DNA of 64,000 nucleotides. It comes from Streptomyces violaceorubidus (GTDB lineage: Bacteria; Actinomycetota; Actinomycetes; Streptomycetales; Streptomycetaceae). Both the position numbers and the translations under genes were made by a program. Below are positions 1 through 64,000 of the stretch, piece after piece. The stretch spans positions 18,274 to 82,273 of the forward strand of contig NZ_JODM01000029.1 of NCBI RefSeq assembly GCF_000717995.1. Direction: 5' to 3'. Under the pieces are notes generated by a model, which was not told where the DNA came from, ran no database searches, and saw only the letters and a program-made list of their open reading frames with translations. How positions within the stretch are numbered: position 1 is the stretch's first letter; every line of letters begins with the position of its first letter.

Positions 1-1416
1 CTCGGCCTGTCCGGCGCAGCCTGGGCGGGCGGGGTGCTGCTGTTCCTCGCCCGGGGCCCCGTCCAGCGGGTCGGCCAAGCGGTCGCCTGGCGCTCCGCGG
101 ACCTCGTCTTCGGACGGATGCTGCTCGCCCTGGAGCGCGCCGCCCTGCAGTGCACCGGACTCGTGCAACGCGGGTCCCTGTCGGTGTACCTGGTGACGAC
201 CATGAGCGTGGTCCTCGCCGGGCAGATCGCCGTGCTGGTCGCGGACGAACCCTGGACCGCGGTGCCCGCACCGCGCCTGTGGGACCACCCCGCCCAGGCC
301 GCCGTCGCCCTGCTGACCTGCGCGGCGGCCCTGCTGTGCCTGGGCGTGCGGCGCCGGATGAAGGCGGTCGTCTTCGCCGGCCTCACCGGCTACGGCACCG
401 CGCTCCTGTTCGTCGCGCAGGGCGCGCCCGACCTCGCGCTCACCCAGTTCTGCGTGGAGACCGTCTCGATGATCGTCTTCGTGCTGGTGCTGCGCCGGAT
501 GCCGGTGCGCTTCGAGGAGAACTTCAGCCGGTGGCGGCGGCTGCTGCGGATGCCGGTGGCCCTGGCGGGCGGCGCCGCCGTCGCCGTCGTCGTCTGGATC
601 ATGGCGGGCCACCGCCGGGCCGACGGCGCCGGAGCGGCGATGGTCGAGGAGACCGCGCACCACGGGCTCAAGGACGTCGTCGCCACGATCCTGGTCGACC
701 TGCGGGCCTGGGACACCATGGGCGAGTCCGCGGTCCTCGCCGCCGCCGCGATCGGCGTCACCAGCCTCATCTACCTGCACCGCCGCGCCGACGGCGCCGA
801 GCAGCCCGTACTGCCGCTGCCCGGGGACCACCCGCACGCGGGCCTGCGCACCGCCTGGCAGGCGTCCCGGTACGAGTCGGCGGGCCTGCCCAGCGGCGAC
901 GAGGGCGCACCGGAGCGGACCTGGCTCGCAGCCAGCGCCACCCTCGCCCCCGAACGCCGCTCCCTCGTCCTGGAAGTGGTGGCCCGCCTGATCTTCCACC
1001 CGGTCCTCGTCCTCTCCGTCTACCTGCTGCTGTGCGCGGAGAACCTGCCGGGCGGCGGCTTCGTCGCGGGACTGACCGCGGGCGTCGCCTTCATCGCCCG
1101 CTACCTCGCCGGCGGCCGTCACGAACTCGCCGACGCCGTGCGCTTCAAGCCGGGCGTGTTCACCGGCCTCGGCCTGTTCCTGTCCACCGGGATCGCGCTC
1201 GGCGGCCTCGGCGAGGGCACCGTGCTGCACGGCTGGGCCTGGCACGGCCACCTGCCCGTGTGGGGCGACGCCCACCTGTCCACCGCCGTCCTCTTCGACT
1301 GCGGGGTCTACCTCCTGGTGCTCGGCGTGGTCCTGGACATCGTGCGGGCCCTCGGCGCCCGGATCGACCGCCAGATCGAGCGGGCCGCCCCGCGCCCGGG
1401 GGCGGGCCGCGCATGA
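1..1416 (+). CDS. mnhA: Na+(cation)/H+ antiporter subunit A with fused MnhB domain (5' end outside window)
   Basis: C-terminal 471 residues of the large subunit of the multisubunit Mrp/Mnh cation/proton antiporter, an inner-membrane complex that exports Na+ (or other cations) using the proton gradient. The frame is open from the first base, so the gene begins upstream of the window. Many hydrophobic segments are visible. The last ~150 residues carry the MnhB signature ENLPGGGFVAGL followed by membrane spans, the NuoL-MnhB fusion usual in actinobacteria. The stop overlaps the next start (ATGA), which points to translational coupling in a six-gene operon. Product assignment is firm; which cation is moved cannot be read from sequence. 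Confidence 0.93.
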   Translation, partial: LGLSGAAWAGGVLLFLARGPVQRVGQAVAWRSADLVFGRMLLALERAALQCTGLVQRGSLSVYLVTTMSVVLAGQIAVLVADEPWTAVPAPRLWDHPAQAAVALLTCAAALLCLGVRRRMKAVVFAGLTGYGTALLFVAQGAPDLALTQFCVETVSMIVFVLVLRRMPVRFEENFSRWRRLLRMPVALAGGAAVAVVVWIMAGHRRADGAGAAMVEETAHHGLKDVVATILVDLRAWDTMGESAVLAAAAIGVTSLIYLHRRADGAEQPVLPLPGDHPHAGLRTAWQASRYESAGLPSGDEGAPERTWLAASATLAPERRSLVLEVVARLIFHPVLVLSVYLLLCAENLPGGGFVAGLTAGVAFIARYLAGGRHELADAVRFKPGVFTGLGLFLSTGIALGGLGEGTVLHGWAWHGHLPVWGDAHLSTAVLFDCGVYLLVLGVVLDIVRALGARIDRQIERAAPRPGAGRA

Positions 1417-2177
1417 CCGTGAGCCTGTCTTTGCTGGTGGCCGCCGCCGTCCTCAACGCCGTCGGAGCCTCCCTGCTGCTGACCCGCTCGCTGACCCGGA
1501 TCCTGCTCGGCGCCGTCGTCCTCGGCAACGGCGTCAACCTGCTGGTCCTCGCCTCCACCGGCAGCGCGGGCGAGGCGCCCCTGCTCTACCCGTACATCAT
1601 CCGCAACCGCGTCACCGACCCGCTGCCCCAGGCCATCGCCCTGACCGCGATCGTCATCACCCTCGCCACCACCGCCTTCCTGCTCGCCATGGCCTACCGC
1701 AGCCACCAGGTCACCGGCTCCGACGAGATCAGCGACGACACCGAGGACCGGCTGGTCGCCCTGCGCGCCGAGTTCCTCGACCGGCGCGGCGAACTGCGCG
1801 AGCGCTACCGCGAGGCCCGCGCCGAGGACGGCGGCGCCGACGCCGAGCAGCGCGCCCGCTACCGCGCCGCCCGCAAACGGCTGCGCCGCCGGGTCCGCGA
1901 GGAACGCGCCTACCAGGCCCGCGCCAACGACGTCTCGGGGAACCTCTGGAACGACATCCTCGGCGCCGACCCCGAGGACTACCGCGAAGGCCGCGAGCTG
2001 GGCTCCACCGACGCGGCCGGACGCCCCGGACCCGCCCCGGCCCGCGTCGCCGGGCCCTCCAACGACCCCGAGGAGACCGGCCGCGAACCCGACTCGCTCC
2101 CCGGCGAGGACTCCTGCCACCCGCCGCCCGACCAGCCCGACGACCCCGAGGGCGCCGGCACGGAAGGAACCAGGTGA
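1413..2177 (+). CDS. mnhC: Na+/H+ antiporter subunit C
   Basis: A 254-residue NuoK/MnhC-like subunit of the Mrp antiporter. Residues 1-100 form three membrane segments; the family motif around GAVVLGNGVNLLVLA and the PLPQAIALTAIVI stretch are intact. Residues ~110-254 are an extra hydrophilic tail rich in Arg, Glu and Asp, then Pro/Glu. Classical MnhC proteins are about 110-120 residues, so the tail is an actinobacterial extension that may sit in the cytoplasm as a docking or regulatory arm (inference). ATG overlaps the mnhA stop; the stop overlaps the GTG of mnhD. Confidence 0.93.
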   Translation: MTVSLSLLVAAAVLNAVGASLLLTRSLTRILLGAVVLGNGVNLLVLASTGSAGEAPLLYPYIIRNRVTDPLPQAIALTAIVITLATTAFLLAMAYRSHQVTGSDEISDDTEDRLVALRAEFLDRRGELRERYREARAEDGGADAEQRARYRAARKRLRRRVREERAYQARANDVSGNLWNDILGADPEDYREGRELGSTDAAGRPGPAPARVAGPSNDPEETGREPDSLPGEDSCHPPPDQPDDPEGAGTEGTR

Positions 2178-3817
2178 ACGCGCTCGTCCCGCTCCCCGTC
2201 CTGCTGCCCCTGTGCGTCACCGGCCTGAAGCTGGCCATCGGGCCCCGGCTGCACCGGTTCCAGCGCTTCATCAGCATCGCCGTGCTCGGCGCGGTCCTGG
2301 TGCTCTCCGTGATCCTCATGGTGGCCGCGGACCGGCACGGCCCGCTCAGCGTGCACCTCGGCGACTTCGCGCCGCCGGTCGGCATCACCCTCGTCGCCGA
2401 CCGGCTGGCGGGCCTGATGCTCACCGTCTCCAGCGCCGTCACCCTGCTCGTCCTCGTGTACTCGCTGGGCCAGGGCATGGCCGACCGCGACGACCAGGCG
2501 CCGGTCGGCGTCTTCCACCCCGCCTACCTCATCCTCGTGGCGGGCGTCTCCTGCACCTTCCTCGCCGGAGACCTCGTCAACCTCTACGTCGGCTTCGAGA
2601 TCATGCTGGTCGCGAGCTTCGTCCTGCTCACCATCGGCGGCACCGCGACCCGCATCCGGGCCGGGTCGACGTACGTGATCATCTCGCTGTTCTCCTCCGT
2701 GCTCTTCCTGGTCGCCATCGCCATGACCTACGCGGTCGCCGGCACCGTGAACCTCGCCCAGCTCGCCGAACGGCTCCAGGAGGTGCCGCTCGGGGCGCGC
2801 ACCCTGCTGGAGGCGATGCTGCTGACGGTCTTCGCGATCAAGGCGGCGGTGTTCCCGCTCGCGGCCTGGCTGCCCGACTCCTACCCCACCGCCCCGGCAC
2901 CCGTCACGGCGGTCTTCGCCGGACTGCTGACCAAGGTCGGCGTGTACTCGATGCTGCGCACCCAGACCCTGCTCTTCCCCGGCCACCGCCTGGGCGACCT
3001 GCTGATGCTCGCCGCACTCGCCTCCATGGCCGTCGGCATCCTCGGCGCCGTCGCCCAGACCGACCTGAAGCGGGTCCTGTCCTTCACCCTCATCAGCCAC
3101 ATCGGCTACATGGTCTTCGGCATCGCACTCGCCGGGCGCGGATCGATCGCCGGGGCGATCGTGTACGTCGCCCACCACATCACCGTGCAGACCACCCTGT
3201 TCCTCGTCGCCGGGCTCATCGAGCGGCGCGACGGCACCACGGAACTCACCCGCCTCGGCGGCCTGGCGAAGGCGGCACCGCTGCTCGCCGTGCTGTTCTT
3301 CGTGCCCGCCATGAACCTCGCGGGCATCCCGCCGCTGTCCGGCTTCATCGGCAAGCTCGGCCTGATGCGGGCGGGCGTCGCCGACGGCGGCGGCTGGGCC
3401 TGGGCCCTCGTCGCCGGATCCGCCGCCACCAGCCTGCTCACCCTCTACGTCATGGCGAAGGTCTGGAACCTCGCGTTCTGGCGCGACGCGCCGCCCGGCG
3501 CCGAGGAGGAGGGCCTCGTGCTGGAGTCCGCCGAGGACGACGACCCGGACGACGACCCGGACGACGGGGAAAGGCCGACCGGCTCGGGGAGCGGACTGCC
3601 GGTGCCCGCGGGTGCCGTGGTCGCCGCCGGTTTCCTCGGGCAGTCCATCACCACCACCCAACGGCTGCCCTGGCCGATGGTGGTGGCCACCGGCGCCGCC
3701 GTCTCGCTCGGCCTGTCCTACACCGTGCTCGGCGGCCCCCTCACCACCTTCACCCAGGCCGCCGCCACCGAACTGCTCGCCCGCACCCCCTACATCGAGG
3801 CGGTGCTCGGCCGGTGA
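2174..3817 (+). CDS. mnhD: Na+/H+ antiporter subunit D (proton-translocating)
   Basis: A 547-residue NuoN/MnhD-type channel subunit with about 14 membrane helices. The conserved Glu of helix 5 is in NLYVGFEIMLVASF, and the Lys and loop motif AIKAAVFPLAAWLPDSYPTA is intact, so proton transfer residues appear present. An acidic insert (about residues 449-478, runs of Asp and Glu) lies in the loop before the last membrane helices; it is not part of the core family and could be a cytoplasmic ion sensor or linker (inference). GTG start overlaps the mnhC stop and the stop overlaps the mnhE start. Confidence 0.94.
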   Translation: MNALVPLPVLLPLCVTGLKLAIGPRLHRFQRFISIAVLGAVLVLSVILMVAADRHGPLSVHLGDFAPPVGITLVADRLAGLMLTVSSAVTLLVLVYSLGQGMADRDDQAPVGVFHPAYLILVAGVSCTFLAGDLVNLYVGFEIMLVASFVLLTIGGTATRIRAGSTYVIISLFSSVLFLVAIAMTYAVAGTVNLAQLAERLQEVPLGARTLLEAMLLTVFAIKAAVFPLAAWLPDSYPTAPAPVTAVFAGLLTKVGVYSMLRTQTLLFPGHRLGDLLMLAALASMAVGILGAVAQTDLKRVLSFTLISHIGYMVFGIALAGRGSIAGAIVYVAHHITVQTTLFLVAGLIERRDGTTELTRLGGLAKAAPLLAVLFFVPAMNLAGIPPLSGFIGKLGLMRAGVADGGGWAWALVAGSAATSLLTLYVMAKVWNLAFWRDAPPGAEEEGLVLESAEDDDPDDDPDDGERPTGSGSGLPVPAGAVVAAGFLGQSITTTQRLPWPMVVATGAAVSLGLSYTVLGGPLTTFTQAAATELLARTPYIEAVLGR

Positions 3818-4413
3818 GCGACCTCTTCCGCGACCGCTCCCCCTACAGCTGGTCCTTCCGCGTCGGCCGCGGCAGACGCGTGCTGGACCTCCCGCTCGTC
3901 GGGTGGCTCACCGTCATCTGGATCCTGCTGTGGGGCACCCCGTCCTGGGCCAACCTCGTCAACGGCGTCCTCGTCGCGGTCTGCCTGTGCCTCGCCTTCC
4001 CGCTGCCCGCCGTGGACATCGGCCTCCGGCTGCGCCCGCTGGGCGTCCTGCGCCTGGCGGCCTACCTGCTGTACGACATGTTCTCCTCCAGCGTCGAGGT
4101 CACCCGGCAGATCTTCGCCAAGGGCCCCTACCACGCCGCGGTCGTCGCCGTCCCGCTGCGGGTGCGCAGCGACCTCATGCTCACCGCCACCGCCGTCGCC
4201 GTCTCCAACGTCCCCGGCGGCTCCGTGATCGAGGTGCGCCGGTCGACGGCCACCCTGTTCCTGCACGTCCTCGACGCGGCCAACCCCGGCGAGATCGAGG
4301 GCGCCCAGCGGCAGGTGTGGCGCATGGAGGAACTCGTCGCCCGCGCCTTCGGCACCGCCGAGGACATCGCCGACGCCGCCCGCCCCGTACCGGAAGGTGA
4401 CCCCCCGTCGTGA
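3814..4413 (+). CDS. mnhE: Na+/H+ antiporter subunit E
   Basis: A 199-residue MnhE subunit. It has a short cytoplasmic N-terminus, two to three membrane segments around residues 25-65 (LPLVGWLTVIWILLW and following) and a soluble C-terminal domain with the family features LTATAVAVSNVPGGSVIE and LFLHVLD. MnhE is needed for assembly of the antiporter. GTG start overlaps the mnhD stop by four bases and the stop overlaps mnhF, so expression is coupled to the rest of the operon. Confidence 0.92.
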   Translation: MSDLFRDRSPYSWSFRVGRGRRVLDLPLVGWLTVIWILLWGTPSWANLVNGVLVAVCLCLAFPLPAVDIGLRLRPLGVLRLAAYLLYDMFSSSVEVTRQIFAKGPYHAAVVAVPLRVRSDLMLTATAVAVSNVPGGSVIEVRRSTATLFLHVLDAANPGEIEGAQRQVWRMEELVARAFGTAEDIADAARPVPEGDPPS

Positions 4414-4727
4414 CCACCCTGCACGCCGTCGAAGACGCCCTGCTCGTCGCCTCGCTCGCGATGATCCTCGTCGCCGGCGCACTGCTGCTGTACCGGATCT
4501 GGTACGGCCCCTCGATGCTGGACCGCGCCGTCGCCCTGGACGTGGCCGCGGCGCTCATCATCGCCGGCATCGGCGTCAAGGCCGCCCACGACCGCGACTC
4601 CTTCTACTTCCCGGTGATGCTGGTGCTCGCCTTCCTCGGCTTCACCGGCTCGGTGGGCATCGCCCGCTTCATCGCCGTACGCGACCGGCCCTCCGTGCGG
4701 GCGGACGGCAGGCAGGACCACCGGTGA
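4410..4727 (+). CDS. mnhF: Na+/H+ antiporter subunit F
   Basis: A 105-residue MnhF/MrpF subunit with three membrane helices and the family core RIWYGPSMLDRAVALDV in the first loop, followed by LIIAGIGVKAA. Its length matches the usual ~90-110 residues. It forms part of the cation-pathway side of the Mrp complex. GTG start and stop both overlap neighbours (mnhE, mnhG) by four bases. Confidence 0.93.
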   Translation: MTTLHAVEDALLVASLAMILVAGALLLYRIWYGPSMLDRAVALDVAAALIIAGIGVKAAHDRDSFYFPVMLVLAFLGFTGSVGIARFIAVRDRPSVRADGRQDHR

Positions 4728-5089
4728 GCGCCTGGGCCGACGCCGCTGACCTGGCCGGAACCGTCCTGCTCCTCCTCGGCTGCCTGCAATGCCTCCTCGG
4801 TGTGATCGGGATGCTCCGCTTCCCCGACGTGCTCTCCCGCAGCCACGCCGCCACCAAGCCGCAGACCCTCGGCATGCTCCTCGTCCTGGCCGGCGTGGCG
4901 CTGAGGCTGCGCCACGGCACCGACGTGGGCACCCTCGCGCTCATCGCCTTCTTCCAGTTCCTCACCAGCCCGGTCGCCTCCCACCTGGTGGCCCGCTCCG
5001 CCTACCGCACCGGGCAGACGGGGTCCCGGGGCCTGCTCAGGGACGACCTGGACCCGCAGCTCAGCGACGGGGGACGACGGGAGGAGTGA
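4724..5089 (+). CDS. mnhG: Na+/H+ antiporter subunit G
   Basis: A 121-residue MnhG/MrpG subunit, the last gene of the operon. Three hydrophobic segments are seen; the diagnostic stretches LLLGCLQCLLGVIGMLRFPDV, here split by the first loop, and SRSHAATKPQTLG are intact. The final ~25 residues are hydrophilic. The gene ends 26 bp before the stop of the convergent NUDIX-like gene, in a G-rich spacer without a clear strong hairpin. Confidence 0.92.
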   Translation: MSAWADAADLAGTVLLLLGCLQCLLGVIGMLRFPDVLSRSHAATKPQTLGMLLVLAGVALRLRHGTDVGTLALIAFFQFLTSPVASHLVARSAYRTGQTGSRGLLRDDLDPQLSDGGRREE

Positions 5090-5115
5090 CCCGGGGAACG
5101 GGGGAACGGGAGCGT

Positions 5116-5652
5116 TCAGTCCACGCAGCCCACGTGTGCCAGCGCCTGCTTCAGCAGCACCCCGTGCCCGCCCGGCATCTCGCTGCGCACCGCCTCGGAC
5201 AGGGCCTCGCGCGGATCGAACCAGACCAGGTCGAGGGCGTCCTGGCGCGGCCGGCAGTCACCGGTCACCGGCACGACGTAGGCCAGCGAGACCGCGTGCT
5301 GCCGGGGGTCGTGGTACGGCGTGACACCGTGCGTCGGGAAGTACTCGGCCACCGTGAAGGGCTGGAGCGAGGCAGGCACCCGGGGCAGCGCCACCGGGCC
5401 GAGGTCCTTCTCCAGGTGGCGCAGCAGGGCGTCCCTCACCCGCTCGTGGTGCAGCACCCGGCCGGAGACCAGCGTCCGGCTGACCGTCCCGTCCGGCCCG
5501 ATGCGCAGGAGCAGGCCGACGCTCGTGACTTCCCCGCTGTCGTCCACCCGCACGGGTACGGCCTCGACGTACAGGATCGGCATCCGGGCGCGCGCCATCT
5601 CGAGTTCGTCGCTCGTCAGCCAGCCCGGCGTGGTTTCGGTCATGTCAGACAT
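5116..5652 (-). CDS. NUDIX-fold hydrolase family protein (DUF4916)
   Basis: A 178-residue protein of the DUF4916/NUDIX-like family common in Streptomyces. The N-terminus GWLTSDELEMARARMPILYV and the closing segment EMPGGHGVLLKQALAHVGC are highly typical. A canonical Nudix box (GX5EX7REUXEEXGU) is not apparent: the equivalent region reads LVSGRVLHHERVRDALLRHL, so catalytic activity on nucleoside diphosphates is doubtful. It stands alone, convergent with the mnh operon. Substrate is unknown. Confidence 0.75.
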   Translation of the reverse strand: MSDMTETTPGWLTSDELEMARARMPILYVEAVPVRVDDSGEVTSVGLLLRIGPDGTVSRTLVSGRVLHHERVRDALLRHLEKDLGPVALPRVPASLQPFTVAEYFPTHGVTPYHDPRQHAVSLAYVVPVTGDCRPRQDALDLVWFDPREALSEAVRSEMPGGHGVLLKQALAHVGCVD

Positions 5653-5723
5653 CGCTTGATCATACTTTCAGCCGTTCGTGCTTCCCGGGCGGCGCTCCGG
5701 GACTGTGACCCGTCCCACGCCGC

Positions 5724-6872
5724 TCAGTCGTCGTCCGCCGGACCGCCGGGCAGCCGGTAGACCCGGCGGGCGTTGTCCCGCCCCGCCCAGCGCGCCAGGC
5801 GCAACGCGTCCGGCAGCGACAACTCGTCGGCGTCCAGCCGCTCCTGCAACAGCCCGGCCAGTCCCCGCCGGAAGGCCAGCGCCCCCAGGTGGTGGAACTC
5901 GGCCACGCCGTAGGCGTCGGAGCTGTAGAGCAACTTGCGGAACGGGGTGATCTCCAGTGCCTCGGCGAGGATCGCGCCCGCCCGCGCCGGGCCCACGTGG
6001 TGCAGGGTGAGCCCCACGTCCAGGTACACCCGCTCGAAGACCGCGGACAGGTAGGCCGCCTGCCGCTGAAACGGCCAGCAGTGCAGCAGCAGGACCGGGA
6101 TGGTGCCGGCGGTCAGGCGCAGCCAGTCGGTCAGCAGCGCGGGGTCCGCCCGGTGCAGCCGGATGTCGCCGTCCCCGAACCCCGTGTGCAGTTGCAGCGG
6201 CCGGCCGAGGTCCACGGCGGTCCACAGCAGGTGGCGCACGAGCACCGGGTCGTCGAGCCGGCCGCCGCCGCGCCCGAGCCAGCGCCGGGCGGCCTCGGTG
6301 ACCTCGGCGGGCGAGGGGCGGGCCGGGTCCAGGTCGAACCCGGTGCGGTAGGCCGCCACCGACTTGACCGCCACCACACCCGGCCGCCGTACCGCCTCCC
6401 ACGCGGCCGAGCGGAACGCCCGCGCGTACGCGTCCGGTTCGACCCCGCCCGCCGCCACCGCCTCCGCGACGCCCTCCAGCCGGACCACCTCGTACGCCGT
6501 CGCGCCCGCCGCCCCGGCCAGCTCGGCCGGGGTGGTCACACGGTGCGGGGCGTACCCCGTGTCCACGCAGAACACGCCGGTCCGCGCGGCCCGCAGGAAC
6601 CGCCGGTTGACCTCGGCGGCGCCCAGCTCCGCGCGCCGGGCCAGGTACACGTCGGCGGGGGAGTGGCGCGGCAGACCCAGCAGGGGCGCGCAGTGCCGGC
6701 GCACGGCGAGGCCGGCCGGGCTGTCGAAGGGGGAGACACCGGGCCACGCCCCGCCCTCGGTGAGCAGCGACTCGAAGTCCGCGCGGTCCAGGTCGTCGGT
6801 GACGGTGCCGTGGCAGTGGTGGTCCACCAGCTCCAGCGCGGCCAGCCGCTCCTGCACGGGCCCGGCGCCCAT
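5724..6872 (-). CDS. Amidohydrolase family protein paired with glnA3
   Basis: A 382-residue metal-dependent hydrolase of the amidohydrolase-2 (TIM-barrel) family. The N-terminal metal motif is at residues 17-21 (DHHCH, with H19 and H21 in the HxH position); further His ligands occur in LQLHTGFGDGD and VLLLHCWPF, and the late metal Asp is plausible in KLLYSSDAYG. Its ATG lies one base after the stop of the glutamine-synthetase-like gene, so the two are co-translated. Fungal FluG and plant NodGS join exactly these two domains in one chain, which suggests the enzyme acts on a gamma-glutamyl or related amide made or used by its partner (inference). Confidence 0.85.
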   Translation of the reverse strand: MGAGPVQERLAALELVDHHCHGTVTDDLDRADFESLLTEGGAWPGVSPFDSPAGLAVRRHCAPLLGLPRHSPADVYLARRAELGAAEVNRRFLRAARTGVFCVDTGYAPHRVTTPAELAGAAGATAYEVVRLEGVAEAVAAGGVEPDAYARAFRSAAWEAVRRPGVVAVKSVAAYRTGFDLDPARPSPAEVTEAARRWLGRGGGRLDDPVLVRHLLWTAVDLGRPLQLHTGFGDGDIRLHRADPALLTDWLRLTAGTIPVLLLHCWPFQRQAAYLSAVFERVYLDVGLTLHHVGPARAGAILAEALEITPFRKLLYSSDAYGVAEFHHLGALAFRRGLAGLLQERLDADELSLPDALRLARWAGRDNARRVYRLPGGPADDD

Positions 6873-6873
6873 C

Positions 6874-8274
6874 TCAGTACCTCCAGCGGTAGGCCGCCGC
6901 CACGCCGTCGTCGTCCAGCCCCTCGACGGCCCCGGCCTCCCCCAGCCGTACGGCGGTCACCGCGTCGGCCAGCACCGGACCCAGCGCCCGGCGCAGGACC
7001 TCGTCGGCACGGAACGCCTCCACCGACTCCGCAAGCGTGACCGGCAGCCGCCGCACGCCCCGGGCAGCGGCCTCGCCGGGATCGAGCCGGGCAGGGTCCC
7101 CGGTGGTCTCCTCGGGCAACGGGGCGCTGGAGGCGAGCCCGTCCAGTCCGGCGGCGATCACCGAGGCGAGGGCGAGATAGGGGTTGGCGGCGAGGTCGAC
7201 CGGCTTCACCTCCAGGTTCGCCGCCCGGTCGCGGATCCCGGCGGTGCCGGTGACGACCCGCAGCGCGGCCTCGCGGGTCTCCCGGCCCCAGGCCGTGAAC
7301 ACCCCGGCCCACTGCGAGGGGCGCAGCCGCAGCCGGCTGGCCGGGCTCGGCGCGGTCACCGCGGTGAGCGCCGGGAGCCGGCCGAGGATCCCGGCCACGA
7401 AGGACTCGGCCTCGGCGGTCATGCCGTACCGGCCGGTGCCGCCCGCGTGCAGATTGGTCCCGTCGCGCCAGGCGGAGAGATGGAGGTGCCCGCCGTTGCC
7501 GACGCCCTGTCCGAGGACCGCCGGGGCGAAGGAGACCCGCAGCCCGTGCCGCCGGGACACCGCCCGGATCGTCTGCCGCACCAGCACGCTGTGGTCGGCC
7601 GCCGCCACCGGGTCGAGCGCGCCCACCGAGACCTCGAACTGCCCCGCCGCGTACTCCGGATGGAACTGCTCCACCTCCACGCCCTCGGCCGCGAGCGCCG
7701 CCAGCAGGTCGGCGGCGCAGTCGCTCAGCTCGACCTGCCGGGCGGCCCCGTACGCCGGTCCGGACACCGCCGGGACGAACGCGTCACCGGCCGCGTCCGC
7801 ACGGCCCACCGTCCACTCGATCTCGACGGCGGCCCGGAAGTCGATGCCGTGCCGCTCGGCGGCCCCGGCCACGGTCCGGCGCAGGACGGTGCGCCCGCAC
7901 CCCGGATGCGGCGCGCCCTCCTGCGTGATCCGGTCCACCGGCGCCCACGCCCAGCCGGGCTGCGCCGCCAGTACGGTCAGCCGGTCGAGGTCGGGGTAGA
8001 GGCGCAGGTCGCCGTCGGGGGAGCCGAGGACGTCCGTTGTGACGATCGAGTCGTCGGCCAGGAAGGTGTCGAACACCGGCGACATGCCCACGCCCCAGGC
8101 CACCACCGCGGGGAGCCTGGCGGTGGGCACGGTCTTCACCCGGGCGATCCCGGCGGTGTCGACGTACGCCAGCACCACGCCGTGCACGCCCCGCCCGGTC
8201 AGTTCGCCGGTCAGCGCGGTGGCCCGCTCGACCTCACCGGGGCGCCCGCCGGGCACGGGGTCGCTGTCGCTCAC
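6874..8274 (-). CDS. glnA3: Glutamine-synthetase-like gamma-glutamylpolyamine synthetase
   Basis: A 466-residue class-I glutamine-synthetase-fold ligase. The GS motif GNGGHLHLS and the C-terminal EVKPVDLAANPYLALA are present, but the adenylylation-loop Tyr motif (NLYDL) of GlnA is not seen, as expected for GlnA2/3/4-type enzymes that glutamylate polyamines or ethanolamine rather than ammonia. The adjacent amidohydrolase and overall likeness suggest the GlnA3 class (S. coelicolor SCO6962, from memory). It would allow use and detoxification of putrescine, cadaverine or spermidine. GTG start. A 10-bp palindrome about 50 bp upstream may be a repressor site. Whether the substrate is a polyamine here is inferred from family. 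Confidence 0.8.
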   Translation of the reverse strand: MSDSDPVPGGRPGEVERATALTGELTGRGVHGVVLAYVDTAGIARVKTVPTARLPAVVAWGVGMSPVFDTFLADDSIVTTDVLGSPDGDLRLYPDLDRLTVLAAQPGWAWAPVDRITQEGAPHPGCGRTVLRRTVAGAAERHGIDFRAAVEIEWTVGRADAAGDAFVPAVSGPAYGAARQVELSDCAADLLAALAAEGVEVEQFHPEYAAGQFEVSVGALDPVAAADHSVLVRQTIRAVSRRHGLRVSFAPAVLGQGVGNGGHLHLSAWRDGTNLHAGGTGRYGMTAEAESFVAGILGRLPALTAVTAPSPASRLRLRPSQWAGVFTAWGRETREAALRVVTGTAGIRDRAANLEVKPVDLAANPYLALASVIAAGLDGLASSAPLPEETTGDPARLDPGEAAARGVRRLPVTLAESVEAFRADEVLRRALGPVLADAVTAVRLGEAGAVEGLDDDGVAAAYRWRY

Positions 8275-8324
8275 GTCTCGGCTCCTTCGCGGGTGCGCCG
8301 TCCGTCGCGACCATTGTGCCGCCC

Positions 8325-8334
8325 GGTGATCACC
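8325..8334. promoter_or_regulatory. Palindrome upstream of glnA3
   Basis: Perfect 10-bp palindrome GGTGATCACC, 51-60 bp before the glnA3 GTG. It is the only clear dyad in the 111-bp gap between glnA3 and the lipoprotein gene. It could be an operator for a regulator of polyamine use; no regulator gene is adjacent. Confidence 0.35.
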
Positions 8335-8385
8335 CTGTCCGGGTTTCGCCGGATGTGCGCACGAGGAGGTGGAACCCGGCCCCGG

Positions 8386-9255
8386 TCAGTCCAGATCGGC
8401 GGGCTGCGGCGAGGGGGTGCCGCCGTCCAGGACGGTCTTCAGGCGCTCGGTGCCCTGGCGCACCGCCTGTTCGACGGAGTCGGTCTGCCCGCCGTCCAGG
8501 CCGCCGCCCATGACGGTGACGGCGGAGGTGTCGACGCGGACGGCGGCGACGTCCAGGGTGAGCGTGGCCTCACTGCCGCCGGCGTCGCCCTGCACGGTCA
8601 CCCGCAGGCCCGTGCGCGCGTCGCCCACCTCGGGCACCGACGCCTCGGTCACCCGGACCGTGCGCCTGGCGCCCCCGGAGCCGGTGGCGGTGAACTCGTC
8701 GCAGGTGTCCGGCAGGGTCCGCAGCCACTTCATGCGGGCGTCCAGACCGGCGCGGTCGTACCCGGCGACCTGTTCGAGCAGGCGGGAGTCGCCCTGCTCG
8801 AAGCCGGTGAGGGCCGACGGTCCGGAGGGGTCGCCCAGCAGGCCGTCGCCGTAGAGGGCGTCCAGGAGGGCCTGGCAGTCCGTGGCGTTGGACTTGGCGG
8901 TGACGAAGTCGGCCACGTCGACCTCGCCGACGAGCAGCCGGTCGCGCCACTTGTCCGCGCCCTGGACCTGGTTCCAGCCGCCCTCCAGGTCGGCCTCGGT
9001 GAGCAGGGCCGCCCTGGCGCCGGATTCGGTGAGCGTGGTGGGGGAGGCGCTGGGGGAGCCGGTCGGGGAGTTCGTGGGCGAGCCGCTCGGGGTCTGCCGC
9101 GCCGCGTTCTGCCGGGCGATCCCGGCCTCTTCGGCGGCGGTGTCCGAGGCGCTGTCCGACCCGCCGCCGTCCGAGCAGGCCGCGGTGGTCAGCAGCGCGC
9201 CCGCCGCCAGGGCGGAGGCCAGGAGACGGACGGGGTGGGAGGGACGACGGCTCAT
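8386..9255 (-). CDS. Secreted lipoprotein of unknown function
   Basis: A 289-residue exported lipoprotein. It has a basic N-terminus, a hydrophobic stretch and the lipobox LTTAAC with the lipidated Cys at residue 27. A Ser/Thr/Pro-rich linker (about residues 50-80, with SPT/SPS motifs) leads to a soluble domain with four Cys outside the signal peptide region (for example DCQALLDAL and PDTCDEFTA, a likely disulfide pair). The layout resembles PknH-sensor-like or DUF-type extracellular lipoproteins of actinobacteria, but no enzyme motif is seen. Its promoter side holds the 28-bp tandem repeat array, so repeat copy number could affect its expression (inference). Confidence 0.8.
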   Translation of the reverse strand: MSRRPSHPVRLLASALAAGALLTTAACSDGGGSDSASDTAAEEAGIARQNAARQTPSGSPTNSPTGSPSASPTTLTESGARAALLTEADLEGGWNQVQGADKWRDRLLVGEVDVADFVTAKSNATDCQALLDALYGDGLLGDPSGPSALTGFEQGDSRLLEQVAGYDRAGLDARMKWLRTLPDTCDEFTATGSGGARRTVRVTEASVPEVGDARTGLRVTVQGDAGGSEATLTLDVAAVRVDTSAVTVMGGGLDGGQTDSVEQAVRQGTERLKTVLDGGTPSPQPADLD

Positions 9256-9317
9256 CGCGGGATGCCTCCTGGACGGTGTACGGGGTCCTCAGCGCATCAC
9301 CGCGGCCGGGGGCGCAC

Positions 9318-9663
9318 CAGCGCACGGGCCTGTTCGGGTGACCGGCGCGATGCGGGTCTGTTGGGTGGGCGGTGCGTCACGGGCTTGTTGGGGTGGGCGG
9401 CGCGATGTGGGCTTGTTGGGGTGGGCGGCGCGATGTGGGCTTGTTGGGGTGGGCGGCGCGATGTGGGCTTGTTCGGGTGGCCGGCGCGATGCGGGTCTGT
9501 TGGGGTGGGCGGCGCGATGTGGGCTTGTTCGGGTGGCCGGCGCGATGCGGGTCTGTTGGAGTGGCCGGCGCGATGCGGGCCTGTTCGGGTGACCGGCGCG
9601 TCACGGGCCTGTTCGGGTGGGCGGCGCGATGCGGGCCTGTGCGGGTGGCCGGCGTGGCCGGGT
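9318..9663. repeat. Degenerate 28-bp tandem repeat array, about 12 copies
   Basis: Head-to-tail repeats of 28 bp (unit cttgttggggtgggcggc followed by gcgatgtggg), with boundaries at 9329, 9357, 9384, 9412, 9440, 9468, 9496, 9524, 9552, 9580, 9608 and 9636. One unit is 27 bp and the outer copies are degraded. Variable positions alternate between two or three sub-types (tggg versus tgac/tggc; gcgatg versus gcgtca). 28 is not a multiple of three, so it is not a coding repeat; there are no spacers, so it is not CRISPR. It occupies most of the 442-bp gap between the lipoprotein gene and the HhH gene. Confidence 0.93.
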
Positions 9664-9697
9664 GGCGGGGCGGGCCGGAACGCCGGGCCCGGCGTGC

Positions 9698-10348
9698 TCA
9701 GCCCGCGCGGTCGAGGGTGTCCTCGGCCACGTCCCTGTCCACCGCCGCGCGCACCAGCGCGGCCGCGAGCACGGCGGGTTCCGTCTTCCCGGCCAGGGCG
9801 AGGAGCCGGTCCCGGTCCCCGGGCAGACCGAGCCGCTCCGCGCCCTGGAGGGCCTTGCGGTCCAGGCGGGGCGCCGCCTGCGGCCAGACCAGCTGGGCCT
9901 CCCGCAGGAAGATGTCCGCGCCCGTCGGCCCCACGCCGGGGAACTCCTGGAGCAGCCGCCGTATCTCCTCGACGTCGCCGCCCGCCTCGTCGCGGAGCCG
10001 GCGCAGGTCGCCGCCCCACCGCTCGGTCAGCAGTTCGGCGGCCTCGCCGAGCTGGGTGGCGGTGCGCTCGTCGTAGCGCCGGTAGCCGCCCCGGCCGAGC
10101 GCGTCCACCCGCTCCTGCCAGGTGGCGTCGGCCATGCGGCGCGGGTCGCGCAGCCCCGCCTGGCTCAGGGCACGGGCGGCGGCGACCGCGACGGAGGCGC
10201 TGATGCGCGCGCTGAGCAGGTGCGCGAGGACGAGCAGCCGGTACAGCGGCTGCGGGGTGTCCTTCAGTCGGATGCCCGCCTCCTCGGCGTACGTCTGCCC
10301 GTGCGCGTCGACGAGTTCGCGCACGGTCCGCCGCTGGTCGCGACCCAC
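9698..10348 (-). CDS. HhH-GPD-like (endonuclease III-related) protein
   Basis: A 216-residue all-alpha protein with the helix-hairpin-helix motif LLQEFPGVGPTGADIFLRE at residues 132-150, as in endonuclease III/AlkA-type DNA glycosylases. The position normally holding the catalytic Lys right after the hairpin (GVGxKTA) is Thr here, the Fe-S cluster Cys set is absent, and the usual aspartate region is altered (APRLDRKALQ). It therefore binds DNA plausibly but may not be a bifunctional glycosylase/lyase. It lies two bases downstream of the DUF3140 gene and probably forms an operon with it. GTG start. Confidence 0.7.
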   Translation of the reverse strand: MGRDQRRTVRELVDAHGQTYAEEAGIRLKDTPQPLYRLLVLAHLLSARISASVAVAAARALSQAGLRDPRRMADATWQERVDALGRGGYRRYDERTATQLGEAAELLTERWGGDLRRLRDEAGGDVEEIRRLLQEFPGVGPTGADIFLREAQLVWPQAAPRLDRKALQGAERLGLPGDRDRLLALAGKTEPAVLAAALVRAAVDRDVAEDTLDRAG

Positions 10349-10350
10349 GG

Positions 10351-10683
10351 CTACGGCTTCAGCGGATCGTGACCGACCGTCATGAGCCGGTGCCGCAGGC
10401 GGGTGTCCTCGGCCTCGGGCTCGTTCTCCAGGTCGGCCTGTGCCGTCACGGTGTCCACGACCTCGCGCATCGCCCGCAGGTCGTCCTCGGTCAGGTCGGT
10501 GCGCCGCTTCTGCAGGATCGCGAGCACGTGCCGTCCCAGCGGCGGCCCTGCGTCGTCCGGCAGCGGCTCGGTCAGCTCACCGGAGTCGCGCACCCGGAGC
10601 CAGTCGGCGAGTTCCGCGGAGGTCATGTTCACCACGCGGTGGAAGTCCTCCCACAGCGCGTCGAGTTCGAGGGCGTCGGCCAT
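10351..10683 (-). CDS. DUF3140 family protein
   Basis: A 110-residue small acidic protein matching the DUF3140 family: LWEDFHRVVNMTSAELADWL near the N-terminus and the basic segment GRHVLAILQKRRTDLTEDDL in the middle. Members are short, soluble and often found beside DNA-repair or plasmid-stability-like genes; a role in DNA metabolism is only suggested by the co-directional HhH gene 2 bp downstream. The start lies 10 bp after the WhiB-like gene's stop. Confidence 0.75.
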   Translation of the reverse strand: MADALELDALWEDFHRVVNMTSAELADWLRVRDSGELTEPLPDDAGPPLGRHVLAILQKRRTDLTEDDLRAMREVVDTVTAQADLENEPEAEDTRLRHRLMTVGHDPLKP

Positions 10684-10693
10684 GAGGTGTCCC

Positions 10694-10969
10694 TCATTTC
10701 GTCGTGCGTACGTGCATGTCGTCGTGTGTGGGTGCGTGCCGGGTGGTCAGCCGGAGCAGGGCCACGCGCTCGGCCTCGTCGGTGCCGCCCCACACGCCCG
10801 AGGTCCGCCCCGACGAGAGGGCGAAGGCCAGGCACTCGGGGGTCACCGGGCATCTGGCGCAGACGCGCTTGGCGGCCGACGTGTCCCGCAGGGCGGGTCC
10901 GGCGGTGCCCACCGGGAAGAACAGATCCGGGTCCTCATCCACGCAGGCGGCGCGGCGCAACCACTCCAT
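10694..10969 (-). CDS. WhiB-like Fe-S transcription factor (WblE/WhiB1 type)
   Basis: A 91-residue WhiB-family protein that should bind a 4Fe-4S cluster and act with the principal sigma factor. The four cluster Cys are C9, C37, C40 and C46 (AACVDEDP, VCARCPVTPEC), followed by the GVWGG turn at residues 58-62 and a basic C-terminus. The compact N-terminus and GTAGPAL segment are most like WblE/WhiB1; it is a paralogue rather than WhiD or WhiB. ATG chosen because upstream sequence in frame is not family-like. The downstream DUF3140 and HhH genes follow closely and may be co-transcribed. Confidence 0.88.
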   Translation of the reverse strand: MEWLRRAACVDEDPDLFFPVGTAGPALRDTSAAKRVCARCPVTPECLAFALSSGRTSGVWGGTDEAERVALLRLTTRHAPTHDDMHVRTTK

Positions 10970-11024
10970 GCGGGCGCGGGTGCCCAAGGGGAGCGGGGGA
11001 CAAACGCCCGCCGTGCCCCGGCAG

Positions 11025-11056
11025 CCGGCACCCGGACACCCCGGCACCCGACACCC
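11025..11056. repeat. Two-copy 16-bp imperfect direct repeat
   Basis: CCGGCACCCGGACACC followed directly by a near copy, in the 101-bp gap upstream of the WhiB-like gene. It may lie in its promoter or leader; no clear -10/-35 pair was recognised beside it. Confidence 0.4.
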
Positions 11057-11070
11057 GGGGGTCCGCCCCC

Positions 11071-11880
11071 TCAGCGGGCGAGCACGCCGTCCAGGAAGCG
11101 CGTGAGGTCCGCGATAACCTCCGCCCGGTTCGTCTCGTTGAAGACCTCGTGCCGGGCGCCCGGGTAGATCCGCTCGGTCAGGTCGCCGCCGCTCAGCCTT
11201 TCCACGCCGACGCGGCTGCCGGGCAGCGGCACCAGCCGGTCGTCGTCCCCGTGCACCCACAGCAGCGGCAGCCGGCCGATGTCGCCGCCCTCCGCCACGG
11301 TCTCCAGCGTCCGCACGAACGCCTGAAGCGTCGGCCGCTTCATCGGCCCGTGCCACACCAGCGGATCCGCCGCGTACGCCGCTCCCACCGCCGGGTCGCG
11401 GGAGAGCGAGGCCGGACTGATCGGGATGTCGGGGATCTCCTCCTGGGCGAGCAGCCGGCGCGGCAGCTCCCAGTCGCCGATGACGGGCCCCGACAGCACC
11501 AGCGCCGTCAGCTCGCCGGGGTGGCGCTGGGCGTAGCGGGCGGCGACGAGGCCGCCCATGGAGTGCCCGATCATGACGACCGGCAGGCCGGGGTGGGCGG
11601 CGCGGGCGAGGTTTGCCGCGGCGTGCACGTCGGTGACCACGTCCTCGAAGTCCTCGATCACCACCCGCTCGCCGTCCGAGCGGCCGTGCCCGACGTGGTC
11701 CGGCGCGTAGACGGCCGCGCCGCGGCCGGTCAGGACGCCGGCCACCTCCTCGTAGCGCCCGGTGTGCTCGCCGTACCCGTGGACCAGCAGCGCGACGCTG
11801 CGGGGACGCCCGGCGGGCCACTCGCGGACGGCGATCCGCCCCCGCGTCCCGGAAAGCGTGTGCTCGCGGGCCTCGGCCAT
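11071..11880 (-). CDS. Alpha/beta hydrolase (monoacylglycerol lipase/lysophospholipase-like)
   Basis: A 269-residue serine hydrolase of the alpha/beta-hydrolase fold. The oxyanion-hole motif HGYGEHTGRY is at residues 34-43 and the nucleophile elbow GHSMGG at 105-110 (Ser107). The catalytic Asp is plausible in LLWVHGDDDRLVP and the His in YPGARHEVFNE near the C-terminus. These are the hallmarks of monoacylglycerol lipase/lysophospholipase enzymes. There is no signal peptide, so it is cytosolic. It is divergent from the thiolase/acyl-CoA ligase pair, so a joint role in lipid turnover is possible (inference). Confidence 0.88.
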   Translation of the reverse strand: MAEAREHTLSGTRGRIAVREWPAGRPRSVALLVHGYGEHTGRYEEVAGVLTGRGAAVYAPDHVGHGRSDGERVVIEDFEDVVTDVHAAANLARAAHPGLPVVMIGHSMGGLVAARYAQRHPGELTALVLSGPVIGDWELPRRLLAQEEIPDIPISPASLSRDPAVGAAYAADPLVWHGPMKRPTLQAFVRTLETVAEGGDIGRLPLLWVHGDDDRLVPLPGSRVGVERLSGGDLTERIYPGARHEVFNETNRAEVIADLTRFLDGVLAR

Positions 11881-11956
11881 GTCTCCTCCGGCTGTGTCGG
11901 TGACGTCCCTCGGAGGATCTTCCCAGGACGCCGTCCGGCGGTCTATAGTCCAAAAC

Positions 11957-11967
11957 TAGCAGTGCTA
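11957..11967. promoter_or_regulatory. Operator-like palindrome in the lipase/thiolase divergent promoter
   Basis: Arms TAGCA and TGCTA around a single G, in an unusually AT-rich island (11943-11974) of the 177-bp divergent gap. A TATAGA-like -10 on the minus strand lies just beyond it. This is a plausible TetR/GntR-type site controlling both directions; no regulator gene is adjacent. Confidence 0.4.
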
Positions 11968-12057
11968 ATTAAGGGTGGTGCTCATCAGGATCCGTGGTGG
12001 CCGACGCGGCGGCGGTGTGCCGTCCGGCGACCGCGTGACGACGGTCAGGAGTCCCTC

Positions 12058-13245
<1,188 letters not shown>

Positions 13246-13302
13246 GCCGCCCCAGAGCCACCCCCTCCTGCAGAGCCGCAGCAAGGAACGGAGCAACACC
13301 CC

Positions 13303-14826
13303 ATGGCAACCCTCTCCGTCGCCGCCATCCTCGCCGAGAACGCCCGGCGCCGCCCCGACAAGGAGGCGCTGGTCGAGGGCGACCTGCGGCTGACCTTCGC
13401 CGAGGTGTGGCGGCGGGCCCGCGCCCGGGCCGGTGCCCTCGTCGGCCTGGGCGTCCGGCCGGGGGACCGGGTGGCGCTGATGGCCCCGAACACCGCCGAC
13501 TTCCCGGTCGCGTACTACGCCGCCGCCGCGGCCGGGGCCGTCGTGGTGCCGGTGCACCTGCTGCTGTCCCCGGCCGAGGTCGAGCACGTCCTGCGCGACA
13601 GCGGTGCCACCCTGCTGCTGTGCCATCCGGCGCAGGCCGCCACCGGAGCGGCCGCCGCGCGGGAGGCGGGCGTGCGGACGATCACGCTCGGCGCCGAGTT
13701 CGACCGGCTCGCCGCGGACGCCGAGCCGCTGCCCTCCTACGTCACCCGCGACGCCGACGACCCCGCCGTCGTCTTCTACACCAGCGGCACCACCGGCGTC
13801 CCCAAGGGCGCCGTGCTCAGCCACTTCAACCTGGTGATGAACGCGACGGTCAATGCCTTCGACGCCAACGACATCCGGCCCGACGACGTGGCGCTCGGCG
13901 CGCTGCCCCTCTTCCACGCCTTCGGCCAGACGGTCTCCCTGAACTCCACCTGGCGGGCGGGCGCGACCCTGGTCCTGCTGCCGCGCTTCGACGCGGCGGC
14001 AGCGATCGAGCTGATGGTGAAGGAGGGCGTCAACACCTTCCACGGGGTGCCGACCATGTTCGTCGCCCTCGCCGCCGCGGCGCCCGGCGCCGGGGCCCTG
14101 CCGGAGCTGCGGGTGTGCGTCTCCGGCGGCGCCTCCCTGCCGGTGGCCGTGCTCGAACGGTTCGAGGAGGCCTTCGGGGCCAAGATCTACGAGGGGTACG
14201 GACTGTCGGAGACCTCCCCGGCGGCGGCAGTGAACCAGCCCGTGTTCGGCGCCAGGCCCGGCACCATCGGGCACCCGCTGTGGGGCGTCGACGTGGAGAT
14301 CGCCCGCGCCGAGGTCGAGGGCGCGGTGGAACTGCTGCCCCCCGGCGAACTGGGCGAGGTCGTCGTGCGCGGCCACAACGTCTTCTCCGGCTACCTCGGC
14401 CGCCCCGAGGCCACCGCGGAGGCGCTCGTCGACGGCTGGTTCCGCACCGGGGACCTGGGCACCAAGGACGGCGAGGGGTTCCTCAGGATCGTCGACCGGA
14501 AGAAGGACGTCATCATCCGCGGCGGCTACAACGTCTATCCGCGGGAGGTCGAGGAGGTGCTGATGCGCCACCCCGGCATCGCGCAGGTCGCCGTCATCGG
14601 ACTCCCGGACGAGCTGCACGGCGAGGAGGTCTGCGCCGTGGTCGTGCGCGCCCAGGGCACGCCGCCCGACGCGACGCCCGACGCCGGGGAGGTCACCGAG
14701 TGGTCCAAGCAGCACCTCGGACGGCACAAGTACCCGCGCCGGGTGGAGTTCGCGGACGAGCTGCCGCTCGGGCCGAGCATGAAGGTGCTGAAGCGGGAGC
14801 TGCGTGTGCGGTACACCGACCGCTGA
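13303..14826 (+). CDS. Acyl-CoA synthetase (long-chain fatty acid-CoA ligase-like)
   Basis: A 507-residue ANL-superfamily adenylate-forming enzyme that activates a carboxylic acid with ATP and CoA. The P-loop-like motif YTSGTTGVPKGAVLSH, the EGYGLSETSP motif, the hinge WFRTGDLG and the C-terminal catalytic Lys region (GRHKYPRRVEF...GPSMKVLKREL) are all present. Length is normal for medium/long-chain FadD enzymes. It is co-directional with the thiolase. Substrate could be a fatty, dicarboxylic or aromatic acid; sequence inspection cannot separate these. Confidence 0.92.
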   Translation: MATLSVAAILAENARRRPDKEALVEGDLRLTFAEVWRRARARAGALVGLGVRPGDRVALMAPNTADFPVAYYAAAAAGAVVVPVHLLLSPAEVEHVLRDSGATLLLCHPAQAATGAAAAREAGVRTITLGAEFDRLAADAEPLPSYVTRDADDPAVVFYTSGTTGVPKGAVLSHFNLVMNATVNAFDANDIRPDDVALGALPLFHAFGQTVSLNSTWRAGATLVLLPRFDAAAAIELMVKEGVNTFHGVPTMFVALAAAAPGAGALPELRVCVSGGASLPVAVLERFEEAFGAKIYEGYGLSETSPAAAVNQPVFGARPGTIGHPLWGVDVEIARAEVEGAVELLPPGELGEVVVRGHNVFSGYLGRPEATAEALVDGWFRTGDLGTKDGEGFLRIVDRKKDVIIRGGYNVYPREVEEVLMRHPGIAQVAVIGLPDELHGEEVCAVVVRAQGTPPDATPDAGEVTEWSKQHLGRHKYPRRVEFADELPLGPSMKVLKRELRVRYTDR

Positions 14827-14887
14827 GGATCAAGGGGCGAGACGGTGCTGACGGTGCCGGTGGGTGCGCATAGCATCGGTCCCCGCA

Positions 14888-15661
14888 ATGGACACCATGA
14901 CGCTCTGGCACCTCACCGGCTGGGAGTTCGCCGCCCTCGCCTTCGCGGCCCTGCTCGTCGGCTTCTCCAAGACCGCGGTGAGCGGGGCCAACACGGTCAG
15001 CCTCGCGATCTTCGCGGCGGTCCTGCCCGCCCGCGCCTCCACCGGAATCCTGCTGCCGGTCCTGATCGCCGGTGACGTGCTGGCCGTCCTCACCTACCGG
15101 CGCCACGCGCACTGGCCCACGCTGTGGCGGCTCTTCCCGGCGGTCGGGGCGGGCGTGCTCGTCGGCACCCTGTTCCTGGTGTGGGCCGACGACGCGGTCG
15201 TACGCACCTCGATCGGCGCGATCCTGCTGTTCATGGCCGGGGTGACGGTGTGGCGCCGCCGCCGGGACGATGCCGCCGAGCAGCCGGAGGAGGTCGCCTC
15301 GCGCACCGGCCGGGCGAAGGCCCGCTCGTACGGCGTGCTGGGCGGGTTCACCACGATGGTCGCCAACGCGGGCGGCCCGGTGATGTCGATGTACCTGCTC
15401 TCCGCGGGGTTCAGGAAACTCGGCTTCCTCGGCACGTCGGCGTTCTTCTTCCTGATCGTCAACGTCTCCAAGCTGCCCTTCAGCGCGGGGCTCGGCCTGA
15501 TCGACGGCCACTCCCTGCTGCTCGACGCGGCACTGGTCGTCTTCGTGGTGCCCGGCGCGCTGCTCGGCAAGTGGGCCGTGAACCGGATCAACCAGCGCCT
15601 GTTCGAGCGTCTGGTGATCGCGGCGACGATCCTGGGCGGTCTGCAGCTCCTGCTCGCCTGA
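14888..15661 (+). CDS. TSUP family (TauE/SafE) anion transporter
   Basis: A 257-residue membrane protein with about eight helices in two repeats, of the TauE/SafE family that exports sulfite, sulfoacetate or related anions. The N-terminal LLVGFSKTAVSGANTVSLAI and the second-half GGFTTMVANAGGPVMSMYLL (glycine-rich substrate region) are typical. The ATG was taken as start because it directly precedes the first hydrophobic segment; a GTG 24 bp upstream is also possible. It is convergent with cobF and shares a hairpin with it. Substrate unknown. Confidence 0.87.
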   Translation: MDTMTLWHLTGWEFAALAFAALLVGFSKTAVSGANTVSLAIFAAVLPARASTGILLPVLIAGDVLAVLTYRRHAHWPTLWRLFPAVGAGVLVGTLFLVWADDAVVRTSIGAILLFMAGVTVWRRRRDDAAEQPEEVASRTGRAKARSYGVLGGFTTMVANAGGPVMSMYLLSAGFRKLGFLGTSAFFFLIVNVSKLPFSAGLGLIDGHSLLLDAALVVFVVPGALLGKWAVNRINQRLFERLVIAATILGGLQLLLA

Positions 15662-15673
15662 CCCGCCGCGGGA

Positions 15674-15696
15674 GACCGCTGCCCGGGTCAGCGGTC
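15674..15696. terminator. Bidirectional hairpin between TSUP gene and cobF
   Basis: Perfect 8-bp stem (GACCGCTG and CAGCGGTC) with a 7-base loop between two convergent genes; its right arm overlaps the cobF stop. No U-tract. Confidence 0.65.
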
Positions 15697-16461
15697 GCCG
15701 GGGTTGCGCCGCAGCAGGTAGGTGTCCATGATCCAGCCCTTGCGCTCCCGCGCCTCGGCACGCAGCCGCTCGATACGGGGCGCGGCCTCGGCGATCGGCC
15801 CGGAGTCGAGGATCTCGTCCGGGGTGCCCAGGTAGGCACCCCAGTAGATGTCGATGTCCTGGTCCGCGTACTGCCGGAAGGTCTGGTGGGCGTCCAGCAT
15901 CACGACGACGTCGTCCACGTCCTCGGGAAAGCCCTCGGCCAGCCGCCGCCCCGTGGTGATCTGCACCGGGCGCGCCACCCGGTTCAGCCCGGTCCGGTGC
16001 CGGGCGACCAGCGAGGAGACGCTGCTGATGCCGGGCACCACGTCGTACTCGAACGCCACCGCGCCGCGCTCCAGGATCTCCTCCAGGATGCCCAGCGTGC
16101 TGTCGTAGAGCGCCGGGTCGCCCCACACCAGGAACGCGCCGCTCTCGTCCTCGCCCAGCTCCTCGGCGATCAGCCGCTCGTAGATGCCCGCGCGGGCACT
16201 GCGCCAGTCACCGACGGCGGGGGAGTACGCCGCACCGCCCGCCCCCCGGTCCCGCTCGGGGTCGCGTGCCTCGACGACCCGGTACGTCCCCCGCGGCACA
16301 TGCGTCTCCAGCATGTCCCGGCGCAGCCGCACCAGGTCCGCCTTGGCCTCGCCCTTGTCCAGGACGAAGAACACGTCCGTGCTCCGCAGCGCCGCGACTG
16401 CCTGGAGCGTCAGCTGGTCGGGGTCGCCCGCGCCGATTCCGATCACATGAATGGTCCGCAC
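15688..16461 (-). CDS. cobF: Precorrin-6A synthase (deacetylating), CobF
   Basis: A 257-residue SAM-dependent methyltransferase of the aerobic cobalamin pathway that methylates C-1 of precorrin-5 with loss of the acetyl group, giving precorrin-6A. The tetrapyrrole-methylase start IHVIGIGAGDPDQLTLQA, the loop LVWGDPALYDST and VPGISSVSSL are all in place. Length matches the family. No other cob gene is in the window, so it is separated from the main cobalamin cluster. It is monocistronic, with a GC-rich 57-bp gap to the DUF309 gene. Confidence 0.93.
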   Translation of the reverse strand: MRTIHVIGIGAGDPDQLTLQAVAALRSTDVFFVLDKGEAKADLVRLRRDMLETHVPRGTYRVVEARDPERDRGAGGAAYSPAVGDWRSARAGIYERLIAEELGEDESGAFLVWGDPALYDSTLGILEEILERGAVAFEYDVVPGISSVSSLVARHRTGLNRVARPVQITTGRRLAEGFPEDVDDVVVMLDAHQTFRQYADQDIDIYWGAYLGTPDEILDSGPIAEAAPRIERLRAEARERKGWIMDTYLLRRNPGDR

Positions 16462-16518
16462 GCCACGAGTCTGCCGTACGCCCCCGGCAACACCCCGGCC
16501 GGGCCGCCCCGGCGGGGC

Positions 16519-17058
16519 TCAGCCCCGCAGCCGGGGCGCCCGCGCCGCCGCGTCCACGGACCCGCCGCCCTCCACCTCACCGGCCAGCCCCCGGGCCCAC
16601 CCGGCGACCGCCGCCAGATCCATCCCGTACGGCCGCTCCCGCCCGGCCCCCGACGCCGCCCACGCCGTGACGGCCCCCGCCCCGCGCCGCAACAGCCTCG
16701 CCCCGCCGGTGACGTTGCCGCGCGCGGAGTGGGTGAGTCCGACGGCCAGCTGGGCCATGCCCCGCCACAGCTCACGCTCCTCCTCGGGCCCCGACTTCCA
16801 GGCGTCCTCGAAGACCTCGTGCGCGTGGAACGGCTTGCCGTCGTCCAGCAACCGCTGCGCCTCGGTCACCGTCTCGTCCGGAGCCCGTACGACACCCTCG
16901 GGCTGGCGGGGCACGCCGGCCTCGCCGTACGGCAGCGGGCGTCCGAGCCCGTCCCGTGGCCGGGCGTTGCGCGCCCGGCCCTCCTCGTCGCGGTCCCGGC
17001 CGTCCGCCGGGCGGTCGGGGGTGGTGCTGTCCACGGGGTTGTCGGCAGGGCTGTCCAT
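16519..17058 (-). CDS. DUF309 domain-containing protein
   Basis: A 179-residue protein whose middle carries the DUF309 signature KPFHAHEVFEDAWKSG, with the His/Glu pattern thought to form a metal-binding helical bundle, followed by MAQLAVGLTHSARGN. The first ~45 residues are charged and low in complexity; an in-frame extension into the tRNA gene is excluded by choosing this ATG. Function of the family is unknown. Confidence 0.8.
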   Translation of the reverse strand: MDSPADNPVDSTTPDRPADGRDRDEEGRARNARPRDGLGRPLPYGEAGVPRQPEGVVRAPDETVTEAQRLLDDGKPFHAHEVFEDAWKSGPEEERELWRGMAQLAVGLTHSARGNVTGGARLLRRGAGAVTAWAASGAGRERPYGMDLAAVAGWARGLAGEVEGGGSVDAAARAPRLRG

Positions 17059-17158
17059 GGGTCCGATTGTCCCTCGCCGACGCCCGCTTAGGCCCCGCCC
17101 GGTGTGTGGGGTAAAGTGCTGTCCGCGTGATCGCGCGGTGCACCGCGCGTGAGCACAC

Positions 17159-17232
<74 letters not shown>

Positions 17233-17238
17233 CGGTGC

Positions 17239-17276
17239 GAAGGGTCTTCATGGACGCGAGTCCGTGAGGGCCCTTC
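17239..17276 (+). terminator. Intrinsic terminator after tRNA-Pro copy 1
   Basis: About 17-bp stem with some G-U pairs, closed by a GCGA tetraloop, starting GAAGGG and ending CCCTTC, then a pyrimidine-rich run. Confidence 0.8.
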
Positions 17277-17299
17277 TTCGTGTCCTCTCCTTCCGCCGG

Positions 17300-17722
17300 T
17301 CAGGCCCGCGCCCGCGCCCCCGCGGCGCGGAGCAGATCCACCGTCTCCGGGTACGGCCCCGTCGACGCCCAGTCCAGCGGCGTCCGGCCGGTGCCGTGGT
17401 CCTCGCGGAGGTTGGGGTCGGCTCCGTGTTCGAGGAGTGCGCGGACGGTCTCGGCGTGCCCCCAGCAGGCCGCCCCGCACAGCGGTGTGCCCTCCGTGCC
17501 GGTCCCGCTCTCCGTGTCCGGCCGGGCGCCGGCCGCGAGCAGGACGCGGACGATCTCGGTGTCCCCGTTCACGGACGCCAGGTATAGCGGGGTGCTCCCC
17601 GCCGAGTCCGTCGTCTCCGCCGGGGCCTTGGCCCGCAGCGCCGCCCGCACCCGCGCCAGGTCGCCGACGAGCGCGGCGTCGACGAGGCGCCCGGACAGTT
17701 TCTTGTGCTTTCGCCTGTTCAC
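17300..17722 (-). CDS. Ankyrin-repeat protein
   Basis: A 140-residue protein made almost entirely of ankyrin repeats, about three complete units with the consensus TPLYLASVNGDTEIVRVLL, TPLCGAACWGHAETVRALLE and TPLDWASTGPYPETVDLLR. The N-terminus is very basic (MNRRKHKKLSGR). Ankyrin repeats bind other proteins; no enzymatic domain or signal peptide is present. It stands alone between the tRNA terminator and the MerR-type promoter of the aldo/keto reductase. Confidence 0.88.
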   Translation of the reverse strand: MNRRKHKKLSGRLVDAALVGDLARVRAALRAKAPAETTDSAGSTPLYLASVNGDTEIVRVLLAAGARPDTESGTGTEGTPLCGAACWGHAETVRALLEHGADPNLREDHGTGRTPLDWASTGPYPETVDLLRAAGARARA

Positions 17723-17744
17723 ACGAGCCGAGACTACTGAGCGC

Positions 17745-17774
17745 TTGACTTGAAGCGCACTTCAAACTGAAGAC
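17745..17774 (+). promoter_or_regulatory. MerR-type promoter/operator before the aldo/keto reductase
   Basis: TTGACT (-35) overlaps a dyad with arms TTGAAG and CTTCAA separated by CGCA (17750-17765), and is followed 18 bases later by GAAGAC (17769-17774). A dyad between long-spaced -35 and -10 elements is characteristic of MerR-family activated promoters. No MerR gene lies nearby. Confidence 0.5.
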
Positions 17775-17819
17775 TCCTCCGCGTACCCGGACGACCGGGA
17801 GCGAATGGGGAGGAACACC

Positions 17820-18806
17820 ATGAAGTACCGCACCATCGGCACCGATCCGGCGCACCGCCGCGAGGTGAGTGTGCTCGCGCTGGGCGCGATGCTCTTCGGC
17901 TCGCAGACCGACGAGAAGACCTCCTACGCCCTCCTCGACCGCTATGTGGAGGCCGGCGGGAACTTCGTCGACACCGCCGACAACTACGCCTTCTGGACCG
18001 ACGGCGGCCAGGGCGGCCAGAGCGAGGAACTCCTCGGCCGCTGGCGGCGCAGCCGCGGGATCGGCGACGAGGTCGTCATCGCCACCAAACTCGGCGCGCG
18101 TCCGCTGGCACCCGGCACCCACTACACCGACAACCCGGAGGGCCTGTCGGCCAAGGTGATCCGCGAGGCCGCCGACCGGAGCCGGGAACGGCTCGGCATG
18201 GAGAAGCTGGACCTGCTCTACGCGCACCTCGACGACTTCACCGTGGAGCAGCGCGAGACCGTCGAGGGGTTCGGCGCCCTGGTCGCGGAGGGCACCGTCG
18301 GACTGCTCGGCGTCAGCAACCAGGCGACGTGGCGCGTCGAGCGGGCCCGGGCCCTGGCCGCCGCGGCCCGACTGCCCGGCTACGAGGTGCTGCAGTACCA
18401 GCACAGCCACCTGCGGCCCCGCTTCGACGTGCCCGGCGAGTTCTCCCCGTACGGCAGCCTCGCCCACGCCGGCGCCGAACTCCTCGGCTACCTGCGGGCC
18501 GAGCCGGACCTGACCCTGGTCGCCTACTCACCGCTGCTGGCCGGCGCCTACGTCCGCGAGGACAAACCGCTGCCCCCGGACTACGACCACCCGGGCACGC
18601 CGGCCCGGCTCGCCGTGCTCCGCGAGGTCGCCCGGGAGACCGGGGCCACGGTCAACCAGGTCGTCCTCGCCTGGCAGATCGGCGCCGAACTGCCGATCGT
18701 GCCGCTGGCCGGGGCCTCGTCGGTGGCCCAGTTGGAGGAGAACCTGGCGGCCGTGGAGCTGGAACTGACGGTGGACCAGCGGGCCCGGCTGGACACCGTG
18801 CACTGA
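17820..18806 (+). CDS. Aldo/keto reductase
   Basis: A 328-residue NADPH-dependent oxidoreductase with a TIM barrel. Catalytic tetrad candidates are visible: Asp/Tyr in FVDTADNYAFW, Lys in VIATKLGARP, His in LLYAHLDDF. The cofactor-site segment IVPLAGASSVAQLEENL is near the C-terminus. This ATG is preceded by GGGGAGGA with good spacing, so an ATG 15 bp upstream was rejected. The dyad promoter upstream suggests induction by a MerR-type sensor, perhaps of electrophiles or a sugar derivative. It abuts the GntR gene convergently (6-bp gap), so a shared physiological role with inositol genes is possible but unproven. Confidence 0.9.
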   Translation: MKYRTIGTDPAHRREVSVLALGAMLFGSQTDEKTSYALLDRYVEAGGNFVDTADNYAFWTDGGQGGQSEELLGRWRRSRGIGDEVVIATKLGARPLAPGTHYTDNPEGLSAKVIREAADRSRERLGMEKLDLLYAHLDDFTVEQRETVEGFGALVAEGTVGLLGVSNQATWRVERARALAAAARLPGYEVLQYQHSHLRPRFDVPGEFSPYGSLAHAGAELLGYLRAEPDLTLVAYSPLLAGAYVREDKPLPPDYDHPGTPARLAVLREVARETGATVNQVVLAWQIGAELPIVPLAGASSVAQLEENLAAVELELTVDQRARLDTVH

Positions 18807-18812
18807 GCCCGG

Positions 18813-19598
18813 TCAGTTCCTGACCAGCAACTGGAAGTCGAACGCGTACCGGGACGCGCGGTAGACGTGCGTCCCGTACTCGACCGGCCGTCCGGTGTCG
18901 TCGTACGCGATCCGCCGCATGGTGAGCAGCGCGGCGCCCTCCTGCTCGCCGAGGAGCCCGGCCTCCTCAGGGGAGGCGATGCGGGCGCCGACGGCCTGGC
19001 GGGCGCTGTGCAGGCTGATGCCGGACGAGCGCATCATACGGTACAGACCGGTCGACTCCAGCCGGGTGCCGTCGAGTTCCAGCAGGTCCGCCGGGAGGTG
19101 GTTGCACAGCATCGCCACCGGCTGCCCGTGGGTGAGGCGCAGCCGCTCCAGGACGGCGACCTCGGTGCCCTCCGCGATACCGAGGGCCGCGGCGACCTCG
19201 GCGGTGGCCGGGACGCGCTCGTTGCGCACCACCCGGGTGCCGGGGCCCTGCCCGGCGGCCTCCAGGTCGTCGTAGAGGCTGCTCAGTTCCAGCGGGCGCC
19301 TGACCTGGCTGTGCACCACCTGGGTGCCGACCCCGCGCCGCCGCACCAGGAGCCCCTTGTCGACCAGCGACTGGATGGCCTGCCGGACCGTCGGCCGGGA
19401 CAGGCCGAGGCGGACGGAGAGGTCGACCTCGTTGCCCAGCAGGTTCCCCGGCGCGAGGACGCCCTGCGCTATCGCCGCCTCCAACTGCTGGGCCAACTGG
19501 TAGTAGAGCGGCACCGGGCTGCTCCGGTCCAGGGCGAAGTCCAGGGTGCCGGTCGCGGGGGCGGTCACGGCACGTGCGGGGTCGCCGGTCTTCGCCAT
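18813..19598 (-). CDS. GntR family (HutC/UTRA) transcriptional regulator
   Basis: A 261-residue regulator. The winged-helix DNA-binding domain is at residues ~25-95 (PLYYQLAQQLEAAIAQGVL, then the recognition helix LSRPTVRQAIQSLVDKGLL). The UTRA effector domain follows (residues ~110-250, RLRLTHGQPVAMLCNHLP, and YGTHVYRASRYAF). ATG supported by a GGGAGGT ribosome site. It is the last gene of the leftward iolC-aldolase-iolB-iolD unit, 50 bp after iolD, and is the likely regulator of inositol catabolism. The paired inverted repeats before iolC are candidate operators (inference). Confidence 0.88.
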   Translation of the reverse strand: MAKTGDPARAVTAPATGTLDFALDRSSPVPLYYQLAQQLEAAIAQGVLAPGNLLGNEVDLSVRLGLSRPTVRQAIQSLVDKGLLVRRRGVGTQVVHSQVRRPLELSSLYDDLEAAGQGPGTRVVRNERVPATAEVAAALGIAEGTEVAVLERLRLTHGQPVAMLCNHLPADLLELDGTRLESTGLYRMMRSSGISLHSARQAVGARIASPEEAGLLGEQEGAALLTMRRIAYDDTGRPVEYGTHVYRASRYAFDFQLLVRN

Positions 19599-19648
19599 GG
19601 ACGTACCTCCCTTGCGTAGGGGACGGGCTGTCGGGGGAGCCGGGAGCG

Positions 19649-21523
19649 TCAGAGGTGGCGGCGGCGGTCGGCGACCGCGCGCTCGTAGGCGGCCCGCGCG
19701 TTCGTGGCCGCCTCGCGGGCCGACACCTCGGCCACCGGCACGTCCCACCAGGCCTGCGCCGGCAGGGCGTTCGAGGCGGGTGCCGTCTCGACGTACACGC
19801 ATGTCGGGCGGGTCGCCGCGCGGGCCGTCGCCAGTGCCTCGCGCAACTCCCGCACCGTCTTGGCGCGCAGCACGTCCATGCCGAGGCTGGCCGCGTTGGC
19901 GGCGAGGTCGACGGGGAGCGGGGCACCGGTGAAGGAGCCGTCGGCGACGCGGTGGCGGTAGTCGGTGCCGAAGCGCTCGGCGCCCACCGACTCGGACAGG
20001 CCGCCGATGGAGGCGTAGCCGTGGTTCTGGACCAGGACCAGCTTCACCGGCAGGTTCTCCTGGACCGCCGTGACGATCTCCGTGGGGTTCATCAGGTACG
20101 TGCCGTCGCCGACCAGGGCCCACACGGGCACGTCGGGCGCGGCCTGCTGGACGCCGAGCGCGGCCGGGATCTCGTAGCCCATGCAGGAGTAGCCGTACTC
20201 CAGGTGGTACTGGCGCGGGGAGCGGGCCCGCCACAGCTTGTGCAGGTCGCCGGGGAGCGAACCGGCCGCGTTGATCACCACGTCCCGGTCGCCGACGACC
20301 GCGTCCAGCGCGCCCAGCACCTGCGTCTGGGTCGGCACCGCGCTGTCGTCGTCGGCGCGGAAGGCCGCCTCGACCGCCTCGTCCCAACGGGCCTTCCACG
20401 CGCGGTACTCGCTCTCGTACGCCGCGTCCACCCGGTGCCCGACCAGCGCCCCGGTCAGCGCGTCGAGCCCCGAGCGGGCGTCGCACACCAGGGTGGCGGC
20501 GGCGAGCTTGTGGGCGTCGAAGGCGGTGATGTTGAGGTTCAGGAAGCGGACGCCGGGGTGCTGGAAGAGGGTGCCGGAGGCGGTGGTGAAGTCCGAGTAG
20601 CGGGTGCCGACGCCGATCACCAGATCCGCGGTACGGGCGAGGGCGTCGCTCACCGCGGTGCCGGTGTGGCCGATGCCGCCGAGGTCCGCCGGGTGGTCGT
20701 GGCGCAGCGCGCCCTTGCCGGCCTGGGTGGAGGCGACCGGGATGCCGGTGGCGTCCACCAGTGCCTTGAGGGCCTGTTCGGCCTCGCTGTGGTGGACACC
20801 GCCGCCCGCGACGATCAGCGGCCGGGCGGCGGCGCGGACCGCCCGGACGGCCTCGGCCAGCTCCGCCGGGTCGGGCGCCGGGCGGCGCACCCGCCAGACA
20901 CGGTCGGCGAAGAACTCCTCCGGCCAGTCGTACGCCTGCGCCTGCACGTCCTGCGGCAGCGCGAGGGTGACCGCGCCGGTCTCCGCCGGGTCGCTGAGCA
21001 CGCGCATCGCCTGGAGCGCGGAGGAGAGCAGCGCCTCGGGGCGGGTGATCCGGTCGAAGTAGCGCGACACGGGCCGCAGGGCGTCGTTGACGGACACGTC
21101 GGCCTCGACCGGGTGCTCCAGCTGTTGCAGCAGCGGGTCGGCGGCGTGCGAGGCGAAGTAGTCGCCGGGCAGGAGCAGGACCGGCAGCCGGTTGATCGTG
21201 GCGAGGGCGGCGCCGGTGACCAGGTTGGTGGCGCCGGGGCCGATGGAGGTCGTCACCGCCTGCGCGGACAGCCGGCCCAGCTGTCGGGCGTGCCCGACGG
21301 CGGCGTGCACCATGGCCTGTTCGTTGCGGCCCTGGTGGAAGGGCATGACGTCGGCGCACTCGACCAGCGCCTGGCCGAGGCCGGCCACGTTGCCGTGGCC
21401 GAAGATGCCCCAGGTGCCGGTGATCAGGCGGTGCCGTACGCCGTCGCGTTCGGTGTACTGCGCGGCCAGGAAGCGCACCAGGGCCTGTGCGGTGGTCAGT
21501 CGGCGGGTGGCGGGGGCGCTCAT
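19649..21523 (-). CDS. iolD: 3D-(3,5/4)-trihydroxycyclohexane-1,2-dione hydrolase
   Basis: A 624-residue thiamine-diphosphate enzyme that opens the inositol ring, giving 5-deoxy-glucuronate. It has the acetolactate-synthase fold with N-terminal Pyr domain (ITGTWGIFGHGNVAGLGQAL, catalytic Glu in GRNEQAMVHAAVGHA), central domain, and PP domain with the ThDP motif VGDGTYLMNPTEIVTAVQENL and QNHGYASIGGLSESVG. Length is normal. The ATG overlaps the iolB stop by four bases. Its substrate comes from IolE and its product goes to IolB. Confidence 0.95.
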   Translation of the reverse strand: MSAPATRRLTTAQALVRFLAAQYTERDGVRHRLITGTWGIFGHGNVAGLGQALVECADVMPFHQGRNEQAMVHAAVGHARQLGRLSAQAVTTSIGPGATNLVTGAALATINRLPVLLLPGDYFASHAADPLLQQLEHPVEADVSVNDALRPVSRYFDRITRPEALLSSALQAMRVLSDPAETGAVTLALPQDVQAQAYDWPEEFFADRVWRVRRPAPDPAELAEAVRAVRAAARPLIVAGGGVHHSEAEQALKALVDATGIPVASTQAGKGALRHDHPADLGGIGHTGTAVSDALARTADLVIGVGTRYSDFTTASGTLFQHPGVRFLNLNITAFDAHKLAAATLVCDARSGLDALTGALVGHRVDAAYESEYRAWKARWDEAVEAAFRADDDSAVPTQTQVLGALDAVVGDRDVVINAAGSLPGDLHKLWRARSPRQYHLEYGYSCMGYEIPAALGVQQAAPDVPVWALVGDGTYLMNPTEIVTAVQENLPVKLVLVQNHGYASIGGLSESVGAERFGTDYRHRVADGSFTGAPLPVDLAANAASLGMDVLRAKTVRELREALATARAATRPTCVYVETAPASNALPAQAWWDVPVAEVSAREAATNARAAYERAVADRRRHL

Positions 21524-22416
21524 GCGGACCTCTCCGGTGCGGTGTAGAGGGGGAGCCGGGGATCGACCGGCTGCTCGGGCCAGGTGTCGCGGATCCAGGC
21601 GTGGTCGGGGTGGTCGCGGATCAGCCAGGCCCGCTCGGGCTCCGGGCCCGCCATGACGTTGAGGTAGTACATGTGGTGGCCGGGGACCGCCATCGACGGT
21701 CCGTGCCAGCCGTCGGGGATCAGCACGACGTCCCCGTCGCGCACTTCGGCGAGGACGTCGGTCCCCTGGCCCTGCCCGGACGGTGAGACGCGCTGGTAGC
21801 CGAGGCCCGGGGTGCCGTCGTGGGGCGCGAACTCGAAGTAGTAGATCTCCTCCAGCACCGACTCCTCGCCGGGCCGGTGCTCGTCGTGCTTGTGGGGCGG
21901 GAAGGAGGACCAGTTGCCGCCCGGGGTGAGCACCTCGACCGCGATCAGCCTGTCGCACTCGAACGTCCCCGCCGCCGCGAAGTTGTTGACCTGCCGCGAG
22001 CAGTTCCCGGTGCCCCGCAGCTCCACCGGCACCGAGGACGCCGGGACGTACCGGGCGGGCAGCCGGCGGGTGCAGCGGGCGCCGGTCAGGGCGAACCGGC
22101 CGCCGCCGGTGGACGTCAGGGTCGTGCGGGCGTCGCGCGGGACGTACGCGAAGTCGGTGACCCCGCTGAACACGCTGTCCCGACCGCCGAGTTCGAAGGT
22201 CTCAGGGCCGAAGTCGTCGGCGCTCGCGACCGTGCAGCCGCCGCTCAGCGGCAGGACGATCCACTCGCTCCCGCCGCTGTCGAAGGTGTGGCTGCCGCCG
22301 GGGGCCAGGTGCACGACCCGCAGGCCCGAGTAGCCCCAGCCCGCGCTCTCGGGCGTCACGTCCACGGCGTACGGGCCGTCCGCCGCCGTCTTGCCCGCGG
22401 GAAGGTGATACCTCAT
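21520..22416 (-). CDS. iolB: 5-deoxy-glucuronate isomerase
   Basis: A 298-residue cupin-type isomerase converting 5-deoxy-D-glucuronate to 2-deoxy-5-keto-D-gluconate. Typical segments: N-terminal AGWGYSGLRVVHLAPGG, metal-site motif SSFPPHKHDEHRPGEESVLEEIYY and C-terminal LIPDGWHGPSMAVPGHHMYYLN, which together supply the metal-binding His/Glu set. Length is normal. Stop overlaps iolD; start is 25 bp after the aldolase-like gene. Confidence 0.95.
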   Translation of the reverse strand: MRYHLPAGKTAADGPYAVDVTPESAGWGYSGLRVVHLAPGGSHTFDSGGSEWIVLPLSGGCTVASADDFGPETFELGGRDSVFSGVTDFAYVPRDARTTLTSTGGGRFALTGARCTRRLPARYVPASSVPVELRGTGNCSRQVNNFAAAGTFECDRLIAVEVLTPGGNWSSFPPHKHDEHRPGEESVLEEIYYFEFAPHDGTPGLGYQRVSPSGQGQGTDVLAEVRDGDVVLIPDGWHGPSMAVPGHHMYYLNVMAGPEPERAWLIRDHPDHAWIRDTWPEQPVDPRLPLYTAPERSA

Positions 22417-22441
22417 CGTCCGCTCCTCCGCCTCTCCTCGC

Positions 22442-23338
22442 TCACAGCAGTCCGACGGCCGTGTCCACCGCCTCCTCCACGCTGCCCCCGGCCGGGTAGA
22501 GCAGCGAGCGGCCGACGACCATGCCCTGCACGGTGGGCAGCCTCAGTGCCTTGCGCCAGCGTTCGTAGGCCGCGGTCTGGTCCGCCCGGGAGCCCCCTAT
22601 GTCGCCGCCGAGCAGGACCGCGGGCAGTGTGGAGGTCGCCAGGACCTCGGCCATGTCGTCCGGGTCGTGGGTGACGGGCAGTTTCAGCCAGGTGTAGGCG
22701 GAGGTGCCGCCGAGACCGGAGGCGATGGCGATGGAGCGGGTGACCCCCTCGGCAGAGAGGTCGTTGCGGACCCGGCCGTCGATCCGGCGGGAGACGAACG
22801 GCTCCACGAACAACGGCAGCCGGCGCTCCGCCATGGCGTCGACCGCCCGGGCGCTCGCCTCCAGCGTGGCCAGGGAGCCGGGGTCCTCGTAGTCGATGCG
22901 CAGCAGCAGCTTGCCCGCGTCGAAGCGCAGCCGGGCGATGTCCTCGGCGCGGTGGCCGGTGAAGCGGTCGTCCATCTCGAAGGCGGCGCCCGCGAGTCCG
23001 CCGCGGTTCATCGACCCCATGACGACCTTGTTCTCCAGCGCCCCGAGCAGCAGCAGGTCCTCCAGGACGTCGGCGGTGGCGAGCACCCCGTCGACGCCGG
23101 GCCGGGACAGCGCGGTGCACAGGCGTTCCAGCAGGTCGGCCCGGTTGGCCATGGCGAGCCCGCGGTCGCCGACGCCGAGCGCGCCGCGCGCCGGGTGGTC
23201 GGCGGCCACGATCATCAGCCGGCCGGAGTCGCCGATCAGGGGGCGGCGCACCCGGCGGGCCGCGGCCTCGGCGATCGCCTCCGGGTGCCGGGCTCGGACC
23301 GCGGTGAGGTCCGGGATGCTGGAGATGCTGAGGGACAA
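22442..23338 (-). CDS. Cgl0159-family (beta/alpha)8 aldolase-like protein of inositol clusters
   Basis: A 298-residue TIM-barrel protein of the class found in actinobacterial iol operons (deoxyribose-phosphate aldolase-like/Cgl0159 family). Visible features include MIVAADHPARGALGVG near residue 43, LLRIDYEDPGSL, a Lys in the LKLPVTHD strand, and the phosphate-site-like VLLGGDIGGSR and GMVVGRSLLYP. No classical iolJ (fructose-bisphosphate-aldolase-like) gene is in the window, so this protein may split 2-deoxy-5-keto-gluconate-6-phosphate into dihydroxyacetone phosphate and malonic semialdehyde (inference). It lies between iolC and iolB in the same transcript. Confidence 0.8.
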   Translation of the reverse strand: MSLSISSIPDLTAVRARHPEAIAEAAARRVRRPLIGDSGRLMIVAADHPARGALGVGDRGLAMANRADLLERLCTALSRPGVDGVLATADVLEDLLLLGALENKVVMGSMNRGGLAGAAFEMDDRFTGHRAEDIARLRFDAGKLLLRIDYEDPGSLATLEASARAVDAMAERRLPLFVEPFVSRRIDGRVRNDLSAEGVTRSIAIASGLGGTSAYTWLKLPVTHDPDDMAEVLATSTLPAVLLGGDIGGSRADQTAAYERWRKALRLPTVQGMVVGRSLLYPAGGSVEEAVDTAVGLL

Positions 23339-23351
23339 GGCGTTGCTCCGT

Positions 23352-24314
23352 TCAGGGAGTGGCTCGCGCGAGGAGGTCGTCGACCTCCGCCTCGGTGGGC
23401 ATCGCGGAGGAACAGGCGAGGCGGGAGGCGACGAGGGCGCCGGCCGCGTTGGCGTACCGCATGATCCGCTCCAGCTCCCAGCCGGAGAGCAGACCGTGGC
23501 TCAGGGACCCGCCGAACGCGTCGCCCGCGCCGAGCCCGTTGACCACCTCGACCGGGACCGGCGGCACCTCGGCCGACCGGCCGTCGCGGTGCACGGCGAG
23601 GACGCCCTTCGGGCCCTGCTTGACGACGGCCAGCTCCACCCCGGCCGCCAGCAACGCCTCGGCGCAGGCGCGGGGTTCGCGCACACCCGTGGCGATCTCG
23701 CACTCGTCCAGGTTGCCGACCGCGACGGTCGCGTGGCCGAGCGCCTCGGCGTAGTACGGGCGGGCCTGGTCGGGGTCGGTCCAGAACATGGGGCGCCAGT
23801 CCAGGTCGAAGACCGTGGTGCCGGACTTCGCGCGGTGGGCGAGGGCGGCCAGGGTCGCCGTACGGCTCGGTTCCTCGCTCAGCCCGGTGCCGGTCATCCA
23901 GAAGATCGAGGCCGCGCGGATCGCGTCGAGGTCCAGCTCCTCCGGTCGGATCTCCAGGTCGGGGGCCTTGGGACGGCGGTAGAAGTACAGCGGGAAGTCG
24001 TCCGGCGGGAAGATCTCGCAGAACGTCACGGGGGTCGGGTAGGCGGCGACCGGGGTGACCCAGCGGTCGTCGACGCCGAACTCCTTCAGCGCGCCGTGCA
24101 GATAGGCGCCGAAGGGGTCGTCGCCCGTGCGGGTGATGACGGCCGTGGCACGGCCGAGCCGGGCGGCGGCGACCGCCACGTTGGAGGCCGAACCGCCGAG
24201 GAACTTGCCGAAGGTCTCAACCTCCGCCAGGGGTACGCCCGTCTGCAAAGGATAGAGATCGACCCCGATGCGACCCATCGTGATCAGATCGAAACGCGGG
24301 ACTGACTCGGCCAT
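23352..24314 (-). CDS. iolC: 5-dehydro-2-deoxygluconokinase
   Basis: A 320-residue PfkB-family sugar kinase that phosphorylates 2-deoxy-5-keto-D-gluconate. The N-terminal PfkB signature is GKFLGGSASNVAVAAARLG and the C-terminal one NGLGAGDAFGGSLSHGL, with the catalytic Asp in GAGDAF. It is the first gene of the leftward operon (iolC, aldolase, iolB, iolD, gntR), and its ATG faces the divergent transporter promoter. Length and motifs are complete. Confidence 0.93.
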   Translation of the reverse strand: MAESVPRFDLITMGRIGVDLYPLQTGVPLAEVETFGKFLGGSASNVAVAAARLGRATAVITRTGDDPFGAYLHGALKEFGVDDRWVTPVAAYPTPVTFCEIFPPDDFPLYFYRRPKAPDLEIRPEELDLDAIRAASIFWMTGTGLSEEPSRTATLAALAHRAKSGTTVFDLDWRPMFWTDPDQARPYYAEALGHATVAVGNLDECEIATGVREPRACAEALLAAGVELAVVKQGPKGVLAVHRDGRSAEVPPVPVEVVNGLGAGDAFGGSLSHGLLSGWELERIMRYANAAGALVASRLACSSAMPTEAEVDDLLARATP

Positions 24315-24356
24315 GTGCGACGCTCCTTTGGCTGGGCGGGGGCCTGCCGCCTCCCA

Positions 24357-24466
24357 GGTGTATGACTCCTGGACGACGCTGTCAATACTTTGTACTTACA
24401 TTCGGACCTGCGAGTGAAATGATGTCTTGACAAAGTATTGACAGTGGGCGCCCCAAGGACTTGTAT
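24357..24466. promoter_or_regulatory. Divergent inositol promoter with mirror-image operators
   Basis: Two perfect 14-bp inverted copies, TGTCAATACTTTGT (24380-24393) and ACAAAGTATTGACA (24430-24443). Each contains a TTGACA -35 reading outwards. Rightward: -35 at 24438-24443, 17-bp spacer, -10 TTGTAT at 24461-24466. Leftward: -35 at 24380-24385, 17-bp spacer, -10-like TACACC at 24357-24362. A third dyad, TGTCTTGACA, sits at 24423-24432. A repressor bound here would shut both operons together. Confidence 0.8.
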
Positions 24467-24566
24467 CCGGTCCCAGCGCAGCAACAGCCATTCTTCTCGG
24501 GTCTGGCACTCGGGTCTGGCACACGGCATTCCCGTCGCACAGTCGCACAGTGAGGTGCAGGAAAAG

Positions 24567-25589
24567 ATGGACCGCTCTTCGCACGCCCGCTCTCGCAGAT
24601 TCGCCCCTGCCGTGGCCCTCGCCGCCGCCGCGGCCCTGACCCTCGCGGGCTGCTCCAGCAGCTCGGGCGGGAAGAAGGCCGACGAGGAGAGCGACTCGGG
24701 CGCCTCCGCGGGCAAGGCGAACACCCCCCGCATGACGGTCGCCCTGGTCACCCACCAGGCGCCCGGCGACACCTTCTGGGACATCGTCCGCAAGGGCGCC
24801 CAGGCCGCCGCCGACAAGGACAACGTCAAGCTCGTCTACTCCGCCGACCCGAACGCGGGCAACCAGGCCAACCTGGTGCAGAACGCGATCGACCAGAAGG
24901 TCGACGGCATCGCCGTCACCCTCGCCAAGCCGGACGCCATGCGGAGCGTCCTCGCCAAGGCGGAGAAGGCCGGCATACCCGTGGTCGGGCTCAACTCCGG
25001 TCTGGCGGACTGGAAGAAGCTCGGCCTGATGGAGTTCTTCGGCCAGGACGAGACCGTGGCGGGCGAGGCCCTCGGCAAGCGGCTCAACGAGGACGGGGCC
25101 AAGAAGGCCGTCTGCGTCATCCACGAACAGGGCAACGTCGGTCTGACCCAGCGCTGCGACGGCGTGAAGAAGACCTTCGAGGGCTCGATCGAGAACCTCT
25201 ACGTCAACGGCACCGACATGCCCTCGGTGAAGTCGACCGTCACCGCCAAGCTCAAGCAGGACGGCGGCATCGACCACCTGGTCACGCTCGGCGCCCCCTT
25301 CGCCATGACCGCCGTGCAGTCGGTGGACGAGTCCGGCAGCAAGGCCAAGGTCGCCACCTTCGACCTCAACAAGGAACTGACCGGCGCCATCGAGAAGGGC
25401 GACATCGAGTTCGCCGTCGACCAGCAGCCCTACCTCCAGGGCTACCTCGCGGTCGACGGACTGTGGCTCTACAAGAACAACGGCAACTACAGCGGCGGCG
25501 GTGAGCAGCCGGTGCTGACCGGCCCCGCCTTCGTCGACAAGTCCAACGTCAAGGCCGTCGCCGAGTTCGCCTCGAAGGGCACCCGGTGA
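24567..25589 (+). CDS. Inositol/sugar ABC transporter substrate-binding lipoprotein
   Basis: A 340-residue periplasmic-binding-protein-like lipoprotein (class-1 fold, as for ribose- or inositol-binding proteins). Signal peptide ends in the lipobox TLAGC (Cys29), followed by a Ser/Gly/Lys linker and the binding domain (VALVTHQAPGDTFWDIVRKGA, DGIAVTLAKPDAM, ATFDLNKELTGAIEKGDI, QQPYLQGYLAVDGLW). It captures the substrate outside the membrane for the following permease and ATPase. myo-Inositol is the likely ligand given the surrounding iol genes. It is the first gene of the rightward operon; its stop overlaps the permease start. Confidence 0.92.
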   Translation: MDRSSHARSRRFAPAVALAAAAALTLAGCSSSSGGKKADEESDSGASAGKANTPRMTVALVTHQAPGDTFWDIVRKGAQAAADKDNVKLVYSADPNAGNQANLVQNAIDQKVDGIAVTLAKPDAMRSVLAKAEKAGIPVVGLNSGLADWKKLGLMEFFGQDETVAGEALGKRLNEDGAKKAVCVIHEQGNVGLTQRCDGVKKTFEGSIENLYVNGTDMPSVKSTVTAKLKQDGGIDHLVTLGAPFAMTAVQSVDESGSKAKVATFDLNKELTGAIEKGDIEFAVDQQPYLQGYLAVDGLWLYKNNGNYSGGGEQPVLTGPAFVDKSNVKAVAEFASKGTR

Positions 25590-26665
25590 TGAGCGTGGCC
25601 AGGCAGGCCGAGCCGGCGGTGACCGCACCGCCGGTCCCCGGCCCCAAGGAGACCGACGGGCGGACCCGTGAGCGTCCCGTGGCGCTGCGGCTGCTCGCCC
25701 GGCCCGAGGTCGGGGTCTTCCTCGGTGCCGTCGCCGTGTTCGTGTTCTTCCTGATCGCCGCGCCCGCCCTTCGCGACGGCGGCTCCATGGCGACGGTGCT
25801 GTACCAGTCGTCCACCATCGGCATCATGGCGCTGCCCGTCGCCCTGCTGATGATCGGCGGCGAGTTCGACCTGTCCGCCGGTGTCGCCGTGGTCACCTCG
25901 GCGCTCACCGCCGGCATGCTCAGTTACCAGTTGACCGTGAACGTCTGGGTCGGCGTGATCGTCGCCCTGGTGGCCTCGCTCGCCGTCGGCGCCTTCAACG
26001 GCTGGGTGCTGGTGAAGACCGGCCTGCCGAGCTTCCTGGTCACGCTGGCCACCTTCCTGGTCCTCCAGGGCGTCAACCTCGCCGTCACCAAGCTCGTCAC
26101 CGGCAACGTCGCCACCGACGACATCAGCGACATGGACGGCTTCGACCAGGCCAAGGCGCTGTTCGCCTCGTCCTTCGACGTCGGCGGCGTCGAGGTGAAG
26201 ATCACGGTGGTGTGGTGGCTGGTCTTCGCGGCCCTGGCCACCTGGGTGCTGCTGCGCACCAAGTACGGCAACTGGGTCTTCGCCGTCGGCGGCAGCCAGG
26301 AGTCCGCCCGCGCGGTCGGCGTGCCGGTCACCTTCACGAAGATCACGCTGTTCATGCTGGTCGGCTTCGGCGCCTGGTTCGTCGGCATGCACCAGCTGTT
26401 CTCCTTCAACACCGTGCAGTCCGGCGAGGGCGTCGGCCAGGAGCTGATCTACATCGCGGCGGCGGTCATCGGCGGCTGCCTGCTCACCGGCGGCTACGGC
26501 TCCGCCATCGGCCCCGTCTTCGGTGCCTTCATGTTCGGCATGGTGAACCAGGGCATCGTCTTCGCGGGCTGGAACCCCGACTGGTTCAAGGCCTTCCTCG
26601 GCGTGATGCTCCTGGGCGCCGTCCTCATCAACCTGTACGTCCGCCGCGCCGCGACCCGGAGGTGA
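25589..26665 (+). CDS. Sugar ABC transporter permease (ribose/inositol type)
   Basis: A 358-residue permease of the RbsC/branched-type family with about ten membrane helices. Recognisable segments are LPVALLMIGGEFDLSAGV, FNGWVLVKTGLPSFLVTLATF, the ATPase-contact loop NWVFAVGGSQESARAVGVPV and TGGYGSAIGPVFGAFMFGM. A ~45-residue hydrophilic N-terminus precedes the first helix. The ATG is coupled to the upstream stop (TGATG); a GTG three bases earlier is an alternative. It works with the flanking binding protein and ATPase. Confidence 0.93.
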   Translation: MSVARQAEPAVTAPPVPGPKETDGRTRERPVALRLLARPEVGVFLGAVAVFVFFLIAAPALRDGGSMATVLYQSSTIGIMALPVALLMIGGEFDLSAGVAVVTSALTAGMLSYQLTVNVWVGVIVALVASLAVGAFNGWVLVKTGLPSFLVTLATFLVLQGVNLAVTKLVTGNVATDDISDMDGFDQAKALFASSFDVGGVEVKITVVWWLVFAALATWVLLRTKYGNWVFAVGGSQESARAVGVPVTFTKITLFMLVGFGAWFVGMHQLFSFNTVQSGEGVGQELIYIAAAVIGGCLLTGGYGSAIGPVFGAFMFGMVNQGIVFAGWNPDWFKAFLGVMLLGAVLINLYVRRAATRR

Positions 26666-26671
26666 TCGGAA

Positions 26672-27685
26672 ATGACCAGCAAAACCCCCGCAGCCCCCGG
26701 CACCCACGGCGCCGTCCTCGCCGACCCCGTACCCGAGCAGGACCGCCCGCTCGTCGAACTGCGCGGCGCCGGCAAGTCCTACGGCAACATCCGCGCCCTG
26801 CACGGAGTGGACCTCACCATCCACCCCGGCAGGGTGACCTGCGTGCTCGGTGACAACGGTGCCGGCAAGTCCACCCTCATCAAGATCATCTCCGGGCTGC
26901 ACCAGCACACCGAGGGCGAGTTCCTCGTCGACGGCGAGGCCGTGCGCTTCGCCACCCCGCGCGACGCCCTGGCCCGCGGCATCGCCACGGTCTACCAGGA
27001 CCTCGCGACCGTCCCGCTGATGCCGGTGTGGCGCAACTTCTTCCTCGGCTCCGAGATGACCAAGGGCCCCTGGCCCGTGCGCCGCCTCGACATCGCCCGC
27101 ATGAAGCGGACCGCCGACACGGAACTGCGCAACATGGGCATCGTCCTGGACGACCTCGAACAGCCCATCGGCACCCTCTCCGGCGGCCAGCGCCAGTGCG
27201 TCGCCATCGCCCGCGCCGTCTACTTCGGCGCCCGCGTCCTGATCCTCGACGAGCCCACCGCCGCGCTCGGCGTCAAGCAGTCGGGCGTGGTCCTCAAGTA
27301 CATCGCCGCCGCCCGCGAACGCGGCCTCGGCGTCATCTTCATCACCCACAACCCCCACCACGCCTACATGGTCGGCGACCACTTCAGCGTGCTGCGTCTG
27401 GGCACCCTCGAACTGAGCGCGGCCCGCGCCGACATCACCCTCGAAGCGCTCACCAACCACATGGCCGGCGGCGCCGAACTCGCCGCCCTCAAGCACGAGC
27501 TGGCGCAGGTCGGCGGGGTCGACGTTCAGGCGCTGCCCGACGACGCGGGCGATGCGGCGAAGGCCGCCGCGCCCGATACTGCCGACAGGACCGGCGCCGC
27601 CGCCTCCGCCGCCTCGGGCAGCACCGCATCCGACAGCACCGCATCCGACAGCACCGCATCCGGCACCGCCGAAGGGAAGGCCTGA
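26672..27685 (+). CDS. Sugar ABC transporter ATP-binding protein (single NBD)
   Basis: A 337-residue ATPase with one nucleotide-binding domain: Walker [10 protein letters not shown] (about residues 67-75), Q-loop [10 protein letters not shown], signature LSGGQRQ, Walker [11 protein letters not shown] and H-loop [10 protein letters not shown]. Rbs/Mgl-type ATPases usually have two domains; this FrcA-like half must dimerise. The C-terminal ~60 residues are an Ala/Ser/Asp-rich tail with three tandem copies of a five-residue unit encoded by 15-bp repeats, not expected to be part of the catalytic core. It lies 6 bp after the permease and 2 bp before iolE. Confidence 0.93.
27621..27665 (+). repeat. 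Three 15-bp tandem repeats inside the ABC ATPase tail
   Basis: Three near-identical units GCACCGCATCCGACA at 27621, 27636 and 27651, in frame (Ser-Thr-Ala-Ser-Asp). Slippage would lengthen or shorten the disordered tail by five residues without a frameshift. Confidence 0.9.
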
Positions 27686-27687
27686 GC

Positions 27688-28590
27688 ATGACCTCTGCCC
27701 TCGACCGCATCCGCGTCGGCTCGGCCCCCGACTCCTGGGGCGTCTGGTTCCCCGACGACCCCCGGCAGGTGCCGTGGGAACGGTTCCTGGACGAGGTCGC
27801 CGAGGCCGGCTACGACTGGATCGAGCTGGGCCCCTACGGCTACCTCCCCACCGACCCGGCCCGGCTCACCGACGAGGTGACCCGGCGCGGACTCAAGGTC
27901 TCCGCGGGCACCATCTTCTGCGGCCTGCACCGCGGCCCCTCCGAATGGGACGCCACCTGGGAACAGGTCGGCCGCGTCGCCGCCCTCACCCGGGCCATGG
28001 ACGCCAAGCACCTCGTCGTCATCCCGTCCTTCTGGCGCGACGACAAGACCGCCGAGATCCTGGAGCCCCCGGAGCTGACCGGCGAGCAGTGGACCCACCT
28101 CACCCGGGGCATGGAGCGCCTGGGCCGCGAGGTACGGGACACCTACGGCCTGGACATCGTCGTCCACCCGCACGCCGACACCCACATCGACACCGAGGAG
28201 CACGTCGAGCGCTTCCTCGACGCCACCGACTCCGACCTGGTGAACCTCTGCCTGGACACCGGTCACTACGCCTACTGCGGCGGCGACAGCGTCAAGCTGA
28301 TCAAGACCTACGGCGAGCGCATCGGCTACCTCCACCTCAAGCAGGTCGACCCGGAGATCCTGGCCGGAGTGCGGGAGGGCGGGGTGCCGTTCGGCCCGGC
28401 CGTGCAGCGCGGCGTGATGTGCGAGCCGCCCGGCGGTGTGCCGGAGCTGGGCCCGGTGCTCACCGCCGCCCAGGAACTCGGCGTGGACCTGTTCGCCATC
28501 GTCGAGCAGGACATGTACCCCTGCGAGCCGGACAAACCGCTGCCCATCGCGGTACGCACCCGGAAGTTCCTGCGCTCCTGCGGCGCCTGA
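27688..28590 (+). CDS. iolE: myo-Inosose-2 dehydratase
   Basis: A 300-residue TIM-barrel enzyme of the sugar isomerase/epimerase superfamily that dehydrates 2-keto-myo-inositol to the trihydroxycyclohexane dione used by IolD. The N-terminus GSAPDSWGVWFPDDPRQVPW and the motif DWIELGPYGYLPTDP are strongly IolE-like. Metal-site residues are plausible in HPHADTHI, CLDTGHYAY, YLHLKQVDP and IVEQDMYPCEPD. It is the last gene of the transporter operon, ending in a strong hairpin. Confidence 0.9.
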   Translation: MTSALDRIRVGSAPDSWGVWFPDDPRQVPWERFLDEVAEAGYDWIELGPYGYLPTDPARLTDEVTRRGLKVSAGTIFCGLHRGPSEWDATWEQVGRVAALTRAMDAKHLVVIPSFWRDDKTAEILEPPELTGEQWTHLTRGMERLGREVRDTYGLDIVVHPHADTHIDTEEHVERFLDATDSDLVNLCLDTGHYAYCGGDSVKLIKTYGERIGYLHLKQVDPEILAGVREGGVPFGPAVQRGVMCEPPGGVPELGPVLTAAQELGVDLFAIVEQDMYPCEPDKPLPIAVRTRKFLRSCGA

Positions 28591-28597
28591 GGACGGC

Positions 28598-28628
28598 CGC
28601 GCCGGCGGGGGAGCGTCCCGCCGGCGCG
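28598..28628 (+). terminator. Hairpin terminator of the transporter-iolE operon
   Basis: Perfect 12-bp stem beginning CGCGCCGGCGGG with a 7-base loop, 8 bp after the iolE stop. No U-tract, as is common in Streptomyces. Confidence 0.8.
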
Positions 28629-28704
28629 CCGTTCGGCGGGCCGAGGCCGGTGGTGCGCGTTAGCGTGCGAGCACTGACACCTCGTCCCGCTCCGGGAGGC
28701 ACCC

Positions 28705-29118
28705 ATGTCCTCGCGTCTCAACCCGTACCTCAGCTTCGACGGCGACGCCCGTCAGGCGATGGAGTTCTACGAGCAGGTCTTCGGCGGCACCCTGGCCCTG
28801 AACACCTTCGGCGAGTCCGGCATGCCGGACCCCGCCTACGCCGACAAGATCATGCACGCCATGCTGGAGACCCGGGGCGGCTTCACCCTGATGGCCTCCG
28901 ACACCCCGCCCGGCATGGAGTACAGGCCGGGCAGCAACTTCTCGGTGAGTCTCAGCGGCGACGACGCGACCGAGCTGCGCGGCTACTGGGAGAAGCTGTC
29001 CGCCGGCGGTTCCGTCTCCGTGCCCCTGGAGAAGCAGATGTGGGGCGACGTCTTCGGGATGTGCACGGACCGGTTCGGCGTCCCCTGGATGGTGAACATC
29101 AGCGAGCCGGCGAGCTGA
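28705..29118 (+). CDS. VOC/PhnB-like glyoxalase-fold protein
   Basis: A 137-residue vicinal-oxygen-chelate protein of the PhnB/3-demethylubiquinone-methyltransferase-like type: start SRLNPYLSFDGDARQAMEFY, then YEQVFGGTL, and the C-terminal half GDVFGMCTDRFGVPWMVNI. Such proteins are often stand-alone and of uncertain substrate. A GGGAGG ribosome site precedes the ATG. It lies downstream of the iolE terminator, so it is probably expressed separately, and is convergent with iolG. Confidence 0.85.
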   Translation: MSSRLNPYLSFDGDARQAMEFYEQVFGGTLALNTFGESGMPDPAYADKIMHAMLETRGGFTLMASDTPPGMEYRPGSNFSVSLSGDDATELRGYWEKLSAGGSVSVPLEKQMWGDVFGMCTDRFGVPWMVNISEPAS

Positions 29119-29150
29119 CCGGGCAGCCCGCCGGACCGTGGCCCCGCCGC

Positions 29151-30155
29151 TCAGCCGCGCCGCACCTCCGCGATCGTCACCGGCCGGTGCTCGTGCAGCG
29201 ACAGGGTGCACGCCTCGGCGATCCAGCCCGCCTCCAGTGCGTCCTCGACCGTGCAGGGCGAGGTGCGGGTACCGGCGACGACCTCGGTGAACGCGGTCAG
29301 CTCGGCGCGGTAGGCGGCAGTGAAGCGGTCCATGAAGAAGTCGTGCGGAGTACCGGCCGGGAACGTCGCACCGGGCTCGACCGAGCGCAGCGGCAGCCTG
29401 TCCTCCAGTCCGACGGCGATCGAGTCGTCGAAGCCGTGGATCTCCATCCGGACGTCGTAACCGCGGGCGTTGTGGCGGCTGTTGGAGACCACGGCGACGG
29501 TGCCGTCGTCCAGGGTGAGGATCGCGCCGGTGGTGTCCGCGTCACCCGCCTCCCGGATGAAGTCGGCACCGCGGTTGCCGCCGACGGCGTACACCTCGCT
29601 CACCTCCCGGCCGGTCACCCAGCGGATCGAGTCGAAGTCGTGCACCGAGCAGTCCCGGAAGATGCCCCCGGAGGCGGCGACGTACGCGGCGGGCGGCGGC
29701 GCCGGGTCCAGCGTGGTCGCCCGCACGGTGTGCAGCGTGCCCAGCTCTCCGCCGCGCACGGCGGCGCGCGCGGCGGCGAACCCGGCGTCGAAGCGGCGCT
29801 GGTAGCCGATCTGGACCGGCACGTCATGGCCCGCGAGCGCCTTGAGCACCTCGACGCCCTCGGTCATGGTGCGGGCGACGGGCTTCTCGCAGAAGACGGG
29901 CACCCCGGCCTCGACGGCGGCCAGGATCAGGTCCGGGTGGGCGTCGGTCGCCGCCGCGACCACCACACCGTCCACCCCGGCGGCGAGCACCGCCTCGGGC
30001 GAGCCGGCGACCTCGGCGCCGAACCGCTCGGCGGCGGCCCGCGCGGCGTCCGCGAACGGGTCGGCCACGACGAGCGAGGTGACGGCGTCGAGTCCGGCGA
30101 GGGTCTCGGCGTGGAAGGCGCCGATGCGGCCGAGGCCGAGGATTCCGATACGCAT
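29151..30155 (-). CDS. iolG: Inositol 2-dehydrogenase (Gfo/Idh/MocA family)
   Basis: A 334-residue NAD-dependent dehydrogenase oxidising myo-inositol to 2-keto-myo-inositol, the entry reaction. Rossmann motif GILGLGRIGAFHAETL at the N-terminus, the family motif VFCEKPVARTMTEG (EKP, with catalytic Lys), and the catalytic region GGIFRDCSVHDFDSIRWVTG with Asp/His of the IolG type. ATG chosen at the start of the Rossmann strand. It follows the phytanoyl-CoA-dioxygenase-like gene (68-bp gap) on the same strand, so both are probably one transcript from the promoter next to the LacI gene. Confidence 0.9.
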   Translation of the reverse strand: MRIGILGLGRIGAFHAETLAGLDAVTSLVVADPFADAARAAAERFGAEVAGSPEAVLAAGVDGVVVAAATDAHPDLILAAVEAGVPVFCEKPVARTMTEGVEVLKALAGHDVPVQIGYQRRFDAGFAAARAAVRGGELGTLHTVRATTLDPAPPPAAYVAASGGIFRDCSVHDFDSIRWVTGREVSEVYAVGGNRGADFIREAGDADTTGAILTLDDGTVAVVSNSRHNARGYDVRMEIHGFDDSIAVGLEDRLPLRSVEPGATFPAGTPHDFFMDRFTAAYRAELTAFTEVVAGTRTSPCTVEDALEAGWIAEACTLSLHEHRPVTIAEVRRG

Positions 30156-30223
30156 GTGCTGTGCTGCTCCTTGCTCGGGGTGCGGGGTGTCCGTGCCGGG
30201 GCCCGTGCCCCGTACGCCCCCCT

Positions 30224-31396
30224 TCACCGGCTCTCTCGTCGTACCCGGCCCGCCCGCAGTTCGGCGCGCAGCGCCTGGGGCGTCCACTCCTCGCGCAGCG
30301 CCCGCCGTACGACCTCCGCCTGGGAGGGCGGGGCCAGGCCGCCGACCGGCGGGTCGCGGTCGAGGTTGGTGGGGAAGGGGTACCCTTCCGCGCTCGCGGC
30401 GACCACCTGCTCCAGCCACCGCTCGCCCACGCCCTCGGCCTTCCGCCTCAGCAGCACCGGGTAGACGGCCTCCACCACCGCCTGCCGGTCCACGCTCTCC
30501 ATGGCCCGGCCGAACGCGGAGGAGATCTGCAGCAGGTTGGCCGTCCGGCGGACGTCCGCCGAGCGGTTGGCGCCCGCGGCGTGGAACAGCGCGGGGTTGA
30601 AGAACACCGCGTCGCCCCCGGCCAGCGGCAACTGCACGTGGTGCGCCTCGAAGCAGGCCCGGAACTTGGGCAGGCGCCAGGCCAGGTAGCCCGGCTCGTA
30701 CTTCTGGGAGTGCGGCAGGTACATCGTGGGCCCCGACTCCAGCGGCATGTCGCAGTGCGCGACCGCGCCCTGGAGGGTGAGTACCGGGGACAGGCGGTGC
30801 ACGTGCGCCGGGTACGCGGCGGCGGCCTCGCCCGAGAGGAAGCCCAGGTGGTAGTCGCGGTGCGCGCTCTGGGCGGCTCCGCCCGGGTTGACCACGTTGA
30901 CCTGGGAGGTGACCTGGTAGCCGGGGCCGAGCCAGGCGCGGGCGACCAGGGCCAGGGCGTCGTTGGCGTAGTACGCGGCGAACGCCTCCGGATCGCGCAG
31001 GGCCGCCTTCTCCAGGGCGTTCCACACCCGGTCGTTGGCCCCGGGCGCGGCGAAGTGGTCACCGGCGGCGGCTCCCGAGGCGCGCTGCTCGGAGATCAGC
31101 GCGTCGAACACGGCGGTGACCCGGTCGACCACCGCCGGGTCCGGGAAGGCGCGCCGCAGGAGGACGATGCCGGGGCCGTCGGCGAGGGCGTGGACGAGTT
31201 CGGCCGCCGTCCCCGGGTCGTCGCGCAGCTCCCCGGCGTCGTACAGGGGGACGTTCCGCTCCACGGCGGCGGCCCGCGGGTACGCGGCCGGGTCGGTCCG
31301 CTGCCCGACGAGGGCGCGGAAGGCGTCGAGGTCGCAGTCCTGTTCGGACAGCGGGGCACGGTGGGCACGCGGGCCGGGGAGGGGCGCTCGGGACAT
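30224..31396 (-). CDS. Phytanoyl-CoA dioxygenase (PhyH)-like oxygenase
   Basis: A 390-residue Fe(II)/2-oxoglutarate-dependent oxygenase. The iron facial triad is H179-x-D181 (AHRDYH) with the distal His at H272 (LFHAAGANRS), and Arg283/284 can bind 2-oxoglutarate. Other landmarks are QGAVAHCDMPLESGPTMYLPHS and GDAVFFNPALFHAAG. Substrate is unknown. Its place at the head of the iolG transcript, divergent from a LacI regulator with a palindrome between them, suggests it hydroxylates or opens an inositol-related or other polyol metabolite (inference). Confidence 0.83.
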   Translation of the reverse strand: MSRAPLPGPRAHRAPLSEQDCDLDAFRALVGQRTDPAAYPRAAAVERNVPLYDAGELRDDPGTAAELVHALADGPGIVLLRRAFPDPAVVDRVTAVFDALISEQRASGAAAGDHFAAPGANDRVWNALEKAALRDPEAFAAYYANDALALVARAWLGPGYQVTSQVNVVNPGGAAQSAHRDYHLGFLSGEAAAAYPAHVHRLSPVLTLQGAVAHCDMPLESGPTMYLPHSQKYEPGYLAWRLPKFRACFEAHHVQLPLAGGDAVFFNPALFHAAGANRSADVRRTANLLQISSAFGRAMESVDRQAVVEAVYPVLLRRKAEGVGERWLEQVVAASAEGYPFPTNLDRDPPVGGLAPPSQAEVVRRALREEWTPQALRAELRAGRVRRESR

Positions 31397-31430
31397 CGTC
31401 GTCCTTTCGCTGACAGGGGCGACGCGGTGC

Positions 31431-31450
31431 TGTCATTCTTGTCCTGACAA
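31431..31450. promoter_or_regulatory. Palindromic operator between PhyH-like and LacI genes
   Basis: TTGTC and GACAA around CT (31439-31450), a perfect 5+2+5 palindrome, with an extra TGTCA at 31431-31435 that also pairs with TGACA at 31445-31449. It sits 77-96 bp before the LacI start and 35-54 bp before the PhyH-like start, a typical place for autoregulation and divergent repression. Confidence 0.65.
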
Positions 31451-31526
31451 ACGCGTCGAACAACCAGCAGGCGGCCATCAAAAACCCCTCAGAGCGTGCC
31501 GCGCGGACCAAGCCGAGGAGCCGGTC

Positions 31527-32573
31527 ATGGGGCACCCCTTTCCGATCCGTGAGATCGCCCGGCAGGCGGGCCTGAGCGAGGCCACCGTCGACCGGGTGCT
31601 CAACGGCCGCGGCGGCGTGCGCGAGAGCACCGCGTACGAGGTGCACCGGGCCATCGCCGACCTGGACCGCCAGCGCACCCAGGTCCGGCTGGTCGGCCGC
31701 ACGTTCATGTGCGACATCGTGATGCAGGCGCCGGAGCGCTTCTCCAGCGCCGTGCGGGCCGCGCTGGAGGCCGAACTGCCCGCCCTGCACCCCGCGGTGG
31801 TGCGCTGCCGCTTCCACTTCCGCGAGACCGGCCCGGCCGGGGAGCTGGCCCGCACCCTGGACCGGATCGCCCGGCGCGGCTCCCAGGGGGTGATCCTGAA
31901 GGCTCCGGACGTCCCCGAGGTGACCGCCGCCGTGAGCCGGCTGACCGCCGCGGGCGTCCCCGTCGTCACCCTGGCGACCGACCTGCCGGCCAGCCCCCGG
32001 GTGGCCTACGTCGGCATCGACGACCGGGCGGCCGGCGCGACCGCCGCCTACCTCATGGGCCAGTGGCTCGGCGACCGCCCCGGCAACGTCCTCACCAGCC
32101 TCAGCAGCGGCTTCTTCCGCAACGAGGAGGAGCGCGAGATGGGCTTCCGCGGTGTCATGCGGGTCCGGCACCCCGGGCGGGTGCTCGTCGAGATCGCCGA
32201 GGGACAGGGCCTGGACGCCACCCAGTACGACCTGGTGCGGGCCGCGCTGGAACGCGACCCGGAGATCCGGGCGGTCTACTCGATGGGCGGCGGCAACATC
32301 GCCACCCTGCGCGCCTTCGCGGACCTCGGCCGCCCCTGCGAGGTGTTCGTCGCCCACGACCTCGACCAGGACAACACCCGTCTGCTGCGCGAGCGCCGCC
32401 TGTCCGTCGTCCTCCACCACGACCTGCGCCAGGACCTGCGCGAGGCCTGCCGCCACGTGATGCGGGCCCACGGCGCCCTGCCGTCCGCCGGTCCGGCGCG
32501 GCCGTCGGCGATCCAGGTCGTCACCCCGCACAACATGCCGCCGGACACGCCCTTCGAGACGGCGACCGGGTGA
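31527..32573 (+). CDS. LacI family transcriptional regulator
   Basis: A 348-residue regulator. The helix-turn-helix is at residues 5-28 (IREIARQAGLSEATVDRVLNG) with the hinge near residues 45-60, followed by a periplasmic-binding-protein-like sensor domain (GVILKAPDVPEVTAAVSRL, VAYVGIDDRAAGATAAYLM, VYSMGGGNIATLRAF). ATG preceded by GAGGAG at six-base spacing. Its sensor domain is of the sugar/inositol type also used by ABC binding proteins, so inositol or an inositol derivative is a reasonable effector (inference). It is divergent from PhyH-iolG and convergent with the second Gfo/Idh gene. Confidence 0.9.
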   Translation: MGHPFPIREIARQAGLSEATVDRVLNGRGGVRESTAYEVHRAIADLDRQRTQVRLVGRTFMCDIVMQAPERFSSAVRAALEAELPALHPAVVRCRFHFRETGPAGELARTLDRIARRGSQGVILKAPDVPEVTAAVSRLTAAGVPVVTLATDLPASPRVAYVGIDDRAAGATAAYLMGQWLGDRPGNVLTSLSSGFFRNEEEREMGFRGVMRVRHPGRVLVEIAEGQGLDATQYDLVRAALERDPEIRAVYSMGGGNIATLRAFADLGRPCEVFVAHDLDQDNTRLLRERRLSVVLHHDLRQDLREACRHVMRAHGALPSAGPARPSAIQVVTPHNMPPDTPFETATG

Positions 32574-32585
32574 CCCGCGGCGCCG

Positions 32586-33749
32586 TCACCCGGACGTCTC
32601 GGGGCTGACCCAGGTGCCGCGCTCCGCCGACCGGGCCATCGCGTCCAGCACGGCCGCGCTGTGCACGGCGTCCGCCGGGGTGGCGCCGTACGGGGTGCCC
32701 TCGGCGATCGAGCGCAGGAAGCGGTGGGCCTCCACCACCTTCAGGTCGTCGTACCCCATGGCGTTCGCGGCCCCCGGCTGGAAGGCGGCGAACTCGCCGT
32801 CCCCGGGGCCGACGTACACGGTGCTCACGGGCTGGTCCTGGTACTGCGTGCCGCGACTGACGCCCAGTTCGTTCATGCGGCGGAAGTCCCAGAACACCGC
32901 GCCCCTGGTGCCGTGCACCTCGAAGCCGTAGTTGTTCTGCTCGCCGACGGAGACCCGGCAGGCCTCCAGGACACCGCGGGCGCCGGAGGCGAAGCGGAGC
33001 AGGCAGTTGACGTAGTCCTCGTTCTCGACCGGGCCCAACTCGCCGCCCGCGGCGCGCGCGTGTCCGGCGGTGGCGGCGGCGGGACGGGCCCGCTCCGGCA
33101 GGAAGACCGCCGTGTCGGCGGTCAGCGACGCGATGTCGCCGAGCAGGAACCAGGCCAGGTCCGCGCCGTGCGAGGCCAGGTCGCCGAGCACCCCGCTGCC
33201 GCCGCGCTCGCGTTCGTAGCGCCAGGTCAGCGCGCCTTCCGGGTGGGCCGCGTAGTCGCTGAAGAGGCGGATGCGGACATGGGTGACGCGGCCCAGCTCC
33301 CCGGCGGCGATCAGATCGCGGGCGGCCTCCACGGCCGGGGCGTTGCGGTAGTTGAAGCCGACCGCGCCCTGCACACCGGCCTCGGTCACCGCGTCCGCCA
33401 CCGCCCGCGCGTCGTCGGTGGACAGGCCCACCGGCTTCTCCACCCAGATGTGCTTGCCCGCCCCGGCCATCGCCACGGCGATCTCGCGGTGCAGGAAGTT
33501 GGGGGCGGTGATGCTGACCGCGTGCACCCGCGGGTCCGCCGCCACCTCGCGCCAGTCGCGGGTCGTCGAGGCGAACCCGTACTGCGCGGCGGCCTCCTCG
33601 GCCCGCCCCGGCACCTCCTCGGCGACCGTCACCAGTTCCGGGCGCAGCGCGAGGTGCGGATAGTGGTGGCGGACCCGGGCGTACGCCTGGGTGTGCACCC
33701 GGCCCATCCAGCCGAAACCGACGACGGCGACACCGAGTGCCTCGACCAT
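32586..33749 (-). CDS. Gfo/Idh/MocA family oxidoreductase (second inositol-type dehydrogenase)
   Basis: A 387-residue NAD(P)-dependent dehydrogenase. Rossmann motif VAVVGFGWMGRVHTQAYARV, the EKP motif HIWVEKPVGLSTDDA, and the catalytic segment RGGSGVLGDLASHGADLAWFLLG. It is longer than IolG and of the IolX/IolW or scyllo-inositol dehydrogenase-like class, so it may act on another inositol stereoisomer or a related sugar. ATG preceded by GAGGGG. Its promoter region contains three TGTC/GACA palindromes and is shared with the decayed GntR gene. Confidence 0.85.
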   Translation of the reverse strand: MVEALGVAVVGFGWMGRVHTQAYARVRHHYPHLALRPELVTVAEEVPGRAEEAAAQYGFASTTRDWREVAADPRVHAVSITAPNFLHREIAVAMAGAGKHIWVEKPVGLSTDDARAVADAVTEAGVQGAVGFNYRNAPAVEAARDLIAAGELGRVTHVRIRLFSDYAAHPEGALTWRYERERGGSGVLGDLASHGADLAWFLLGDIASLTADTAVFLPERARPAAATAGHARAAGGELGPVENEDYVNCLLRFASGARGVLEACRVSVGEQNNYGFEVHGTRGAVFWDFRRMNELGVSRGTQYQDQPVSTVYVGPGDGEFAAFQPGAANAMGYDDLKVVEAHRFLRSIAEGTPYGATPADAVHSAAVLDAMARSAERGTWVSPETSG

Positions 33750-33793
33750 GAGAGCCCCTCTTCGGACCGGTCCGTGAGCTGTCCAGCGTGATC

Positions 33794-33848
33794 TGTCCAG
33801 GACACCCTGGGCGGGCATCGGCATCATGTCAACCTTTTGACAGGACAA
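33794..33848. promoter_or_regulatory. Cluster of TGTC/GACA palindromes in divergent promoter
   Basis: Three overlapping dyads: TGTCC-A-GGACA (33794-33804), TGTCAA-cctt-TTGACA (33827-33842) and TTGAC-AG-GACAA (33837-33848). The last differs by one base from a perfect palindrome and matches the site at 31439-31450. They lie between the Gfo/Idh gene and the GntR remnant; the intact neighbour is the likely controlled gene. Confidence 0.55.
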
Positions 33849-33872
33849 AGCACTCGCTCAGGGAGGGCAACC

Positions 33873-34016
33873 ATGCCGAACCAAGCCCGTCCGGGCACCG
33901 GGGAGCAGGCCAAACAGCGTGCGCTCGGGCAGCCGCGGCAGGCGATCCTGCGCGGCGACATGGCACCCGCGCAGCGGCTGGTGGAGAACGAACTCGCCGA
34001 GCAGTTCGGCGTGACC
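33873..34016 (+). pseudogene. GntR regulator, N-terminal fragment
   Basis: ATG with a GGGAGGG ribosome site opens a GntR (FadR/VanR-type) N-terminus: ALGQPRQAILRGDMAPAQRL, then VENELAEQFGVTR, the first half of the winged helix. Homology stops in the recognition helix at about 34016; the frame then runs into unrelated codons and ends at 34040. The rest of the DNA-binding domain and the whole effector domain are missing, so it cannot function as a regulator. The break coincides with an inverted repeat (GTGACC-cgaa-GGTCAC, 34011-34026). Confidence 0.85.
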
Positions 34017-34648
34017 CGAAGGTCACCCTCGCGTGCCTGACCTTCGGCGAGCGCGGCGAGTCCGCCAAGGCCTGGCGGGAGGGGAGGACGCTGGCGGAGA
34101 TCAAGGCGCTGCGCCGGGAGGAGGCCGAGAGGTCCGCCGCCACCCTGGGCGCCGAGGTCCGCTTCTTCGACGCCGGCGACTACCCGCTGGCCGTCACCCC
34201 GGAGCTGACCGACCGGCTCGTCGAGGTCTACCGCGCCACCCAGCCCGACGTCGTGCTCACCCACCCCGTCGAGGACCCGTACAACGGCGACCACCCGGCC
34301 GCCAACCGCATGGCCCTGGAGGCACGCGTCCTCGCCCAGGCCATCGGCTACCCGGGCGAGGGCGAGATCATCGGCGCTCCGCCCGTCTTCTACTTCGAGC
34401 CGCACCAGCCCGAGATGAGCGGCTTCCGGCCCGAGGTGCTGCTCGACATCACCGAGGGGTGGGAGACCAAGCGCAAGGCGATGGAGTGCCTCGCCGCCCA
34501 GCGGCACCTGTGGGACTACTACACCGACCTCGCCGTCCGCCGGGGCGTCCAGCTCAGGCGCAACGCGGGTCCCCTGGGCCTGGCGCACCGGACCATGGCC
34601 GAGGCGTACATGCGCCCGTACCCGCAGATCGCGAAGGAGCTGGCATGA
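34013..34648 (+). pseudogene. PIG-L/LmbE-type hydrolase (4-oxalomesaconate hydratase-like), N-terminally truncated
   Basis: In another frame from the GntR fragment, homology to PIG-L family proteins begins abruptly at PKVTLACLTFGERGESAK and runs to the natural stop. It includes the Zn-ligand-type segment VVLTHPVEDPYNGDHPAANRMALEAR. The N-terminal ~35 residues with the AHPDD-like metal motif are gone and no start codon belongs to it. The C-terminal half (HQPEMSGFRPEVLLDITEGWETK) is like the 4-oxalomesaconate hydratase branch of protocatechuate/gallate degradation. Its stop overlaps the next ATG (ATGA). Confidence 0.82.
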
Positions 34649-35035
34649 GCGGCGTCGTCGTCACCAACCCGCCCAAGGCCGACGCCGGGGACGTCGAGGC
34701 ACTCGCCGGGTACGGCGTGGCGACCCTCGGCGAGGCCATGGGCCGCACCGGACTGCTCGGCCCGGGGACCCGCCCGGTCCAGCAGGGCGTACGGGTCGCG
34801 GGCACCGCGGTCACCGTGTTAGCTGGCCCGGGGACAACCTGATGATCCACGCGGCCGTGGAGCAGTGCGGCGAGGGCGACGTCCTCGTCGTCACCACCAC
34901 CTCCCCGTCCACCGACGGCCTGTTCGGCGAGCTGTTCGCCACCGCCCTCAAGCGGCGCGGCGTCCGCGGCGTCGTCATCAACGCGGGCATCCGCGACACC
35001 CGGGAACTGCGGGAGATGGGCTTCGCCGCGTGGTC
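34645..35035 (+). pseudogene. LigK/RraA-like 4-carboxy-4-hydroxy-2-oxoadipate aldolase, frameshifted and truncated
   Basis: ATG opens an RraA/LigK-type aldolase: VVTNPPKADAGDVEALAGYG, then ATLGEAMGRTGLLGPG. Around 34823 one base is missing; reading stops at 34842, while the true frame continues in another phase as PGDNLMIHAAVEQCGEGDV and GVVINAGIRDTRELREMGF. Similarity ends near 35035, about half way through the usual ~220-residue protein. With the two fragments upstream this is the relic of a protocatechuate-4,5-cleavage-type operon. The remaining ~195 bp up to the tRNA contain no recognisable gene. Confidence 0.82.
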
Positions 35036-35230
35036 CGTGACGTCGCCGCCGAGGTGGTCGTCGCGTTCGGTGTTGGCGGTTCTTTCGGTACGCACCGTGC
35101 GAGGTAACGCCCGGTGGGCGAGGTGACGCAGAGGCGTCTCGCGATGTGATCCCCCCGTCCGGTCCTCCGCCCCACCGCGCGGATGGGGTAGGCTTGACCA
35201 GCGCGATCACGGAAAACGCGGATCGCGCAC

Positions 35231-35304
<74 letters not shown>

Positions 35305-35313
35305 CGGTTTGCG

Positions 35314-35352
35314 AAGGGTCTTCGCGGGCGGAAGCTCGCGGAGGCCCTTTTT
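35314..35352 (+). terminator. Intrinsic terminator after tRNA-Pro copy 2
   Basis: About 16-bp stem starting AAGGGTCTTCGC, closed by a GGAA tetraloop, ending GGCCCTTTTT: a true U-tract terminator. It is related in sequence to the terminator of copy 1, so the duplicated unit included both tRNA and terminator. Confidence 0.88.
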
Positions 35353-35506
35353 GCCGTGGCCCCCGTTGCCGCCGTCGCCCCCGGCGCCGCGCCGCCTCGT
35401 CCTGGTGGTTTCCTGGTGGGCGGACACCCTCTTGACGCGTCCTGGGCAGCGGTCGACACTTCCCCAGTAATCCTAGTGATGAGGTAGGGAAACCCCGGAG
35501 AGAACC

Positions 35507-36181
35507 ATGACCGTCACACCACTCGTCCCTGCCCCCGCCTTCCGCGGCCGGATCGGCCGCGACCCGAGCAGCGGCCACTACGCCGTGCCGCGCCGCTACC
35601 GCCTCCACCTCGCGCCCGGTCACGACGGATGTCTGGGCATCGCCGTCGTGCACCGCCTCCTCGGTCTGGACGAGGTCTGTCCGGTGACCCTCCTGCCTCG
35701 GCGCCCCGACTGTCCCGACGGCGGCTACACCGCCCTGCGACCGCTGTACGAGGCGAGCGCCCACCACTACCGGGGTCCGGCCCTCGCGCCGGTGCTCAGC
35801 GACGGCTGGTCGGGCCGGATCGTGAGCACCCACGCGCGCGACATCATGCGCGACCTCGCCCGGTCCTTCACCCCCGCCGCCGGTCCGGTGCTGTACCCCC
35901 GCGGCGCGGAGGCGGAGATCGCCGCCGTCGAGGAGCTGTGCACCCGGGCCGCGGACCCCGCGGCGCTGCCCGGGGTGCTGGACCTGCTGGAGCGGCGCCT
36001 GGGTGCGCACTCCCACCTGGCGGGCGACCGGCTCACCGCCGCCGACGTCGAGGTGTGGGCGGCCCTCGCCCGGCGCGACACCCCGCGGCGCACGGACGAG
36101 CACCCCGCCCTGCGGTCCCACCTCCGGCGCCTGAGCGCCCACCCCGCCTTCGGCCGCCACCTCGCGGGCCGCCCCGCCTGA
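35507..36181 (+). CDS. Glutathione S-transferase-like (ECM4/YqjG-related) protein
   Basis: A 224-residue protein like a shortened glutathionyl-hydroquinone reductase/GST: N-terminal basic stretch AVPRRYRLHLAPGHDGCLGIAV, with the Cys in CL near the active-site position, YEASAHHYRGPALAPVLSDGWSGRIVS split across the domain junction, and the helical C-terminal domain LLERRLGAHSHLAGDRLTAADVEV. In the full-size family the active-site Cys is in CPWA; here it is replaced (PGHDGCLG). Actinobacteria use mycothiol rather than glutathione, so the true thiol is uncertain. Confidence 0.75.
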   Translation: MTVTPLVPAPAFRGRIGRDPSSGHYAVPRRYRLHLAPGHDGCLGIAVVHRLLGLDEVCPVTLLPRRPDCPDGGYTALRPLYEASAHHYRGPALAPVLSDGWSGRIVSTHARDIMRDLARSFTPAAGPVLYPRGAEAEIAAVEELCTRAADPAALPGVLDLLERRLGAHSHLAGDRLTAADVEVWAALARRDTPRRTDEHPALRSHLRRLSAHPAFGRHLAGRPA

Positions 36182-36203
36182 CGGGACGAGACCTCCGGAA
36201 GTC

Positions 36204-36237
36204 GCCGTGTCCGCCGCCCCCCAGCGGCGGACACGGC
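36204..36237. terminator. Strong bidirectional terminator
   Basis: Perfect 14-bp stem (left arm GCCGTGTCCGCCGC) with a 6-base loop, between the GST-like gene and the convergent metzincin-like gene. No U-tract. Confidence 0.85.
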
Positions 36238-36342
36238 ATGGGCCGCGGCGCGCGTCGCCCTCCCCCGAAGGCGGCGCACGCCGCGGCCGGCCCCCGGCGC
36301 CGGTCCGTGGCCACGGCGCCCGGGTGTTCGTGAGCCGCGCGG

Positions 36343-37428
36343 TCACCAGTACATGACCGCCGTCTCGCCCGCACCCCACGAGGAGTACAGACGCACCCGG
36401 ACGACATAGCGGCGGCCCTTGACGAAACGGGCCCTGATGGTGGCGTTGCGGGGGGTTCCCCCGTCGTCCTGTCCGGCGAAGTAGCGGGGCACGCCGTCCC
36501 GCTCCTCGAAGACGACGACGACGGCGTCGCTGTCGCCGAAGGTGCCCACGGTGTACTCGCGGGTCTCCGGCGGGTCCACACGGAAGTCGGCCTGCTCGCC
36601 GGGCCCGAGACCCAACGGCACCGAGCGGAACGGCACCAGCGGACCGGGCCGGCCGGTGGGCGGGTACCAGCGCAGGGCGAACTCCTTGTCGGCGGCGGAG
36701 AGCGTACCGGGCGGGTGCAGGCCGGAGCGGTAGTGCTCGGGTTCCAGTATCAGCCCCGACGGAAACGGATACTCCATGATCGACTGCGGGTCCCAGACCG
36801 GGCCGTTGGCCTCGTCGCCGTCCAGCTTGCGCAGGATGTTGTGGAAGGTCCGCTCCCGGCTCCAGTGGTTGGGCGGGCCCGCCAGCTCGGCGTAGACGGC
36901 CTCGTCGTCCCAGAGGATGCCCGCGAACGGGCTCTGGTGCTCGTGCAGCATGCCGAGCGCGTGCCCGATCTGGTGCAGGGCGGTCGCCCGCTCGCCCGGT
37001 GCGGTCAGGTCCCAGCCGAAGTTCATCGTACGGTCGTTGAGACCCACCCGCAGCGCGTCCTTGCCCACCGCCGACCAGGACCCGTCGCCGGGCTGGAAGC
37101 CGATGCGCAGCTCCGCCTCCGACCGGTCGCGGACCTCGGTGAGCTCGAGCCCGATGCCGAGGTCCCGCCACTCCCGGAAGCAGTCGCGCACCACGTCCCG
37201 CTGCTCCTCGGTCCCCACCCACGACCCCCGCCGGGGCCGCCCGGTGCCCGGCATCGGGACCACCGAGGTGTCGGTGTCGCCACCGAGGAAGCAGTAGTGC
37301 AGCACGGTCGAGTTGACCCACATCCGCTGCCCGCCGACGAGCGCGGCGACGCGCTCTGCGGCCAGCCCCGGTGCGAGCACGGGGGCAGGCTGCTGCGCGA
37401 GCGAGCAGTAGCGTGCGGTCATGGTCAT
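36343..37428 (-). CDS. Metzincin-like (astacin/M12-type) protein with Gln in place of the catalytic Glu
   Basis: A 361-residue zinc-metalloprotease-fold protein. The zinc motif is H152-Q153-I-G-H156-A-L-G159-M-L-H162, followed by EHQSPFAG and the Met-turn-like SIMEYPFPSG; all three zinc His are kept but the general-base Glu of HExxH is Gln (codon CAG). A C-terminal beta-domain (about residues 270-361, ADFRVDPPETREYTVGTFGDSD) resembles a pre-peptidase C-terminal domain. There is no obvious signal peptide from the chosen ATG. It may be an inactive binding protein or a very slow protease. The LAL regulator gene is divergent, 65 bp away. Confidence 0.8.
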   Translation of the reverse strand: MTMTARYCSLAQQPAPVLAPGLAAERVAALVGGQRMWVNSTVLHYCFLGGDTDTSVVPMPGTGRPRRGSWVGTEEQRDVVRDCFREWRDLGIGLELTEVRDRSEAELRIGFQPGDGSWSAVGKDALRVGLNDRTMNFGWDLTAPGERATALHQIGHALGMLHEHQSPFAGILWDDEAVYAELAGPPNHWSRERTFHNILRKLDGDEANGPVWDPQSIMEYPFPSGLILEPEHYRSGLHPPGTLSAADKEFALRWYPPTGRPGPLVPFRSVPLGLGPGEQADFRVDPPETREYTVGTFGDSDAVVVVFEERDGVPRYFAGQDDGGTPRNATIRARFVKGRRYVVRVRLYSSWGAGETAVMYW

Positions 37429-37493
37429 CAGGGTGCCGCCCCGCCGGGTCCGGCGCCTGAGTCGGGGGATACTCAAGTCACCCTGTATCAGGG

Positions 37494-39329
37494 GTGAGTA
37501 GGCCGACTCATGTTGCCGTGACGACTTCTCTGCGGGACACGAAGTGGCCGGAGGCACCCTGGCCGTTCACCGGCCGGGCAGACGAACTGGAGCTGGTGCG
37601 CAGGTCCGTGGCGGCCGGACGGGTGGGCCTCGTGGTGACCGGCCCGGCGGGCGCGGGCAAGACCAGGCTTGTGACGGAGGCCGTACGCGGCACCGACTGC
37701 GTCCGGGCCGCGGGGACGCCCGAGACCCGCGACATCCCCTTCGCCGCCTTCGCCCACCTGCTGCCCGAGCAGGTCACCCTGCACCGCGCGGTACAACTCC
37801 TTACCGGTGTGCGGCTGTTGCTCGTCGACGACGCGCACCTGCTCGACGCCGCCTCGGCCGCCCTCGTGCACCAACTCGCCGTGCACGGCCGCACCCGCCT
37901 CCTGGTCGTCACCACCGACGGTGCCCCCGTACCGGGCGCGGTGTCCCGGCTGTGGGCCGGCGAGCTGCTGCCGCGCCTCGCCCTGCAACCGCTGCCCCGC
38001 GAGGAGAGCGCCGAACTGCTCACGGCCGGCACGGACACCGCCCTGGAGCCGCTCACCGTCGACCGGCTGCACCGCCTGGGCGGTGGGGACCTGCGGCTGC
38101 TGCGCGACCTGCTGACCGCCGTGCACGCGGGCGGCCGGCTCGTGCGGGTGCCGGACACGGACCAGCGGGCGTGGCGGGGACCGGTGCCGCTCACCCCCGC
38201 GGTCCGCGAGCGTGCCGCCCACGTCCTCGACCGCGCCCGCACCGAGGAGCGCGAGACGCTCGAACGCCTCGCCTTCGCCGAACCCCTGCCCCTGGACGCG
38301 GACGCCCTCGACCTGCGGACCCTGGAGAGCCTGGAGGCCGAGGGCCTGGTCACCGTCGACGACCGCGGTGCCACCCGTCTCGCGCACCCCCTGCACGGCC
38401 CGGTGCTGCGCGCCGCCGCGGGACGACTGCGGGCCCGGCGCCTGGCCCGGACCCCGGACCGGACCGGCACCGCCCTGGAGGCGGAACGGGCCGCGCTCGC
38501 CCGGCGCATCGAACAGGCCGACGTACGGCCGGTCGAGGCGCCCGTGGGGGAGTGGCTGGTCGCCGAGGGAGCGCCGCTGCCGACCGGGTACGCGGCGCTG
38601 CGGGCCCGGTTCGCCCGGTTGCGCGGACGGCTGCGTGAGGCCGCGGCCTGGGCCCGCGAGGGCCTGCGGACCCACCACGACGACCCGGACTGCCGCACCG
38701 AACTCGCCCTGGCCACCGCGCAGTCGGGCGACGGCACGCCCGACGCCGAGGGGACGGCCGCCGCCACCTGGGCCGCCGCCACCTGGGCCGCCGCCGCGCG
38801 CGGCGACCTCGACGCGGCCGTCCGCACCGCCGGCCGGGGTGACCCGTACGACGCGGTCCGCCTCGGCGCTCCCGAGCGGGCGGCCGACCGCCTGACCGGC
38901 GTCTTCGCCGCGCACGCCGAGGCCCTCGCGCGGGCGGACGGACCGGCACTCGACCGGGTAGCCAAGGAGCTGGAGCGGCGCGGATTCCTGCTGTTCGCGG
39001 CCGAGGCGAGCGCCCAGGCGGTGGGCGCCCACCACGACCCCCGGGCCGCGCGCACCGCCCGGACCCGTGCCGCCGCCCTCGCCCGGCGCTGCCAGGGCGC
39101 CCGCACCCCCGCGCTGTCCCGCCTGGTGCTCGGCGAACTCACCGCCCGGCAGCGGCAGATCGTCACGCTCGCCGCCGCGGGCCTGAGCAACCGGCAGATC
39201 GCGGAGCGGCTGACCCTGTCCGTCCGCACCGTCGGCAACCACCTCTACGGCGCCTACACCCGCCTCGGCGCGGGCGACCGCGGCGCCCTGCCCTGGCTCG
39301 TGGAACTGCCCGCGCCCCAGCCCGCCTGA
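37494..39329 (+). CDS. LuxR family regulator with AAA/P-loop domain (short LAL type)
   Basis: A 611-residue regulator. The P-loop VVTGPAGAGKTRLV is near residues 47-60 with Walker B LLLVDDAHLLD, then a helical middle region with an Ala/Trp repeat, and a LuxR helix-turn-helix at the C-terminus: LTARQRQIVTLAAAGLSNRQIAERL and VRTVGNHLYGAYTRLG. It is shorter than classic ~900-residue LAL proteins. The GTG start is uncertain; a GTG at 37518 also fits because the first family-like residues follow it. Neither has a good ribosome site. It may control the divergent metzincin-like gene (inference). Confidence 0.87.
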   Translation: MSRPTHVAVTTSLRDTKWPEAPWPFTGRADELELVRRSVAAGRVGLVVTGPAGAGKTRLVTEAVRGTDCVRAAGTPETRDIPFAAFAHLLPEQVTLHRAVQLLTGVRLLLVDDAHLLDAASAALVHQLAVHGRTRLLVVTTDGAPVPGAVSRLWAGELLPRLALQPLPREESAELLTAGTDTALEPLTVDRLHRLGGGDLRLLRDLLTAVHAGGRLVRVPDTDQRAWRGPVPLTPAVRERAAHVLDRARTEERETLERLAFAEPLPLDADALDLRTLESLEAEGLVTVDDRGATRLAHPLHGPVLRAAAGRLRARRLARTPDRTGTALEAERAALARRIEQADVRPVEAPVGEWLVAEGAPLPTGYAALRARFARLRGRLREAAAWAREGLRTHHDDPDCRTELALATAQSGDGTPDAEGTAAATWAAATWAAAARGDLDAAVRTAGRGDPYDAVRLGAPERAADRLTGVFAAHAEALARADGPALDRVAKELERRGFLLFAAEASAQAVGAHHDPRAARTARTRAAALARRCQGARTPALSRLVLGELTARQRQIVTLAAAGLSNRQIAERLTLSVRTVGNHLYGAYTRLGAGDRGALPWLVELPAPQPA

Positions 39330-39347
39330 GCCGCCGACACCGGCGTC

Positions 39348-42300
39348 TCAGGCCGCGCCGAACGCGGAGAAGGCCCACCCCGTCGCCTGGTGCACCGCGT
39401 CGCCCGGCAACGAGGCCCGCGCGTCGCGCAGCGCCTCCGCCAGGGACAGGCCCGCCTCCAGCCCCTTGTGCAGCGCGAGCATCAGCGGCACCACCGCGGC
39501 GTCGTTGACCGGCGCGGTGCACGCCACCACCCCGGCCGTGCCCAGCGGCAGCAGCGCGGTGACCAGGCCCAGCAGCTCGTCGGCGCCGACCGAGGCGAAG
39601 CGCGCGGTGTCGCAGCAGGGCAGGATGATCCGGTACGGGCTGCTGTCGAGCCGTTCGAAGTCGTGCACGATGAGCGGCCCGTCCGCCATCCGCAGCGAGG
39701 AGAACAAAGGGCTGTCCGCACGGAAGGTCCCGTGCGCCGCGATGTGCGCCAGGGCCGCCCCGTCCAGCTCCCCAAGGACCCGTGGCACCCGCGCGTCGTC
39801 GCCCTCCAGCACGACGGTCGCACCCCGCACGGCGGCGCCCTCCCCGGGCACGCCCGAGGGCCCGCGCCGCCCGCCGCCGGGCCGCCCCCCACCCTCGCGT
39901 TCCCCCCGAGCGGCCTCCGAGCCGCCTTCGTCTCCGACGCACGGGTGCGAACGCGTCGTGCCGCCACCCGCCCCGGCCGGGTCCTGGTGCTCCCCGGGGC
40001 CCGGCCCGTCGTGCGGTGGCACGGCGCGCGTCCCGGTCGGTTCGCCGCGGGGCCCGAGGTCGGGCCCACGGCGTGCGGGCACCTCCCGCGCTGCGGGCGG
40101 GCCCTGCCGCTGCTCCCGGTTCCGCCCGTCGTGGGACGGTGTGCCACGGGTCCCCGTCGGCTCGCCGTGGTCCCCTCGCCCGCTCCGGGCCCGCCCGCCC
40201 TGCGCCGGCGGCTCGCGTGTGCCCGGCGGTGCGGCGGGCGGTGGTGCGGCGGGCGGTGGTGCGGCCGGGGCGGCTCCTGCCGGGGGCCGCCGGTGGGCGT
40301 AGCGCTCGGAGAGTTCGGGGACCTCGGCCCCGCCGCTCGCCAGACCGGGGCCGCGCACCAGGACCTGGCGGCCGCCGGGCGGGGGAGCGGTGTCCCCCGC
40401 GCGCAGCCAACTGCTCGCCGACGGCGACACGCTCAGCACCCTCTCCCGCAGGGCGGGCAGCAGGGCCCACGGCACCCGGTGCAGCCGGCCCGGCGGGACC
40501 ACCACGACCGGCCCGGAGCCGAGGTGGGCCGTCGCCGGTCCGAGCAGCAGGCGCTCAAGCCGCGCCCCGGCCGCTTCCACCAGCGGCAGCCGCGCCTCGG
40601 CCCCCGGGTGGGCCAGCCGCCGCAGCCCGGCCTGGACGTGCTCGGCCTCGACCTCCGCCTCGGCCAGCAGCCCGGCCTCGAACCGCCTGACCCGCCCCTG
40701 CCCGCACAGCAGCACGTGCACCCGCCCGTCGAGCACCGCCAGCTCCACCAGCCGCACCTCGTCGCCCAGCCGCCGCAGCAGCCGCCCCACGTCGAACCGG
40801 TCGCCGCCGCCGGGCGCCTCGCCCCGCATGTGCAGGGTGCGCGAGCGGATCTCCCGCTCCAGACGCCGCTGTTCGCGCTCCAGCGCCAGAACGGGCCGAC
40901 CGCCGTCGGTGCGGGCCTCCTCCGCGCGGGCCGCGAGTTCCCGGTACGCCGTCATGGCGGTCAGCAGCACCGGATCGGCCGGCGGCCGGGTCGGCGGCGC
41001 CGACAGCACCGTCGCCCGCCAGCGCTCGCTCCAGCCCAGCAGCCGCCGCGGCCCGCCCGAGACCAGCGAGGCCCGCTGCGCCAGCGCCGCCAGCTCCGCA
41101 CCCTGCGCGGTGGCCCGGGCCCGCAGCTCCGAGGCGCCCAGCGTCATCCGGTGGTCGTCCAGGACGTCCAGACCGCGCCGGCAGGCCTCCAGCACGCCCC
41201 GCGCCGACCCCGCCGCCCGCGCCCGCAGCGCCTGCGCCGCCCAGCCCGTCATCCGCGCCGGCGGCGGCCCGCTGTGCCGGCTGCGCGCGGCCACCGCCAG
41301 ATGCCGTTCCGCGTCCTCGGTCCAGCCGAGGTCCAGCGCTATCCGGCCGGCGAGGAGCGAGGCCTCCGGCGCGGCCGGCGCACCGAAGGCCGCCAGCCGC
41401 TCCGCCACCGCCGCCGCGTCCGCGACCAGCCGGCCCGACCCCCGGCCCGTGGCGACCCGCGCCTCGATCAGCACCAACCGGGCGTGCGTCTCGTACCAGG
41501 TGCGCCGCTGCCCGGCGAACAGCCGCACCGCGACGGCCGCGCGCGCGAGCGCGGTCTGCGGCTCGTCCGCGAGCCGGGCCGCCCGCGCGGCCACCAGCAG
41601 CAACTCCGCCTTGCGGGTGGACTGACCGCCCATTCCGTCCAGCGCCGCGATCGCCGCGTCCGCCTCCGCCAGCGCCTCGGTGGCCAGCCCCGCCGCCATC
41701 AGCACCTCGCAGCGCCGGATGGTGAGCATGAACGTGGGCGTGCCCAGCTTCCCGTACCGCTCCTCCGCCTCGTCGAGGAGCCGCAGCGCCGCCGGCACGT
41801 CACCCGACCGGAAGGCGGCCAGCCCCCGGCTCTCCACCGCGTCGGCCTTGTCGTGCTCCTGGCCCGTGGTGTCCCACAGGGCCTCCGCCGCGGTGAAGTC
41901 GGCGTCAGCCCGCTCCACCGAGCCCAGCGCCAGGTGCACGGTCGCCCGCAGCGTCAGCGCCCGCGCCGTCCAGATCACGTCGTCGGCCTGCCGCAGCACC
42001 GGGATCGCCCGCCGTACGTCCTCCAGCGCCTCGCCGTGCCGGCCGAGGACCCACCACACGTACGCCCGCCGGTACAGCACCCGCGCGCGGGTGTGACCGG
42101 TCCCGCGCGCCACGCCCCGCTCGAACGCGGCCAGCCCCGCCCGGGTACGTCCCGCGTGCACCAGCGCGACCCCGAGCGTCGCCAGGACGTCCGCCTCCCG
42201 CTCGGCCGACTCCGCGCGGGCGGCGAGGTCACGGGCGCGCCGCAGATGGGCCAGGGACAGCCGGGTGTCACCGAAGTCCCGCTGCCAGATGCCGATCACC

Positions 42301-42431
42301 TGATGGGCGACCGAGGCGTGCAGCGGCGAGGGACCGGTGCCGAGCAACTCCTCCGCCCGCGCCAGCGCTTCGCCCGGGGCGGCGAACACCATCGGCAGCA
42401 GGTCGAGAACCGGGTCGTTGCGCGCTGTCAC
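39348..42431 (-). CDS. TPR-CHAT (caspase-like) domain protein
   Basis: A 1027-residue protein. Residues ~1-500 are tetratricopeptide-like helical repeats (such as LAHLRRARDLAARAESAEREA and ALARAEELLGTG). The C-terminal CHAT domain is a caspase/separase-clan cysteine protease fold; the dyad is His900 (HIAAHGTFRADSP) and Cys940 (ILPCCDTARF, second Cys). A ~150-residue Pro/Gly/Arg-rich low-complexity insert (39820-40290) interrupts the domain before the His strand. The GTG start was preferred over an upstream TTG at 42485, which lacks support. TPRs may sense a partner and release the protease. It is divergent from a subtilase/sigma operon, with which it probably forms a functional module. Confidence 0.88.
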   Translation of the reverse strand: MTARNDPVLDLLPMVFAAPGEALARAEELLGTGPSPLHASVAHQVIGIWQRDFGDTRLSLAHLRRARDLAARAESAEREADVLATLGVALVHAGRTRAGLAAFERGVARGTGHTRARVLYRRAYVWWVLGRHGEALEDVRRAIPVLRQADDVIWTARALTLRATVHLALGSVERADADFTAAEALWDTTGQEHDKADAVESRGLAAFRSGDVPAALRLLDEAEERYGKLGTPTFMLTIRRCEVLMAAGLATEALAEADAAIAALDGMGGQSTRKAELLLVAARAARLADEPQTALARAAVAVRLFAGQRRTWYETHARLVLIEARVATGRGSGRLVADAAAVAERLAAFGAPAAPEASLLAGRIALDLGWTEDAERHLAVAARSRHSGPPPARMTGWAAQALRARAAGSARGVLEACRRGLDVLDDHRMTLGASELRARATAQGAELAALAQRASLVSGGPRRLLGWSERWRATVLSAPPTRPPADPVLLTAMTAYRELAARAEEARTDGGRPVLALEREQRRLEREIRSRTLHMRGEAPGGGDRFDVGRLLRRLGDEVRLVELAVLDGRVHVLLCGQGRVRRFEAGLLAEAEVEAEHVQAGLRRLAHPGAEARLPLVEAAGARLERLLLGPATAHLGSGPVVVVPPGRLHRVPWALLPALRERVLSVSPSASSWLRAGDTAPPPGGRQVLVRGPGLASGGAEVPELSERYAHRRPPAGAAPAAPPPAAPPPAAPPGTREPPAQGGRARSGRGDHGEPTGTRGTPSHDGRNREQRQGPPAAREVPARRGPDLGPRGEPTGTRAVPPHDGPGPGEHQDPAGAGGGTTRSHPCVGDEGGSEAARGEREGGGRPGGGRRGPSGVPGEGAAVRGATVVLEGDDARVPRVLGELDGAALAHIAAHGTFRADSPLFSSLRMADGPLIVHDFERLDSSPYRIILPCCDTARFASVGADELLGLVTALLPLGTAGVVACTAPVNDAAVVPLMLALHKGLEAGLSLAEALRDARASLPGDAVHQATGWAFSAFGAA

Positions 42432-42597
42432 CCCACGGATGGTAGTGCTCCGGAACCACGCCCCACAGGTTCGAGTCTGTATCAATCGGCCGTCCAGGGA
42501 CTCTGATTGACGACCGCAGTCACCATCGCCGTCACGACCGCAGTCACGACCGCGACCCCGACCGTCGTCACCGCCGCCGCCTCAGTGGAGGACAAGC
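42432..42597. promoter_or_regulatory. Divergent promoter region of the CHAT/subtilase module
   Basis: Contains an inverted repeat TCAATC (42482-42487) and GATTGA (42505-42510) that could supply outward -35-like elements (TTGATA leftward, TTGACG rightward), a GAACC/GGTTC dyad around 42453-42474, and short direct repeats of CGACCGCAGTCAC (42511-42553) just before the subtilase gene. No certain -10 is seen. Confidence 0.4.
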
Positions 42598-44031
42598 ATG
42601 GCACCACAGCGATTCCGTGAGCAGTTCGACCAGATCCAGCGCTCGATGCCGGACGTCCCGCTGGCGATGGGTCCGGACGACTCCGCCGAGTTCTTCTACG
42701 AGAAGGGCGTCGTCCTCGCCCGCGACGGCGAGGAGGCACGCCTCGTCGAGGACACCGTGCGCGACCACTTCACCACCATGGCCGGGCTGACCCCGGACCA
42801 CGTGCGCCGCACGAGCCCCGAGACCAACCGCACCGGCATCACCCGCATCCGGGTCGCCGACCCCGGCGAGGGCGACGGCGGCGGCGACCCCACCGTCGCC
42901 CACGCCCTGCGCTCCCTCAGGACGATGGAGGGCCGCGCGGGACGCCGGCTGATCAGCCGCAACCACGTCGTCTCCATCGCCGTCAACGCCTGCCCCGGCG
43001 ACGAGCCCGTGCCCGTCCCGTCGAGCGAGCCGCCGAACCCGGCCGCCGACGGGACGCCGTACGACGCCGCCACCGCCGTCGGCGTCCTCGTCGTCGACAC
43101 CGGCCTCATGCGCGACTACCGGTCCTACCCGCTGCTGGCCCACACCGAGGGCGACGCCCAGATCAGGGAATGCGACGACGACGGCGTCCTGTGCCAGTAC
43201 GTCGGGCACGGCACGTTCATCGCCGGGCTGGTCGCCGCCGTGGCGCCCAACACCGAGGTGACCGTCCGCAACACCCTCAACGACGCGGGCGCGATCCTGG
43301 AGTCCGAGCTGGGCGAGAGGCTCTTCGAGGCCGTGGACCGCAGCGGCTGGCCCGAGATCCTCAGCCTCTCCGCCGGCACCTCCAACGGCCGCACCGACGG
43401 CCTGCTCGGCGTGCACGCCTTCATGGAGGAACTCCGCGACCAGCGCACCCTGCTGGTCGCCGCCGCGGGCAACAACGCCAGCGCCACGCTCTTCTGGCCC
43501 GCCGCCTACGCCACCCTCCCGGGCTGGGAGGAGTCGGTGCTGTCCATCGGGGCGCTGCGCTCGGACGGCGAGTACGGCGCCTGTTTCAGCAACCACGGCG
43601 GCTGGGTGCGGGCCTACGCCCCCGGCGAGCGCCTCACCAGCGCCCTCACCGGCTTCGGGACACCCGTGCCGTACGTCTACCAGCACTCCACCTACGACGC
43701 CTGCCGGTACGGCTTCGGCTACGCCTGCACCTGCCAGTACCCCCGGCACAACGGGGTGCTGAGCGAGCCGGGCGAGGCACCCGCCAAGCCGGACCAGGTG
43801 ATGTTCGAGGGGCACGCGCAGTGGAGCGGCACCTCCTTCGCCACCCCCGTGGTCGCGGGACTGGTCGCCTCCCGCATGACGGCGCACCACGAGACCGACC
43901 CGCGCGCGGCCGGGCGGCAACTGCTCGCGGCCACCACCGAGTACGCGGAGGTGCGCGGGGCGCACGTGCCCGCGCTGCTGCCTCCCACCTGGCGCCCGGT
44001 CCCCGTCGACCCGTCGGAAGGCGGGTCGTGA
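42598..44031 (+). CDS. S8 family serine peptidase (subtilase) without export signal
   Basis: A 477-residue subtilisin-fold protease. Catalytic triad: Asp167 (GVLVVDTGL), His204 (YVGHGTFIAGLV), Ser413 (WSGTSFATPVVAGL); oxyanion Asn292 (AAAGNNAS). A ~160-residue N-terminal domain precedes it, with no signal peptide or lipobox, so it should be cytosolic. A Cys-bearing insert (C369, C377, C379) and a loop around VLCQYVGHGT with C199 lie near the active-site side. It is divergent from the TPR-CHAT gene and 71 bp upstream of a sigma-factor gene. It could be the substrate or executor of the CHAT protease or the reverse (inference). Confidence 0.9.
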   Translation: MAPQRFREQFDQIQRSMPDVPLAMGPDDSAEFFYEKGVVLARDGEEARLVEDTVRDHFTTMAGLTPDHVRRTSPETNRTGITRIRVADPGEGDGGGDPTVAHALRSLRTMEGRAGRRLISRNHVVSIAVNACPGDEPVPVPSSEPPNPAADGTPYDAATAVGVLVVDTGLMRDYRSYPLLAHTEGDAQIRECDDDGVLCQYVGHGTFIAGLVAAVAPNTEVTVRNTLNDAGAILESELGERLFEAVDRSGWPEILSLSAGTSNGRTDGLLGVHAFMEELRDQRTLLVAAAGNNASATLFWPAAYATLPGWEESVLSIGALRSDGEYGACFSNHGGWVRAYAPGERLTSALTGFGTPVPYVYQHSTYDACRYGFGYACTCQYPRHNGVLSEPGEAPAKPDQVMFEGHAQWSGTSFATPVVAGLVASRMTAHHETDPRAAGRQLLAATTEYAEVRGAHVPALLPPTWRPVPVDPSEGGS

Positions 44032-44102
44032 ACGGCCTGCTGACGGTCGGAACCCTCCACTCCACGGCGTACGATGGCATGTCGTACACGAGGGGTGGGA
44101 CC

Positions 44103-44678
44103 GTGGACCGTGCAGATGTCGGAGCGCTCGTCCAGTCGGCGGCCGACGGGGACGCGGCGGCCTGGAAGTCACTGGTGGACGGGCTCGGCCCGCTCGTGTG
44201 GTCCGTGGCCAGGTCGCACGGGCTCTCCGACGCCGACGCGCACGAGGTGTACCAGACCGCCTGGTTCCGCTTCGCCCAGCACCTGGGGCGGATCAGGGAA
44301 CCGGAGAAGACCGGCTCCTGGCTGGCCAGCACGGCCCGGCACGAGTGCCTGAAGCTGCTCAGGGCCTCCAAGCGGTGGACGCCGACCGACGACCCGCAGC
44401 TGCTCGACCGGCCGAGCGAGGACCGCACGCCGGAGGAGTCGGTGCTTGACTCCGAGGAGGCCGCCGCGCAGACCGAGCGCGTACGGCTGCTGTGGCAGGA
44501 GTTCGAGGAACTGGGCGAGCGCTGCCGCCAGTTGCTGCGCGTGCTGATCTCCTCGCCACCGCCCAGTTATCAGGAGGTGTCCGCCGCGCTGGGTATCGCG
44601 GTGGGCAGCATCGGGCCGATGCGCCAGCGCTGTCTGCGCCGGTTGCGGGCCCGGCTGGAGGCACGGGGGACGAAATGA
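44103..44678 (+). CDS. ECF-type RNA polymerase sigma factor
   Basis: A 191-residue sigma-70-family factor with only regions 2 and 4. Region 2: LGPLVWSVARSHGLSDADAHEV, then YQTAWFRFAQHLGRIREPEKTGSWL. Region 4: LISSPPPSYQEVSAALGIAVG with the recognition-helix segment SIGPMRQRCLRRLRARL. GTG chosen with GAGGGG seven bases upstream; an in-frame ATG at 44079 is possible. No anti-sigma factor with a membrane segment is adjacent; instead the gene overlaps a small acidic protein gene by four bases. Likely targets are this module's own promoters, but no clear consensus was found. Confidence 0.9.
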   Translation: MDRADVGALVQSAADGDAAAWKSLVDGLGPLVWSVARSHGLSDADAHEVYQTAWFRFAQHLGRIREPEKTGSWLASTARHECLKLLRASKRWTPTDDPQLLDRPSEDRTPEESVLDSEEAAAQTERVRLLWQEFEELGERCRQLLRVLISSPPPSYQEVSAALGIAVGSIGPMRQRCLRRLRARLEARGTK

Positions 44679-45166
44679 GCGATCTGAACGACGAGTACGG
44701 CGAGCGCGACGCGCCCGACGAGCGGGACGCGGAGCTGTACGACGGTCTCCTGGAGGAGGAACTGCGGCAGGCCGCCGCGATCCTCGACCCGGTCCCGGCC
44801 GAGCTGCGGCGCACGGCCGTCGACGCCTTCGCCCTGCGCGACCTGGACGCCCGCGTCGCCGAGCTGACCTTCGACTCGCTGGTGGACGGCATCCCCGTCA
44901 GGGGGGAGGCGGACCCGCCGCGGATGCTGACCTTCCAGTCGGACGGGGTGACCGTCGACGTCGAGGTGACCGCCGAGGGCCTGATCGGCCAGCTGCTGCC
45001 GCCCGGCCCGGCCGGGATCGAGGTGCTGAGCGGCCCCCGCGCGCATGCCCGGCTGACGGCCGACGACATGGGCCGCTTCACCGGCGAGGCCCCGCCCGCC
45101 GGCCCCTTCGCGCTGCGGCTGCGCACCGGCCGGGAGGTGGTCGTGACGGAGTGGCTGCGCGCCTGA
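44675..45166 (+). CDS. Small acidic protein co-translated with the sigma factor
   Basis: A 163-residue protein not belonging to a family I can name with certainty. N-terminal ~35 residues are very acidic (NDEYGERDAPDERDAELYDG), followed by a helical stretch (EEELRQAAAILDPVPAELRR) and a beta-rich C-terminal half (TFQSDGVTVDVEVTAEGLIG, FALRLRTGREVVVTEWLRA). No membrane segment or Zn-binding HxxxCxxC, so it is not a standard ZAS anti-sigma factor. ATGA overlap with the sigma gene implies linked stoichiometry; it may be a cytosolic antagonist, adaptor or protease substrate (inference). Confidence 0.75.
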   Translation: MSDLNDEYGERDAPDERDAELYDGLLEEELRQAAAILDPVPAELRRTAVDAFALRDLDARVAELTFDSLVDGIPVRGEADPPRMLTFQSDGVTVDVEVTAEGLIGQLLPPGPAGIEVLSGPRAHARLTADDMGRFTGEAPPAGPFALRLRTGREVVVTEWLRA

Positions 45167-45405
45167 CCCCTGAGCACGGTCCCGCGGCGCGGGGCCACCT
45201 GGCCTGCCGGGGCCCGGAGGTACGGGAGCGCCCCCGCCCTGGGTGTCGCCCGCGGCGGGCCACGCCCCGGCACCCTCGCCGGGCCCCGCCTGCGCGGGCA
45301 GGGGAAGTGGAGCCGACGGGGCGCCCTGCCCCTGCACCCGGGCCGGGACCGCGAGCGGCGGCCCCGGCAGCCCGGACGGGGCTCACGTGCGGGGCGCGGT
45401 CGTCC

Positions 45406-46203
45406 TCAGACCGACACGGCGTCGACGAGCGCCGCCAGCGACCCGGCGAGCCGGGACAGCCCCGGCCCGGCCGGACCACCCGGCTCCGTCATGTAGGTGT
45501 CCCGGCGGATCTCCACCATCAGCGCACCGACCTCGCTCCGCGTGCCGTGAAAGTCCAGCGGTACGTACGTCCCGCGGAACGGGCTGTCCAGGCCCGTCTC
45601 CCCGCAGGGGGCGAACGCCTCCCGGGCCGCGGCGAGCAGCCCGGGCGGGGTGTGGAAGGCGTCGGTGCCCAGGCAGACGGGCGGGCGCGGGCCCTCGCCG
45701 TGCAGTTCGTAGGGGAGCGGCTCGGCCGGGTAGGAGTGCACGTCGACGATCACGGCCCGGCCGGTGGCCGCGATCCGGTCGGCGACCGCCTCGGTCATCG
45801 CCCGCGCGTACGGCCGGAAGTACCGCTCGATCAGCGGCGCGGGGTCCGTGTCCGCGGGGCGCAGCTCCGCGCGGTGCGAGGTCCGCGTGTACACGGCGCC
45901 CATCCCCACGGCCGCCATCTCCTCCCGCCCGTCCGGGAACCGCTCCGGGTCGACGACCAGCCGCGAGGCCCGGTTCACGAACCGCCAGGGCGTGAGACCG
46001 GCCAGCTCGGCGGCCCGCCCGGCGATCTCCGCGGTGTGCGAGTCGGTCATGTGGTCCAGCTCCCGCTCCAGCTCCGCGTCCGGGAGCACGATGCCGGCCC
46101 GGACGTCGGCCGGGATCCGACGGGAGGAGTGCGGCACGTGCAGGAGGACGGGGGAGTGCGCGGCACCCGGCAGCAGCTCGAAGGCGGGTGGGGCGTCGGT
46201 CAC
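45406..46203 (-). CDS. N-formylglutamate amidohydrolase family protein
   Basis: A 265-residue zinc amidohydrolase of the N-formylglutamate deformylase family (HutG-type in histidine degradation). Motifs: VLLHVPHSSRRIP at the N-terminus, MTDSHTAEIAGRAAELAG, FVNRASRLVVDPERFPD, and the metal/catalytic segment VIVDVHSYPAEPLPYE. GTG start chosen at the beginning of homology. No other hut gene is in the window. It stands alone; the 239-bp gap to the upstream module has nothing recognisable. Confidence 0.85.
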   Translation of the reverse strand: MTDAPPAFELLPGAAHSPVLLHVPHSSRRIPADVRAGIVLPDAELERELDHMTDSHTAEIAGRAAELAGLTPWRFVNRASRLVVDPERFPDGREEMAAVGMGAVYTRTSHRAELRPADTDPAPLIERYFRPYARAMTEAVADRIAATGRAVIVDVHSYPAEPLPYELHGEGPRPPVCLGTDAFHTPPGLLAAAREAFAPCGETGLDSPFRGTYVPLDFHGTRSEVGALMVEIRRDTYMTEPGGPAGPGLSRLAGSLAALVDAVSV

Positions 46204-46330
46204 GGGGCGGCTCCGGGGGTGTTGTCGGTGGCGTGCGGCAGGACCGTGCCGCCGGTGCTGGGCGGCAAGGACGGGGCCTGCGCGGACGCGGACCCGCGGC
46301 AGCCGGCACACCATCAAACCGGTGAAGCGG

Positions 46331-46368
46331 CGGCACCCCGCCTCCGAGGGGACGGAGACGGGGTGCCG
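46331..46368 (-). terminator. icd terminator
   Basis: Stem CGGCACCCCG/CGGGGTGCCG plus an inner CTCC/GGAG stem, 26 bp after the icd stop on the minus strand. Confidence 0.8.
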
Positions 46369-46393
46369 GGGATCCCTGCGGGCCCGGGGAGGA

Positions 46394-48613
<2,220 letters not shown>

Positions 48614-48640
48614 CGGGTGCTCCGCTCCACGTCTGCAACA

Positions 48641-48658
48641 TTGCTCGACATCAAGATA
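48641..48658. promoter_or_regulatory. MarR/TamR-like operator in the icd promoter
   Basis: Imperfect dyad with core CTCGA-CA-TCAAG in TTGCTCGACATCAAGATA, 28-45 bp upstream of icd. In S. coelicolor the MarR-family regulator TamR is known to bind similar CTTGA/TCAAG palindromes before aconitase and isocitrate dehydrogenase genes (from memory). The left half-site is degenerate. Confidence 0.4.
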
Positions 48659-48715
48659 TCTCGTGATCGACCCCGGCTCGACAGGGGTCGCACGGAGATT
48701 CCGGCCACGCCGCGT

Positions 48716-49795
48716 TCAGGGGAGCGGGACGGTGTCCTCGCCCAGCCGCTGTTGCGGGAGGACCACGGCGCCCTGCTGGAGCGCGACCGTCCGCGCGGGC
48801 GACGGGATCCGGATGCCCTCCGCGCGGTAGCGCCGGTGCAGCCGCTTGATGAACTCGTGCTTGATCCGGTACTGGTCGCTGAACTCGCCCACGCCCAGGA
48901 TCACCGTGAAGCCGATCCGCGAGTCGCCGAAGGTGTGGAAGCGTATCGCCGGCTCGTGGTCCGGCACCGCGCCGCTGACCCCGGTCATCACCTCGGCGAT
49001 CACCTCGGTCGTCACCCGCTCCACGTGGTCCAGGTCACTGTCGTAGGAGACGCCGACCTGGACCAGCACGGTCAGCTGCTGCTCGGGCCGCATGAAGTTG
49101 GTCATGTTCGACTTCGCGAGCTGCCCGTTCGGGATGACGACCAGGTTGTTGGACAGCTCCCGGACGGTGGTCTGGCGCCAGTTGATGTCCTCGACGTAAC
49201 CCTCCTCGCCGCTGCTGAGCTGGATGTAGTCGCCCGGCTGCACGGTCTTGGAGGCGAGGATGTGGATGCCCGCGAAGAGGTTGGCCAGCGTGTCCTGGAG
49301 GGCCAGCGCGACCGCCAGACCGCCCACGCCCAGGGCGGTGAGCATCGGCGCGATGGAGACGCCCAGCGTCTGGAGGATCACCAGGAAGCCGAGGGCCAGC
49401 ACCAGGATCCTGGTGATGTTGACGAAGATCGTGGCCGACCCGGCGACGCCGGAGCGCGAGCTCGTCACCGTCCGCACCAGGCCGGCGATCACCCGGGCCG
49501 CCGTCACCGTGGCCACGAAGATCAGCAGCACCTGGAGCACCTGGTTGACGCTGTGCTGCACCGTCCGCGTCAGCGGCAGCGCCGCCGCCGCACCGGCCAC
49601 CCCGCCCGCGACCGCCGCCCACGGCGCCACCGTGCGCAGCGCGGCCACGATCACGTCGTCGCCGCTCCAGCGGGTGCGCCCGGCATGGCCCGCCAGCCAG
49701 CGCAGCAGCATGCGCAGCCCGAACGCGCCCAGCAGGCCCGCGCCCAGCGCGATGCCCGCGGGCAGCAGGTGGTCCATGGTCAGGTCTTCGGTCAC
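48716..49795 (-). CDS. Small-conductance mechanosensitive channel (MscS family)
   Basis: A 359-residue MscS-type channel that opens on hypo-osmotic membrane tension. Four hydrophobic segments are seen; the pore-lining helix is LTALGVGGLAVALALQDTLAN and the beta-domain follows (LASKTVQPGDYIQL, GYVEDINWRQTTVRELSNNLVVIPN, family motif with PN). The C-terminal domain is RIKHEFIKRLHRRYRAEGI. All MscS core parts are present. Single gene between icd and the APC permease. Confidence 0.92.
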   Translation of the reverse strand: MTEDLTMDHLLPAGIALGAGLLGAFGLRMLLRWLAGHAGRTRWSGDDVIVAALRTVAPWAAVAGGVAGAAAALPLTRTVQHSVNQVLQVLLIFVATVTAARVIAGLVRTVTSSRSGVAGSATIFVNITRILVLALGFLVILQTLGVSIAPMLTALGVGGLAVALALQDTLANLFAGIHILASKTVQPGDYIQLSSGEEGYVEDINWRQTTVRELSNNLVVIPNGQLAKSNMTNFMRPEQQLTVLVQVGVSYDSDLDHVERVTTEVIAEVMTGVSGAVPDHEPAIRFHTFGDSRIGFTVILGVGEFSDQYRIKHEFIKRLHRRYRAEGIRIPSPARTVALQQGAVVLPQQRLGEDTVPLP

Positions 49796-49938
49796 CGGCC
49801 GCCTCCAACGGAATGACTACGGGATGTCGGGGATGCGCGACCGGGCCGAACCGCAAGGCAGTTCGACCGGTGCGAGGGCTCATCCTGCCGTATCCGGAGC
49901 GGTGGTCCGTACCGTGCGACGGGGTGCCGCGGGACGTT

Positions 49939-51450
49939 TCAGACGATGCCCTCGGCGAGTTCCGCCTGCTCACGGTCGTCGCCGTAGGCCGCGGCCGTCG
50001 GGGTGCCGTACGAACGGCGGGCGACGAACCACCACACCGTGGCCAATACCAGGACGACGACCAGGGCGACCGCGGCGTAGTTCATCGTGCCGACCGTCAC
50101 CGGGGACGACTGGGGGAGGCAGAACAGCACGGTGACCAACGCCACCCACACCACCGCGACCCATCCGACCGGCCTGCTCCACCGGCCCAGGTTCCAGGGC
50201 CCGGGAGTGAACCGGTCGCCGGCCCGCAGCCGCAGCAGCACCGGGATGGCGTAGGCCGGGGTGATGCCGATGACGTTGATGGCGGTCACCGCGCCGTACG
50301 CCGTCGCCGAGTACAGGGACGGCAGCGCCAGCAGGCAGGCCACCGCCACCGACAGCCACACCGCGGCGACCGGGGTCTGGGTGCGGGCGGAGACCGTGCG
50401 CCACAGCGCGGAACCGGGCAGGGCGCCGTCCCGGCTGAACGCGAACACCATCCGGCTGGCGGCGGCCACCTCCGCGTTGCCGCAGAACAACTGGGCCACG
50501 ATCACCACCAGCAGCAGCGCGCTCGCACCGTCCGTGCCCAGCCCGTCGAGGAGGATCTGCGCGGGCGGCACCCCGGTCGCGCTGTCGCGCGTCGCGTCGT
50601 AGTCCTGGATGGCGAAGGTCAGTCCGGCCAGCAGCACGAAGCCCGCCAGCCACGACACCCAGATCGCCCGCACGATGCCGCGCGCCGCCGACACCGACGC
50701 GTTCGAGGTCTCCTCGGAGAGGTGGGCGGAGGCGTCGTAACCGGAGAAGGTGTACTGCGCGAGCAGCAGGCCGATCGCGGCCACGTACAGCGGGTTCTCC
50801 CAGCCCGTGTCGTTGACGAACTCGGTGAAGACGAAGGACGGCGACCGGTGGTGGTCGGGGACGATCGCCAGCGCGCCGACGATCAGCGCGACCCCGGCCA
50901 GGTGCCACCACACGCTGACGGAGTTGAGGACGCTGACCAGGCGCACGCCGAAGAGGTTGAGCGTGGCGTGCAGCAGCAGGATCACGACGAAGATCAGCAT
51001 CGTCTTCTCCGGCGTCGGCGCGAAGCCCCACTGGAGGTTCAGGAACGCACCCGTGAACAGCGCCGCCCCGTAGTCGATCCCGGCGATCGCGCCGAGCAGC
51101 CCCAGCAGGTTCAGCCAGCCGGTGTACCAGCCCCAGCGGCGCCCGCCGAGCCGGTCGGCCATGTAGTACAGCGCACCCGACGTCGGATACGCGCTGGTGA
51201 CCTCGGCCAGCGCCATCCCGACGCACAGGACGAACAGCCCGACGCCCGCCCAGCCCCACAGCATCACGGCGGGACCGCCGGTGCCCAGGCCGAAGCCGTA
51301 CAGCGTCATGCAGCCGGAGAGGATCGAGATCACCGAGAAGCTGATCGCGAAGTTGCCGAAGCCGCCCATGCGGCGGGCCAGCACCGGCCGGTAGCCGAGC
51401 TCGCGCAGGCGCTGTTCCTCGCTGACGGACGATGCAGAGGGGCGGGACAT
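49939..51450 (-). CDS. APC family amino acid/amine permease
   Basis: A 503-residue secondary transporter with 12 predicted helices, most like GABA/choline-type APC permeases (family 2.A.3.4). Landmarks are LGYRPVLARRMGGFGNFAISFSVISILSG, split by the first helix, EVTSAYPTSGALYYMADRLGG, YTFSGYDASAHLSEETSNAS and GDGALPGS-like loop FSRDGALPGSALWR. Substrate could be GABA, an amino acid or a polyamine; the last would suit glnA3, but the genes are 41 kb apart. Monocistronic, ATG start. Confidence 0.88.
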   Translation of the reverse strand: MSRPSASSVSEEQRLRELGYRPVLARRMGGFGNFAISFSVISILSGCMTLYGFGLGTGGPAVMLWGWAGVGLFVLCVGMALAEVTSAYPTSGALYYMADRLGGRRWGWYTGWLNLLGLLGAIAGIDYGAALFTGAFLNLQWGFAPTPEKTMLIFVVILLLHATLNLFGVRLVSVLNSVSVWWHLAGVALIVGALAIVPDHHRSPSFVFTEFVNDTGWENPLYVAAIGLLLAQYTFSGYDASAHLSEETSNASVSAARGIVRAIWVSWLAGFVLLAGLTFAIQDYDATRDSATGVPPAQILLDGLGTDGASALLLVVIVAQLFCGNAEVAAASRMVFAFSRDGALPGSALWRTVSARTQTPVAAVWLSVAVACLLALPSLYSATAYGAVTAINVIGITPAYAIPVLLRLRAGDRFTPGPWNLGRWSRPVGWVAVVWVALVTVLFCLPQSSPVTVGTMNYAAVALVVVLVLATVWWFVARRSYGTPTAAAYGDDREQAELAEGIV

Positions 51451-51481
51451 TGCGGACCTCCGGGACGGAAGGGATGGGGGG

Positions 51482-52504
51482 TCAGGGGCGTTTCCGGCCG
51501 TGGCCGTGGCCGTGGCCGCGGGCGCGGGCGGCCGAACGGCTGCGGGTGCGGGCCTGGAGGAACACCTCCACCGCCCGCCCGGCCGAACCGTCGCCCGGGG
51601 TCCGGCAGGCCCAGGGCAGCGGCGTCCAGTAGGAACCGAGCGCGTCGAACACCTGGTTCGCCTCTCGGAACCGCAGGGCGCCCCACAGCGCGTGGGCCAG
51701 GTGGTTCAGGTCCGGCAGGGAGCGCTCGTCCCGCGGGCAGAGAGTGAACCAGGAGTCGAACGCCTGCCGCGCCTCACGGGTGGCGTCCTCCGCCACCCAG
51801 TGCAGGTCCAGCGCCGCCTCCCGCGCACCCGAACGGCGGTAGCGCTCCACCCGCACGTACAGCGGCAGCACGTGCAGCGCCGAGCCGGGCGGCGCCGACC
51901 CCGCCGCCCAGTGGGCGAACCCGGCCGCCCGGGCGAGGCGTTCGTCGCCGCCGCGCGGATAGAGGAACTGCAGCATGCGGTGGTGGGCCTCCCGGTTGTA
52001 CGGGTCGCGCTTGCCGGCCTCGGCGAGCAGCCCCCACGGCCCCGGCGGCAGCATCGGCTCCGGCGGTGCCATCCGGTGCTCCTCCCAGCGCTGCCCCTCG
52101 TCCAGCCGGGCCAGCGCCAGCAGACACACCCACGGCACCGGGTCGTGGGGCGCGGCCCGCGTCGCCGCGTCGCAGGCGTGCCAGGCCTGCGGCCACAGTT
52201 CGCGGGTGCGGGGATGGTCCTCGCGGTACGCCCGCAGCGCGCGCTCCACCACCACCCGGGCGTGCATCACCGCGGCCGTCGCGCTGTCCGGCTCCTCCGC
52301 GAGCCAGGCCCGCACCACGTCCGTACCGGCGGCGGAGGCGGCCAGCACCTGGGTGCGCCGGGTCCACTGCGACCAGGACCGGGTCTGCTCCAGCAGGATG
52401 CGCATCGACATCCAGCGCCCGGCCCGCACCTCCTGGAGGGCGGAGCGCAGCGCGCTGTCGTGGCCGGCGGGGTCGTAGGCGGGCTGTGCTCCGTCCCTGG
52501 CCAT
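51482..52504 (-). CDS. Hypothetical TPR-like protein
   Basis: A 340-residue soluble protein conserved in appearance with Streptomyces hypotheticals; I do not recognise a named domain. It is mostly alpha-helical with TPR/SEL1-like spacing (RTQVLAASAAGTDVVRAWL, DSATAAVMHARVVVERALRAY, WLLALARL-type helices, FREANQVFDALGSYW). The C-terminal 20 residues are basic with alternating Gly-His. ATG at 52504 chosen; a GTG three bases earlier is possible. It is 31 bp downstream of nothing coding and 31 bp before the APC gene start, so it may lead that transcript. Confidence 0.65.
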   Translation of the reverse strand: MARDGAQPAYDPAGHDSALRSALQEVRAGRWMSMRILLEQTRSWSQWTRRTQVLAASAAGTDVVRAWLAEEPDSATAAVMHARVVVERALRAYREDHPRTRELWPQAWHACDAATRAAPHDPVPWVCLLALARLDEGQRWEEHRMAPPEPMLPPGPWGLLAEAGKRDPYNREAHHRMLQFLYPRGGDERLARAAGFAHWAAGSAPPGSALHVLPLYVRVERYRRSGAREAALDLHWVAEDATREARQAFDSWFTLCPRDERSLPDLNHLAHALWGALRFREANQVFDALGSYWTPLPWACRTPGDGSAGRAVEVFLQARTRSRSAARARGHGHGHGRKRP

Positions 52505-52610
52505 CACACGCCCGCTGCGAGGAGCGGAACGGACCGTACGGCAGCGTGGCGTGACAAACAGCCCTCCCCGGGGGCGGTGGTGCGGTGGTCGAGCGGTCGG
52601 CGCACACTAT

Positions 52611-52659
52611 AGAGGCGGAGGTTCCGCCTCTGTTCCGTTTTGCGGCAGCGGCGCAAAAC
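52611..52659. promoter_or_regulatory. Two adjacent strong palindromes upstream of the FGGY-kinase remnant
   Basis: First: arms AGAGGCGGA and TCCGCCTCT around GGT (52611-52631). Second: arms GTTTTGCG and CGCAAAAC around seven bases (52637-52659). Both are perfect. They lie ~120-160 bp before the kinase start and look like operators for a DeoR/IclR-type sugar regulator; alternatively the first could end a short transcript. Confidence 0.5.
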
Positions 52660-52775
52660 CTGTACCACCAGCGCGAATTGACTGCCCGTCAGGCACTCTT
52701 GACGCGGTGTGTCCGCGAGGGCAGGCTGGCGTGCGGTGATCGCCGAGACTTCGGCGCGGGAGCGGGGAGGTGCTG

Positions 52776-53262
52776 GTGCCGGAGTCGGTGCTCGCCGTCG
52801 ACCAGGGCACGTCCGGCACCAAGGCGCTGGTCGTCTGCCCCGAGCGCGGTGTGGTCGGCACCGGTTTCGCCGAGGTCCGGCCCCGGTACCTGCCCGGCGG
52901 CCTGGTGGAGGTGGACCCCGAGGAGCTGTACGGCTCGGTGGTCGACGCCGGGCGGCGGGCGCTCGCCGACGCGGGCGAACCGGTCACCGCGATGGGCCTG
53001 GCCAACCAGGGCGAGACCGTGCTCGCCTGGGACCCGGACACCGGCCGCCCGCTCACCGACGCGCTGGTCTGGCAGGACCGCCGTGCGGAACCCCTCTGCG
53101 CCGAACTGGCCGCCCACGCAGAGGAGTTGCGCCACCTGACCGGCCTGCCCCTGGACCCGTACTTCGCCGCGCCGAAAATGGCCTGGATACGACGGCACCT
53201 CACCCGCGCGGGCCGTGTCACCACCTCCGACACCTGGCTCGTCCACCGCCTCACCGGCGCCC
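52776..53262 (+). pseudogene. FGGY-family carbohydrate kinase, N-terminal fragment
   Basis: The first ~162 residues of a xylulokinase/glycerol-kinase-like enzyme: phosphate motif VLAVDQGTSGTKALVV, then GLVEVDPEELY, MGLANQGETVLAWD, ALVWQDRRAEPL and PYFAAPKMAWIRRHL. Start GTG with GGGGAGG five bases upstream. Homology ends at SDTWLVHRLTGA, where a full kinase would go on for ~320 residues including the second ATPase half. The frame stays open past this point but encodes nothing kinase-like, so it is a truncated gene joined to an oxidoreductase tail. Confidence 0.85.
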
Positions 53263-53694
53263 AGCGTGCTCCACGCGGCCGAGAGCGCGGCCACGGCGGC
53301 CCGCGAGGGCGCGCACGCCGCGACCGCCGTACGCGACTGGCTCACGGACGGCCCGGGACCGGACCCGACGGACGCGACCGACCCGACGGAAGCGACCGAC
53401 CCGACGTACCCGACGGACCTGGACTGGCCCGGCGGCGTCCCCCTGGTCGCCGGCCCGCCGCTGCTGCACGTCACCCCGAACCGCGTCGCTCCCGGCGACC
53501 GCTTCCCCTACCTCCTGCGCACGTCCCTCCCGCTGCCCCGCCCCGTCCTGCACGTCACCCAGGACGGCCGCCTGCTGCACCGCGAGCGGTGCCGCCTCAC
53601 CACCGCCGTACCGCACCGTCCGTTCAGCCTCACGGCACGCTGGACGCACCGGGTCGACCCCGGCGGCGGACCGGTGCGCCTCACCGTCACCTGA
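53263..53694 (+). pseudogene. C-terminal tail of an FAD-dependent oxidoreductase
   Basis: Beginning right at the kinase break and in another frame: SVLHAAESAATAAREGAHAA, then VRDWLTDG, a repeat-rich linker, and a beta-rich end (VPLVAGPPLLHVTPNRVAPG, RPVLHVTQDGRLLHRERC). This resembles the last part of FAD/NAD(P)-dependent oxidoreductases found next to FGGY kinases in actinobacteria. The FAD- and NAD-binding domains (GxGxxG) are absent and there is no start codon. It is the second half of a deletion fusion. Confidence 0.65.
53362..53415 (+). repeat. Three 18-bp tandem repeats in the oxidoreductase remnant
   Basis: Units GACCCGACGGACGCGACC (53362), a copy with one change (53380) and a third, more diverged one (53398). 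In the remnant's frame they encode repeating Asp-Pro-Thr units. Confidence 0.85.
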
Positions 53695-53713
53695 CCTGCC
53701 GTCCGCGAGACCC

Positions 53714-54694
53714 TCAGATCACCCGTGCCCGCACCAGCGCCGCCAGCGTCAGCGCCCCCGGCAGCAGCGGCAGCCACACCGTCAGCAGCCTGAACGCCAG
53801 CACCACCGCCGTGGCCACGGCCGCCGGCCCGCCCGCCGCCACCAGCGCCACGACCAGCGCCGCCTCCACCGAGCCGATGCCGCCCGGGGTGGGCACCAGC
53901 GCCACCGCCACCGTCGCCGCGAGGTACGCCACCGCCAGGTGACCGGCCGGCAGCGTCAGTCCCAGCGACCGGCCCACCAGGACCAGCGCCGAGGCCTGCA
54001 ACGCCGGGAAGGCCAGCGCGCCGCCCCACAGCGCCAGCGCCCGAGCGGGCCGGGCGTGCACCGAGCGGGCCTCGCCCAGTGCCGTCCGCAGGAAGGAGAC
54101 CAGCGCACCGCGCAACCGCGACGACAGCGCCAGCACCCCCGCCGCCACGACCGGAACCGCGCCCGCCACCATCAGCAGCGGCCCCACGGCACCCTCGGGC
54201 AGCAGCGTGCCGAGCCGCAGCGCGTCCGGGAACGCGATCAGCAGGGCACCCAGCAGGGCGAGGCGGCCCACGCTCTCCGCCAGCAGATAGAGCGCGAGCG
54301 CGGCCGAGGAACGGGCGAGCGGCAGTCCGCACACCGTCAGGAACCGCAGGTTCACCGCGCTCGCGCCCAGGCCCGTCGGCAGCAGGTGGTTGGCCGCGCC
54401 GGCCGCGAACTGGGTGGCCAGCAGCCGCCGCCGGGGCAGCCGCTCCACCACCGCGCCCTGCCGGGTGAAGGCAGCCGCGACCCAGGTCAGACAGGTCGCC
54501 AGGGCCGCGGCCAGCAGCCAGGGCCAGCGGGCCGTGGCAAGCTGACCGAAACCCGCCGCCAGCACGGACCGGTGCCGCACCGCCACCACGCCCACCAGGA
54601 GCAGCGGAAGCACGCACAGGACCCTGCGGACCGGGACGCGGCGCAGGAGTGGCTTCTCGGGGACTCGAACCGCTGTCGTCACAGCACAAGACAT
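53714..54694 (-). CDS. Lysylphosphatidylglycerol synthase TM-region/UPF0104-like membrane protein
   Basis: A 326-residue integral membrane protein with about eight helices and no soluble synthetase domain, of the AglD/LPG-synthase transmembrane family (flippase-like). Typical segments are FAAGAANHLLPTGLGASAVNL, LYLLAESVGRLALLGALL and VALVPTPGGIGSVEAALVVALV. Such proteins flip or modify lipids. Start ATG is directly after GGGGGA, so a GTG at 54682 is also possible. It is divergent from the SoxR-box exporter. Confidence 0.82.
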   Translation of the reverse strand: MSCAVTTAVRVPEKPLLRRVPVRRVLCVLPLLLVGVVAVRHRSVLAAGFGQLATARWPWLLAAALATCLTWVAAAFTRQGAVVERLPRRRLLATQFAAGAANHLLPTGLGASAVNLRFLTVCGLPLARSSAALALYLLAESVGRLALLGALLIAFPDALRLGTLLPEGAVGPLLMVAGAVPVVAAGVLALSSRLRGALVSFLRTALGEARSVHARPARALALWGGALAFPALQASALVLVGRSLGLTLPAGHLAVAYLAATVAVALVPTPGGIGSVEAALVVALVAAGGPAAVATAVVLAFRLLTVWLPLLPGALTLAALVRARVI

Positions 54695-54764
54695 TCCCCC
54701 ACCGGCGCCAACTACGGGTGGCCGACGCGCGGACACCGGTTTACGGACCGCGGGCCGCGCCGCC

Positions 54765-54795
54765 TTGACCTCAAGGTTGGTCGAGGTCCTACGGT
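54765..54795 (+). promoter_or_regulatory. SoxR-type promoter before the ABC exporter
   Basis: -35 TTGACC (54765-54770), 19-bp spacer, -10 TACGGT (54790-54795). The spacer contains a dyad whose outer arms are GACCTC (54767-54772) and GAGGTC (54783-54788). The 19-bp spacing and CCTCAAG half-site fit SoxR. In S. coelicolor SoxR controls an ABC transporter gene (SCO7008, from memory). Confidence 0.75.
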
Positions 54796-54802
54796 CATCG
54801 GC

Positions 54803-56683
54803 ATGAGTATGGAGACCACGGCGTGGACGCAGCTGTACAGCGTCATGAACGCCAAAGACGAGCGCCGCCCCTTCGCCCGCGCCACGCTGCGCCGCATCGG
54901 CGCGTTCGCCCGCCCGCACCGCCGCCGCATCCTCCGCTTCGTGCTGCTCGGGGTGGCGACCGCACTGCTCGCCGTCGCCACCCCCGTCCTCGCCGGAAAG
55001 GTCGTCGACGCGATCGTGTCGGACGGCGACGAGGGCACGGTCGTGCGGCTCGCCCTGCTCATCGCGCTCATCGCGGTCGCCGAGGCGGCGCTCGGCATCC
55101 TCTCCCGCAGGCTCTCGGCCACGCTCGGGGAGGGACTCATCCTCGATCTGCGGACGGCCGTGTTCGATCATGTGCAGCGCATGCCGGTCGCGTTCTTCAC
55201 ACGTACCCGTACGGGAGCGCTCGTCTCCCGTCTCAACAACGACGTCATCGGCGCCCAACGCGCCTTCAGCAACACCCTGTCCGGTGTGGTCAGCAACGTG
55301 GTCACCCTGCTGCTCACGCTCGCCGTCATGCTGACCCTGTCCTGGCAGATCACCCTGCTCGCGCTGGTGCTGCTCCCGGTGTTCGTCCTTCCGGCGCGGC
55401 GGATGGGCCGCCGCATGGCCCGGATGCAGCGCGAGGCCGCGGCCCTCAACGCCGCCATGGGCACCCGCATGACCGAGCGCTTCTCGGCGCCCGGCGCCAC
55501 CCTGGTCAAGCTGTTCGGCCGCCCGGAGGAGGAGTCCGCCGAGTTCGCCGAACGGGCCCGCCGCGTCGCCGACATCGGCGTGCGCACCGCCACCGCCCAG
55601 GCCGCCTTCATCACCGCGCTCACCCTGGTCTCCGCGCTCGCCCTCGCCCTCGTCTACGGCCTCGGCGGCTTCTACGCCCTGCGCGGCACCCTGGAGCCGG
55701 GCGCCGTCGTGGCGCTGGCCCTGCTGCTGACCCGCCTGTACGCGCCGCTCACCGCGCTCGCCGGGGCCCGCGTGGAGGTCATGAGCGCCCTGGTCAGTTT
55801 CGAGCGGGTCTTCGAAGTGCTGGACCTGACCCCGCTCATCGACGAGAAGCCCGACGCCCGCCCGGTCCCCGACGGCCCGGTCGCCGTCGAGTTCGACGAC
55901 GTCCGCTTCGGCTACCCCTCCGCCGACAAGGTCTCCCTCGCCTCCCTGGAGGAGGTCGCCTCGCTGGACACCCGCGGCGGCGAAGAGGTCCTGCACGGCC
56001 TCTCCTTCCGCGCGGAACCGGGCCAGACCGTCGCGCTGGTCGGATCCTCCGGCGCCGGCAAGTCCACCATCGCCCAACTGCTGCCGCGCCTGTACGACGC
56101 CGACGGCGGCACCGTCCGCGTCGGCGGCGTCGACGTCCGCGACCTGAGCGCGCGGTCGCTGCGCGACACCGTCGGCATGGTCACCCAGGACGGCCACCTC
56201 TTCCACGACAGCGTCCGGGCCAACCTCCTCCTCGCCCGGCCGGACGCCACCGAGGACGAACTGTGGGCGGCGCTGCGCCGCGCCCGCCTGGCCGACCTCG
56301 TAGGGTCCCTGCCGGACGGGCTCGACACCGTGGTCGGTGAGCGCGGCTACCGGCTCTCCGGCGGCGAACGCCAACGCATGACCATCGCCCGGCTGCTCCT
56401 CGCCCGCCAGCGCGTCGTCATCCTCGACGAGGCCACCGCCCACCTCGACAACACCTCCGAGGCGGCCGTGCAGGAGGCCCTCGCCGAAGCCCTCCAGGGC
56501 AGGACGGCCGTGGTGATCGCGCACCGGCTGTCCACGATCCGGACGGCGGACCGCATCCTGGTGGTCGAGGCCGGCCGCATCGTGGAGAGCGGCAGCCACG
56601 AGGAACTCCTCGCCGCCGACGGCCGCTACGCCGAGCTGCACCGCACCCAGTTCGAGCGCCCGGCCCTGGACAAGGCCGCGTAG
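54803..56683 (+). CDS. ABC transporter, fused permease and ATPase (multidrug exporter type)
   Basis: A 626-residue half-transporter: six-helix ABC-B membrane domain (residues ~40-340; LRFVLLGVATALLAVATPVLAG split across helix 1, DLRTAVFDHVQRMPVAFF coupling helix) and a C-terminal ATPase with Walker A GSSGAGKST, Q-loop MVTQDGHLFHDSV, signature LSGGERQ, Walker B VVILDEATAHLD and H-loop VIAHRLSTIR. It should homodimerise and export hydrophobic compounds. A SoxR-like promoter directly upstream suggests induction by redox-active compounds, consistent with export of phenazine- or quinone-like antibiotics (inference). ATG at 54803; ATG at 54809 equally possible. Confidence 0.92.
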   Translation: MSMETTAWTQLYSVMNAKDERRPFARATLRRIGAFARPHRRRILRFVLLGVATALLAVATPVLAGKVVDAIVSDGDEGTVVRLALLIALIAVAEAALGILSRRLSATLGEGLILDLRTAVFDHVQRMPVAFFTRTRTGALVSRLNNDVIGAQRAFSNTLSGVVSNVVTLLLTLAVMLTLSWQITLLALVLLPVFVLPARRMGRRMARMQREAAALNAAMGTRMTERFSAPGATLVKLFGRPEEESAEFAERARRVADIGVRTATAQAAFITALTLVSALALALVYGLGGFYALRGTLEPGAVVALALLLTRLYAPLTALAGARVEVMSALVSFERVFEVLDLTPLIDEKPDARPVPDGPVAVEFDDVRFGYPSADKVSLASLEEVASLDTRGGEEVLHGLSFRAEPGQTVALVGSSGAGKSTIAQLLPRLYDADGGTVRVGGVDVRDLSARSLRDTVGMVTQDGHLFHDSVRANLLLARPDATEDELWAALRRARLADLVGSLPDGLDTVVGERGYRLSGGERQRMTIARLLLARQRVVILDEATAHLDNTSEAAVQEALAEALQGRTAVVIAHRLSTIRTADRILVVEAGRIVESGSHEELLAADGRYAELHRTQFERPALDKAA

Positions 56684-56700
56684 GACGGGCGGCGCGGCCG

Positions 56701-58482
56701 CTAGGGCGGGCCGGGTGTCCCGGCCCGCACCGGCAGGTCCTGCTCGGCCCAGACGACCTTCCCGCCGGGCGTGCGGCACGAGCCCCAGCGCCGGCACATC
56801 ATGTTGATCAGCTGGAGACCGCGCCCGCTCTCGTCGCTCACGTCCGCGTGCTGGATCTGCGGCAGGTCGGGCCCGGAGTCGGAGACCTCCACGGACAGCC
56901 GCTCGTGCCGCAGCAGCCGCAGCTCGCCCGGGGCGTTCCCGTACCGCAGGGCGTTGCCGACCAGCTCGCTGACCACCAGCTCCGTGGTGTCGACCAGTTC
57001 CTGAAGCCCCCACCGCCCCAACTGCTCCCGCACCGCCGCACGGGCCTGCCCGGCGGCCTTGCCGTCCGGCGGCAGCGCCCGCACGTATACGTCGCACTCC
57101 GGGCCGAGCGGCCGGGCGAGGGCGGCCAGCACGATCGCGTCGTCCGACCGGTCGCCGCCGACCAGCTCGGCGACCCTCCCGCACTCGGCGGTGTCCTCGG
57201 GCACGCCGCCGCCGAGCGCCTCGCGCAGCCGCTCCAGCTGGGCGCCCAGGTCGGCCGAGCGCGACCTGATCAGCCCGTCCGTGTACAGCGTCAGCCGGCT
57301 CCGCTCGGGCATCGCCCGCTCGACCGGGTCGTACGGGATCACCCCCGCCCCCAGCGGCGCCCCCGCGGGCACCTCCAGGAACGAGACGGTGCCGTCGGGC
57401 CCGGTCAGCAGCGGTGGCGGGTGCCCGGCGCTGGCGATGCGGAAGGTGCCGCCGCAGGGGTCGTAGACCGCGCACAGACAGGTGGCGACCTGGTCCTCCT
57501 CCAGATCGCGGGCGGCCAGGTCGAGCCGGGCCAGCAACCGCTCGGGCGCGATGTCCAGCGCCATCAGGGTCCGCGCCACCGTGCGCAGCCGCCCCATGGT
57601 CGCGGCGGCGGCCAGGCCGCGCCCCATCACGTCGCCCACCATCAACGCGGTACGCCCGCTGGGCAGCGCGACCACGTCGAACCAGTCGCCGCCCACGGCG
57701 GCCGGATCGGCGGCCGGTTCGTAGCACGAGGACACGTCGAGGCCCGGGGTGCTCGGGCTGGACCGGGGGAGCAGCGCCCGCTGGAGGGTCACCACGTGGT
57801 CGCGTTCGCGGCCGTAGAGCCGGGCGTTGTCGATGTACACGGCGGCCTTGGACGCCAGCTCCATGGCGAGCGCCACGTCGGTCCGGTTGAACGGCGCCCG
57901 GTGGCCGGCCCGGACGAAGTCGGCCAGCCCCAGCAGCACCCCGCGGGCGATCAGCGGCACCGCCAGGTAGGAGTGGACACCCGCCCGGCGCATGATGTCC
58001 GACGCCTCGCGCGAGGGGGCCATCACGGCGAAGTCGGCGCGCGTCATCCGGGACAGCAGCACCGGCCGACGGGTGGTGAGACACCGCTGCCCCAGCCGGT
58101 CGGCGGTGTGCACCGTCAGTTCGCCCACGGGATCGGGCGCGAGGTTCAGGCCCGCGATCTCCGACACCGCCATGGCCCTGAGCCGCGGCGGGTCCTCGCC
58201 CGTGACCCGGTCGCCGTCCTGGAACCGCAGCACCGAGTCCAGCAGGTCCACCGCGGCGCCGTCGGCCAGCTCCGGCACGATGAAGTCGGCCAGCTCCTCC
58301 GCCGTCCGCCGCACGTCCAGCGTGGTACCGATGCTCAGGTCCGCCGCGTTCAGCCAGGACAGCCGGCGTCGCGCGCCCAGCGCCTCCGTCATCGACCGCA
58401 GAGCGCCCCGCGCCGCCCGGTGCCCGCTCACGAGGGGATTCGGGGGGCGACGCAGCCCGCCCAGCCACGCTCGTTCCCGCAC
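56701..58482 (-). CDS. GAF-SpoIIE phosphatase-HATPase regulatory protein
   Basis: A 593-residue signalling protein. GAF sensor domain ~residues 60-225 (HSYLAVPLIARGVLLGLADF), PP2C-type SpoIIE phosphatase ~240-440 (GGDWFDVVALPSGRTALMVGDVMG with metal Asp residues, RIASAGHPPPLL, LTLYTDGLI, DDAIVLAA), and an anti-sigma-like HATPase_c domain at the C-terminus (ELVGNALRYGNAPGELRLL, SDSGPDLPQIQHADVSDESGRG). GTG start is preceded by a perfect GGAGGAGG, so longer starts were rejected. It can both dephosphorylate an anti-anti-sigma factor and phosphorylate/bind partners in SigB-like stress signalling. Confidence 0.92.
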   Translation of the reverse strand: MRERAWLGGLRRPPNPLVSGHRAARGALRSMTEALGARRRLSWLNAADLSIGTTLDVRRTAEELADFIVPELADGAAVDLLDSVLRFQDGDRVTGEDPPRLRAMAVSEIAGLNLAPDPVGELTVHTADRLGQRCLTTRRPVLLSRMTRADFAVMAPSREASDIMRRAGVHSYLAVPLIARGVLLGLADFVRAGHRAPFNRTDVALAMELASKAAVYIDNARLYGRERDHVVTLQRALLPRSSPSTPGLDVSSCYEPAADPAAVGGDWFDVVALPSGRTALMVGDVMGRGLAAAATMGRLRTVARTLMALDIAPERLLARLDLAARDLEEDQVATCLCAVYDPCGGTFRIASAGHPPPLLTGPDGTVSFLEVPAGAPLGAGVIPYDPVERAMPERSRLTLYTDGLIRSRSADLGAQLERLREALGGGVPEDTAECGRVAELVGGDRSDDAIVLAALARPLGPECDVYVRALPPDGKAAGQARAAVREQLGRWGLQELVDTTELVVSELVGNALRYGNAPGELRLLRHERLSVEVSDSGPDLPQIQHADVSDESGRGLQLINMMCRRWGSCRTPGGKVVWAEQDLPVRAGTPGPP

Positions 58483-58605
58483 GCGTGCCTCCTCCCACGG
58501 CCTCCTGCCCCGATTCTGCCCTGCCGCGGGACGACCGGCGACGGCGGACCCCCCGCCGACGGACGCCAACGGGGGTGCCGGCGGAGGATGCCGTACGGCG
58601 GCGGC

Positions 58606-60210
58606 TCAGACGCGCAGCCACACCGCCGTGTCGCCCGGCAGCCGCCCGGCCCCGTCCAGGGGCCCGCTGACGAGCAGCACGGCAGCGTGCGCGGGCAGCT
58701 CGACCGGCGCGGCGGACAGGTTGACGACGCACACCGGGCCGCCCGCGCGCCGGAACGCGAGGACGCCGTCCGGCGCGGGCAGCCACTCCAGAGCGCCGTC
58801 GCCGAACCCCGCGGTGGAGCGCCGCAGGGCCAGGGCCGCGCGGTAGAGCGAGAGCATCGACTGCGGGTCCGCGCCCTGGCGGTCCGCCGCGTACGCCGAC
58901 CAGCCCTCCGGCTGCGGCAGCCAGGGCTCGCTCTGTGAGCCGAACCCGCAGTACGGCGCGTCCGCGGCCCACGGAAGCGGCACCCGGCAGCCGTCCCGTC
59001 CCGGATCGACGCCGCCGGAGCGGAAGTGCATCGGGTCCTGGATCCGCTCGCGCGGGATGTCGGCCTCGGGCAGGCCGAGTTCCTCCCCCTGGTACAGGTA
59101 CACGGACCCGGGCAGGGCCAGCGTCAGCAGCGCGGCGGCCCGCGCCCGCCGGGTGCCCAGGGCCAGGTCGGTCGGGGTGCCGAAGGCCTTCTTCGCGAAG
59201 TCGAACCCGGTGTCCTCGCGGCCGTACCGGGTCGCCGTGCGGGTCACGTCGTGGTTGCACAACACCCAGGTGGCCGGGGCGCCGACGGGGGCGTGCTCCG
59301 CCAGGGTGTCGTCGATGGTGCGGCGCAGCCGGTCCGCCTCCCAGGGGCAGGACAGGAAGTTGAAGTTGAAGGCGGTGTGCAGTTCGTCGGGCCGCAAGTA
59401 GCGGGCGAAGCGCTCGGCGTCGGGCAGCCACACCTCACCGACGAAGACGCCCCCGTACGCGTCGGCGACCTTGCGCCAGGAGCGGTAGATGTCGTGCAGC
59501 TCGTCCTGGTCGATGTACGGGTGCGGGTCGACGCCCTCCACGAAGTCCGCGAGCGCGGGATCCTTCGCGAGCAGGGCGGCGGAGTCGATGCGTACGCCCG
59601 CCACCCCGCGCTCGAACCAGAACCGCAGCACGTCCTCGTGCTCCCGGCGCACCTCGGGATGGGCCCAGTTGAGATCGGGCTGCTCCGGGGTGAACAGGTG
59701 CAGGTACCACTCGCCGTCAGGGACCCGGGTCCAGGTGCGGCCGGAGAACTGGGAGGGCCAGTCGTTGGGCGGCAGCTCGCCGTCGGCGCCGCGGCCGGGA
59801 CGGAAGTGGAACCGCTCCCGCTCCGCGCTGCCCGGGCCCGCCTCCAGCGCCGCCCGGAACCAGGCGTGCTGGTCGGAGACGTGGTTGGGGACGATGTCGA
59901 CGATCGTGCGGATGCCCAGCTCCCGAGCCTCGGCGATCAGCTTCTCGGCCTCGCCCAGGGTGCCGAAGGCGGGGTCGATGGTGCGGTAGTCGGCGACGTC
60001 GTAGCCGCCGTCGACGAGCGGTGAGACGTACCAGGGGGTGAACCAGACGGCGTCCACACCGAGTTCGGCGAGGTAGGGCAGTCTCGACCTCACGCCCGCG
60101 AGGTCACCGGTGCCGTCGCCGTCGCCGTCGGCGAAACTGCGGGGGTACACCTGGTAGATGACGGCGTCGCGCCACCAGTCGTCGGTGCGGTGCGAGTTGG
60201 GGGCTGCCAC
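58606..60210 (-). CDS. aglA: Alpha-glucosidase (GH13) of the agl operon
   Basis: A 534-residue GH13 alpha-glucosidase/oligo-1,6-glucosidase-like enzyme. Catalytic triad: nucleophile Asp209 (GVRIDSAALL), acid/base Glu259 (VFVGEVWLPD), stabilising Asp321 (LCNHDVTR). The N-terminus WWRDAVIYQVYPRSFADGDGDG, split into the first strand and Ca-loop region, and VDIVPNHVSDQHAWF are typical. No signal peptide, so it hydrolyses imported maltose-, trehalose- or isomaltose-type sugars. It is last in the operon, 141 bp after the permease with a large hairpin between them. Confidence 0.92.
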   Translation of the reverse strand: MAAPNSHRTDDWWRDAVIYQVYPRSFADGDGDGTGDLAGVRSRLPYLAELGVDAVWFTPWYVSPLVDGGYDVADYRTIDPAFGTLGEAEKLIAEARELGIRTIVDIVPNHVSDQHAWFRAALEAGPGSAERERFHFRPGRGADGELPPNDWPSQFSGRTWTRVPDGEWYLHLFTPEQPDLNWAHPEVRREHEDVLRFWFERGVAGVRIDSAALLAKDPALADFVEGVDPHPYIDQDELHDIYRSWRKVADAYGGVFVGEVWLPDAERFARYLRPDELHTAFNFNFLSCPWEADRLRRTIDDTLAEHAPVGAPATWVLCNHDVTRTATRYGREDTGFDFAKKAFGTPTDLALGTRRARAAALLTLALPGSVYLYQGEELGLPEADIPRERIQDPMHFRSGGVDPGRDGCRVPLPWAADAPYCGFGSQSEPWLPQPEGWSAYAADRQGADPQSMLSLYRAALALRRSTAGFGDGALEWLPAPDGVLAFRRAGGPVCVVNLSAAPVELPAHAAVLLVSGPLDGAGRLPGDTAVWLRV

Positions 60211-60237
60211 GTGACGGTCCTTTCGGGCAGGGTGGAT

Positions 60238-60288
60238 CTTCGCCGCCGGCCCGGACGGAGCGGGGCGTCGGACGGGCCGGCGGCGAAG
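60238..60288 (-). terminator. Large intra-operon hairpin between transporter and aglA
   Basis: Perfect 16-bp stem (arms CTTCGCCGCCGGCCCG and CGGGCCGGCGGCGAAG) with a 19-base loop. It would reduce read-through from the permease gene into aglA or protect the upstream mRNA 3' end. Confidence 0.75.
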
Positions 60289-60351
60289 GTTGACGGGACG
60301 GGCCGGGAGAGGGGGAGGGGGCCGGGCGGCGGGCGCCCCGGCCGCGGAGCC

Positions 60352-61227
60352 TCAGCCCTTGAGCCCGCCGGCGGTGAGTCCGCTCATGATGTTGCGCTGG
60401 AAGATCAGGAAGATGATGAGCGTGGGCAGCGAGGCCATGGTGAGCGCGGCGATCAGCACGTTCACGGGCACCCCGTTGGACAGGGAGTAGATCCCGACGT
60501 TCAGGGTCTGCTTCGCGGGGTCGGGCAGGGTCAGCATGGGCCAGAGGAAGTCCTTCCACACGCCCACGATCGCGAAGATGGAGACCACACCGAGGATCGG
60601 CCGCGAGATCGGCAGCACGATCGACCAGAGGGTGCGCATCGGCGAGGCACCGTCCATGGAGGCGGCGTCGAGCAGCTCCCGGGGGATCGAGTCGAAGAAC
60701 CGCTTCAGCAGGAAGATGTTGAAGGCGTTGGTCACCGAGGGCAGCCAGATCGCCCACGGCGTGTTCAGCAGGTTGCGTTCGAAGATCGGCACGTCGAGCA
60801 CCGTCAGGTACTGCGGCACCACCAGTACGGTCGCCGGGATCATCAGCGTCGCCAGCATCAGGCCGAGGACGGCCTTGCCGAACACGGGCCGGAGCTTGGA
60901 CAGCGAGTAGGCCGCCGCCACGTCGAACACCAACTGGAAGGCGAGCGCGCCGAACGCGTAGAACAGGGTGTTCCCCAGCAGGCCCGCCAGGTCCATGACG
61001 TCCCAGGCCCGCGTGTAGTTGTCGGGCTGGAAGGACTCGGGGACCAGCGTCGGCGGGGTCTGCACGACCTCCTGGGTGTCCTTGAAGCCGCTGGAGACCA
61101 TCCAGTACATCGGGCCGAGGAAGACCACGGTGAACAGGACGACGACGAGGCCGAACACCACCCAGTAGAGCGCCTTCCCGCGGGGACGGGCGAGCTGGGC
61201 CGGTGAGATGAGTGTGCGTGTGGACAT
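60352..61227 (-). CDS. aglG: Alpha-glucoside ABC transporter permease (MalG-like)
   Basis: A 291-residue inner-membrane permease, MalG type, with six helices. The ATPase-contact EAA loop is DAASMDGASPMRTLWSIVLPISRPIL. The C-terminus ends FQRNIMSGLTAGGLKG, a standard finish for this family. It pairs with the upstream permease (14-bp gap). The ATPase is not encoded here; such Streptomyces systems share the general MsiK ATPase (established for related systems). Confidence 0.92.
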   Translation of the reverse strand: MSTRTLISPAQLARPRGKALYWVVFGLVVVLFTVVFLGPMYWMVSSGFKDTQEVVQTPPTLVPESFQPDNYTRAWDVMDLAGLLGNTLFYAFGALAFQLVFDVAAAYSLSKLRPVFGKAVLGLMLATLMIPATVLVVPQYLTVLDVPIFERNLLNTPWAIWLPSVTNAFNIFLLKRFFDSIPRELLDAASMDGASPMRTLWSIVLPISRPILGVVSIFAIVGVWKDFLWPMLTLPDPAKQTLNVGIYSLSNGVPVNVLIAALTMASLPTLIIFLIFQRNIMSGLTAGGLKG

Positions 61228-61241
61228 CGTTTCCCCCGGCT

Positions 61242-62201
61242 CTATTCGTCCTCGGCGCGGCTGAGCTTCACGTACGCCGCCGAGAAGCCGGCCAGCAGGA
61301 CGAGGAGCAGCAGGCCGAGGGCCGCCGCGGCACCGTAGTCGTTGAAGTTGAAGGCGTACTGGTAGATCAGGTGGACGACCGTGGTCGTCGACCCCTCGGG
61401 ACCGGCGCCGCCGGTGAGCAGGAAGGGCTCCACGAAGACCTGCATGGTGGCGATGACCTGCATCAGCAGCATCAGCGAGAGGATGAGCCGGGTCTGCGGG
61501 ATCGTGACGTGCCAGATCTTGCGCAGCAGCCCCGCCCCGTCCAGTTCCGCCGCCTCGTACAGCTCACCGGGGATGCCCTGGAGCGCGGCCAGGTAGATGA
61601 GCGCCGCGCCGCCCATGTTCATCCACGTCGACGCGAGGACCACGGAGAGCATGGAGAGGTCGGGGTCCTGCAACCACTGCTGCTCGGGCAGCCCGAAGAA
61701 CCCGAACACCTCGTTGAGCATGCCGTAACCGGGGTCGTACAGGTACTTGAACAGCAGGACGGAGGCGACCGGGGGCAGCATCACCGGCAGGTAGACGAGC
61801 AGCCGGAGGTACCCCTTTCCGTGCCTCAGTTCGTTGATGACGATCGCGACGACGAACGGCACGGCGAAGCCGAGCACCAGGGCCAGCACGGTGAACAGCA
61901 GGGTGTTGCGCCAGGCCTGCCAGAACGCCGGGTCGTTGAAGACCGTCTCCAGGTTCTCCAGCCCGACCCAGGAGACCTCCCCCTGGTCCGTCTTCTGGAA
62001 GGCGAGGAAGAACTCCCGGACCATCGGGTACCAGGAGAAGAACGCGAAGCAGAGAACCGCTCCGATCAGGAAGCCGTGCGCGGTGAGGTTGCGCTTCAGA
62101 CTCCTGCCGAACGACCCGCCGCGCCGGGGCGGGCCGTCCACCGGCGGCTGGGCGTGGCGGGCTCTGGCCGCCTTGCTCGGGGTCAGGCTGGGGGCCGACA
62201 T
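61242..62201 (-). CDS. aglF: Alpha-glucoside ABC transporter permease (MalF-like)
   Basis: A 319-residue permease, MalF type. About 40 basic residues precede the first helix; the EAA loop is YEAAELDGAGLLRKIWHVTIPQTRLIL. Another landmark is WVGLENLETVFNDPAFWQAW, a periplasmic-side segment typical of the family. Follows the binding-protein gene with a 67-bp gap holding a strong hairpin, which probably keeps binding-protein mRNA in excess over permease mRNA. Confidence 0.92.
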   Translation of the reverse strand: MSAPSLTPSKAARARHAQPPVDGPPRRGGSFGRSLKRNLTAHGFLIGAVLCFAFFSWYPMVREFFLAFQKTDQGEVSWVGLENLETVFNDPAFWQAWRNTLLFTVLALVLGFAVPFVVAIVINELRHGKGYLRLLVYLPVMLPPVASVLLFKYLYDPGYGMLNEVFGFFGLPEQQWLQDPDLSMLSVVLASTWMNMGGAALIYLAALQGIPGELYEAAELDGAGLLRKIWHVTIPQTRLILSLMLLMQVIATMQVFVEPFLLTGGAGPEGSTTTVVHLIYQYAFNFNDYGAAAALGLLLLVLLAGFSAAYVKLSRAEDE

Positions 62202-62232
62202 CGTCGCTCCTTGGGACTGATCTCATGGGCCC

Positions 62233-62258
62233 CGGGGGGCGGTGCGGCCCGCCCCCCG
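62233..62258 (-). terminator. Hairpin between binding-protein and permease genes
   Basis: Perfect 10-bp stem (CGGGGGGCGG... type arms, 62233-62242 with 62249-62258), 6-base loop, 11 bp after the binding-protein stop. A likely attenuator or mRNA-stabilising structure. Confidence 0.75.
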
Positions 62259-62268
62259 AGGGAGCCGG

Positions 62269-63684
62269 TCACTGCGTGGCCAGAACCTGGTTGACCTGCT
62301 GCTCAGCGCTGGAGAGCAGCTTGTCGATGTCGGCGTCCTCGTTGGTGAGGAGGCCGGACATCACGTTGTCCAGGACCTTGTAGACCTCCTGCGCCTTCGG
62401 CGGCTCGGCCATGCCCGGGACCGGGTTGTCCATGAACGACTTGAAGTTCTCGACCGGCATGGTGGCGTGTTCGAGCCGGGCCGCGTCGTCCTTCTCCTTG
62501 GAGCCGTTCAGCCAGAAGTTGGGCTGCGGCAGGCCCACCGGTAGCTTGTCGGTCTTCTTGCGGGCCCAGTCGAACTGCCCCTTGCCGACGGTCAGGTTCT
62601 CGAAGTTCAGCCAGGCCACGGCGGCCTTGATCTTGTCGGACGAGATGCCCTTCTTGATCATGTAGTTGTTGCCGCCGGCGAGGGTGTTCTTCTCGCCCGG
62701 GATCGGGCCCATGCCGAAGTTCTCGTAGTCGGCCCCGAGTTGCTGGACCATGTACGTGATGTCGTCGGGCGCGGCGAGGAACATGCCCAGCTTGTCCGTG
62801 GCGATCTGCTTCTGCAGGTCGCCCCACTTGAGCAGCTGGGTCTTGCCCATGCTCCCGTCCTCCCAGCGCATGGCGTGGAGGTTCTCGGCGACCTCCTTGC
62901 CCACCTCGTTGTTGAACGCCGCCTTCTTGCCGCTCTCGTCCACGATCTCGGCGCCGCGGCTGTACATCTGGGCGGTGAAGTGCCAGCCGCCGGTGTTGCC
63001 CGCGCTGTACTCGCCGAAGCCGGCGATGCCGTCGCCCAGACCGGCGATCTTCTTGGCCGCGGTGCGGACCTCGTCCCAGGTGCGCGGCGGGGTGTCGGGG
63101 TCGAGTCCGGCCTGCTCGAAGAGCTTGCGGTTGATCAGCAGGCCCATCGTGTAGTTGCTCGTGGGCAGCCCGTAGAGCTTGTTCTCGTGCTTGAGCGAGC
63201 CGAGCACGTTCGGGTCGATGTCACCGAGCGCCGGGACGGTCTTGTCGTTGACGTAGGCGGTGATGTCCTCGGCGCCGTCGTTGTCGAGCACCTGGGGCAG
63301 GTCGGTGAAGTAGGTGTAGAAGACGTCGGGTTGGGACTTGGCCTTGAGCATCGCCGTGAAGCGCGGCGGCTCCAGGCACTGGCCCGGGGTGGAGCGGCCC
63401 TCGACGGTGACGTTGGGGTAGGTCTTGTTGAACTCCTCGACGTCCTCCTGCCACTCCTTCAGCTCGGCCGCCTTCGCCTTCGGCGGCATGCAGTCGATGG
63501 TGATCGTCACCTTGGTCTTCGGGTCCAGCGGAGCGGCCGGGTCGGAGGACCCGCTGCCGCCTTCGGAACCGCCGCCGTCGTCACTGCTGCTCGTGCCGCA
63601 GGCGGCGAGAGCGGTCAAGGTGAGAGCGGAGACGAGCGTGATGGCGCCGGCACGGCGAGTACGGCGGAACCGAGCACTTCTCAT
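62269..63684 (-). CDS. aglE: Alpha-glucoside ABC transporter substrate-binding lipoprotein
   Basis: A 471-residue family-1 solute-binding lipoprotein. Basic N-terminus, hydrophobic stretch and lipobox ALAAC (Cys29), a Ser/Gly/Asp linker, then the binding domain (DCMPPKAKAAELKEWQEDV, FNKTYPNVTVEGRS, LYGLPTSNYTMGLLINRKLFE split by a strand break). ATG supported by GGGGA upstream. It delivers an alpha-glucoside such as trehalose, maltose or palatinose to AglF/AglG. First gene of the operon after the LacI regulator. Sugar identity is inferred from the GH13 partner. Confidence 0.9.
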   Translation of the reverse strand: MRSARFRRTRRAGAITLVSALTLTALAACGTSSSDDGGGSEGGSGSSDPAAPLDPKTKVTITIDCMPPKAKAAELKEWQEDVEEFNKTYPNVTVEGRSTPGQCLEPPRFTAMLKAKSQPDVFYTYFTDLPQVLDNDGAEDITAYVNDKTVPALGDIDPNVLGSLKHENKLYGLPTSNYTMGLLINRKLFEQAGLDPDTPPRTWDEVRTAAKKIAGLGDGIAGFGEYSAGNTGGWHFTAQMYSRGAEIVDESGKKAAFNNEVGKEVAENLHAMRWEDGSMGKTQLLKWGDLQKQIATDKLGMFLAAPDDITYMVQQLGADYENFGMGPIPGEKNTLAGGNNYMIKKGISSDKIKAAVAWLNFENLTVGKGQFDWARKKTDKLPVGLPQPNFWLNGSKEKDDAARLEHATMPVENFKSFMDNPVPGMAEPPKAQEVYKVLDNVMSGLLTNEDADIDKLLSSAEQQVNQVLATQ

Positions 63685-63714
63685 GGGTGGTCCCCTTCGG
63701 GCATGAACGTGGAA

Positions 63715-63746
63715 GGCGCCCCACCGCCGATGCGTTGTGGGGCGCC
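63715..63746 (-). terminator. Hairpin between the LacI gene and aglE
   Basis: Perfect 9-bp stem (GGCGCCCCA/TGGGGCGCC), 14-base loop, 90 bp after the LacI stop and 31 bp before the aglE start. It may end the regulator transcript or fold in the aglE leader. Confidence 0.6.
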
Positions 63747-63835
63747 GCACACTCAACCACCGCGTACAAGTGAACGCAATATCTCGCGCTGATTTCGTAA
63801 ATGATTGACAGAACGTCGAAGGTGCGGGGAACCGG

Positions 63836-64000
63836 CTACCGGGCGGAAACCTGTGCGGTGGAGCGGCGGACGACGAGTTCCGGTTCGAAGAGCAGTTCCC
63901 TGTGGGGGACTTCGGTGCCCTGGATCTGGGCGCAGAGGAGGTCGACGGCGGCGCGGCCCATGGCCTCGATGGGTTGGCGGATGGTGGTGAGGGGTGGTTC
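63836..64000 (-). CDS. aglR: LacI family regulator, C-terminal fragment (start beyond window)
   Basis: The last 54 codons of a LacI/GalR-family regulator: TTIRQPIEAMGRAAVDLL, then LLFEPELVVRRSTA before the stop TAG at 63836-63838. These are the conserved final strands and helix of the LacI effector domain, including the RxST end. The gene runs off the right edge. It is co-directional with and directly upstream of aglE, so it is the probable local repressor of the agl operon. Confidence 0.9.
   Translation of the reverse strand, partial: EPPLTTIRQPIEAMGRAAVDLLCAQIQGTEVPHRELLFEPELVVRRSTAQVSAR

Follow-up and report, generated by a model that had tools for sequence, protein, structure and literature searches.

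A four-gene TPR-CHAT, subtilase, ECF-type sigma factor and acidic-protein set of Streptomyces violaceorubidus as a possible CRISPR-free, Craspase-like switch

Four neighbouring genes of Streptomyces violaceorubidus, encoding a TPR-CHAT protein, a subtilase, an ECF-type sigma factor and a small acidic protein, match the published ECF54 context by gene neighbourhood and by sigma2-sigma4 layout. We propose, at a probability of roughly 0.4, that they form a CRISPR-free, Craspase-like ECF54-type switch, in which the CHAT protein would cut the acidic protein, a putative anti-sigma factor, and the sigma factor would be freed. The grouping of the four genes exceeds chance and is a real, widely inherited unit. 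What is new here is the reading of the acidic protein as anti-sigma factor and substrate, the Arg76 site within it, and a CHAT-subtilase pair that can be unlinked from the sigma factor and still co-occurs with it.

The window, meaning the whole stretch of DNA analysed, comprises 64,000 nucleotides of contig NZ_JODM01000029.1. Open reading frames (ORFs) and domain profile searches recovered all four genes, together with the ATGA overlap, at the place given by the original prediction. The features are as follows, in window coordinates.

39348..42431, minus strand: TPR-CHAT protein, 1027 aa (Pfam CHAT 8.3e-22, and TPR_12)
39732-39734, minus strand: codon of catalytic His900 of the TPR-CHAT protein (dyad alignment)
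39612-39614, minus strand: codon of catalytic Cys940 of the TPR-CHAT protein (dyad alignment)
39834..40289, minus strand: disordered Pro/Gly/Arg-rich insertion of about 150 residues, CHAT domain residues 715-866 (pLDDT <50)
42598..44031, plus strand: subtilase (S8), 477 aa (Peptidase_S8 3.9e-15)
43096-43098, 43207-43209 and 43834-43836, plus strand: codons of the subtilase triad Asp167, His204 and Ser413 (alignment)
44103..44678, plus strand: ECF-type sigma factor, sigma2-sigma4 only, 191 aa (Sigma70_r2 1.6e-11; TIGR02937 8.7e-21)
44675..45166, plus strand: acidic partner, 163 aa, candidate anti-sigma factor or substrate (position directly behind sigma; AF2 model)
44900..44902, plus strand: Arg76 codon in the acidic-protein linker, candidate cleavage site between Arg and Gly (conservation and low pLDDT)
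44675..44678, plus strand: ATGA overlap of the sigma stop and the acidic-protein start (sequence)
44070..44075, plus strand: TACGAT, -10-like element upstream of sigma, putative promoter (strictly kept in Streptomyces, 26-row alignment)
42439..42444, minus strand: TACCAT, putative -10-like element just upstream of the CHAT GTG (kept in most of the 26 rows)

The set is flanked on one side by AbsR1 and AbsR2 (both above the NCBIfam equivalog cut-off) and on the opposite side by N-formylglutamate amidohydrolase (Pfam).

The 1027-residue TPR-CHAT protein starts at GTG 42431, a start that is kept in most of the 25 Streptomyces relatives and that fits the His900/Cys940 numbering used previously; TACCAT before this GTG possibly marks a leaderless CHAT transcript. 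The dyad itself is intact as predicted, being present in all 143 aligned TPR-CHAT relatives. The Pfam CHAT match spans only profile positions 121-284 of 289. In the AF2 model (pLDDT 80.2, pTM 0.77) the TPR helices begin directly at the N-terminus, and structure comparison finds this predicted model similar to Craspase Csx29 and to separase, with the His/Cys dyad in a caspase-like fold that characterizes CHAT/separase-type cysteine peptidases. Relatives such as that of locus L033 are shorter by about 150 residues, to be compared with the disordered insertion. The subtilase carries the S8 Asp/His/Ser triad, which is invariant in 21 aligned rows and in all 154 ORFs that aligned fully, a set that may include further subtilases from the loci concerned; six more ORFs aligned partially. 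No hydrophobic signal stretch is apparent by eye at its N-terminus (MAPQRFREQFDQIQ...), in agreement with the earlier description of an intact triad and no export signal. Both proteases probably act inside the cell.

The sigma factor has the sigma2-sigma4 layout of ECF54 with no extension, TIGR02937 covering residues 28-193 of its 199-aa version. The GTG start at 44103 (191 aa) is found in all 26 alignment rows, and the ATG at 44079 (199 aa) in about four by eye. The best 80 of 559 relatives of the sigma gene in the named collection are from Streptomyces, the top one being 99% identical (S. tendae). The gene directly behind it encodes an acidic protein (pI 4.28) whose AF2 model (pLDDT 81.5) consists of a helical hairpin (residues 16-70), a linker (71-80) and a β-sandwich (83-157). 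The model's pTM is only 0.50, which counts against the switch. Neither Pfam (E ≤0.01) nor NCBIfam gave a match for this protein, in which there is no peptidase domain and no recognised anti-sigma domain, the latter again counting against the switch; a carboxypeptidase regulatory-like domain was likewise not found at this Pfam threshold, and fold comparison returned only a general Ig-like β-sandwich. Zinc-binding (ZAS) anti-sigma factors are marked by a Cys-containing zinc motif, and the acidic protein of the window contains zero cysteines. In all 85 loci with both genes, the acidic gene immediately follows the sigma gene on the same strand, so the two are indeed arranged like a sigma/anti-sigma pair. 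Natural sigma-acidic fusions, which would be proof of contact, were absent among the ORFs of 92 case and 20 control loci.

Arg76 of the acidic protein is conserved in 167 of 169 aligned sequences, and the residue that follows it is Gly, Ser, Ala or Thr in 166 of 167. It lies within linker residues 72-77, which are modelled at pLDDT <50. The P4 position is mostly I, L or V, which is not the ExxR context of separase. From these sequence features Arg76 looks like a candidate protease cut site for sigma release; it may instead be a structural or docking residue. A fixed Arg is not predicted by Csx29, which counts against the switch; orthologues of Craspase cut at non-conserved, non-Arg sites, according to the accessible part of PMC11106740.

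The conservation of the set was surveyed through the acidic protein. Among 120 related genomes, 45 matched at E ≤1e-3, three of them weakly and in unrelated frames of 810-812 residues; with the acidic-protein alignment as query, 51 of 396 genomes drawn across the phylum, in 32 of 245 genera, contained the protein. Stretches of up to 20 kb were fetched around its relatives and their ORFs were profile-searched, giving 92 loci. Nine of the 49 places of the first survey were left out (the window's own, true-looking ones including G086, G087, G085, G078 and G094:C907, and the weak G004, G015 and G025), as were five of the 60 of the second (the window, two fetched earlier, G267 and G286:497790). All four families, and hence the CHAT and subtilase context of ECF54, are present in 71 of the 92 loci; one complete cassette (G076) is among L175-L202. 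Of the other loci, 11 hold just the sigma-acidic pair and four this pair with CHAT; three have the acidic gene alone, two the acidic gene with a subtilase, and one lacks only CHAT. The 21 loci without at least one family nearby count against the switch. Several stretches stop at contig ends (e.g. L056, L068, L070, L113, L130, L132, L147), and therefore some of the missing genes are assembly gaps. Of 20 control stretches, taken from these genomes at a distance of about 500 kb, 19 held none of the families and one held a sigma match, with zero CHAT, subtilase or acidic-protein matches. The co-occurrence proposed for checking thus extends far beyond close relatives. Gene order varies: in Streptomyces CHAT is divergent from the subtilase, and other families have subtilase, sigma, acidic and CHAT on one strand. 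A search by way of sigma gave 80 named Streptomyces loci; 77 of them are complete, and the three without CHAT are shorter ones.

The loci with a lone sigma-acidic pair bear on a finding that the original prediction named as one that would speak against it, namely that the pair is regularly found without the two proteases. At the surface this is the case in the 11 loci mentioned above. However, whole-genome searches with CHAT and subtilase alignments covered 14 of the 19 genomes whose locus is incomplete, and nine of these (G105, G114, G145, G197, G227, G266, G281, G392, G486) carried elsewhere a CHAT-subtilase pair less than 500 bases apart with a full-length CHAT. The remaining five comprise one genome with CHAT and subtilase both at contig ends (G367), one with CHAT and only a weak subtilase (G326), one whose CHAT, a fragment, lies at the end of a contig (G102), one whose incomplete locus is a second copy (G076), and G382, whose whole genome yielded neither such a CHAT nor a subtilase match and which counts against the switch. 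Ten ORFs next to lone sigma-acidic pairs, taken from eight loci, included no CHAT or S8 protein; they belong to metabolic, gyrase, penicillin-binding and similar families, with one PmbA/TldD metallopeptidase and one ORF without a match. At cut-offs of E ≤1e-3 for the acidic protein and E ≤1e-30 for TPR-CHAT, the 396 genomes contain both in 48 cases, acidic only in three (G349, G382, G440), CHAT only in five (G127, G143, G296, G327, G343) and neither in 340 (Fisher p 2.8e-52, uncorrected for kinship); four of the five CHAT-only genomes come from a family in which the acidic protein is barely detectable. Among 73 close relatives, 30 have both, 41 neither, one acidic only (G086, whose contig ends in CHAT) and one CHAT only (G001, an assembly 79% complete). 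These unlinked pairs and the genome-wide co-occurrence show that the set consists of two sub-modules, sigma-acidic and CHAT-subtilase, which are usually joined and are inherited together, so that in nine of the 14 genomes searched the apparent loss of the proteases does not hold at the level of the genome.

The proposed switch builds on the gene set, the catalytic residues, the co-inheritance even when unlinked, the gene order, the Arg in a low-confidence linker and the CHAT fold. The acidic protein would be co-produced with the sigma factor and would hold it inactive as a soluble anti-sigma factor, with the helical hairpin at its N-terminus as the probable inhibitory part. On sensing a trigger, the TPR superhelix would turn on the separase/Csx29-like CHAT protease, which would cut the linker after Arg76 and split the hairpin from the β-sandwich. 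The signal-less subtilase might complete or amplify the removal, or might itself be switched on by CHAT. The released sigma factor would then redirect RNA polymerase to a putative regulon.

It is conceivable, though we consider it unlikely, that CHAT mainly activates the subtilase in a zymogen cascade, with the sigma-acidic pair either setting expression or forming an output linked to it, and with an adaptor or chaperone, rather than an inhibitor, in the acidic protein. The nine genomes with CHAT and subtilase adjacent and apart from the sigma pair would fit such a cascade, as would their distance of within 600 bases in most complete loci and the region of about 150 residues that precedes the subtilase catalytic domain in the alignment. 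However, inspection of that region of the alignment by eye revealed neither a conserved Arg nor another obvious processing site, and the best candidate for a cleavage site is in the acidic protein.

A rather improbable alternative is the one in print for ECF54. The accessible part of a 2022 review (PMC8999054) describes conserved 'carboxypeptidase, subtilase and CHAT' proteins next to ECF54, and reports the proposal, citing Casas-Pastor 2021 and Huang 2015, that the sigma factor is controlled through its proteolysis; the peptidases would keep it off by degrading it, with no anti-sigma factor involved. The original prediction knew of no published description of the four-gene set, and here it has to be corrected, since the ECF54 context in that text matches the gene set found here, with an ECF sigma factor without recognised anti-sigma factor and conserved subtilase and CHAT neighbours. 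The proposal counts the 'carboxypeptidase' as a protease, whereas the constant extra gene here encodes no peptidase domain. Judging from database names, the 'carboxypeptidase' is probably the acidic protein, because UniRef names beginning 'Carboxypeptidase regulatory-l' or 'regulator' occur in three of the 120 relatives listed out of 2014. In the published picture, a candidate anti-sigma factor would then replace one of three proteases. Moreover, the acidic gene sits behind sigma as an anti-sigma gene does, and holds that position in 85 of 85 loci, whereas the proteases can be unlinked.

Release of the sigma factor by CHAT cleavage has its closest parallel in Craspase, the type III-E CRISPR system of Cas7-11, Csx29, Csx30 and CASP-sigma, where the TPR-CHAT protein Csx29 cleaves Csx30, an inhibitor of the sigma factor (PMC10028731, as far as its accessible part goes). 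The His/Cys dyad is shared, with His and Cys of the window protein aligning with those of Csx29. In contrast, the acidic partner has 163 aa here and 565 in Craspase, and a second protease is present here. The RAMP family PF03787 gave zero matches in the genome of the window and was positive in four of 14 control genomes; lacking the gRAMP/Cas7-11 partner, the system is therefore not Craspase. The acidic-protein profile retrieved no Csx30 chain from the PDB at E up to 10, a sequence search that misses distant folds. In the Calp system (CalpL/CalpT/CalpS) a protease also cuts an anti-sigma factor and frees a sigma factor; the accessible text of PMC12751052 describes a Lon-SAVED protease, switched by cyclic oligoadenylate, that cuts CalpT, as compared with TPR-CHAT and subtilase here. 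DdvA/DdvS of Myxococcus likewise combines a CHAT-containing protein with control of an ECF sigma factor, and by analogy the TPR-CHAT protein might itself be the anti-sigma factor, its protease site being secondary. This is quite improbable: DdvA is a transmembrane anti-sigma factor by its PDB title, whereas the window protein begins directly with TPR helices and shows no membrane part, the gene behind sigma encoding a distinct small protein; several genomes have CHAT at a site away from sigma, and its dyad is unbroken. The EACC2 caspase systems resemble the present set in joining predicted caspase, ECF sigma and TPR genes, and differ in their other domains (EACC2, DUF1822), subtilase going unmentioned in the accessible part of PMC8195603.

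The regulation of the sigma gene was approached through promoter motifs. Of 25 Streptomyces rows, 16 carry GGAAC-N14-17-CGW before the sigma gene, where it overlaps TACGAT (0.3 expected), and the motif also precedes the subtilase in eight of 49 others (2.6 expected). On this motif, self-control of sigma within Streptomyces is possible. Across families, the regions before sigma, subtilase and CHAT share no motif, gapped or plain, that stood convincingly above the shuffled level, and this lack of a cross-family self-regulation motif counts against the switch. The absR locus is tied to antibiotic production, and the four-gene set lies beside it. Judged by gene order, the probable equivalents in S. 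coelicolor are SCO6994 (CHAT), SCO6995, SCO6996 and SCO6997, with SCO6992 being absR1 and SCO6993 of LuxR type; the accessible part of PMC9628970 has SCO6993 divergent from SCO6992. Text on SCO6994 or SCO6997 was not found in the literature searched. An AdpA motif is reported for SCO6995 (PMC2936110); in the CHAT-subtilase gap of the window there is one match, with two mismatches (3.8 expected by window background), and AdpA control was not retained.

A module for phage defence or programmed death, among the outcomes suggested originally, would have printed parallels in EACC2, Craspase and Calp, as far as those sources are accessible, and would suit the patchy presence within the genus, but it is very improbable, as nothing here links the set to phage defence or cell death, PADLOC reports nothing for CHAT, sigma or the acidic protein and only weak subtilase-type matches, the RAMP gene is absent, and the chromosomal neighbours are stable in the 65 long Streptomyces loci (formylglutamate amidohydrolase in 63, absR2 in 54, absR1 in 50). 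These stable neighbours point to a role of the locus in development or physiology rather than in mobile defence.

A wider version of the proposed switch, which we regard as possible yet doubtful, is that a relative of the Craspase pathway, chromosomal and independent of CRISPR, operates across Actinomycetota, in which a separase-like TPR-CHAT would cut a two-domain anti-sigma factor after an invariant Arg (before Gly, Ser or Ala) and free an ECF54 sigma factor, with the cytosolic subtilase as second protease. The ECF54 neighbourhood has been catalogued and, in the accessible part of the literature, its mechanism only proposed; the present data narrow it to Arg76, one substrate and two candidate proteases. 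If the proposal is true, it would suggest that the CRISPR-linked sigma-release circuit is a single branch within a broader scheme of proteolytic signalling, and caspase/separase-like control of sigma factors would be a widespread route of cellular signalling rather than a speciality of CRISPR.

The CHAT domain of the TPR-CHAT protein carries an insertion of about 150 residues rich in Pro, Gly and Arg (39834-40289), which is predicted to be disordered and contains a partly repeated stretch (GEPTGTR...). This insertion is absent in close relatives. Another CHAT protein is encoded outside the window in the same genome (contig C2:18406-19320, locus L001; 1291-residue frame, E 1.2e-47).

The gap between the CHAT and subtilase genes (42432-42597) contains sequence blocks conserved within Streptomyces, CTGTATCA and GGCTCT...TGACGAC, which are not accounted for by the putative promoters. 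AbsR1, a neighbour on one side of the four-gene locus (35507-37557), is named a beta-glucuronidase by NCBIfam NF050131; against Pfam, it gives only a faint metallopeptidase signal (Matrixin/Astacin). The G+C content of the window is lower at 24001-28000 (0.69) and 60001-64000 (0.67), compared with approximately 0.74.

At one locus in another genome (L133, G208), the set of genes for the acidic protein, CHAT and subtilase is present twice, in tandem, with the sigma gene in one set only.
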